Assembly (NCBI GenBank): GCA_029251005.1
Contig: JAQXEE010000098.1
Location: 1-33,862 of the forward strand
Reading direction: 5' to 3'
Length of the DNA: 33,862 bases
Source: Flavobacteriales bacterium
GTDB lineage: Bacteria; Bacteroidota; Bacteroidia; Flavobacteriales_C; GCA-002722245
The position numbers and the translations under genes were made by a program. The notes beneath the pieces are model-generated. The model saw only the letters and a list, made by a program, of their open reading frames with translations. It was not told where the DNA came from and did no database searches. Position 1 is the first letter of the stretch. Each line of letters opens with the position of its first letter. Shown piece after piece: positions 1-33,862 of the stretch.

Positions 1-90
1 GAATAATTTTGTGTAATATGAGATTGGTTCCCACCCGTAGAAGCTTAATAACATTAGCAGAACGTAATATTTAAAAATTGATTCTTTCAT
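1..90 (-). CDS. 5' end of an unidentified exported protein (partial)
   Basis: An ATG at 90 (minus strand) opens a frame that stays open to the window edge, giving 30 codons. The N-terminus reads MKESIFKYYVLLMLLSFYG: a charged start and a hydrophobic stretch, as in a signal peptide. Upstream on the minus strand, at about 108-115, is TATATTTT, one base off the Bacteroidota -7 consensus TAnnTTTG. The gene is divergent from the barrel gene that starts at 184. Too little is visible to name a family. It may also be a chance frame, since 30 open codons is weak evidence in AT-rich DNA. Confidence 0.45.
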   Translation of the reverse strand, partial: MKESIFKYYVLLMLLSFYGWEPISYYTKLF

Positions 91-183
91 TTACAACTTC
101 AAAGGCGAAAATATAACCCTTAAGTTGATCAGTTAAAAGTCTCCTTTAAGCTATTATAATATTTTCTTTAATAGTTTAACTGC

Positions 184-936
184 ATGAGACAGCTCATTTA
201 CATCCTAATTATTTTATTGTTTCCCAAAAAGTCAAACGGAAACAACGGGTTAATAGATTTTGTATCTAATCAAAAAAGCAATCCATCACTTTTCGATTTT
301 AAAAGTGTGAAACAAGTTTTCACACTTTATGAAAATAAATATTTTTTAAGAGAATGGAATTCGGTTACAGCAGGAGTTACAACTGGAGATTCGAAAAACG
401 GAACCAGTTTAATTTACCAACAAAAGGGCAATTCAAAATTTTCAAAAAGTAAAATAAACTTTAATTACGCAAAATTATTCACACCCCAGTTTAGTGCAGG
501 AATTGGCGTAACCTTTATCTACTACCAACAAGCTGAAATTCAAAATAATCCAAGACAACTATGTCCTTCTTTTGGTTTTAAATATCAAGCAAAACCAAAT
601 TTTACAATTTGGAGTTCCATCTACCAAGATCGTTTAAGCTCTTTCTCTAAAAGTTTACCAAACACAATTAACCTATCAGGAAAATACTTTTTTAATGAAT
701 CATTTAAATCAACTTTAAGTTTTACATCCAGCTTAAAAAATGAGATTCAATTTGGTTTGTGGGGTAAACTTGCTAAAACAATTGAAACAGGCGTTTTAGC
801 ATCAAACTCATCAGAACCTTTATCAGCAGTTATTATATTATTAAAAGGTAATATTAAAATAGTTAATAGTTATGCTTACCATACAACACTAGGAATCACA
901 TCTAACCTCGGATTAAGCTGTAAATGGGGAAGTTAA
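184..936 (+). CDS. small outer-membrane beta-barrel-like protein
   Basis: 250 residues. The N-terminus has a hydrophobic run (LIYILIILLF, residues 4-13) that could be a signal peptide, although the following PKKSNG is not a classic cleavage site. The rest alternates polar and aromatic/hydrophobic residues in short strands with turns, as expected of a small outer-membrane barrel. An early NPSLFDF motif resembles the NPAL/NPSL motif near the start of Bacteroidota PorP/SprF- and FadL-like barrels. It overlaps the next gene (924) by 13 bases in another frame, so the two are probably co-translated. I do not recognise a named family. The barrel prediction is inference from composition and context. 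Confidence 0.6.
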   Translation: MRQLIYILIILLFPKKSNGNNGLIDFVSNQKSNPSLFDFKSVKQVFTLYENKYFLREWNSVTAGVTTGDSKNGTSLIYQQKGNSKFSKSKINFNYAKLFTPQFSAGIGVTFIYYQQAEIQNNPRQLCPSFGFKYQAKPNFTIWSSIYQDRLSSFSKSLPNTINLSGKYFFNESFKSTLSFTSSLKNEIQFGLWGKLAKTIETGVLASNSSEPLSAVIILLKGNIKIVNSYAYHTTLGITSNLGLSCKWGS

Positions 937-2867
937 TCGGTATAATACTAATTCTATTTAGCCTAATTTCAAAAGCACAATCCCCTATTGATAAAGCTCT
1001 GGTTTTTTGGCAAGAAATGAATAATCAGGAAATTGAACTTGAGGAGTTTACCAATAACCTTCAATTCTACCTTGAACATCCTTTAAATGTAAATAACCTA
1101 ACATTAGAGCAAATTCAAAACTTCCCACTCATTAACCTCAAACAATTTCTAATTATTCAACATTTTAAGCAAAAAAATGGTGATTACTTTTCTATTCAAG
1201 AATTTTATCTGCTTCCGCAATTCTCTAAGTTATATGTAGAAATATTAGCACCATTTATTTCCTTTACGCCTTCAATAGAAAAAGAAAAATTACGATTGTA
1301 TTTCTTATCAAGAATCATCATCAAACCTGAAAACACAAAGGGCTTCCTAAAGAGCGATTCATCGGGATATTTAGGTTCAAAACTACATCTCTATAATCGA
1401 TTTCAAATAAAATCTAAATCACAAAGAGGTTTTATCAGTTGGGAAAAAGACAAAGGTGAAATTTCATTTATAGGTAATACTTATAAATATGGATATCAAC
1501 GAAACGTTAAGGGTATTATTAAACAAATAAACTTAGGTTCCTTCTCTGCTCATATTGGTGAAGGATTAATTCATTCGAACAATTTTATCATTGGTAAAAC
1601 AAATCCAATAGAAAGCTTTCAAGCCATAACTGCTCCAATCAAAATTAATTCGGGCGCGTCCGAATATAATTTTGAGAATGGAATAGCTGTAATGTCTAGA
1701 TATAAATCAATATCCAACACCTCATTTTATTCTCGTAAAATAATTAATGGAGAAATTGAGAATGGAGCCATCAAATCTATTAAATCTGATGGGCTTTATA
1801 ACACCTATAGCCAACTAGAAAAGAAAAATATTGGTGCAATATCAACCTATGGTGCTCTAACACAATTCAAGTGTAATAAAACAATAATTGGATATAATTT
1901 TACATTCAAATCATTATCTAGCGAGTATAAACCACCCGATACATACTACAACAAAAATTATGGACTCGACGCTTATAATCTAAACCAAAGTTTAAACTAT
2001 AAGTTCCTTAGCAATAAATGGTTACTAAGAGGTGAATTGGCAATTGACAAAGAATTAAACAAGGCCAGCAATCATTTCTTTTCATTTTCTCCCGATGATG
2101 ATTTTAACATTTTAATTAACATGCGATCTTTCTCTTCGAAATACAAATCATACCAATCGTCAACATTTAGTGAAAGCAGCAGGGTTCAGAATGAAAAAGG
2201 GGTTTACTTTGCTGCTGAATGGAATTTACCTTCATTGAAACTTTACAGCTCGATTGATTTTTTTTCACACCAAACACCTAAATACCTCGTTCACCTTCCG
2301 AGCCAAGGAAAGGAGTTTACATTATTTGGAAATTGGAGAATAAACGATTCAACATCCTTAAAACTATTTTATAAAATCGAACAAAAAGAGGAAGATGATA
2401 ACAGTTTAATTTTAGACAAATTAACCGGCCGAACTTCACAACATTTATATGCTTATTTTAAAATAAGACTCACTGAAAACCTACGATTTATTTCTAGGTT
2501 TGATTTCACAACTTATCAAAAAAAATCAGAAGTATATAAAGGTCAAGCAGCTTATTTTGATTTTATTTATCGCAAGAAAAAACATCAGTTTGCAAGCCGA
2601 CTAGCTTGGATAGATACAGAGAATTGGCAAACTCGAATATACGCTTATGAATATGACATGCTCTACAACTTCAGCATCCCAGCTTATTATGATGAAAGTT
2701 TTCGGTATTACATTAATTATAGTTTCAAGCCAACATCAAAAGTTCAATTTTGGATTAAGTATGGTAGAACAATATTCCCGCAGAAAACCACTATAGGAAG
2801 TGGTTTAGAAGAGTTAGAAGGAAGCTATAAGAGCGAGCTAAAAACCCAAGTTAGAGTTCGTTTTTAA
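924..2867 (+). CDS. exported helix-hairpin-helix domain protein with predicted outer-membrane beta-barrel
   Basis: 647 residues. A signal peptide is clear (MGKLIGIILILFSLISKAQ, residues 1-19). Residues about 50-115 carry two ComEA-like helix-hairpin-helix units, seen as LNVNNLTLEQIQNFPLIN and then a second hairpin around YFSIQEFYLLPQF. The remaining roughly 530 residues have the alternating aromatic pattern of a beta-barrel and end in VRVRF, a terminal Phe typical of outer-membrane barrels. This architecture occurs in Bacteroidota, often under the name helix-hairpin-helix domain-containing protein; its function is not established. It starts inside the upstream gene and converges on the PorP/SprF gene, with both stop codons sharing one TTAA. 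A role in handling DNA at the cell surface is only an inference from the HHH fold. Confidence 0.75.
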   Translation: MGKLIGIILILFSLISKAQSPIDKALVFWQEMNNQEIELEEFTNNLQFYLEHPLNVNNLTLEQIQNFPLINLKQFLIIQHFKQKNGDYFSIQEFYLLPQFSKLYVEILAPFISFTPSIEKEKLRLYFLSRIIIKPENTKGFLKSDSSGYLGSKLHLYNRFQIKSKSQRGFISWEKDKGEISFIGNTYKYGYQRNVKGIIKQINLGSFSAHIGEGLIHSNNFIIGKTNPIESFQAITAPIKINSGASEYNFENGIAVMSRYKSISNTSFYSRKIINGEIENGAIKSIKSDGLYNTYSQLEKKNIGAISTYGALTQFKCNKTIIGYNFTFKSLSSEYKPPDTYYNKNYGLDAYNLNQSLNYKFLSNKWLLRGELAIDKELNKASNHFFSFSPDDDFNILINMRSFSSKYKSYQSSTFSESSRVQNEKGVYFAAEWNLPSLKLYSSIDFFSHQTPKYLVHLPSQGKEFTLFGNWRINDSTSLKLFYKIEQKEEDDNSLILDKLTGRTSQHLYAYFKIRLTENLRFISRFDFTTYQKKSEVYKGQAAYFDFIYRKKKHQFASRLAWIDTENWQTRIYAYEYDMLYNFSIPAYYDESFRYYINYSFKPTSKVQFWIKYGRTIFPQKTTIGSGLEELEGSYKSELKTQVRVRF

Positions 2868-3787
2868 AATGAATAATGCATTTTATCATACCCAGCCTCA
2901 CCTCCTCCAAATCTAAAAATTAAACCAATTTCATGAGACCCTCCAGTAGCATTGTGGTCTATTCCACTAGTTGTCACATCAAATGAATAATTAAATCGAA
3001 TGCGTTCAAAGTTCACACCAGCTCCTAAAATCACAGCATCTTCCCTTCTAATACCTATAAATAATAAAGCAAATTTATAACGTGTTGAACCACCAATGAG
3101 TACTTGGTCAAAACTAGCCTGATTTTCATATTTAACAAGGGGTGTTATGAACCAATTTTCAGCAAAATTGAATTCATACTTCCCGTATATAGTATATCTT
3201 CTTGGTAATTTTGAAGTTGTTCCGGTAAAGGATTCATTCGGCTCAAACAAGTTTGAAGTTGTAAAACCAACATTACCATTAAATATTTTCAAATCAATTC
3301 CTACTGAAAAATTCACAAAGTTAATAATTGATATATTATCCTTAGATGTAGAGTCTGAAATAAACCCAAGTTTATTATCAATCATATCACCAAAAGTTAA
3401 AGAAGTATAATCAACTGATTTTTGATAAAACTGAGAACCAATCCCTAATCCTAACTCAACATCATCACCTAAATCCCATCGCTTGGCAGCATTAGCTCCT
3501 AGAGCAGTTGTATAAATAGAGTTTCCTGCATTATCATTTAAAATAGTGATTCCAAATCCTAACTTGTTACTATCCAAACCCTTTTGCAAACCTAAATTAA
3601 CCGTTCTATATCCTTTTATTCTAGGCCATTGATTACGATACTGAGCATTCGAAACCCAACCATTTAATGCACCAGTTAATGCAGGATTCAAGTACATTGA
3701 TGAAGTATATACTTGAGAAAAATGAGGATCTTGTGCTATTGAAAAAAAACCAGATACAACAAGTAATAAAACTACCAATTTTTTCAT
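2864..3787 (-). CDS. PorP/SprF-family type IX secretion system outer-membrane protein (stand-alone)
   Basis: 307 residues from the ATG at 3787. A longer frame using an upstream non-ATG codon is possible, but the ATG gives a proper signal peptide (MKKLVVLLLVVSGFFSIAQ). Family hallmarks follow: DPHFSQVYTSSMYLNPALTG and an AQYRNQWP motif, then alternating strands of a 14-stranded FadL-like barrel. PorP/SprF proteins act in T9SS-dependent secretion and surface attachment of partner proteins carrying type B C-terminal domains. Unlike the copy at 22491, this one has no adjacent CHU_C adhesin or OmpA gene. A near-consensus -7 element (GACCTTTG) lies at 3818-3825 on the minus strand. The stop codon shares TTAA with the convergent gene. 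Confidence 0.88.
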   Translation of the reverse strand: MKKLVVLLLVVSGFFSIAQDPHFSQVYTSSMYLNPALTGALNGWVSNAQYRNQWPRIKGYRTVNLGLQKGLDSNKLGFGITILNDNAGNSIYTTALGANAAKRWDLGDDVELGLGIGSQFYQKSVDYTSLTFGDMIDNKLGFISDSTSKDNISIINFVNFSVGIDLKIFNGNVGFTTSNLFEPNESFTGTTSKLPRRYTIYGKYEFNFAENWFITPLVKYENQASFDQVLIGGSTRYKFALLFIGIRREDAVILGAGVNFERIRFNYSFDVTTSGIDHNATGGSHEIGLIFRFGGGEAGYDKMHYSF

Positions 3788-3959
3788 CTTACAAAATACA
3801 ATAAAAATATTTTTTAACAAAGGTCTAATACTTAAAAACAGAATTTTAAAAGTAAATCATCCAATTCCTAGAGTACAATTAGCTTTACTAAAAAGCCCAT
3901 TGAAAAAAATAAGAAGTGGATATCTTATTACTGGTAGGTTAAATGATAGAATTTAATAA

Positions 3960-4253
3960 TTATACAAACATAATTTCCTTCACCATTTCTGTTCCCACTT
4001 TCTCATTTAAAGTTTTAATTAATTTTGATTTGGCGTAAGCTAATTCATTGCGGAGTGCTGCAGAATCTAACCGAATTAATAATCTTCCTTCTATTAATTG
4101 CTTCGAAACAGTATGTTTTGCAATTGCAGGACCTAAAGCATTATCCCAAGCCTCATAAATACGAACTTCGTTCATTTTTACATTTAGCTTATAAGTATCC
4201 ATCAACTCATCAAGAGCATCCCCCAATTTTATTTGATTACTTTTCTTTTTCAT
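3960..4253 (-). CDS. DUF721 / DciA-like protein
   Basis: 97 residues. It matches the DUF721 (DciA) family: an N-terminal helix with LGDALDELMDTYKL, a V.E...W....GPAIAKHT segment near residues 28-43, and the strand pair QLIEGRLLIRLDSAALRNELAYAKSKLI near the C-terminus. In bacteria without DnaC or DnaI, DciA helps load the replicative helicase DnaB; the short Bacteroidota members are assigned by similarity only. It is the last gene of the xseA-xseB-pdxH operon, one base after the pdxH stop, so translation is probably coupled. The operon links it to nucleic-acid functions. Confidence 0.85.
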   Translation of the reverse strand: MKKKSNQIKLGDALDELMDTYKLNVKMNEVRIYEAWDNALGPAIAKHTVSKQLIEGRLLIRLDSAALRNELAYAKSKLIKTLNEKVGTEMVKEIMFV

Positions 4254-4254
4254 A

Positions 4255-4896
4255 TTATGGTGCCAGCCTTTTCTTTTTCCATACCCCCTCTTTTAATTCA
4301 AAAACTATTCGATCATGTAATCGACTAGGTGCACCTTGCCAAAACTCAAAATAAGTGGGAACTAATCTTAAGCCACCCCAGTTTTTAGGTCGAACAACCT
4401 CTTTCCCTTCAAAATCTATTTTAAGTTGTTCTACATTTTTAATTAATTCTTCTCTATTAGCAATTTCTGAGCTTTGTGGAGACGCCCATGCACCTATACG
4501 ACTACCCAAAGGACGATTCATAAAATAGTCATCCGACTCCTTGTCGGTAACCTTTTCAACAATCCCCTCTACTCTAACTTGCCGTTCCAATTCCCTCCAA
4601 AAGAATGTTATCGAAGCATTAGCAACCTGTTCGGTCTCTTTTGCTTTATCACTGTTGTAATTTGTAAAATAAGTAAATCCTTTTTCATCCAATTTTTTTA
4701 GTAAAACAACTCTACCTCTTGGTTGTCCGTTACTAACAGTACTCAAGATCATTGCGTTTGGATCGCGTTTTATTTTTTCTAAAGCAACTTTATACCAACC
4801 ATGAAACAATTCAAAAGGATTGTTTGGTAAAGCTTCTAGTTCCAATGGATCGTTTTTAGTGTAATCTAACCTTTGATTATAAATATTCTCAGTCAT
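4255..4896 (-). CDS. pdxH: pyridoxamine 5'-phosphate oxidase
   Basis: 213 residues, the normal length for PdxH. This FMN enzyme oxidises pyridoxamine or pyridoxine 5'-phosphate to pyridoxal 5'-phosphate, the last step and salvage route of vitamin B6 metabolism. Visible landmarks are the FMN-binding RGRVVLLK (residues 60-67), the DKAKE segment near 83-87, the C-terminal signature WGGLRLVP (173-180), EFWQGAPSRLHDR (184-196) and the terminal RLAP. The start overlaps the xseB stop by one base (TAATG), and the next gene begins one base after its stop. The protein is cytosolic. Nothing looks missing or truncated. Confidence 0.97.
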   Translation of the reverse strand: MTENIYNQRLDYTKNDPLELEALPNNPFELFHGWYKVALEKIKRDPNAMILSTVSNGQPRGRVVLLKKLDEKGFTYFTNYNSDKAKETEQVANASITFFWRELERQVRVEGIVEKVTDKESDDYFMNRPLGSRIGAWASPQSSEIANREELIKNVEQLKIDFEGKEVVRPKNWGGLRLVPTYFEFWQGAPSRLHDRIVFELKEGVWKKKRLAP

Positions 4897-5102
4897 TATT
4901 CCGCATCATTTAGTTTTGCAATCACTTTATCAACTTCGGTTTCCGTCTTTTTTAATTTATTTGAGCAAACATTCAATAATTTACTTGCCCGTTCTACCTT
5001 TTTAGCCAATTCATCAACGTCTATATTTTCGTTTTCAATATCGTTAACAATATTTTCTAACTCCTCAACAGCATCTTTATAAGTTAATTTTTGATCACTC
5101 AT
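4896..5102 (-). CDS. xseB: exodeoxyribonuclease VII small subunit
   Basis: 68 residues, the usual size. The pattern LTYKDAVEELENIVNDIEN at residues 6-24 is the diagnostic N-terminal helix of XseB, followed by a second long helix with regularly spaced hydrophobics (two-helix coiled coil). XseB packs along the helical arms of XseA to form exonuclease VII, which degrades single-stranded DNA into oligonucleotides. The start codon overlaps the xseA stop by one base (TAATG), and its own stop overlaps the pdxH start in the same way, so subunit stoichiometry is likely set by translational coupling. Confidence 0.95.
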   Translation of the reverse strand: MSDQKLTYKDAVEELENIVNDIENENIDVDELAKKVERASKLLNVCSNKLKKTETEVDKVIAKLNDAE

Positions 5103-6466
5103 TATTTAATAATTTTTGATTTAACAATCCCGTCCCTTAATTTCAACTGAACTTCGTCTCCTACTTTTAATTTTGACTTACCTGTAACCACTTCATTATC
5201 CTTGTAAACCATAGCATAACCTCTTTTTAAAACATTTTCGGGGTGGATTAATTGAATTGTTTTGGTAAATAACTTTAATTCTGATTTTTGCTTATTAATT
5301 ATTTGTTTTGGAATAATTTTCAAAACCGATTCTGCTTGCATTAATGTCCTTTTCTGAACAGCAAATAAAAAATCTTTCGAATCTCTAATTGTATTTATAG
5401 ATTGTTTTAAAACTTTCTTTTTAGACCATATAAAGTTTTGTTTTACTAATGGCAGTTGACTCTTAATCCGAGTTAATTCTATTCTGTTTTGCTCTAATAC
5501 TTTTTGAGTCCCAGACTTTGTATCGTGTGAGAGGTTTCGGAGCAAAGCTTTGTTTTTATTTACTCGCTCTCTTGTAAAATATACTAATGCTTCTTTTAAA
5601 CCTAAGTAGTAATCTTCAAAAGACTGTAGCTTATCAATTAGAAATTCTGCAGTAGCCGTTGGTGTCTTCAACTTAGTATGTGAAACCATATCGGCAATTG
5701 TTTCATCTCTCTCATGCCCAATCCCTGTTAAAACAGGCAATGAACATTGCGCTATTTTTTTCCCAAGCTCGTAATTATCAAATCCCGCTAAGTCCAAACT
5801 AGCTCCTCCTCCTCTAATTATTACAATACAGTCAAAAGTTCCTTCTGCTACAATTTTATCGATGTTACCGATTACCGACTGCTCAACTGCCTCGCCTTGC
5901 ATTACCGATTGAAAAATTTGAGTTTCAAAAATAAAGCCTTGTGAGTTATTATTAATCTGGTTAATAAAATCACCATAACCTGCAGCTGTCTCACTAGAAA
6001 TCACTGCAATTTTTTTAGGCACTAACTCTAATAAAACTTGAGAGTTCAACCCCATCAAACCTTCATTTGAAAGCCTTTTAATAATCTCCTTTTTCTTTCG
6101 TTCTAAATCACCTAAGGAGTAGCTTGGATCTACATTTTTGACAACTAAACTTATACCGTATTGTTCATGAAAACTAATACTTACACTAAACAAAACCTTC
6201 ATTCCTTTTTGTAAAGGAACTCCAGTTACAGATATAAAACTAGATAAAATTTTATCGTATTGAAACTTCCAAATATTAGCCCTCATTCGAGCGACAATCT
6301 TATTAGATTTCCGTTCTACTAAATCCAAATAACAGTGTCCGGCCCCCGCAACTCTCATCTCTGCAATTTCAGCTACTAACCAAATTTCATCTAAGAAATT
6401 CATCTCAATCGCTTCGCGAATGAGACCGTTTAGTTGTGATAAAGAAATGTGCTCTAAGTCTGACAT
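5102..6466 (-). CDS. xseA: exodeoxyribonuclease VII large subunit
   Basis: 454 residues from the ATG at 6466. The frame extends to a TTG at 6487, but that codon lies within a perfect -7 promoter element, so the ATG is preferred. The N-terminal OB-fold (residues about 5-100, with ISLSQLNGLIREAI and the strand AGAGHCYLDLVER) is followed by the catalytic Exonuc_VII_L domain, with AVISSETAAGYGDF, IVIIRGGGASLDLAGFD and the metal-site-like LTGIGHERDETIADMVSH. A long helical arm and a C-terminal beta segment with LKRGYAMVYKDNE complete it. It is the catalytic subunit of exonuclease VII and the first gene of the xseA-xseB-pdxH-DUF721 operon. Confidence 0.96.
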   Translation of the reverse strand: MSDLEHISLSQLNGLIREAIEMNFLDEIWLVAEIAEMRVAGAGHCYLDLVERKSNKIVARMRANIWKFQYDKILSSFISVTGVPLQKGMKVLFSVSISFHEQYGISLVVKNVDPSYSLGDLERKKKEIIKRLSNEGLMGLNSQVLLELVPKKIAVISSETAAGYGDFINQINNNSQGFIFETQIFQSVMQGEAVEQSVIGNIDKIVAEGTFDCIVIIRGGGASLDLAGFDNYELGKKIAQCSLPVLTGIGHERDETIADMVSHTKLKTPTATAEFLIDKLQSFEDYYLGLKEALVYFTRERVNKNKALLRNLSHDTKSGTQKVLEQNRIELTRIKSQLPLVKQNFIWSKKKVLKQSINTIRDSKDFLFAVQKRTLMQAESVLKIIPKQIINKQKSELKLFTKTIQLIHPENVLKRGYAMVYKDNEVVTGKSKLKVGDEVQLKLRDGIVKSKIIK

Positions 6467-6484
6467 GTAAAACCAATATCTATT

Positions 6485-6492
6485 CAAATTTA
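6485..6492 (-). promoter_or_regulatory. candidate -7 promoter element for the xseA operon
   Basis: On the minus strand this reads TAAATTTG, a full match to the Bacteroidota -7 consensus TAnnTTTG. Transcription would begin near 6478, giving a leader of roughly a dozen bases before the ATG at 6466. No clear -33 TTG is seen at the expected spacing. The placement also argues against the TTG start at 6487. Confidence 0.45.
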
Positions 6493-6521
6493 ATCAATTC
6501 CTTTGTTTAATTTTCACTCGA

Positions 6522-6553
6522 TAATAAGTTGTTAATTAAATGACAACTTATTA
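6522..6553. promoter_or_regulatory. perfect 11-base inverted repeat between divergent operons
   Basis: TAATAAGTTGT (6522-6532) and ACAACTTATTA (6544-6554 minus one, ending at 6553) are exact inverted copies separated by 10 bases. The repeat lies in the 165-base gap between xseA (minus) and the TPR/PD40 gene (plus), upstream of both starts and outside any reading frame. It could be an operator for a dimeric regulator acting on one or both operons. It has no run of T after it that would suggest a terminator. In AT-rich DNA chance inverted repeats occur, but arms of 11 perfect bases are uncommon. Confidence 0.45.
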
Positions 6554-6631
6554 CTTTTCTTTAACTTACAAAAGTCGTACTTTAGAATTTGGTACGGCAG
6601 TTGATTAAAGATAGAAAAACCGCAGAAAAAC

Positions 6632-8371
6632 ATGAAATTAGTTCTCAGGCTTAGCCTTTTTTTAATAATTTTTTCAGCCTTAAAAGTTAATGCTCAAAAT
6701 TGTGAGCAAAAGCCAACAGGAGATAAAATGATTGCCAACGATTACTTCTCGTACGGAATGTACCCATGTGCACTTAAAGAATATCAATTAATTTATGCAT
6801 CTAAACCTAAAAACAAAAAAATAAATCATAGAATTGCCCAGTGCTACTTAATGTCACCGGGCGGAAATAAAAGTAAAGCAATTAAATATCTAACTTTTTT
6901 AATCGAACAAGAAAGCGTTAGCAAAGATGTATACTTCGAACTAGGCCAAGCCTATCTTTACGCTCAAAAATTTGATAAAGCAATTGATTTTTTTGACAAA
7001 TATGAAACCATAGCTAAACCATCTGGAGATGATTTAAAAACTTTAGAGAAATTTAAAGACTGTGCTTCTTTCTCAAAAGAACTTGTAAAGCACCCCTTAA
7101 ATGTTACATTCGAAAATTTAGGTAAAGATGTAAACAGTGAACATAATGATATGCAACCTTACCTCACAAATAAGGAAGATTTTATTTATTTCACTACAGA
7201 TAGAAAAGGCACTCGTGGAGGATTCCCTCTTGGCGATGGTTATGTTAAAGATGTATTTATCACAAAAAATAAAAAAGGAAGAGACGCTTATAAATCTGCT
7301 CGTGGGGTTAGTGGAACATTTAACACCGATTTTTCCGAGGAAATGGCTGGAGGTTCAGCAGATGGAGGTCATTTGTTCGTTGCATCAGATGAGCAATTTC
7401 AAACCTATAACCTTAAATATTCTAGTAAACCACCCAAAAAGAGATCATATTCATCATTGGTGAATTTAGAAGGTATCAACGGCCGAAATAGCAATGAATT
7501 AAGTGCTACAATAACAAATGATGGATCATTTATTATTTTCTCATCAAATAGAGATGGTGGTTTCGGAGGTTTTGATTTATGGATGAGTAAAAAATTACCA
7601 AACAATAGTTGGGGAATTCCAATTAATATGGGACCTAAAATAAATACTCAATTTGACGAAAACTTCCCCATGTTCAAAGAGAATCAGGATAAAATTACAT
7701 TTTCCTCTAATGGGCATCCAGGAATGGGTGGTTATGATTTATTTGAAACTACCTTCTCCAAAGACTTAAAGACTTGGACAGGTCCAAAAAACTTAGGTTT
7801 CCCTATAAATACTGCTTACGACGATAACAATATAATTTTTGTTAAAAAGGGTCGATACGCTTATAAATCTGACATCAGAAAAGATTCAAGAGGAATGAGA
7901 GATATTTATAGAATAACCTTTAATGATGTTCAACCAACTTACACTGTAGTAAAATCGAACATTTTCGCTGACACTTTAGCAAACATAACTGCAATAGCTG
8001 AAATGCTTGAAAAAGAAATCAAGCATAACAAAAACTTGTATGATTCATTGAAAACAATGGATACCGATTCTAGTACTGTTGATTCTATTAAACATTTATA
8101 CTTTGACTATATGGGAAGATTAAACGCTTTAGATCCCATTACAAACAACATAGTAGAGGTGAGAAATAAAGAAGGTAAACTTTACGGGAAATACACTCCG
8201 AACTCAAGAAATGGAGGTTTTATTATGATACTTGAACCAGGGTTATACGAAGTCAATATTCTACACAATGGTTATGAAGCTTTCACTAAAAAAATAAGGA
8301 TTTTCGACAAAATTAATTACACACCGAAATTAAAGCGAGATTTCTACATAAAGCCTAAAGCTTCACTCTAA
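6632..8371 (+). CDS. TPR and PD40 (WD40-like) repeat protein without an OmpA domain
   Basis: 579 residues with a signal peptide (MKLVLRLSLFLIIFSALKVNAQ). Residues about 30-145 look like TPR helices (for example VYFELGQAYLYAQKFDKAIDFF). Residues about 170-430 are a PD40 beta-propeller with repeated signatures such as SSNRDGGFGGFDLWMS near 304 and FSSNGHPGMGGYDLFE near 357. The last 140 residues hold a short helical linker and a carboxypeptidase-regulatory-like beta domain (EPGLYEVNILHNGYEAF). The layout equals that of the protein at 23510, except that the peptidoglycan-binding OmpA domain is absent. Such proteins are periplasmic partners in T9SS and motility modules (PorE-like). It starts an operon with the exonuclease gene, 6 bases downstream. 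Confidence 0.8.
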   Translation: MKLVLRLSLFLIIFSALKVNAQNCEQKPTGDKMIANDYFSYGMYPCALKEYQLIYASKPKNKKINHRIAQCYLMSPGGNKSKAIKYLTFLIEQESVSKDVYFELGQAYLYAQKFDKAIDFFDKYETIAKPSGDDLKTLEKFKDCASFSKELVKHPLNVTFENLGKDVNSEHNDMQPYLTNKEDFIYFTTDRKGTRGGFPLGDGYVKDVFITKNKKGRDAYKSARGVSGTFNTDFSEEMAGGSADGGHLFVASDEQFQTYNLKYSSKPPKKRSYSSLVNLEGINGRNSNELSATITNDGSFIIFSSNRDGGFGGFDLWMSKKLPNNSWGIPINMGPKINTQFDENFPMFKENQDKITFSSNGHPGMGGYDLFETTFSKDLKTWTGPKNLGFPINTAYDDNNIIFVKKGRYAYKSDIRKDSRGMRDIYRITFNDVQPTYTVVKSNIFADTLANITAIAEMLEKEIKHNKNLYDSLKTMDTDSSTVDSIKHLYFDYMGRLNALDPITNNIVEVRNKEGKLYGKYTPNSRNGGFIMILEPGLYEVNILHNGYEAFTKKIRIFDKINYTPKLKRDFYIKPKASL

Positions 8372-8377
8372 TTTATT

Positions 8378-9196
8378 ATGGAATTAAAATTAAAAAGGCC
8401 AATTTGTTTCTTCGACCTTGAAACTACTGGAACAAATGTGTCTACGGATCGAATTGTAGAAATTGCAATCACAAAGGTTTTTCCTGATGGAAGAAAAGAA
8501 GAAAAATGTAGAAAAATTAACCCTACTATACCAATCCCCTTAGAATCATCCTTAGTTCATGGGATTTACGATGATGATGTAAAAGACGCTCCTTCTTTTA
8601 AACAAGTTGCCAAAGGAATGTACGAATTCTTAAAAGACTCAGATTTAGCTGGTTTTAATTCAAATAAATTTGATGTTCCTTTGCTACTTGAGGAATTTGA
8701 ACGTGTTGGGATTGAATTTGACCTAGAGGGAGTGAATTTAGTTGATGTTCAAAACATTTTTCATCAAATGGAACAACGAACTTTAGTTGCCGCATATAAG
8801 TTCTACTGTGATAAAGACTTAACAAATGCACATAGTGCCGCCGCTGACACAAATGCAACTTACGATGTATTAAAATCTATGTTAGACATGTACAATGGAG
8901 TTGAGTTCACAAATAGAGATGGAGAGGTATCAATTCCCGTGATTAATGACATGGAAAAATTAGGTGTCTTCTCAAAAAGAAATAATAATGTTGATCTTGT
9001 AGGACGATTCTCTTACAATAAGGAAAATATAGAAGTTTTCAATTTTGGAAAACACAGAGGAAAACCTGTTGAGCAAGTTTTATCTGAAGAGCCTTCTTAT
9101 TATGCTTGGATGATGAATGGCGATTTCCCAATAAACACGAAAAAAGTATTGGAAAGTATTAAATTAAGGATTTTACAAAAAAAATTCGGAGAATAA
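8378..9196 (+). CDS. DnaQ-like DEDDh 3'-5' exonuclease with C-terminal DUF3820-type domain
   Basis: 272 residues. The exonuclease fold is clear: FFDLETTGT gives Asp13 and Glu15 (Exo I), NKFDVPLL gives Asp99 (Exo II), and AHSAAADT gives His152 and Asp157 (Exo III), so all DEDDh catalytic residues are present. The C-terminal part (about 215-272) carries FNFGKHRGKPV and YYAWMMNGDFP, the signature of the small DUF3820-type domain often fused to such exonucleases. It is not a complete DNA polymerase III epsilon subunit by context; a general nucleic-acid trimming role is likely. It sits 6 bases after the PD40 gene and 12 bases before the next gene, so is probably co-transcribed. Confidence 0.9.
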   Translation: MELKLKRPICFFDLETTGTNVSTDRIVEIAITKVFPDGRKEEKCRKINPTIPIPLESSLVHGIYDDDVKDAPSFKQVAKGMYEFLKDSDLAGFNSNKFDVPLLLEEFERVGIEFDLEGVNLVDVQNIFHQMEQRTLVAAYKFYCDKDLTNAHSAAADTNATYDVLKSMLDMYNGVEFTNRDGEVSIPVINDMEKLGVFSKRNNNVDLVGRFSYNKENIEVFNFGKHRGKPVEQVLSEEPSYYAWMMNGDFPINTKKVLESIKLRILQKKFGE

Positions 9197-9208
9197 ATAC
9201 TCCTATCT

Positions 9209-9823
9209 ATGAAGATAATTTGTATCGGAAGAAATTTTTCAGACCACGCGAAAGAGCTTAACAATGCCCAACCAACAGAACCCGTTGTTTTTTTAAAACC
9301 TGATACGGCTTTATTAAGAAATAACGATCCGTTTTTCATCCCTGACTTCAGTAATGATGTGCATCATGAAGTAGAACTTATTGTAAAGATTAATAGATTA
9401 GGTAAAAATATACAACCTCAATTCGCAAATAAATATTTTGATGAGATTGGACTTGGCATAGACTTTACAGCTCGTGATTTGCAAGACGATTTAAAAGGAA
9501 AAGGTTTGCCATGGGAAAAATCAAAAGCATTCGATTCGTCTGCCGTAATTTCTAAAAACTTTATTAATAAGTCAGCGTTTGAAAAAATAAACAATATTGA
9601 TTTTCATTTGGAAGTAAATGGTAATAAAGTCCAAACTGGAAATACCAATCAAATGCTTTTTAATATAGAGGAATTAATTTGCTACGTATCAAAATACTTC
9701 ACCCTAAAAATTGGTGATTTGATATATACTGGTACTCCATCCGGAGTTGGTAAGGTTAATATTAATGATGAGTTAGTAGGTTACTTAGGTAGTACTAAAA
9801 TGTTTGATTTTAAGGTTAAATAA
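9209..9823 (+). CDS. fumarylacetoacetate hydrolase (FAH) family protein
   Basis: 204 residues, the short single-domain form. The metal-binding residues of the FAH fold are visible: HHEVELIV (Glu54, Glu56) and GIDFTARDLQ (Asp85). KGLPWEKSKAFD (98-109) and IYTGTPSGVG (172-181) are the other two signatures of the acylpyruvase/FAHD1-like subgroup. These enzymes hydrolyse or decarboxylate acylpyruvates or oxaloacetate; the exact substrate cannot be read here. The N-terminus MKIICIGRNFSDHAKEL is typical, so the start at 9209 is secure. The stop overlaps the next start (TAATG). Confidence 0.93.
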   Translation: MKIICIGRNFSDHAKELNNAQPTEPVVFLKPDTALLRNNDPFFIPDFSNDVHHEVELIVKINRLGKNIQPQFANKYFDEIGLGIDFTARDLQDDLKGKGLPWEKSKAFDSSAVISKNFINKSAFEKINNIDFHLEVNGNKVQTGNTNQMLFNIEELICYVSKYFTLKIGDLIYTGTPSGVGKVNINDELVGYLGSTKMFDFKVK

Positions 9824-10155
9824 TGAAAACGCTCTTTTATATATTTTGCGCTGTCACACTCTTCTCCTGTACTAAGCTTGAAAACAGATTAGAAGGTTCT
9901 TGGTTTGTCACCTATCTAATTAATGACTCAAAAACAAACGATTTTACACTTCAATTGGAGAAAGATGGAACTGGATTAAAAAATGGCCAAATTGAATTAA
10001 CTTGGAGCTTAAAAAAGAAAGTTTTATCCATAACTATATCGAACCACACTGTAAATTGGGATAACGGTAGAAATAAAAAAAATGAACAATACTTCCTTAC
10101 AACGGATAGTTTAGAAAACTTTCATCGAATGGAGATGGAAAGAATCCAAGAATAA
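9823..10155 (+). CDS. small lipocalin-like lipoprotein
   Basis: 110 residues. A lipobox is visible: MKTLFYIFCAVTLFSC, with Cys16 as the lipidation site. The mature part begins with LEGSWFVTYLIND and continues in short strands (FTLQLEKDGTGL, IELTWSLKKKVLSI), the pattern of Bacteroidota lipocalin-like or DUF4923-type proteins, where an N-terminal LxGxW motif opens a small barrel. It is the last gene of the operon that begins at 6632 and overlaps the FAH-family gene by one base. Its ligand is unknown and the family assignment is tentative. Confidence 0.72.
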   Translation: MKTLFYIFCAVTLFSCTKLENRLEGSWFVTYLINDSKTNDFTLQLEKDGTGLKNGQIELTWSLKKKVLSITISNHTVNWDNGRNKKNEQYFLTTDSLENFHRMEMERIQE

Positions 10156-10201
10156 TTGTGGATATTCCTACAGTTATATAATTATTGTAAAAATTAGATT
10201 T

Positions 10202-10477
10202 ATGCAAAAAAAATTCGGTGTTTTAAACTTAGTAGTTGTTTTAACATTTATTTTAATGAGCTGTAGCGAAGCTTCTTTAGCCGTTGATACAGCTAAAACT
10301 TCAATTACCGCTACTGATTCTTCAAGAACAGAACTTAATAATTGTGAAGCTGAATCTTCTAAAGCATGTTGCGCTAAAAAAGATGTGAAAAAACATTATA
10401 AAATTGATAGTACTAAAACTTGTAGTACTGACTCAGTAACTTGTGCCGAAATGAAAGCGAACTTAAACGGTAAGTAA
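10202..10477 (+). CDS. small cysteine-rich lipoprotein
   Basis: 91 residues with a clear lipobox (LMSC, Cys21). The mature peptide of about 70 residues is rich in Ser, Thr, Asp and Lys and holds five more Cys: Cys48, the Cys56-Cys57 pair in KACCAKK, Cys74 and Cys81. The CC pair next to Lys and the CxxxxxxC spacing at 74-81 could bind a metal or form disulfides, but no family is recognised. It lies 46 bases after the previous lipoprotein gene and is followed by a strong hairpin at 10526-10553, so it ends a transcription unit. Confidence 0.72.
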   Translation: MQKKFGVLNLVVVLTFILMSCSEASLAVDTAKTSITATDSSRTELNNCEAESSKACCAKKDVKKHYKIDSTKTCSTDSVTCAEMKANLNGK

Positions 10478-10525
10478 CAAAGGAAAGCTAGAATTCAAGA
10501 GCGCTTAAAATAAGAGTTTAAGTAA

Positions 10526-10553
10526 GATGGCACGGTAATAATACCGTACCATC
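10526..10553 (+). terminator. hairpin terminator after the Cys-rich lipoprotein gene
   Basis: GATGGCACGGTA and TACCGTACCATC form a 12-pair stem with a single C/A mismatch and the 4-base loop ATAA, starting 48 bases after the stop at 10477. The following TCAATTTAAA is only moderately T-rich, so termination may be partial. The stem is GC-rich against very AT-rich surroundings, which makes a chance origin unlikely. Confidence 0.6.
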
Positions 10554-10722
10554 TCAATTTAAAAAATATTTTCAATGTCGTATGGTTAAAATATTGTCTA
10601 GTTATTCGTGGCTATTTTTTTTTATTCCCTTAGGACTATACTTATAGCCTTGATCAAATATTCGAGAATAAATGAAAAAATTATAAATAAATTAAAGATT
10701 TTATTAAAGTTTAAACTAAAAA

Positions 10723-12114
10723 CTACTTCTTTTTACCCTTTCGTTTTGGCTTTGGTACTTTTGCTTTCGACTTCCCTCGCCCCTTTCCTTTATTTTTATG
10801 CTTATCACCTTCCTCAGCAATAAATTTATATGCTTGTATTGTTTTATGATTTGCTTTATTAGGATTTTTTAATGCTGCTTTTTTTCGATCGTGAAACGCT
10901 CCTTGATATGTAGGATCTTCCTTTCGCTTTTGACGATCTATTTCTCTTGCAAAAGCTTGTTTTTCGTCATACGAAGTATCTAATAATTCTACTTCTTTTG
11001 GAATTTTTAAAAGTTTAATTTCTTGGCCAATTAATTCTTCTATTTTCCTTATGTGATAATGTTCTACTTCGGACGCAAATGTAATTGCCACGCCTTCTTT
11101 CTCTGCTCTACCAGTTCTACCAACACGATGAACATAGTCCGTATACATAACGGGAGCATCAAAGTTAATTACGTGTGAAACTTCGCTTACGTCGATACCT
11201 CTTGCAGCAACATCAGTTGCTACAATTCCTCTTATCTTTCCTTCACTAAACTCCTCGTATGCATTTAATCGCGTATTTTGTCCTTTGTTGGCATGAATTG
11301 CTTTCCATTCACCAATTTCCATTCGATTTAAATACTTGTGTATATTTTCTGCAGTTTCTCGCGTTCGTGCAAATATTAAGACTCTACTATACTCTTCATG
11401 AATACGGAGTAAATAAACCAGTAAGTTTAACTTCGTTTTAGCATTTGGAACACGATAAAGATATTGATCAACTAAATCGATTACCATCATATCAACGTTA
11501 ACCTCAACCTTCACAGGGAAATCTAAAAACTCTTCGGTTAATTCTTCAACTTTAGGGTGAAATGTAGCCGAAAAAAGCAAGTTCTGTCGCTTATTTGGAA
11601 TGATTTCTAAAATACTATTTAACTGAGGTAAGAACCCCATATCCATCATTTTATCAGCTTCATCCAATACTAAAGTTTGGACTTTCTTCAAATAAATTTC
11701 TCCTCTTGAGTAAATATCCATGAAACGACCAGGAGTAGCTACAATTAAATCAACACCTTTTTGAACCTCTTTAAGTTGAGCTTGCATTCCCATACCTCCA
11801 ATTAGTCTACAACATCTAATATCAGTATTAACAGCATATTTCACAGCGTTTTCATAAACCTGAACAGCCAATTCCCGTGTAGGAACAAATATTAAAGCTC
11901 GTGGATGATCACCTTGAGCGTAGTTGAGTTTTCGTAAAATAGGTAAAACGAAAGCAGCTGTTTTACCTGTTCCGGTTGGTGCAATACCTAAAACATCGTG
12001 ACCATCTAAAATCTTAGGAATAATCTGCTCCTGAATTGGAGTTGGCTTTTTATAACCCAAATCAGCAATCGCACTTAACAATTGCTTATTCAATTTTAGT
12101 TCGTCGAAATTCAT
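10723..12114 (-). CDS. DEAD-box ATP-dependent RNA helicase
   Basis: 463 residues. Helicase motifs occur in order: Q motif (KKPTPIQEQ, 22-30), Walker A APTGTGKT (45-52), PTRELA (78-83), TPGR (127-130), DEAD (151-154), SAT (182-184), ARGID and HRVGRTGR in the second RecA domain. The C-terminal 80 residues are strongly basic and end in a Lys/Arg/Gly-rich tail (PKPKRKGKKK), likely an RNA-binding extension. Such helicases remodel RNA in ribosome assembly or RNA decay, especially in the cold. It starts 7 bases after the stop of the flavin reductase gene, so the two are co-transcribed. Confidence 0.95.
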   Translation of the reverse strand: MNFDELKLNKQLLSAIADLGYKKPTPIQEQIIPKILDGHDVLGIAPTGTGKTAAFVLPILRKLNYAQGDHPRALIFVPTRELAVQVYENAVKYAVNTDIRCCRLIGGMGMQAQLKEVQKGVDLIVATPGRFMDIYSRGEIYLKKVQTLVLDEADKMMDMGFLPQLNSILEIIPNKRQNLLFSATFHPKVEELTEEFLDFPVKVEVNVDMMVIDLVDQYLYRVPNAKTKLNLLVYLLRIHEEYSRVLIFARTRETAENIHKYLNRMEIGEWKAIHANKGQNTRLNAYEEFSEGKIRGIVATDVAARGIDVSEVSHVINFDAPVMYTDYVHRVGRTGRAEKEGVAITFASEVEHYHIRKIEELIGQEIKLLKIPKEVELLDTSYDEKQAFAREIDRQKRKEDPTYQGAFHDRKKAALKNPNKANHKTIQAYKFIAEEGDKHKNKGKGRGKSKAKVPKPKRKGKKK

Positions 12115-12121
12115 AATCTAC

Positions 12122-12643
12122 TTATTTCTCCAACAACAATTCTATTTGCTGTTTCATTAATTTAATCACCCCTTCATCAATTATTTCCCCTTCTTTATTT
12201 AAGACATTAAACACTTGAGAAACTGGTGGTTTAATTGGAATAACATTCATATTAAGATAATTTAAAATATTTGTTAAATCATCCATGCCCCTCGCATTAC
12301 CTTGTCTTCCTGAAGCAACACCCACCAAAGCAGCCCACTTTCCAGGTGTTTGTTTAGGATTCCAACCTTCGATAAAACTTTTAAGAATCCCAGGAAAGCT
12401 ACCGTTATATTCAGGGGAAACAATTACTATTTTATTAACACTGATAATAAACTGCTCTACAAGGCGATCAAAATCTTCATTTTTCTCCCCATACAAAGCA
12501 CTAAATAAAAAGTCTTTTGGCAAATCACTTAAATCAAGAATCTGACACGATGCGCCCTCTTGTTTTAGGAGCTCAACATACCCTTTGGCTATCTTGAGTG
12601 TTTCATTGTTTTTACGGTTAGTTGCAGCTATAATTGAAATCAT
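12122..12643 (-). CDS. NAD(P)H-dependent FMN reductase
   Basis: 173 residues with a flavodoxin-like fold. The phosphate-binding loop follows the first strand (MISIIAATNRKNNETLK), and the diagnostic flavin-side motif SPEYNGSFPGILKSFIE lies near residues 75-91; GVASGRQGNARGMDDL is the third flavin-contacting loop. The family (SsuE/ArsH/chromate reductase-like) reduces FMN, quinones or other acceptors using NAD(P)H; the specific substrate cannot be assigned. It is upstream of, and probably co-transcribed with, the DEAD-box gene. It diverges from parA across a 200-base gap holding several palindromes. Confidence 0.9.
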   Translation of the reverse strand: MISIIAATNRKNNETLKIAKGYVELLKQEGASCQILDLSDLPKDFLFSALYGEKNEDFDRLVEQFIISVNKIVIVSPEYNGSFPGILKSFIEGWNPKQTPGKWAALVGVASGRQGNARGMDDLTNILNYLNMNVIPIKPPVSQVFNVLNKEGEIIDEGVIKLMKQQIELLLEK

Positions 12644-12662
12644 AATCAGTTATTAACAATTC

Positions 12663-12708
12663 ACAAAATTTTGTTTAAAATTCAGCTTCTAAACAAAGGT
12701 TTTAAAAC
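12663..12708. promoter_or_regulatory. two AT-rich palindromes upstream of the flavin reductase gene
   Basis: ACAAAATTTTGT (12663-12674) is a perfect 12-base palindrome, and GTTTTAAAAC (12699-12708) a perfect 10-base one. Both lie 20-65 bases upstream of the flavin reductase start and near a minus-strand near-consensus -7 element (AACCTTTG, 12694-12701). They may be operator sites for a regulator of the reductase or parA. AT-rich palindromes of this length can arise by chance, so this is a weak call. Confidence 0.3.
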
Positions 12709-12709
12709 T

Positions 12710-12717
12710 TAAATTTG
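12710..12717 (+). promoter_or_regulatory. candidate -7 promoter element for parAB
   Basis: TAAATTTG matches TAnnTTTG exactly on the plus strand. Initiation near 12723 would give a leader of about 120 bases before the parA ATG at 12844. No TTG is seen at the ideal -33 spacing, so the call rests on the -7 element alone. Confidence 0.35.
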
Positions 12718-12750
12718 TTCTACCTGAAATAAGTCTGAAATGCCTATTTT

Positions 12751-12803
12751 AAAAGGTAATTCAACAAATTTAAGCATTAAATCTACGAAGAACATTACCT
12801 TTT
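12751..12803 (+). repeat. inverted repeat in the parA leader region
   Basis: AAAAGGTAAT (12751-12760) and ATTACCTTTT (12794-12803) are exact inverted copies 33 bases apart, upstream of parA. In the predicted leader RNA they could pair. A further TACCT at 12721-12725 could compete for the same AGGTA. This may be a leader structure or protein-binding half-sites. It does not resemble the known parS sequence. Confidence 0.35.
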
Positions 12804-12843
12804 GGAGATTATACGCTTAAAGGAAAAATTAAATATTTAGAAC

Positions 12844-13698
12844 ATGGGAAAAATTATAGCAATAGCCAACCAAAAAGGTGGAGTTGGAAAAACAACTACA
12901 ACAATGAATTTGGCTGCAGCCCTAGGGGTATTGGAAAAGAAAGTTTTAGTTATTGATTCTGATCCTCAAGCTAACGCAACTTCTGGTTTAGGTTTTGACC
13001 CAAGAAATATTACAAACGGTATTTACGAATGCCTAATTAATGAAGTAGAAGCGAAAGATATTATTTTAACCACAACTTCACCAAATGTAGATATCATACC
13101 TGCACATATTGATTTAGTTGGTGCTGAAGTTGAAATGATCAACTTGCCCAATCGTGAGAAAATGATGAGAATGGCTCTTGAGCCTATTAAAGATAATTAC
13201 GACTTCATTATTATTGACTGCTCACCGTCTTTAGGTTTAATTACGATTAACTCTTTAACCGCAGCAGACTCTGTAATTGTTCCTGTTCAATGTGAATATT
13301 TTGCCTTAGAAGGCTTAGGAAAGCTTTTAAACACAATTAAAATCGTTCAAACTCGAATTAATAACAGCCTTACAATTGAAGGTATTTTATTAACGATGTA
13401 TGACACGAGATTAAGATTATCAAACCAAGTTGTAGACGAAGTTAAAACTCATTTCCAGGATTTAGTTTTCGATACAATCATCCAAAGAAACACCAAATTA
13501 GGTGAAGCTCCCTCGCATGGAGAATCAATAATTATGCATGATGCAAGCTCAAGAGGTGCTACTAACTATTTAAACTTAGCAAGAGAGGTTCTTCAAAAGA
13601 ACAATCAAACTGAGATGAATCAGGAAGACAAAATCATTGATTTTGATGGGAAAAGCGGATTGGGAGAAGCAGAAAAAGAAAACGTTAACAATGGCTAA
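12844..13698 (+). CDS. parA: chromosome-partitioning ATPase ParA (Soj)
   Basis: 284 residues. The deviant Walker A motif is KGGVGKTTT (11-19) with the signature Lys11, followed by Walker A' (VLVIDSDPQANAT, near 34-46) and Walker B (FIIIDCSPSLGL). It lacks the N-terminal HTH of plasmid type Ia ParA, so it is the chromosomal/type Ib form. ParA binds DNA non-specifically as an ATP dimer and, with ParB on parS, moves replicated origins apart. The C-terminal 30 residues (after MNQEDKII) are an acidic, Gly/Asn-rich tail. It overlaps parB by 8 bases. Confidence 0.96.
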   Translation: MGKIIAIANQKGGVGKTTTTMNLAAALGVLEKKVLVIDSDPQANATSGLGFDPRNITNGIYECLINEVEAKDIILTTTSPNVDIIPAHIDLVGAEVEMINLPNREKMMRMALEPIKDNYDFIIIDCSPSLGLITINSLTAADSVIVPVQCEYFALEGLGKLLNTIKIVQTRINNSLTIEGILLTMYDTRLRLSNQVVDEVKTHFQDLVFDTIIQRNTKLGEAPSHGESIIMHDASSRGATNYLNLAREVLQKNNQTEMNQEDKIIDFDGKSGLGEAEKENVNNG

Positions 13699-14599
13699 GA
13701 AACAAGCTTTAGGTAGAGGTTTAGGAGCATTACTTTCTGATGCAAGCACAGATGTGACTTCAAGTCTTAGTGTGGCGCAAACAAGCACAGCTGTTGTTGG
13801 AAATATTGCGATGCTTAAAATCAATAAGATTGAAGCTAACCCATTCAATCCAAGAATCGAATTTGAAAAAGAAGGATTAACAGAATTAGCTTCTTCTATT
13901 AAAGAATTAGGAATCATTCAACCATTAACCGTAAGAAAATTAGGAAATGATAAATATCAAATCATTTCTGGAGAAAGAAGATATAGAGCATCTCAAGTTG
14001 CCGGATTAACTGAAGTACCTGCATATATTCGTATCGCAAATGATCAAGCAATGCTCGAAATGGCATTAGTAGAAAACATTCAACGAAGAGATTTAAATCC
14101 AATGGAGATTGCATTTTCATACAAACGTTTAGTAGAGGAATGTGATTTAACACAAGAAGAGTTAGCGGATAGGGTTGGAAAAAAAAGATCTTCTACTTCT
14201 AACTACTTAAGACTACTAAATTTACCTGCCGAAATTCAAAATGCATTAAAAGAGAAGATCATTTCATTTGGTCATGCTCGAACTTTAATTGCTTTAGACG
14301 ATGAGGAAGTTCAATCATATATTTTTGATATGATTGTCTCCGAAAAGCTTTCTGTACGAAAAGTTGAAGAGTTGGTTAAAGAAACAAAAGAAGCTCAAAA
14401 GGCAACTTCAGAGAAGAAACCAACATCTAAAAAAGAAGATGCCTTATCATTCTCCCAGCAAAAGTTCAAGGATGATCTTGTTTCTCTTTTAAATTCAAAA
14501 GTGAAAGTTAAGCCAGGTAATAATGGTGGAGGAAATCTCGTTATCTCGTTTAAATCTGAAAAAGATTTAGAAAGAATCATGAAAATAATTGATGCGTAA
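13691..14599 (+). CDS. parB: chromosome-partitioning protein ParB
   Basis: 302 residues from the ATG at 13691, which gives the typical N-terminal ParA-contact peptide KKQALGRGLGALLSD. A longer in-frame start upstream would lie inside parA. The CTPase/ParB N domain spans about 43-115, with the nucleotide-contacting GERRYRA (94-100) and ENIQRRDLNP (129-138). The helix-turn-helix (LTQEELADRVGKKRSSTSNYLR, about 154-175) reads parS, and the C-terminal dimerisation domain follows a Lys-rich linker. ParB loads at parS as a CTP-dependent clamp. It overlaps parA and the next gene by 8 bases each, so all three are co-translated. Confidence 0.96.
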   Translation: MAKKQALGRGLGALLSDASTDVTSSLSVAQTSTAVVGNIAMLKINKIEANPFNPRIEFEKEGLTELASSIKELGIIQPLTVRKLGNDKYQIISGERRYRASQVAGLTEVPAYIRIANDQAMLEMALVENIQRRDLNPMEIAFSYKRLVEECDLTQEELADRVGKKRSSTSNYLRLLNLPAEIQNALKEKIISFGHARTLIALDDEEVQSYIFDMIVSEKLSVRKVEELVKETKEAQKATSEKKPTSKKEDALSFSQQKFKDDLVSLLNSKVKVKPGNNGGGNLVISFKSEKDLERIMKIIDA

Positions 14600-15218
14600 A
14601 CTAATTACATCTTATTTTTTATTTTTTAGTTTCTTAGCTGCTTCTATTGCTCAAACAGATAGCTTATCTATTAATACAATAGAACCTGAGGATTCAAATA
14701 GTATTAAGCCTCCAAAAGTACTTAAAGAAAAGAGTCCTCTAAAAGCTTCTTTGCTGAGTACATTTATGCCGGGTACTGGACAAATTTACAATGGTAAATA
14801 CTGGAAGGCACCTATTGTTTGGGGTGGTTTTGCAAGACTAATTTGGATGTATGATTTTTACTCAAAAAAAGATAACTTTTATAAGCAAATTCTGATTTAC
14901 AAAGACAGAGGTGGCTCTGACAAACCATTGATTGACTATGTTGAAAACACAAATAATGAGTTTTCTCAGTTTTCAGGAACACAACTTGCTGCAATGACAA
15001 TTGGAACCGTCTCAGGGTATTCAGAAGATGTACGAAAAAGAAAACAACAAGTAATTATTGGTTCAGCTGTTTTTTATCTTTTTCAAATAGTTGATGCTTC
15101 CGTCGACGCTCACTTTTCCACTTTTGATGTCAGTGATGATTTAACACTAAGAATTCAACCAGCACAATTCCCATCATTACCTAATGCAAATGGTCTAAAG
15201 CTGAGTTTTAATTTTTAA
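14592..15218 (+). CDS. DUF5683 protein, predicted inner-membrane or exported
   Basis: 208 residues from the ATG at 14592 (a TTG directly precedes it). The N-terminus is a signal peptide or anchor (ITSYFLFFSFLAASIAQ). The core has the conserved LLSTFMPGTGQIYNGKYWKAPIVWGG block near residues 55-80, which marks DUF5683, plus hydrophobic segments near IIGSAVFYLFQIVDASVDAHF. This family lies directly after ParB in many Bacteroidota and is of unknown function. Here the start overlaps the parB stop by 8 bases, so the linkage is tight. Usual neighbours dapB and lepB do not follow; instead the gene converges on an RNA methyltransferase gene. Confidence 0.85.
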   Translation: MRKLITSYFLFFSFLAASIAQTDSLSINTIEPEDSNSIKPPKVLKEKSPLKASLLSTFMPGTGQIYNGKYWKAPIVWGGFARLIWMYDFYSKKDNFYKQILIYKDRGGSDKPLIDYVENTNNEFSQFSGTQLAAMTIGTVSGYSEDVRKRKQQVIIGSAVFYLFQIVDASVDAHFSTFDVSDDLTLRIQPAQFPSLPNANGLKLSFNF

Positions 15219-16555
15219 AACTCCTTTCTAATTCTATATTCTTTTGGATAATTATTATTCAATCTGTTACCAACCTTTTTCACCCAACCCAATCCTTGAT
15301 TCTTGTATGTTATAAGTCCCCATGATTTTATATCAGGCACCTCACTTAAGTCCTTCTTTTGTAAGAATTTAATCGCTTCTTCCTTTGAGACTTCAATTGT
15401 TTCTATTTTATTTAAATCTAACTCATGTGAAAGAGCCAACTCATGAGAATACTTTAGCTTTCCTTTAATATCTTGTCCAAGTTCACAACCAATCTTAAGC
15501 GGTTTTAATTCCCACAGCATACACTTCACAATGTCTTCGAATTCTTCAGGAAAACTATGAACCATATCCTTTATTACATACTTTCTACAACCATTATCTA
15601 AAGGATTTTCACCATCCCATTTATCTAATCGCACATTCCGAATTCTCTTCGGCATCTTTAACTTATGACGTCCTCCAAAAACCTTTATTGCTGAAATAAA
15701 AAAACCTTCACCTTTCGTTTTTCCTGGGAAAAACTGATATCCTTTAAGTCCACCAACTTCAACTATTTCAATCGAGTTTTCAGCGCAGTAGACATCTGAA
15801 ACAAAATCAAAATCTTCAACATTATAATTTTCCTCAATCCAAGCCAAGTTTTCTTTATTCTCCTTATCGTTAAACGTGCAAGTGCTGTAAATTAAAACTC
15901 CGCCATCTTTTATGGTTGGAATAATATCAGTGATGATTTTTTGTTGTCGAGTACAACAAATGTCAACTCCACGCATATTCCATTCTTTACGAGCGTTTTG
16001 ATCTTTTCGAAACATACCTTCACCACTACAAGGAGCGTCTGCTAAAACAACATCAAAGAATCCTAAATATTCTTTAAAATCTTCCGGATCATTATTTGTA
16101 ACGGCGCAATTACTACTGCCCCATTTATCTAAATTCTCTTTTAAAATCCAAGCTCTAGATCGTACAATCTCGTTGGCTACCAAAAATGCACTTTTAGGTA
16201 ATAATGCACTGATATGTGTAGATTTACCTCCTGGAGAGGCACATAAATCTAAAACAGTCTTCGCTTTTAAATCAATCGCTTTTAAAATTTGCTCTAAAAA
16301 CATACTACTTGCCTCTTGCGAGTAATATACTCCTGCATGAAACAAAGGATCAGCAACAAAACTTGGTCTTTCCTTTAAGTACCTTCCTTCTTTACTCCAA
16401 GGAACCTGCTCCTCATCCTTAAATAAATTGTGTTGTTTAAAAGGATTTTGGCGTATTGAATAAACAGGATCTAAATTTAAAGCTATTACTAAAGCCTCTT
16501 TTGCTTCAGTTGAAAGATTTAAGGAATCAATAAAACTTGATGGTAATTCAATCAT
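15215..16555 (-). CDS. RsmB/NOP-family RNA cytosine-C5 methyltransferase (RsmF-like)
   Basis: 446 residues. SAM-binding motif I is DLCASPGGKS (103-112). Motif IV is DAPCSGEGMFRKD with Cys176, and motif VI is IYSTCTFN with the catalytic Cys226, so both m5C cysteines are present. The C-terminal third resembles the PUA-like RNA-binding region of RsmF. RsmF methylates 16S rRNA; the specific site in this organism is not visible. It overlaps the upstream M48 protease gene by the ATGA junction and its stop shares TTAA with the convergent DUF5683 gene. Confidence 0.92.
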   Translation of the reverse strand: MIELPSSFIDSLNLSTEAKEALVIALNLDPVYSIRQNPFKQHNLFKDEEQVPWSKEGRYLKERPSFVADPLFHAGVYYSQEASSMFLEQILKAIDLKAKTVLDLCASPGGKSTHISALLPKSAFLVANEIVRSRAWILKENLDKWGSSNCAVTNNDPEDFKEYLGFFDVVLADAPCSGEGMFRKDQNARKEWNMRGVDICCTRQQKIITDIIPTIKDGGVLIYSTCTFNDKENKENLAWIEENYNVEDFDFVSDVYCAENSIEIVEVGGLKGYQFFPGKTKGEGFFISAIKVFGGRHKLKMPKRIRNVRLDKWDGENPLDNGCRKYVIKDMVHSFPEEFEDIVKCMLWELKPLKIGCELGQDIKGKLKYSHELALSHELDLNKIETIEVSKEEAIKFLQKKDLSEVPDIKSWGLITYKNQGLGWVKKVGNRLNNNYPKEYRIRKEF

Positions 16556-17766
16556 TTTAAAGCTTTAATTCGTTGGTGGATGGGTGGATGCGAGTAATAA
16601 AAGAAAACATATGCTGGATGCGGGTTTAAATTAGATAAATTGTCCACCGATAATTTTTTCAATGCTGTAATTAAAGTCTCTCCATTATAGGTTTCCTTAG
16701 CATAAGCATCGGCTTGATATTCCATAATTCGAGAAATGTTATTTTGCACCATCCCTATTAAAAAACTAATTGGCGTAAATAAAATTGAAAAAGCTAACAA
16801 TCCAGTATAAAAATTTGGTGTTTCAACGCCTAACCCTAATGAAAAATCGGATTGATTCAATGCCCAACCTAACAAAAATAACATCCCAAACAACTGTACA
16901 ATAGAGAAGAGTAAATTGAATAAAGTATGTTTCCGTTTGTAATGACCAATTTCATGCGCTAATACCGCCGTAATTTCTTCTTTCGATTGTCCTTCTATTA
17001 AAGTATCATATAAGACGATTGTTTTAGTTGGACCTAATCCGCTAAAAAAGGCATTTGCTTTCTTGCTCCGCTTACTTCCATCCATTTGATATAAATTTTT
17101 CAATCCATAACCCACTTTTTTACAATAAGCCAAAACATATCCCTTTAATCCTTCGTCCTCAATTGGACTTAGCTTATTAAAAAGAGGCAATATTAAAGAA
17201 GTATAAAATGTGTTAACAAAAATCATTATAACAACGATTACCCCCCAAAAAACCAACCAGAAGTCTGAGCCTAAAATTTCAAAAAGCCATCCTAGCAAGA
17301 ATAAAAGTCCTCCTCCTATTATAGCTCCAATAACTAATTGCTTGATAGTGTCGGTTAAAAAGAGTTTTTTACTAGAATTATTAAAACCAAATTCTTCTTC
17401 AATTATAAATGTTTGATAGTAACTAAATGGGATGGAAATTAATTGATTTGCACCAAGAAGAATCCCAAAGAATACTAAAGCTTGGTAAGATTGGTTATCT
17501 GAAAAAGAAATAGCGATTTCATTTACCCAATTAAATCCTCCCTCCATTATCATGAAAACCATTATTGCTAATGATATTATCTTGCTTATAAAACTAAACT
17601 GATAATTCTTATGAGCATACTCTACAGCTCTTTTCACTTGACCTTTAGTATAAATACCTCTTACTTGAGTAGGCCAAGGTTTCAAAATGTTTTGTTGATT
17701 TAATCGCCCTAAAATCAACTCAATTAAAAATACTCCAACTAATACTCCAATTACTAAAGCCACCAT
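16552..17766 (-). CDS. M48-family membrane metalloprotease (Ste24/CAAX protease-like)
   Basis: 404 residues. Several membrane segments are visible (residues about 3-20, 60-78, 95-112, 145-165, 172-195, 285-302, 322-340). The zinc motif HEIGH is at 271-275 and the third ligand Glu349 lies in EYQAD. The TKTIVLYDTL block before HEIGH is typical of the Ste24 type. In bacteria such enzymes are thought to degrade abnormal membrane proteins; CAAX processing is not expected. The next gene starts inside its stop (ATGA), and upstream is a 159-base gap shared with the divergent adhesin operon. Confidence 0.92.
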   Translation of the reverse strand: MVALVIGVLVGVFLIELILGRLNQQNILKPWPTQVRGIYTKGQVKRAVEYAHKNYQFSFISKIISLAIMVFMIMEGGFNWVNEIAISFSDNQSYQALVFFGILLGANQLISIPFSYYQTFIIEEEFGFNNSSKKLFLTDTIKQLVIGAIIGGGLLFLLGWLFEILGSDFWLVFWGVIVVIMIFVNTFYTSLILPLFNKLSPIEDEGLKGYVLAYCKKVGYGLKNLYQMDGSKRSKKANAFFSGLGPTKTIVLYDTLIEGQSKEEITAVLAHEIGHYKRKHTLFNLLFSIVQLFGMLFLLGWALNQSDFSLGLGVETPNFYTGLLAFSILFTPISFLIGMVQNNISRIMEYQADAYAKETYNGETLITALKKLSVDNLSNLNPHPAYVFFYYSHPPIHQRIKALK

Positions 17767-17882
17767 TTACAATTTATTTACGTCTAAGTTAAAACTGTGT
17801 ATCCATTTATTGTGAACCAATTTTGACGAGTTGTTAACATCAGTTAATCATTTATACTAACCTAAAAAGGTTTTTTATTTAC

Positions 17883-17890
17883 TATTTTTG
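17883..17890 (+). promoter_or_regulatory. candidate -7 promoter element for the adhesin operon
   Basis: TATTTTTG matches TAnnTTTG exactly. Initiation near 17896 gives a leader of about 30 bases before the TTG start at 17926. No convincing -33 TTG is present at the expected spacing. Confidence 0.45.
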
Positions 17891-17925
17891 CCAAAAGTTA
17901 GTGAAATTAAATTTTAACACAGCAA

Positions 17926-20900
17926 TTGAAAAAGCTATTTTTTATCGTCTTTTTTCTAATTCTTACCTTTCCTATAGTTGGTCAGGTAACTGCCGAGTTC
18001 GATACAGATCAAACTAGCGGATGTGCTCCGTTCGTTGTCCCTTTCACAAATCTATCAACGGATGGTAACTCTTACAAATGGGATTTTGGAAACGGCTTTA
18101 CGAGTACTGACCTAGATCCAATTTACATTTATTCTCAACCTGGTATTTATACGGTAACACTTATAACCACAAACGGAACTGATTCAGATACAACAAAAAA
18201 ATCAGCACTAATAAGAGTTAACGCATCTCCCGTTCCAAAATTATCAGTTAACAGTCAAAATGGCTGTTCACCTCATATAGCTGAATTCTCTGATTTATCT
18301 ATTCCACAATCAGGAACAATAACCGAGTGGTATTGGGCATTTGGAAACGGAGAAACTTCAAGTGAACAAAATCCAACAACTACATATATTGAAACGAAAA
18401 ATTATGAAGTTTTTTTAAAAGTAAAAGATATTAATGGATGTGAGGCTTCTATTTCAAAATCAGATTTTATTCGTCTAGATAATCCTCAAGCAAAATTTGT
18501 TCACGGTTCTGTTAAATGCGGTCTTCCCTCACCTGTAACTTTTATTAACAAATCAACAGGTGAAGACTTAGATTACAATTGGGATTTTGGAGATGGAAAT
18601 TCAACATCTGGCGATGTACCAGGAATTCATGAATATATTGCTTTTGGGACTAAACAAGTTACTTTAACCGTCACTGAAAAGCTTACAGGATGTAAGGATA
18701 CTTATTCAAAAAGTCTCGTTGTTGGTGATTACGAAGCGACCTTCGATTGGGATATTATTTGCGGTTTTAATGAATTCACAATTAAAGTTGAGAACACCAC
18801 CGAAACATTTAATTCTTTGGATTGGAATTTTGGTGGAGAATCAACTAAATCTACACAAAATGCTGAATACAATTTTAAAGGAAAAGGGCCATATGAAATA
18901 ACTTTAACATCAACTGTAAATGATGCTTGCTGGGATACAACAACTATTACCTATCAACTTCCCGAACCAATTGCGAATGGCATACCTCCAATTTGTAGCG
19001 ACCCCCTAGAAGTTACATTTACAAATAATTCCAAAGGTAGTGAATTAGATTATTATTGGGATTTTGGAGACTCTCTTTACTCAACAGAAAAGTCCCCTGT
19101 TCATACTTATGACATTCCACCCGAAATATTTAAATATAAATTAGTTGCCACCGATAAGTTTGGGTGTTCCGATACGAATGCATGGATTTTAAGAGTTCCA
19201 TTTCCAATTGCTCGATTTTATGAGCAAGATTCAATTTACACAGGATGTTCACCTTTAAATTTAACTTTTAAAGACACTAGCTACACCTTAAATTCAAAAA
19301 TCTCAAATGTTGAATGGAACTTTGGAGATCCTGCGTCTGAGAGTTTAAATGAAAGCAAAGAATTTGAACCAAATCACATCTATAATACCCCAGGTGATTA
19401 TGATATAAAATACATTATTTTCACCGAAGACGGCTGCTCGGACACAGTAACATATGAGGCAATTATTAAAGCTGGAGAAAAACCAATCTCTGCTAATTTC
19501 ACTCAATCACCCAACGATACAATTTGTTACGGTGATAGAATTGATTTCGAAGACCAAGCTAATTACCTTACAACTTACTTGGAAAGTAATTATTTCTGCT
19601 GGGCATTTAACGAGGGAACAAATTCATTACTAATTGATGAAGAAACACCAATTTCAGATTGCCCTCCAAATGTTTCTTCATATCTAGGAAAAACTCCTTT
19701 TATCAATTACAACGATCCTAGTCGCACATACGAGCAGTTTAAACACGTTTCGGATACAATTGGAGATACTATTTCAACAGGAGAAGTAATTCCTGATGCC
19801 GGTCAACTTTACACCCACTTGATAACCGGATATAATGGTTGCTTTGTTGAAGTTATTAATCCAACATTTGTAGATACTACTATTGCTGTTAATGGATATG
19901 TAATCGAAGATAATTTTGAACTCTTTTCAGATAGTTCGAAATTTTTTGGCTTTTATCAAGCCTCTTTAAATTATGACTCCATTGCCTACAGTTACATTTA
20001 TTCTGCATCTGCAAGAACTGATACAGTTTATAAAATACACCCAACAGATACTTCTTTTTTCTTATTAACGGAAGGGGAAAAATATTACGTAAGAACAAAA
20101 ATACTTAACAACGCATCTGGCTGCGAAAATGAGCTTTATGATCAAATTGTAATTGATTCCGTAAGATTAGATTTTGAAGTAGTTAAACGTCAATGCCTAA
20201 ATAGCAACCCTGTGCTATTTGATGATAATTCTCATGCAAAATATGGAAAACTAATTGAACGAAATTGGTTAATAAACGGAGTTAAAGAACTTTCTAGTTT
20301 AGATTTTGACAGTGCATACTACTCCTTTCCCGACACAGGAACGTTTAAAATAACACTTCAGAACATCTATCAAATTGAGTATTACAAATATGGGGTAAAA
20401 ACTTATGGGGACTATACCAAGGAACTTACAAAGCAAATAAAAATTGAAGGTGTTAAAGCAAAAGGCTCTTCAGACACTTTGAATATTTGTGGAGGGGAAA
20501 CACTAGAATTTACTGATTCTTCAGGTTCTACAAACTTAATTAAAGATTATGTATGGCAATTTGGATACGAAACTGATAGTGCAACAATTCAAAACCCCAG
20601 TCACATTTATAATTTAGCAGGAACTTATACCCCTACTTTAATTGTGACAGACACCTTTGGTTGTTATGACTCCGTTGCATTAACTCCTATTTCGGTATCA
20701 AAACCAACCGTTAACTTTATTGTTTCAGATTCTTTAATATGTAAAGGTGACTTTATTTCAATGATAAATGAGAGTATTAATTATCCCGTTGAAAATTCAC
20801 TTTCATATACATGGACTGCATATTCATTCACTAGCAATAATATTGATTTTGTTCAACAATTTGACTCTGTGGGGTCCTTTGACATTAAACTTCATGCAAT

Positions 20901-22491
20901 CGACAATACTTCCGGTTGCCAAGATTCTCTTATAAAGACAAAACATTTAGAAGTATCAGATTTCCCTGAAACTAACTTTGCAGGAAGCCCATTATATGTT
21001 GACTGTCCACCACTCGCTTCAAATTTTGGTGACAGTACCAAAACTAATGTTTTAAGTTGGAATTGGAATTTTGGAGATGGTAATACTTCCAGTAGTCAAA
21101 ACCCAATCAATATATTTACATCTCCAGGTTTGTTCGATATTAGTTTAATAACCACTAATTTTGCAGGATGTTCGGACACCTTGATTCGAAAAGAATATGT
21201 TAACATTAATGGGCCAAGCGGTTATGTTAATTTCAACCCTGATACACTTTGTATTCCAGATTCAGTGAAGTTTGATTTAGAGCTTAACAACACGCAATTC
21301 TACATTTGGAATTTTGGAGATGGGAACAACATTAGCTATAATTACGAAGATTTTCCAGACTCAATTTTTCATCATTACAAAAAAGGTGGAACTTTTCAAC
21401 CAACTATTGAACTAATTGACGATGAAGGTTGCTTTTACTCTTTGCCTGAGTTACCAATAATCCAAGGAGACAGTATTAAGGCTCAGTTTATGACTAGCTC
21501 TGATATTATTTGCGATGTATTAAATATCCCCTTTCAAAATAACTCAAGATCAACATTTGAATCCGAATTTCTATGGACATTTGGAGACTTAGACTCCTCT
21601 AAGGTAAAATCTCCGTTACACACCTATTTAACAGACAGCATTTACAGCGTAACATTGAAACAAAAGAGCCCACTAGGTTGTATTGATTCTGTTTCAAAAA
21701 CAATAACAGTTTTCAATGCTCCACTTCCGAAACTAAACATCCAAAACGAGAATTTTTGTATTCCTTCAATTTCTATATTAAAATTAATTTTCGAAAACAA
21801 TCAATTTGTTGCAGACAGTAGCTTTTTTACTTTAGAGAATTCAAAAATTATGGGGGACTCAATAGTCTATCAATTTGAAAATGACGGTATAAATAACATC
21901 CAGTTTACAATTGCATATGGTAGTGGAAATTGTGTAATAGACAGTATTGTGGCAACTCCATTTTACAAATGGCCAATTGCAGACTTTGAATTTTCCCCAA
22001 AAAACAATTCGACAGAAGAACCCGATGTGATATTTAAAAATAAAACACAAAATGCATCTGAATGGTTATGGGATTTTAATGATGATGAGACGAGCTCAGA
22101 AGAAAGTCCGGGTAACAGTTTTAAAGAGGCTGGTTCTTATAAAGTAAAATTAATTGGGTCGAATGCTGGAGGATGCTCAGACACCGTAATTAAGGACGTA
22201 AATATAGCGCCTTATGATTTTATAAAAGTTCCTAGCGCATTCTCACCTAACGGAGATGGTCAAAATGATTTATTTGGAATTTTAAGAGCTGGAGATTTTA
22301 CCATATTAGAATTTAAAATATACAACAGATGGGGAAATATAGTATTTGAATCAAATAATGTAAACGATAAATGGGACGGAACAAAAAAAGGAAGCCCCCA
22401 AAATACAGGAACATACATTTACTATATAAAAGGAAGTCGGACCTCAGGTAAACAAATCGAGATTAAAGGAGATTTCACACTGCTTAGGTAA
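17926..22491 (+). CDS. giant PKD-repeat surface protein with T9SS type B (CHU_C) sorting domain
   Basis: 1521 residues. The start is a TTG: the frame has a stop at 17908-17910 and no ATG before a full signal peptide (MKKLFFIVFFLILTFPIVGQ). About a dozen PKD or PKD-like domains follow from residue 22, recognised by repeated WDFGDG/WNFGDG and ...YTVTL motifs. Most carry a Cys pair (GCxP early, GCSDT late). Residues about 525-745 are irregular and lack the PKD core motif. The C-terminus (about 1433-1521) is the gliding-motility-associated domain (VPSAFSPNGDGQNDLF, YNRWGNIVFE, WDGT, TYIYYI), a secretion signal for type IX export to the surface. It is the first gene of an operon with PorP/SprF (1-base overlap). 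A role in adhesion or gliding is inferred. Confidence 0.93.
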   Translation: MKKLFFIVFFLILTFPIVGQVTAEFDTDQTSGCAPFVVPFTNLSTDGNSYKWDFGNGFTSTDLDPIYIYSQPGIYTVTLITTNGTDSDTTKKSALIRVNASPVPKLSVNSQNGCSPHIAEFSDLSIPQSGTITEWYWAFGNGETSSEQNPTTTYIETKNYEVFLKVKDINGCEASISKSDFIRLDNPQAKFVHGSVKCGLPSPVTFINKSTGEDLDYNWDFGDGNSTSGDVPGIHEYIAFGTKQVTLTVTEKLTGCKDTYSKSLVVGDYEATFDWDIICGFNEFTIKVENTTETFNSLDWNFGGESTKSTQNAEYNFKGKGPYEITLTSTVNDACWDTTTITYQLPEPIANGIPPICSDPLEVTFTNNSKGSELDYYWDFGDSLYSTEKSPVHTYDIPPEIFKYKLVATDKFGCSDTNAWILRVPFPIARFYEQDSIYTGCSPLNLTFKDTSYTLNSKISNVEWNFGDPASESLNESKEFEPNHIYNTPGDYDIKYIIFTEDGCSDTVTYEAIIKAGEKPISANFTQSPNDTICYGDRIDFEDQANYLTTYLESNYFCWAFNEGTNSLLIDEETPISDCPPNVSSYLGKTPFINYNDPSRTYEQFKHVSDTIGDTISTGEVIPDAGQLYTHLITGYNGCFVEVINPTFVDTTIAVNGYVIEDNFELFSDSSKFFGFYQASLNYDSIAYSYIYSASARTDTVYKIHPTDTSFFLLTEGEKYYVRTKILNNASGCENELYDQIVIDSVRLDFEVVKRQCLNSNPVLFDDNSHAKYGKLIERNWLINGVKELSSLDFDSAYYSFPDTGTFKITLQNIYQIEYYKYGVKTYGDYTKELTKQIKIEGVKAKGSSDTLNICGGETLEFTDSSGSTNLIKDYVWQFGYETDSATIQNPSHIYNLAGTYTPTLIVTDTFGCYDSVALTPISVSKPTVNFIVSDSLICKGDFISMINESINYPVENSLSYTWTAYSFTSNNIDFVQQFDSVGSFDIKLHAIDNTSGCQDSLIKTKHLEVSDFPETNFAGSPLYVDCPPLASNFGDSTKTNVLSWNWNFGDGNTSSSQNPINIFTSPGLFDISLITTNFAGCSDTLIRKEYVNINGPSGYVNFNPDTLCIPDSVKFDLELNNTQFYIWNFGDGNNISYNYEDFPDSIFHHYKKGGTFQPTIELIDDEGCFYSLPELPIIQGDSIKAQFMTSSDIICDVLNIPFQNNSRSTFESEFLWTFGDLDSSKVKSPLHTYLTDSIYSVTLKQKSPLGCIDSVSKTITVFNAPLPKLNIQNENFCIPSISILKLIFENNQFVADSSFFTLENSKIMGDSIVYQFENDGINNIQFTIAYGSGNCVIDSIVATPFYKWPIADFEFSPKNNSTEEPDVIFKNKTQNASEWLWDFNDDETSSEESPGNSFKEAGSYKVKLIGSNAGGCSDTVIKDVNIAPYDFIKVPSAFSPNGDGQNDLFGILRAGDFTILEFKIYNRWGNIVFESNNVNDKWDGTKKGSPQNTGTYIYYIKGSRTSGKQIEIKGDFTLLR

Positions 22492-23510
22492 TGAAAATAA
22501 TATCATTCATATTATCATTTTGTATATATGTAAATTTAATTGGACAAGATATTCATTTCTCACAATTTAATGATTTGCCGCTTGCTTTAAATCCTGCTTT
22601 GAGTGGCAAAATGGATGGCACATTAAGATCTGGTACAATATATCGTAATCAATGGAATAGTATAAGTATTCCTTTTGAAAGTACTGGACTATACGCTGAC
22701 TTTAAAATCAGTCCAAAATTTCTTAGAGGTCAAAACATAGGATGGGGAGTTCAATTATTAAATGATCGATCAGGAAGTGGTGCATTAAATGAAAACACAC
22801 TCTCTTTTTCTGGAAGTTATCATCACTTTCTTACAGAAAAAGAAGACCATTTAGTTACTGGTGGTATATCAATTGGCGGTTTCCAAAAAAGTATTGATTT
22901 ATCTGAATTAAATTTTGAGAATCAATTTATTGTTGAAAATGCTAACTTTGGAAATATGTCAAGTAATGAAAACCTTGAAAGTAACTCTCTACTGAGAATG
23001 GACTTAGCAATGGGAGGTTCGTGGACATACTTTGATCCATATGGCTATCAATTGTCAGCGGGAATTAGTGTTTTTCATCTTTCTAGGCCAAATAATAGTT
23101 TTTATAGAAAAGAAGATGCACTTGCGAGAAAAGTAAATATCCATGCTAATGGTGTATATCCAATTAATCAAAGGTTTGACTTGGATCCAAGTTTTTTAAT
23201 CTCAACTCAAAACAAAAATACTAGTATTGTTGTTGGTACAGATTTACTTTATGACTTAGGTAGAAAAACAGTAGAAAAAATTGACTTAAAAGTAGGTTTT
23301 TTTGCTAGACTTGGTGACGCTTTAAATTTCACAATTGGAATGAATCACGACAACTGGAGTATTGATTTGGGTTACGATCTTAATGTATCAGGATTAAGAC
23401 AAGCAAGCCAATCAAGAGGTGCATTTGAAATGTCAATTTCTTTTGTTAACAGGATGTACAAAGGTGCCAAAAACATTAAATACGTAATCCCTGGAAACAG
23501 ACTATTATAA
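22491..23510 (+). CDS. PorP/SprF-family T9SS outer-membrane protein
   Basis: 339 residues. The signal peptide ends at about residue 19 (YVNLIGQ), followed by the family motif DIHFSQFNDLPLALNPALSG and IYRNQW, then the alternating strands of a beta-barrel with NFTIGMNHDNWSIDLGYDLNVSGL near the C-terminus. SprF-type proteins are required for export and attachment of type B C-terminal-domain proteins such as SprB. Its place between the PKD adhesin gene and an OmpA-domain gene, with TAATG overlaps on both sides, points to the adhesin as its client. It shares only family-level motifs with the copy at 2864. Confidence 0.93.
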   Translation: MKIISFILSFCIYVNLIGQDIHFSQFNDLPLALNPALSGKMDGTLRSGTIYRNQWNSISIPFESTGLYADFKISPKFLRGQNIGWGVQLLNDRSGSGALNENTLSFSGSYHHFLTEKEDHLVTGGISIGGFQKSIDLSELNFENQFIVENANFGNMSSNENLESNSLLRMDLAMGGSWTYFDPYGYQLSAGISVFHLSRPNNSFYRKEDALARKVNIHANGVYPINQRFDLDPSFLISTQNKNTSIVVGTDLLYDLGRKTVEKIDLKVGFFARLGDALNFTIGMNHDNWSIDLGYDLNVSGLRQASQSRGAFEMSISFVNRMYKGAKNIKYVIPGNRLL

Positions 23511-25474
23511 TGAAAAAATTATTTGCACTAACCGTTTTTCTTCTTTTGAGTGTCCTGACTTTTGCTCAATATAAAAGTACAAAGTTAAAAATGGCAGATG
23601 GATTACTTGAGGAAGGTAAACTATATGCTGCTCTTCAAATTTATGAGGATATCGCTAAAGGTGAAGGAGAAAATAAAAGTATCTACCGAAAAATAGCTGA
23701 GCTACATGAAAAACTATACAATTTTGAAGAAGCTGCAAAATGGTATTACGAATTATTTGAAATACAAGACGGAGAATTTCCAAAATCAGAATTCAGATTT
23801 GCCTTTTTAATGAAAATGCAAGGTAAGTATAAAGTAGCGCTTGAACATTTTACGAGCTTTAGTAAGACGTATAGGGGACATGATAGATTAGCATACTCTA
23901 AAATATGTAAGAATGAAATTAAAATATGCAAAGAAGCGTTAGAATCTTTACCAAACGCTGAAATTTCGATTAAAAAAATTCCAGAGAGCATTAATTCTAG
24001 CTATACGGATTTAGCCCCTTTCGCACATGATGGAAAACTATATTACTCTTCGATAAAATCAGATTCAACTCTAACTTATACTGGGTTTTTAGACTCTGCC
24101 CCTACTTTTCAAATTTATATGGCAAAACAAATCGAAGATGAAAAATTTGATTCCTCTAAATTATTTATTCCAGAAATATTAAACACACCATATCAACACA
24201 CTTCAAACGGAAGTTTCAATTCAAAAGGCAATCAATTCTTTTTCACAAGGTGTAAGGAAAACATTAATGGTAAAACAGTTTGTAAAATATATTGTACATC
24301 AAAAAATGATTCAGCCTGGGGAAAACCTGTGCTGCTAGGTCCTGAGATTAATGATAGAAATAATAATTTCTCTAGCACACATCCTGTATTAATGACCTAC
24401 AAGAAACAAGGAAGAACTGCTACAGAAATCAATAAACTAGTTTTCGCAAGTTCAATGCCTGGTGGTGTTGGTAAATACGATTTATGGTCATGTATAATTG
24501 GAAAAGAATTGAAATGTGAAAAGCTTGAAAACCTAGGAAAAAAAGTCAACTCTTTTCAGGATGATTTAACACCATTTTACTCAACAGATGACGGGTATTT
24601 ATATTTCTCATCAAATGGACATGGTGGATTGGGTGGACTGGATATTTTTAAAACTCAAATTAAAAATGGAACACCAAAAAAAATAAAAGCCTTAGATCAA
24701 CCTGTAAATTCATCATCGGATGATTGGTATTATAATCAAATGAATTTAGAAACAGCATTCTTTGTATCCAACCGACTTGGAGCTAAGTCGTATCACAATA
24801 ATACAAGGATAGATGATATCTTTTTAATTAAAAAAGAGAAACAAAAATTCCTTTTCCTATATGCTCAGGAAAATGATAGTTTAGCAAAAGAAATTCATGG
24901 CGGAATATTTAAAATAAAATTCGCTAATGATCCCAAAGCATTAGCTAAACAGGTAAGTTCCGGAATAGCTTTCAAAGTAATTCCAAATAAAACCTATGAA
25001 ATTACAGCCCAGAAAAATGATTATATAAACGAAAGTATTCTCTTCTCAACCTCAAGCGATACAAAGCTAGACACCTTAACTTGGATTTTTAAACTTCAAA
25101 AAATTGATACAACAACTGGGTTTATTTTAAAAAACATCTATTTTGAAAACAATTCTTTTGAACTAAAATCAGAATCAAAACAAGCCTTGAATAAATTGTA
25201 TAAAACCCTAATGGACAATCCTTCTTTTCAGGTTGAAATTGGCGCTCATACAGACAATATTGGTACCGATGAATATAATTACAAACTATCAACTCAAAGA
25301 GCTTTAGAGGTTGTTAAATATCTTATTAAAAAAGGAGTTGGGTCTACAAAACTCGTTGCAAAAGGTTATGGTAAAAGCCAAGCTTTAAAAGGTAATATCG
25401 ACAATGCTAAAAATAGAAGAATTGTATTTAAAATTATTGACTTGAATCATATTGATCAACAAAAGAAAAAATAA
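23510..25474 (+). CDS. TPR-PD40-OmpA periplasmic protein (PorE-like)
   Basis: 654 residues with a signal peptide (MKKLFALTVFLLLSVLTFAQ). Residues about 25-140 form TPR helices, about 165-430 a PD40 propeller (for example SSNGHGGLGGLDIFKT near 367), about 440-530 a short beta domain, and about 540-650 an OmpA-like peptidoglycan-binding domain. The latter has the expected GAHTDNIGTDEYNYKLSTQRA and GYGKSQALKGNIDNAKNRR, including the Asp and Arg that contact peptidoglycan. It should sit in the periplasm, tying the PorP/SprF barrel and its client to the cell wall. It overlaps the preceding gene by one base and is 4 bases from the next. Confidence 0.92.
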   Translation: MKKLFALTVFLLLSVLTFAQYKSTKLKMADGLLEEGKLYAALQIYEDIAKGEGENKSIYRKIAELHEKLYNFEEAAKWYYELFEIQDGEFPKSEFRFAFLMKMQGKYKVALEHFTSFSKTYRGHDRLAYSKICKNEIKICKEALESLPNAEISIKKIPESINSSYTDLAPFAHDGKLYYSSIKSDSTLTYTGFLDSAPTFQIYMAKQIEDEKFDSSKLFIPEILNTPYQHTSNGSFNSKGNQFFFTRCKENINGKTVCKIYCTSKNDSAWGKPVLLGPEINDRNNNFSSTHPVLMTYKKQGRTATEINKLVFASSMPGGVGKYDLWSCIIGKELKCEKLENLGKKVNSFQDDLTPFYSTDDGYLYFSSNGHGGLGGLDIFKTQIKNGTPKKIKALDQPVNSSSDDWYYNQMNLETAFFVSNRLGAKSYHNNTRIDDIFLIKKEKQKFLFLYAQENDSLAKEIHGGIFKIKFANDPKALAKQVSSGIAFKVIPNKTYEITAQKNDYINESILFSTSSDTKLDTLTWIFKLQKIDTTTGFILKNIYFENNSFELKSESKQALNKLYKTLMDNPSFQVEIGAHTDNIGTDEYNYKLSTQRALEVVKYLIKKGVGSTKLVAKGYGKSQALKGNIDNAKNRRIVFKIIDLNHIDQQKKK

Positions 25475-25478
25475 TCAT

Positions 25479-26639
25479 ATGAGAAATTATAACTTGTTTA
25501 TCCTGGCTATTTTATGCCAATTTACCTCATTAGCTAATTGGGCAGAGGTTGAAACGCCAACATCTGAAAATTTAAATAAACTTGAAATCATAGGCAATAT
25601 TGCTTTTTGTGTAGGTGAAAATGGCACTTTACTAAAAAGCACTAATTTTGGAGACACATGGAATCTATTAAACTCAAGTACTTCTTCAGAAATAACAAGT
25701 ATCAAATTTGTAACTGCTAATCTTGGATTCTTTACTACCATTGATGGTGAAATATTCAAAACACAAAATGGAGGGTCAAGTTGGACTGGTGAACAACTGC
25801 AAGACATTGGAGCATTAAACTGCGTAGATTTTCTTGATGAGAACACCGGATTAACAGCTGGTGATAACGGAAATATATTTAGAACCATCAATGGGGGTAA
25901 TACTTGGAACACTTTAGGAGGCCAATCTGTATTCGTTGTAAACGATATACTTTTAATGAATGACACACTAGCATTAAGCGTAGGGGCTCAGGGCTCTGTT
26001 CTGTCAAGTTCTGATTTAGGATTAACATGGACGCTTGTTTCTACGGAATCATTTGAATCATTCTCTGCTTTGGAGAAAAAAAATAATGAAGTTGCTATTT
26101 TCACAGGAACAAATGGAGTAATCGGTGAGTTTTCTGCCATTTCTATGAGCGTAGGTGAAATAAAAAGTATCGATTCTGAAAACGACTGGTTAACTGATTT
26201 AGAAGTCTTGGAGAACGGTAGGGTTTTCGCTGTTGGAAGAAATAGTTCAATACTAAGAACAAACAACGGCTGGAAAACACTAGATCTTGATTCTACTAAT
26301 GATATTCAAAGCATCAAATTTTTTAACGATACTTTAGGTCTAACTTGCGGATCAGATGGTAAAATATACAAAACTGAAACTGCAGGGGCACCAGTAGGCA
26401 CCAAATCTGTTTTAATTGAAAGGCTAAAAATCCACCCTAATCCAGCAAATAATGTTATAACACTATCAGAAAATTTCGAAAGGAAAAAGCTAGAAGTATT
26501 TGACATCAACGGTAAAAACATAATGAACATCAATATTACTTCTAACAATATTGATGTTTCAAACCTAGTTCAAGGGCAATACTTTTTACGAATATCTTCT
26601 CGTACTAAAATCTATTCAGGAAAGCTAATCGTCCTTTAA
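25479..26639 (+). CDS. Ycf48/BNR-like beta-propeller with T9SS type A sorting domain
   Basis: 386 residues from the ATG at 25479; a TTG 27 bases earlier lies inside the upstream gene and would place extra charged residues before the signal peptide (MRNYNLFILAILCQFTSLA). Residues about 22-305 are a propeller of repeats like NGTLLKSTNFGDTWNLL, GEIFKTQNGGSSWT and GNIFRTINGGNTWNTL, as in Ycf48 and BNR repeat proteins. Residues about 311-386 form the type A sorting domain (LKIHPNPANNVITLS ... VFDINGK ... LVQGQYFLRI), which directs T9SS export. It closes the adhesin operon. Why a type A client is placed with a type B adhesin and PorP/SprF is not known. Confidence 0.9.
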   Translation: MRNYNLFILAILCQFTSLANWAEVETPTSENLNKLEIIGNIAFCVGENGTLLKSTNFGDTWNLLNSSTSSEITSIKFVTANLGFFTTIDGEIFKTQNGGSSWTGEQLQDIGALNCVDFLDENTGLTAGDNGNIFRTINGGNTWNTLGGQSVFVVNDILLMNDTLALSVGAQGSVLSSSDLGLTWTLVSTESFESFSALEKKNNEVAIFTGTNGVIGEFSAISMSVGEIKSIDSENDWLTDLEVLENGRVFAVGRNSSILRTNNGWKTLDLDSTNDIQSIKFFNDTLGLTCGSDGKIYKTETAGAPVGTKSVLIERLKIHPNPANNVITLSENFERKKLEVFDINGKNIMNINITSNNIDVSNLVQGQYFLRISSRTKIYSGKLIVL

Positions 26640-26702
26640 TTACCAAAGATCCCAGATTACTAATATTGTACGAAAGGCTTTTCAACAAAACTTAACAGTA
26701 CT

Positions 26703-26728
26703 AAAATTAACTTTAATTGCTTAATTTT
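26703..26728 (+). terminator. weak AT-only hairpin after the adhesin operon
   Basis: AAAATTAA (26703-26710) and TTAATTTT (26721-26728) can pair across a 10-base loop and are followed by TATTCT, 64 bases after the last stop of the operon. The stem has no G or C, so this is only a possible terminator. Confidence 0.25.
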
Positions 26729-26774
26729 TATTCTACACTGCTAATTTTATAATTCAACTTTTCAGGTATGAAAC

Positions 26775-26805
26775 TTGAGAAATCTAAACTACAGGACAAT
26801 ATTTG
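26775..26805 (+). promoter_or_regulatory. candidate promoter for a small gene between the convergent giants
   Basis: TTG (26775-26777) and AATATTTG (26798-26805) are separated by 20 bases. This fits the Bacteroidota pattern of a -33 TTG and a -7 TAnnTTTG, with one base off in the -7 element. Transcription would start near 26811, 19 bases before the ATG at 26830. Confidence 0.4.
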
Positions 26806-26829
26806 AAATCAAATTTTAATTACCTAATT

Positions 26830-26946
26830 ATGAAAAATATTTTTCTTGAAAAGAAAATAGGAAGAACAATTAAACTTATAAATAAGCCAAGAATCATATC
26901 AGACAAAGAAGCCCTTATTAATAATCGATATAATTTTACAAAATAA
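26830..26946 (+). CDS. possible small protein or small-RNA gene (38 codons)
   Basis: An ATG at 26830 opens 38 codons ending in TAA at 26944-26946. The peptide starts MKNIFLEKKIGRTIKL, is basic and has no signal peptide or known motif. It is preceded by a promoter-like pair (26775-26805), and its stop overlaps the first base of the hairpin at 26946-26974, so promoter, frame and hairpin line up as one compact unit. The 356-base gap between the convergent genes (26640-26995) holds nothing else recognisable apart from the weak hairpin at 26703. A non-coding small RNA with a chance frame is equally possible. Confidence 0.35.
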   Translation: MKNIFLEKKIGRTIKLINKPRIISDKEALINNRYNFTK

Positions 26947-26974
26947 GGCCGAAATAGATATTTTATCTCGGCCT
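26946..26974. terminator. GC-rich hairpin terminator between convergent units
   Basis: AGGCCGA (26946-26952) and TCGGCCT (26968-26974) pair, and GATA/TATC inside can extend the stem with a small bulge. Read on the minus strand it follows the stop of the 1670-residue gene (26996) and is succeeded by TATTTTGTAAAATT. Read on the plus strand it follows the small frame and is succeeded by an AT-rich run. It is therefore probably a bidirectional terminator. Confidence 0.65.
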
Positions 26975-26995
26975 CTAAATAATCTAACAATATTT

Positions 26996-29900
26996 TTATT
27001 TTATTAAAGATACTGTTCCAAATACTTTGTGGCTGTCCCCAGTAAAAGGATCTTTCACAACTAATCTCCACACATAAACGTCAACTTGAGCACAATCTCC
27101 ACTTGAGGGAGCCAATTCAGTTACAGTACCGTCCCAACCTTTATATGGTGTTCTACTCTTCCAGATTAAGGTTCCCCATCTGTTGTAAATTCTAAAGTCA
27201 TAATCATCTCCTTCAATTAGGTTTCTGCCTAAAGGAAAGAAAACATCATTTATTCCATCTGCATTAGGTGTAAAAGCATTAGGGACAAAAATTGAAAATT
27301 TATCTATGATTGTAAGGGGTTTAATAATTGAATCAACACAACCATTAGCATTCGTTACTTTTAACTTAACATTTACAACATCCCCATTTGGAGAATCAAA
27401 AACAACTTGTGGATTTATAACATTTGATGTTTGTGGACTGGCTGTTGTAATTGAATCAGAAGCGAAAGGTAACTGAATATCCGTAAAATCCCACTCATAA
27501 GATACTACATCTGAAGAAGATAGGTCGTTAAAAGAAACTTGATTATCATCTACATCAATAACATCGGGGCTCCAACCAAAGTCAGCTTCTGGAAGCGCAT
27601 ATAAACACACTGCACTTGTAATAGTAGTATCACTTTTACATCCATTTGCATAAACGTTACTCAACTTAACATCATAGCATCCTGAAGTATTATATGTTTC
27701 TGAAACAGTTCCAGAAGTTTCATTTGAAACATTTAAGTTTCCAAAATCCCAGCTACTTTGAGTTGGAACCTCATCTGATTCATCTGTAAAGAAAGTCGTT
27801 AAAGGTACACAACCCGTTCTTGGTGTAACTGAGAAATTTGTTGAAGGAATTGATAAAACTTTAAAAGTAATATCATCTTGTGCGAAACAACCTTCTGTTA
27901 CACCATAAGTTACCTCATAATCACCCTCGATTGTTGGATTGAATGTTCCGTCAAGGCTCACACCTTCTCCACCCCAAACACCTCCTGGAGTTGTAGCAGC
28001 ATAAAACTGAATAATATCAGAACCAGCACAAACAGGAGACTGTTCAATAATCGTTGCATCAGGAGGGCCTACGACTTCAATATCAATAGTCTTAATATCC
28101 CCACATCTTGTATTTATAGTGTGAGTTATCGAATGAGTTCCAACTCCAGCGGTAGCAGGATCAAAAACACCTAACTCAGTATCAATAATTCCTGTACCAC
28201 TCCAAGTTCCGTTTGCAGTTCCCAATGGCAGTAAAGCAAATGGTAAATCAGTAAAACAAGCTGTATCAACAAACGCAATAGTTGCGTCCTCTCTTTTGAG
28301 TACATGAATCGTTATGAAGTCAGTAGCACTACATAAACCATTTTCAGCATCAAACGTCACAATATTATCGCCTAATGTAGCTGTTTTGGGATCGAAATCC
28401 CCTGTACTATTTACAGCACCTGACCATGTTGTTAAGGTAGATATTGAGGCTGAGGCGGTGAGGTTAACTACGGCATCATCAACGCATAAGGTATCCTGTT
28501 TTGTTATTGTAATAACAGGTAAGGCATCAATTACAAATTCAACAGTGTCAAACAAAGGACACGCACCAGCAAATCCATATTCTAACTCGAATATACCATC
28601 ACCAGAAGTTGCTGTATTAAAAATTGCTCCCGAAACATTCAATCCTCCATTCGTATTAGTGATTTCTCTCCAAACACCTCCAGATTCGGCAGTGGTTAAG
28701 ACTTCATCATTATGATCCTCACAAAATTTAAACGTTGTATTTGTTATTGTTGGGTCTGGTGTTCTATTAACTACAATATCTATTGTTTGAATGTCTCCAC
28801 AACTGCCACCAATAGTATAAGTTATTGTATGTATTCCATCTCCAGCTACAACAGGATCAAATACTCCAGTTGCTGCATCAACTCCTGTACCACTAAAAGA
28901 ACCTCCAGGATCTGCAACGTTTAGCGTTACTTGTGGATCTGAATCACAATAAGGCCCTACTTGAGTTATGGTTGCATCTAACTTATTAGTTGTTGTTACC
29001 CAAATAGTATCTTTGTCCCCACAAGGCCCTGATTGGGTATAAATCAACATTTCGTTTGTTACAATTCCTAAAGTTGCTAAATCAATTTCAATTTGAATTC
29101 CTGTTTGGATAACAGCGGTATTGTTATTCCAAGTACCACCTGCTTCTATAACAGAAAAGGTCGGGTTTGCATCTAATACACAAAGAGGTATTGTATCTTC
29201 TACAGAGTTAATCGTTGCATCTTTTAGAGGATTGATTGTTACATTCATCGAATCAACATGACCACACATCTCGCTAATGTAATAGTATAATTTAAACGTC
29301 CCCGAATGGTCGGTTGGATTTAATGTAATCCCTCCAAGCTCACTTCCTGACATAGTATCCGTTTTAAACCATACACCTCCGGAATTGGTCGAAGTAAGGT
29401 TAAAAACAGTGTCAACTGCACAGTAATCAATATGAGCAGACGTTATAGTCGCGTCTTTATCAGGTATTACTGTTACTAGCACAGTGTCTAAATCTCCACA
29501 TGGATCTGCTAAGTAGTAAATCAGATTAAACTCTCCAGCTCCATGTACCGCAGGATCAAATGATGTTCCACCCAATTCATTACCAGCTCCAGAGGTTGTG
29601 TCATTCACAAACCAAGTACCGGATAAATCACCAGTTAATAAAGCAATTGGAGGATCACTTTGGCAAATAGTACTATCAGGAGTTGCAATTGTAGCATTTT
29701 TAACTGCATCAACATGTATTGTTAAAGTAGTATCATTTCCACATTGTCCACCAATAGTATAATTTATAATATGATCTCCAGCTCCAGAGTTACTTGGTGT
29801 AAACTCTCCAAGCGCATCTGCATCTCCAGACCAAACTCCTGAGTCTGCTGATAAAGGTATAATCTCTAAAGTAACAGCAGGATCATTTGCACAATAAGGT

Positions 29901-32008
29901 CCTACTTTTTTAATTTCAGGATGTGGCCTTTCTATTACAACGACATCAATTGAGTCAGTATTAATACATCCTAAACTATCGGCCCCATATTTAACAGAAT
30001 AAACACCTGTGCCTAAAGCAAGAGGGTCAAATTCTCCTATCAAGGAAGGAAAGCCTTGGTCAATTTGCCAAGCGACTGCAGTTACATCGCCATTTCCTCC
30101 TAATACTGGTCCAGCAGTCATTATAACAGCAATAGAGTCGTCACAAAATGGACCAACTGGATCGATAATAATTGTTGGGATTTTCTTTACTTCGATATAC
30201 ATAGAGTCTTCGCAGGAATCATCCACTCTAAACATCAATTTATAAACACCATATTTAGTTCCTACAGCAGAAGCATCAAACAAGGTATCAGTACCTGAGT
30301 CATCAATTAAAGCATTAACACCAGGGGTTGACGGAACAGAATCTATTGTCCAAATTCCATCTCCACTTGCTGAGATTACAGCGGTATCTAACAAAAAAGT
30401 TTCCCCAACACAAATTGGTTCTGAATTACTAATATCAGCATCACAGCCGCATGTCCCTACTACAAAAACAATCGTGTCTTTTACGTCACAAATCTCAAAA
30501 TAGACTTCATATGTACCTGCTCCATCTGGCGCATCAAAAACACCTGTAATAGGATCTACAGTACAATTAGTACAAGCGTTAACTCCAGTTGTAGCAACCG
30601 AATATGCCTCTTTATAACTCGGGGTATTTTCAGCATCAGTACCCTTACAGATCCAATTCGTTTCTAAATTAACTGGTAAATCACATTCTGTTAACGGTTG
30701 AGGCTCTTCAATTTCAACCCAATCTTGTGGTGGAACAAACATATTTGGCAGCCCATAACCAACAGAGCCAGAACTTGCATTCAAACCTGTAAGGTTGATT
30801 AAACTTCCGTTTGAGGTTATAAAATCATCTCTATATGCCCATCCATTTGATTTAAATTGAGCCATATAAATTTCACCATCTCCTCCAAGTTTAACAGAAC
30901 CAATTGTTACATTTCCATCTCCTGTATTTCCAATTTCAGAATATGCGCCACTGGCTACGCTATACTCACCAAGTCGACCAAATAATGGTCCACTCCATGG
31001 ATCTGCTTGAAATGACACGTATAACTTACTTCCATCAGCAGAAAACTCACAATCATATGGATTAGATGCACCAACAGAACCGTCTCCAAATCCTACTGAC
31101 GAAGTAAAAACTCCATTAAGACAGTCAAAGTCTAAAATACTTACAGAATTTGTTGGATCCCAGGTTCCTGTTCCACAATGAAATGTTGCACCAGCTTTAA
31201 TATTTTGGTCTAAATTTGGATTTGGAGCAAACTCTAACGATGCTCTTTCATTTGAGTATTCTTGAGCCGGCTTTGCATGTACTTCAAAACCAATATCAGT
31301 AGTTACCGGAACAGGATTCAAACCTCCGCATTCTAATAAATATGCGAAGTATTTATTTGTTGTTGAACCTTCGATAGATTCATGCGTAACAATCCAAATA
31401 TCTAATCCATTTTGGTGAAAAGTACCCGCTACCTGCTCCGTACATCTATAACCTCCTAAACGATTGGCAGCTGAACAAGTATTAGTCTCTTTATCATATA
31501 TAAAATAGTTGAAGCCGTTTGTTATTCCGTTTTGTGCACCACCAATTGCATCATCAGTTGTAAATATGTAATAATCATTTTGATTTAATGGATGTTTGGT
31601 AATAAAAACCCCCTGAACAGCTGATCCAGTTGCTCCTCCAGTATTTTCTGCTCCAGTTTTAATCCCACCTGGAACAACAACCTCTGTACCTGTTCCGTCC
31701 CATAATTTAACACCATTGGTGAAAATAATAAGGTTACCATCTTCATCACTTGCTGACGCGCAAGATTCATAAGCTGTAAAAGGTGAACCAGCACCAATTT
31801 TAGTGGATACAGAAACTCCACCAATTCCATCAGCACCAAAAGTCATCATTTGAGCTTTACCTGAAAACCAATTGGTATGTGTTGGCCATTGCCATTGATT
31901 CAATGAAGCCGGACAAGTTCCTTGTCCAAAAGATGTATTTGAAAATGTAATAATTACTAAAAGAATAACCTTTGGTAATAATTTATTTAATGTTTTAATA
32001 AAACCCAT
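26996..32008 (-). CDS. giant Ig-like-repeat surface protein with T9SS type B (CHU_C) sorting domain
   Basis: 1670 residues. After a signal peptide (LPKVILLVIITFSNTSFGQ), residues about 30-430 form a propeller-like N-terminal region common to CHU_C proteins (NPYDCEFSADGSKLYVSF near 325). A Pro/Cys-rich stretch leads into 11 tandem Ig-like repeats of about 78 residues (about 528-1384), then two PKD-like domains (about 1385-1560, with SSWDFGN and VSYEWDF), and the C-terminal type B sorting domain (VPNAFTPNADGINDVF, YNRWGTLIWKS, WDGT). The export route should be the T9SS. It has no PorP/SprF neighbour on its own strand and converges on the adhesin operon. Function as an adhesin is inferred; no enzyme motif is seen. 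Confidence 0.93.
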   Translation of the reverse strand: MGFIKTLNKLLPKVILLVIITFSNTSFGQGTCPASLNQWQWPTHTNWFSGKAQMMTFGADGIGGVSVSTKIGAGSPFTAYESCASASDEDGNLIIFTNGVKLWDGTGTEVVVPGGIKTGAENTGGATGSAVQGVFITKHPLNQNDYYIFTTDDAIGGAQNGITNGFNYFIYDKETNTCSAANRLGGYRCTEQVAGTFHQNGLDIWIVTHESIEGSTTNKYFAYLLECGGLNPVPVTTDIGFEVHAKPAQEYSNERASLEFAPNPNLDQNIKAGATFHCGTGTWDPTNSVSILDFDCLNGVFTSSVGFGDGSVGASNPYDCEFSADGSKLYVSFQADPWSGPLFGRLGEYSVASGAYSEIGNTGDGNVTIGSVKLGGDGEIYMAQFKSNGWAYRDDFITSNGSLINLTGLNASSGSVGYGLPNMFVPPQDWVEIEEPQPLTECDLPVNLETNWICKGTDAENTPSYKEAYSVATTGVNACTNCTVDPITGVFDAPDGAGTYEVYFEICDVKDTIVFVVGTCGCDADISNSEPICVGETFLLDTAVISASGDGIWTIDSVPSTPGVNALIDDSGTDTLFDASAVGTKYGVYKLMFRVDDSCEDSMYIEVKKIPTIIIDPVGPFCDDSIAVIMTAGPVLGGNGDVTAVAWQIDQGFPSLIGEFDPLALGTGVYSVKYGADSLGCINTDSIDVVVIERPHPEIKKVGPYCANDPAVTLEIIPLSADSGVWSGDADALGEFTPSNSGAGDHIINYTIGGQCGNDTTLTIHVDAVKNATIATPDSTICQSDPPIALLTGDLSGTWFVNDTTSGAGNELGGTSFDPAVHGAGEFNLIYYLADPCGDLDTVLVTVIPDKDATITSAHIDYCAVDTVFNLTSTNSGGVWFKTDTMSGSELGGITLNPTDHSGTFKLYYYISEMCGHVDSMNVTINPLKDATINSVEDTIPLCVLDANPTFSVIEAGGTWNNNTAVIQTGIQIEIDLATLGIVTNEMLIYTQSGPCGDKDTIWVTTTNKLDATITQVGPYCDSDPQVTLNVADPGGSFSGTGVDAATGVFDPVVAGDGIHTITYTIGGSCGDIQTIDIVVNRTPDPTITNTTFKFCEDHNDEVLTTAESGGVWREITNTNGGLNVSGAIFNTATSGDGIFELEYGFAGACPLFDTVEFVIDALPVITITKQDTLCVDDAVVNLTASASISTLTTWSGAVNSTGDFDPKTATLGDNIVTFDAENGLCSATDFITIHVLKREDATIAFVDTACFTDLPFALLPLGTANGTWSGTGIIDTELGVFDPATAGVGTHSITHTINTRCGDIKTIDIEVVGPPDATIIEQSPVCAGSDIIQFYAATTPGGVWGGEGVSLDGTFNPTIEGDYEVTYGVTEGCFAQDDITFKVLSIPSTNFSVTPRTGCVPLTTFFTDESDEVPTQSSWDFGNLNVSNETSGTVSETYNTSGCYDVKLSNVYANGCKSDTTITSAVCLYALPEADFGWSPDVIDVDDNQVSFNDLSSSDVVSYEWDFTDIQLPFASDSITTASPQTSNVINPQVVFDSPNGDVVNVKLKVTNANGCVDSIIKPLTIIDKFSIFVPNAFTPNADGINDVFFPLGRNLIEGDDYDFRIYNRWGTLIWKSRTPYKGWDGTVTELAPSSGDCAQVDVYVWRLVVKDPFTGDSHKVFGTVSLIK
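27855..30425 (-). repeat. eleven tandem Ig-like protein repeats within the 1670-residue gene
   Basis: Each repeat has an early Cys in a context like GPYC.SDP, a GG.W or G.WSG turn, a FDP....G.G....Y segment, and a late Cys (often GSCGD, GPCGD or TRCGD). Most end at a D.TI or DATI linker that starts the next unit. Repeats differ clearly at DNA level; only short stretches such as CCACCAATAGTATAA recur, so the array is old rather than freshly expanded. Confidence 0.85.
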
Positions 32009-32188
32009 AAGTTTTTTTCTTAGCTATTTCACGTTTAAGACAATCAAAAACATTTAATGTTACACTTCTATTTATTGTTTTAAATGTATTTTTTAAGCTT
32101 TATAAATTTAAGGAAATAAATATAATCTCTGATTACCCAAAAAGATTAAGAACAGCTTAAAAAGCAAAAGAACAGTAAGGTTAAGTGA

Positions 32189-33439
32189 CTATTTCTTTTT
32201 ATTTTTTTGTTTCCTTTTTTTCTTCGGTGATTCGTTCTCTAAATCAAATTCAATTTGCGATAATAAATCACCTAAACTCTTCTCATTCGAAAGATCTAAA
32301 ATAGTTTGATATTCCTTTTTTGAAACTTCAATTTCTTGAATTTTCTTGCCCAGGAATTTTTCAATCTCAAATAGCAATGGAGCTTCACCTTCCGCAACAA
32401 ATGAGATTGCTTCCCCCTTTTGTTTCCCCCTTCCAGTTCTACCAATACGGTGAACATAATTCTCAACTAAATCTGGTAAATCATAATTCACTACAATCTC
32501 TACGTCAGGAATATCCACTCCACGCGCTGAAATATCTGTAGCAATTAATAACATACAGTCTCCCGCCTTAAAAGCCTTTAGAGCGGAATTTCTTTCGCTT
32601 TGCTCTTTTCCTCCGTGAATAATAAGCGAATCTACACCTACTCTCTCCATCGCTTTTACCACGCGTTCAGCCCTAACTTGAGTTCGTACAAAAACCAATA
32701 TTTTTCGTTCAGCATTTTGTTCCAGTAAGTTCTCTAAAAAGTATCTTTTATCATCCATTTCAACATTCGTCACATAATGACGAACATTTTTAGAGACAGG
32801 ATCTTTTGGAGATATTTGAATTCTTATCGCATTATTTACCAACGAATAAGCTAATTTTTTAATCTTAGCGTTAATTGTTGCAGAGAAAAATAAAGTTTGT
32901 CTGTGCTTTGGTAATCGTCCTAATATTCCCTCAATATCTTTATAAAATCCAAGATCAAGCATTCTATCAGCTTCATCTAAAATCAAGGTATTTACTCTGT
33001 TTAAACTTAAATGACCTTGAGATATTAAATCATACATCCTTCCCGGTGTGGTGATTAAAATATCTACGCCTTTATTTAATTTATGAATCTGAGGATCTTG
33101 CTCTACTCCACCTGTAATCGCAAATGACTTTACTGTTGTAAATTTTGATACCGCTTTAAAAACTTCTTGAATTTGTTGCGCTAATTCACGAGTTGGAACC
33201 ATAACTAAGCATCGAACACCATCTTTTCTTCCTTTTATTGATGACCTGAAAACCTTGTCTACTATAGGAATAGCAAACGCAGCTGTTTTCCCTGTACCTG
33301 TTTGAGCAATACCTAACACATCCTCTCCTTTAATAATTGCAGGAATTGATTTGAATTGAATATCAGTAGGTTTGCTAAAACCCATTCCCTCAACTCCTTT
33401 TTTAACTTCTTCTGTGATAGGGTAATTACTAAACTTCAT
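32189..33439 (-). CDS. DEAD-box RNA helicase, RhlE type
   Basis: 416 residues from the ATG at 33439; an upstream GTG at 33478 is in frame but precedes the promoter candidate and the family's normal N-terminus. Motifs: Q motif (SKPTDIQFK, 22-30), AQTGTGKT (45-52), PTRELA (82-87), TPGR (131-134), DEAD (155-158), SAT (186-188), ARGVDIP and HRIGRTGRG. The C-terminal tail ends in a Lys/Arg-rich stretch (PKKKRKQKNKKK), as in RhlE relatives that act on ribosome precursors or in RNA decay. It is a paralogue of the helicase at 10723, but its C-terminal extension is shorter. Confidence 0.94.
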   Translation of the reverse strand: MKFSNYPITEEVKKGVEGMGFSKPTDIQFKSIPAIIKGEDVLGIAQTGTGKTAAFAIPIVDKVFRSSIKGRKDGVRCLVMVPTRELAQQIQEVFKAVSKFTTVKSFAITGGVEQDPQIHKLNKGVDILITTPGRMYDLISQGHLSLNRVNTLILDEADRMLDLGFYKDIEGILGRLPKHRQTLFFSATINAKIKKLAYSLVNNAIRIQISPKDPVSKNVRHYVTNVEMDDKRYFLENLLEQNAERKILVFVRTQVRAERVVKAMERVGVDSLIIHGGKEQSERNSALKAFKAGDCMLLIATDISARGVDIPDVEIVVNYDLPDLVENYVHRIGRTGRGKQKGEAISFVAEGEAPLLFEIEKFLGKKIQEIEVSKKEYQTILDLSNEKSLGDLLSQIEFDLENESPKKKRKQKNKKK

Positions 33440-33444
33440 AGCTT

Positions 33445-33475
33445 CAAAGATACTGTAAATTAGACTTATTATAAA
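33445..33475 (-). promoter_or_regulatory. candidate promoter of the RhlE-type helicase gene, very close to the start codon
   Basis: On the minus strand TATCTTTG (33445-33452) matches TAnnTTTG exactly, and TTTA (33472-33475), one base off TTTG, lies 19 bases upstream. Only 5 bases separate the -7 element from the ATG at 33439, so the transcript would begin at or next to the start codon. Confidence 0.5.
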
Positions 33476-33478
33476 CAC

Positions 33479-33862
33479 TTATTGATCTTGGTTATAATTG
33501 CAAGTTTAGGTAGATAATTGGGTATGACTGTTCTTCTTTTTTTTGAAGTTAAAATAAAAATATTTTTGTTGTTTATCTCGGATTTGAGATTATGCTTTTT
33601 CTGTATTCAAAAATACTATATTGAAGACTAGAGATATCTGTGTTATACACTAAAGGGAATGGTAGCATACTTTCTAGTGGATTATTTAATGTTTAAATAC
33701 TTTTTCCCAAAACTTTGTAATCTTTTTTAGTCTCAAAATCATTAATTAAAAAGACAAATCTTGATACCTGTAGCGAAATTAAGAAACAGGTAATATAATA
33801 CTCCCCAATTTTAGGACATGGTATTAAATATTAATTTTAACGATGTATTATGAAACGATCCA
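33479..33862. other. region without a recognisable gene at the right edge
   Basis: No reading frame of convincing length is seen on either strand in these 384 bases. It contains T-runs, a 7-base inverted repeat TACCTGT/ACAGGTA at 33765-33771 and 33786-33792 with a 14-base loop, and an ATG at 33843 that gives only six codons before the window ends. It is probably the promoter region of a gene beyond the edge. Confidence 0.5.

Follow-up and report, generated by a model that had tools for sequence, protein, structure and literature searches.

A four-gene operon of a Flavobacteriales bacterium predicted to encode a statically anchored T9SS surface adhesin, its mooring and a secreted propeller

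Four co-directional plus-strand genes, read from the open reading frames and their junctions at positions 17926-26639 of the window (the whole stretch of DNA analysed, 33,862 nucleotides), probably encode a statically anchored T9SS surface adhesin, its mooring and a co-produced secreted propeller. Most of the related anchors would be linked by a disulfide, which the window's genus lacks; we assign this reading a probability of about 0.7. Static anchoring of the adhesin in the window's organism itself is what we infer from the gene set. In the proposed mechanism the PKD protein would exit through the general T9SS, and its type B domain would be taken up by the dedicated PorP/SprF barrel and remain bound there. 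The PorE-like protein would hold the barrel from below while its OmpA domain grips the diaminopimelate of the peptidoglycan, and this would fix the adhesin to the cell wall and keep it off the gliding track. The propeller, as a type A substrate, would use the general PorV route and then probably act on this surface structure or on its ligand. In the window's genus, where both cysteine partners were lost, the mooring would rely on non-covalent contacts.

The four genes and their conservation

The features of the operon are the following.

17926..22491, plus strand: adhesin-like client, 1521 aa, with signal peptide, 11 PKD repeats and C-terminal type B T9SS sorting domain
22222..22488, plus strand: type B (CHU_C/TIGR04131) sorting domain of the client, residues 1433-1521, from profile matches
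22491..23510, plus strand: PorP/SprF-family outer-membrane carrier, 339 aa
23493..23495, plus strand: carrier residue G335, a Cys in many PorE-linked PorPs (PC[DEN]R tail)
23510..25474, plus strand: PorE-like periplasmic anchor, 654 aa, with TPR helices, PD40-type propeller and OmpA C-terminal domain
24806..24811, plus strand: anchor residues R433-I434, at the place in the loop where most PorP-linked PorE-like proteins have CC (CCDDI[YF]); the cysteines are lost here
25253..25300, plus strand: anchor residues D582, N590 and R597, aligned with PorE D576, N584 and R591 (alignment; PMC7192894)
25479..26639, plus strand: Ycf48-like beta-propeller of 386 aa, predicted to be secreted, with type A sorting domain
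26430..26633, plus strand: type A (Por_Secre_tail) sorting domain of the propeller, residues 318-385, from profile matches

The adhesin starts at the TTG codon at 17926, which yields a signal peptide, and its TAA stop (22489-22491) shares one base with the PorP ATG at 22491. Likewise, the PorP stop shares one base with the ATG of the anchor gene at 23510, and four bases separate the end of the anchor gene (25474) from the propeller ATG (25479). Upstream of the operon lies a divergent gene for an M48 protease (16552-17766, minus strand), and downstream a convergent gene for a 1670-aa protein with a type B domain (26996-32008, minus strand). Scans for promoters and terminators gave signals near the shuffle level and were uninformative. 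The sequence-only reading had described these domains, this order and the one-base and four-base junctions, and all were confirmed: the reading frames are as claimed and the domains score above the curated cut-offs (given in brackets below).

The PKD adhesin is a T9SS type B substrate by its C-terminal domain (CHU_C 73.2 bits [27]; TIGR04131 56.2 bits [35]); the profile search found PKD_4 in 11 stretches, at 353 bits. The convergent 1670-aa protein reaches 36.8 bits with TIGR04131 (35) and has no PorP beside it. Its relatives also adjoin the module in two other genomes, L060 and L061, and it may be an orphan client sharing the operon's PorP.

The carrier belongs to the PorP/SprF family: it matches PorP_SprF with 119.1 bits (22.3) and TIGR03519 with 162.4 bits (90.55), the barrel model covers nearly its full length, and its gene lies directly downstream of the client gene. 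The client, PorP and PorE-like genes are adjacent and co-directional, as are the genes of static client-PorP-PorE-like operons. The only cysteine of the carrier is C11, within the signal peptide, and the C-tail ends in YVIPGNRLL; the CxC motif of the SprF-type gliding carriers is absent from this periplasmic tail. A second PorP/SprF gene of the window (2864-3820, minus strand; 148 bits) has a tail without cysteine and no PorE-like neighbour. Two further PorPs of the same genome (L074:9272-10282 and L076:9019-9972), also without a PorE-like neighbour, carry tails with two cysteines 12 residues apart (NC...CPSF) and are candidates for track-bound carriers.

In the case of the anchor, the OmpA domain scored 66.4 bits (27.2) and PD40 21.3 bits (20.9). 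Its best models are PorE and CHU_0125; it reaches 259 bits of the 600 needed for PorE, and its signal peptide ends in TFAQ with no lipobox cysteine, so that it is not a lipoprotein. The label PorE-like, used in the sequence-only reading, is appropriate on these grounds, while the name PorE itself would be wrong. Residues D582, N590 and R597 are invariant across nine orthologues of the family, and their counterparts in PorE hold the diaminopimelate of peptidoglycan (PMC7192894); the anchor thus has the peptidoglycan-binding residues of PorE. Its predicted structure is weak (pLDDT 70, pTM 0.49): the TPR helices, a strand-rich middle and the OmpA domain are visible, the CRD domain is not resolved, and at this pTM the model cannot place the cysteine-loop position.

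Two other proteins resemble parts of the anchor. A 579-aa protein encoded in the window (6632-8371, plus strand) has TPR and PD40 matches and no OmpA match, and resembles a PorE cut down to its front half, the peptidoglycan-binding end being absent. On contig C15 of the same genome a PorP-linked PorE-like protein of 777 aa (L077:6592-8922) retains the CC loop; NCBIfam gave it no OmpA-domain match, PorE/CHU_0125 match it over the first 446 residues only, and what it holds may not be peptidoglycan.

The window's PorE-like protein has its closest relatives within the genus, at 57-60% identity, and in the other genus of the family, at about 35%. The adhesin, PorP, PorE-like and propeller order with close junctions was found in the genomes of all eight relatives, which represent two genera; in one of them the adhesin is cut off by a short contig. 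Since the identical order recurs in eight further family genomes with diverged orthologues (identity falling to about 27-35%) and different flanks, a chance explanation of the gene set is ruled out.

Matched cysteines of carrier and anchor

When a PorP gene immediately precedes a PorE-like gene, its product in most cases terminates in a single-cysteine motif, PC[DEN]R or CPRL. The PorE-like partner of such a PorP has two cysteines within a single loop that immediately precedes the strand (D)DI[YF], usually as CC (position 433-434 in the window's protein). A clade of loci (L292, L294, L296-L298, L302, L303, L307, L034 and L219) has the two loop cysteines a few residues apart, as C-x4-C and similar, together with PorP tails of the CPR type.

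The widest comparison set consisted of 118 PorP/PorE-like gene pairs, enlarged through a PorP-based search; a wider draw from the phylum at a strict cut-off gave no new pairs. The tail cysteine and the loop pair are concordant in 117 of the 118, both being present in 90 and neither in 27. The sole discordant pair, L039, has the loop pair only; its PorP reading is frameshifted, and the other frame ends in LPCERF directly before the PorE-like gene. A group of 22, with tails mostly of the SPRYF form, and five pairs of the window's family make up the 27. Four of the five represent the whole sampled genus of the window (the window, L059, L060 and L061); the fifth, L065, is a separate case from the other genus, where its sisters have retained both the tail cysteine and the loop pair. 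An earlier statement drawn from 38 pairs, that every anchor except those of the window's family keeps its cysteines, was dropped when the second large clade without them, the SPRYF group, was found. As read from these sequences, the rule is concordance of the tail and loop cysteines and not their universal presence.

A tree of 99 pairs, including a few duplicates, was computed with the loop columns left out. In it each of the two traits changes twice, on the same branches as the other, as the supported branches require. If the two losses of the second trait fell randomly by branch length, they would coincide with the same two branches with a probability of about 1.6e-4. In the tree of all 118 pairs both traits change three times, again together, two of the changes being forced by supported branches; with so few independent changes a sign test cannot reach 0.05, and the traits are phylogenetically clustered.

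Proteins lacking the partner gene were compared as well. Where no PorP was detected upstream, the PorE-like protein has no loop cysteine in 85 of 91 cases. Three of the other six lie at contig ends, one of which shows a PorP tail with cysteine, and three are true exceptions with a CC loop and no PorP directly upstream (L162:278-2392, L279:2678-4999 and L291:2748-5081); these may serve an unlinked PorP with a tail cysteine. Conversely, 39 of 47 PorPs without a PorE-like neighbour have no tail cysteine, so that the tail cysteine does occur in some of them.

We infer from this pattern, as its simplest explanation, a disulfide between the PorP tail cysteine and the loop pair of the PorE-like protein, both for the majority of such anchors and for the ancestor of the family's module. 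By analogy with the CxC of SprF, which is thought to do so, the loop pair could serve as the donor disulfide. We lean, if only a little, towards a more general form of this idea, in which static T9SS adhesins would be covalently moored, in most PorP/PorE-like operons, through the C-terminal cysteine of PorP to the cysteine pair in a propeller loop of the peptidoglycan-bound PorE-like protein, the captor of the tail cysteine (GldK track versus wall anchor) would decide whether the adhesin moves or stays, and the window's genus would have lost both halves. In the window's anchor, which is without these cysteines, the contact of PorP and the PorE-like protein is presumably non-covalent, as in the SPRYF group. 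A full-text literature search and word searches of the closest papers, whose coverage leaves out most subscription papers, gave no report of a PorP-PorE-like disulfide.

The tail cysteine could also have another partner. The C-tail cysteines of SprF and PorG bond GldK Cys343, described as invariant (PMC12635249), and two-cysteine tails occur in the window's own genome in PorPs without a PorE-like neighbour. If the PorP tails studied here bonded GldK/PorK in the same way, the cysteine pair of the PorE-like proteins would be a separate structural feature and the joint loss would mean the loss of the whole track link. We consider this unlikely, as it leaves unexplained why the loop pair tracks the tail cysteine in 117 of 118 pairs and why most PorE-like proteins without an adjacent PorP gene lack the loop cysteines. 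That the operon is itself a gliding system, its PorP acting like SprF and carrying the PKD protein along the GldJKN track, is improbable to a much greater degree: the carrier does belong to the PorP/SprF family and the genome does encode gldKLMN, but its C-tail has no cysteine at all, let alone the CxC needed for track attachment, and a peptidoglycan-binding gene, absent from the operons of mobile clients (PMC12618676), adjoins it here. Since the tail lacks cysteines, the SprF-GldK mode of track attachment is unavailable to this PorP, and the gliding carrier reading was rejected. Hardly credible at all is the view that the anchor gene encodes the general T9SS component PorE and that the operon belongs to the secretion machine and not to an adhesin anchor. 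The architecture is the same and PorE/CHU_0125 are the best models; the low score and the absent lipobox speak against it, and a better candidate exists elsewhere in the genome, the gene G000:C136, with 507 bits against PorE. This assignment was rejected too.

The predicted secreted propeller

The propeller matches PSII_BNR with 52.3 bits (27), and it is a T9SS type A substrate by its C-terminal domain (Por_Secre_tail 48.1 bits [27]; TIGR04183 44.5 bits [23]). Type A substrates leave by the PorV route, and because of its type A tail the propeller should be secreted through PorV. Its predicted model has a mean pLDDT of 88 and its best PDB matches are all Ycf48; the photosystem II assembly factor Ycf48/HCF136 has the closest fold (5ojr, E 3.5e-15, TM 0.76 by target). 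Unlike that factor, the window's protein has the type A tail and is predicted to be T9SS-secreted, and it scores 60.8 bits against the Ycf48 equivalog, the cut-off of which is 326.

The propeller follows the trio of adhesin, PorP and PorE-like genes in nine of the ten genomes of the window's family, that is, in all nine that have the module. The tenth genome (74% complete) has neither the propeller nor an orthologous PorE-like gene, and the trio is absent too. A survey of 295 genomes of the class separated the family's propellers, with scores above 500 bits, from all others, which stayed below 190. The trio is absent from 20 other propeller neighbourhoods outside the family, and of the 89 PorP/PorE-like pairs for which 1.2 kb or more of downstream sequence could be seen, only those of the window's family have an in-line propeller. 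The best match outside the family is a Ycf48-like type A propeller from another family of the class (L043:11160-12590). It faces an adhesin-PorP-PorE-like trio in convergent orientation, with 3 bases between it and the PorE-like gene, and is the only propeller adjoining a comparable non-family pair.

As checks on the fourth gene the sequence-only reading had named conservation of the four-gene order and linkage of the propeller in relatives. Inside the family both hold (9/9 genomes with the module); outside it the propeller is almost always located elsewhere, unlinked from the other three. The idea that a propeller generally belongs to such operons as a fourth gene was rejected, since it lies in line only in the window's family. 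It is not part of the known client-PorP-PorE unit and is a family-specific fourth member, whose linkage is real and old within the family.

We put at slightly better than even odds that the propeller has a working link to the same surface structure, in processing, capping or ligand binding, as opposed to being a passenger gene. The passenger view, in which an unrelated secreted protein was captured into the operon in the family ancestor and is merely co-transcribed, the first three genes forming the anchor unit, is a real contender, somewhat short of even odds. It agrees with the abundance of Ycf48-like type A propellers in the class, almost always elsewhere, and with their scarcity beside the 89 pairs, where only the family and one reversed neighbour have them. 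It accounts poorly for a gene order that both genera preserve, at identities as low as 27-35% and with changed flanks, and for the best non-family match, that of L043, which also adjoins a client-PorP-PorE-like trio, though reversed.

Relation to known systems

Bacteroidota biology has yet to explain what directs type B adhesins to fixed or to moving sites on the cell. The matched cysteines offer a simple, directly testable rule: the disulfide mechanism recently found for gliding and for the energisation of the T9SS would extend to adhesins that do not move. A natural double loss of the cysteine partners is available in the window's genus. The cysteine rule is the part most worth testing; the three genes are mostly of a known kind, and the fourth is a family-specific variant, a fixed partner that adds an element to this kind of anchor.

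The idea of a client with an outer-membrane partner and a cell-wall link is not new, being already known from P. gingivalis and F. johnsoniae (PMC9143113, PMC12618676). The "complete surface-display unit" of the sequence-only reading is partly supported: well for these three components, with the linkage of the propeller holding within the family only and a part in assembling or capping the adhesin being conjectural. "Self-contained" was too strong a word, as secretion needs the genome-wide T9SS: gldKLMN lie elsewhere in the genome, above cut-offs and behind a porP gene.

A complex of PorE, PorP and PG1035, a type B protein, has been purified from Porphyromonas gingivalis, and the proposal was made that PorP-PorE pairs hold the non-mobile type B proteins but not mobile ones such as SprB (PMC9143113). 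The window shares with that system the type B client, the PorP barrel, the TPR/propeller/OmpA protein and the same peptidoglycan-binding residues. P. gingivalis has one PorP, and its PorE is a lipoprotein needed by the whole T9SS (PMC9143113), whereas the window has a dedicated operon, a large PKD adhesin, an anchor without lipobox and a propeller gene. In F. johnsoniae five operons combine a PorE homologue, a type B substrate and a carrier; the single client examined was static, and the operons of mobile clients have no PorE-like gene (PMC12618676). Fjoh_3952-3951-3950 and the other PorE-containing operons have the same client, carrier and PorE-like order, with a static client there, and unlike in the window no type A propeller gene is described for them (PMC12618676). 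A word search of the same paper turned up nothing on cysteines or disulfides in the proteins of these operons.

The SprB-SprF system resembles the window in having a type B client and a dedicated PorP/SprF barrel (PMC12635249). There, in F. johnsoniae, the C-tail cysteine of SprF bonds GldK in the moving track and the CxC motif is needed for track attachment (PMC12635249); SprF has no PorE-like partner gene, and the window's PorP, in contrast, has no tail cysteine. The chemistry of the SprF C-tail cysteine is the model for the disulfide proposed in the related anchors (PMC12635249). Such disulfide-locked anchors would be the static counterpart of the published SprF-GldK bond, and the window's operon would be one that has lost both partners.
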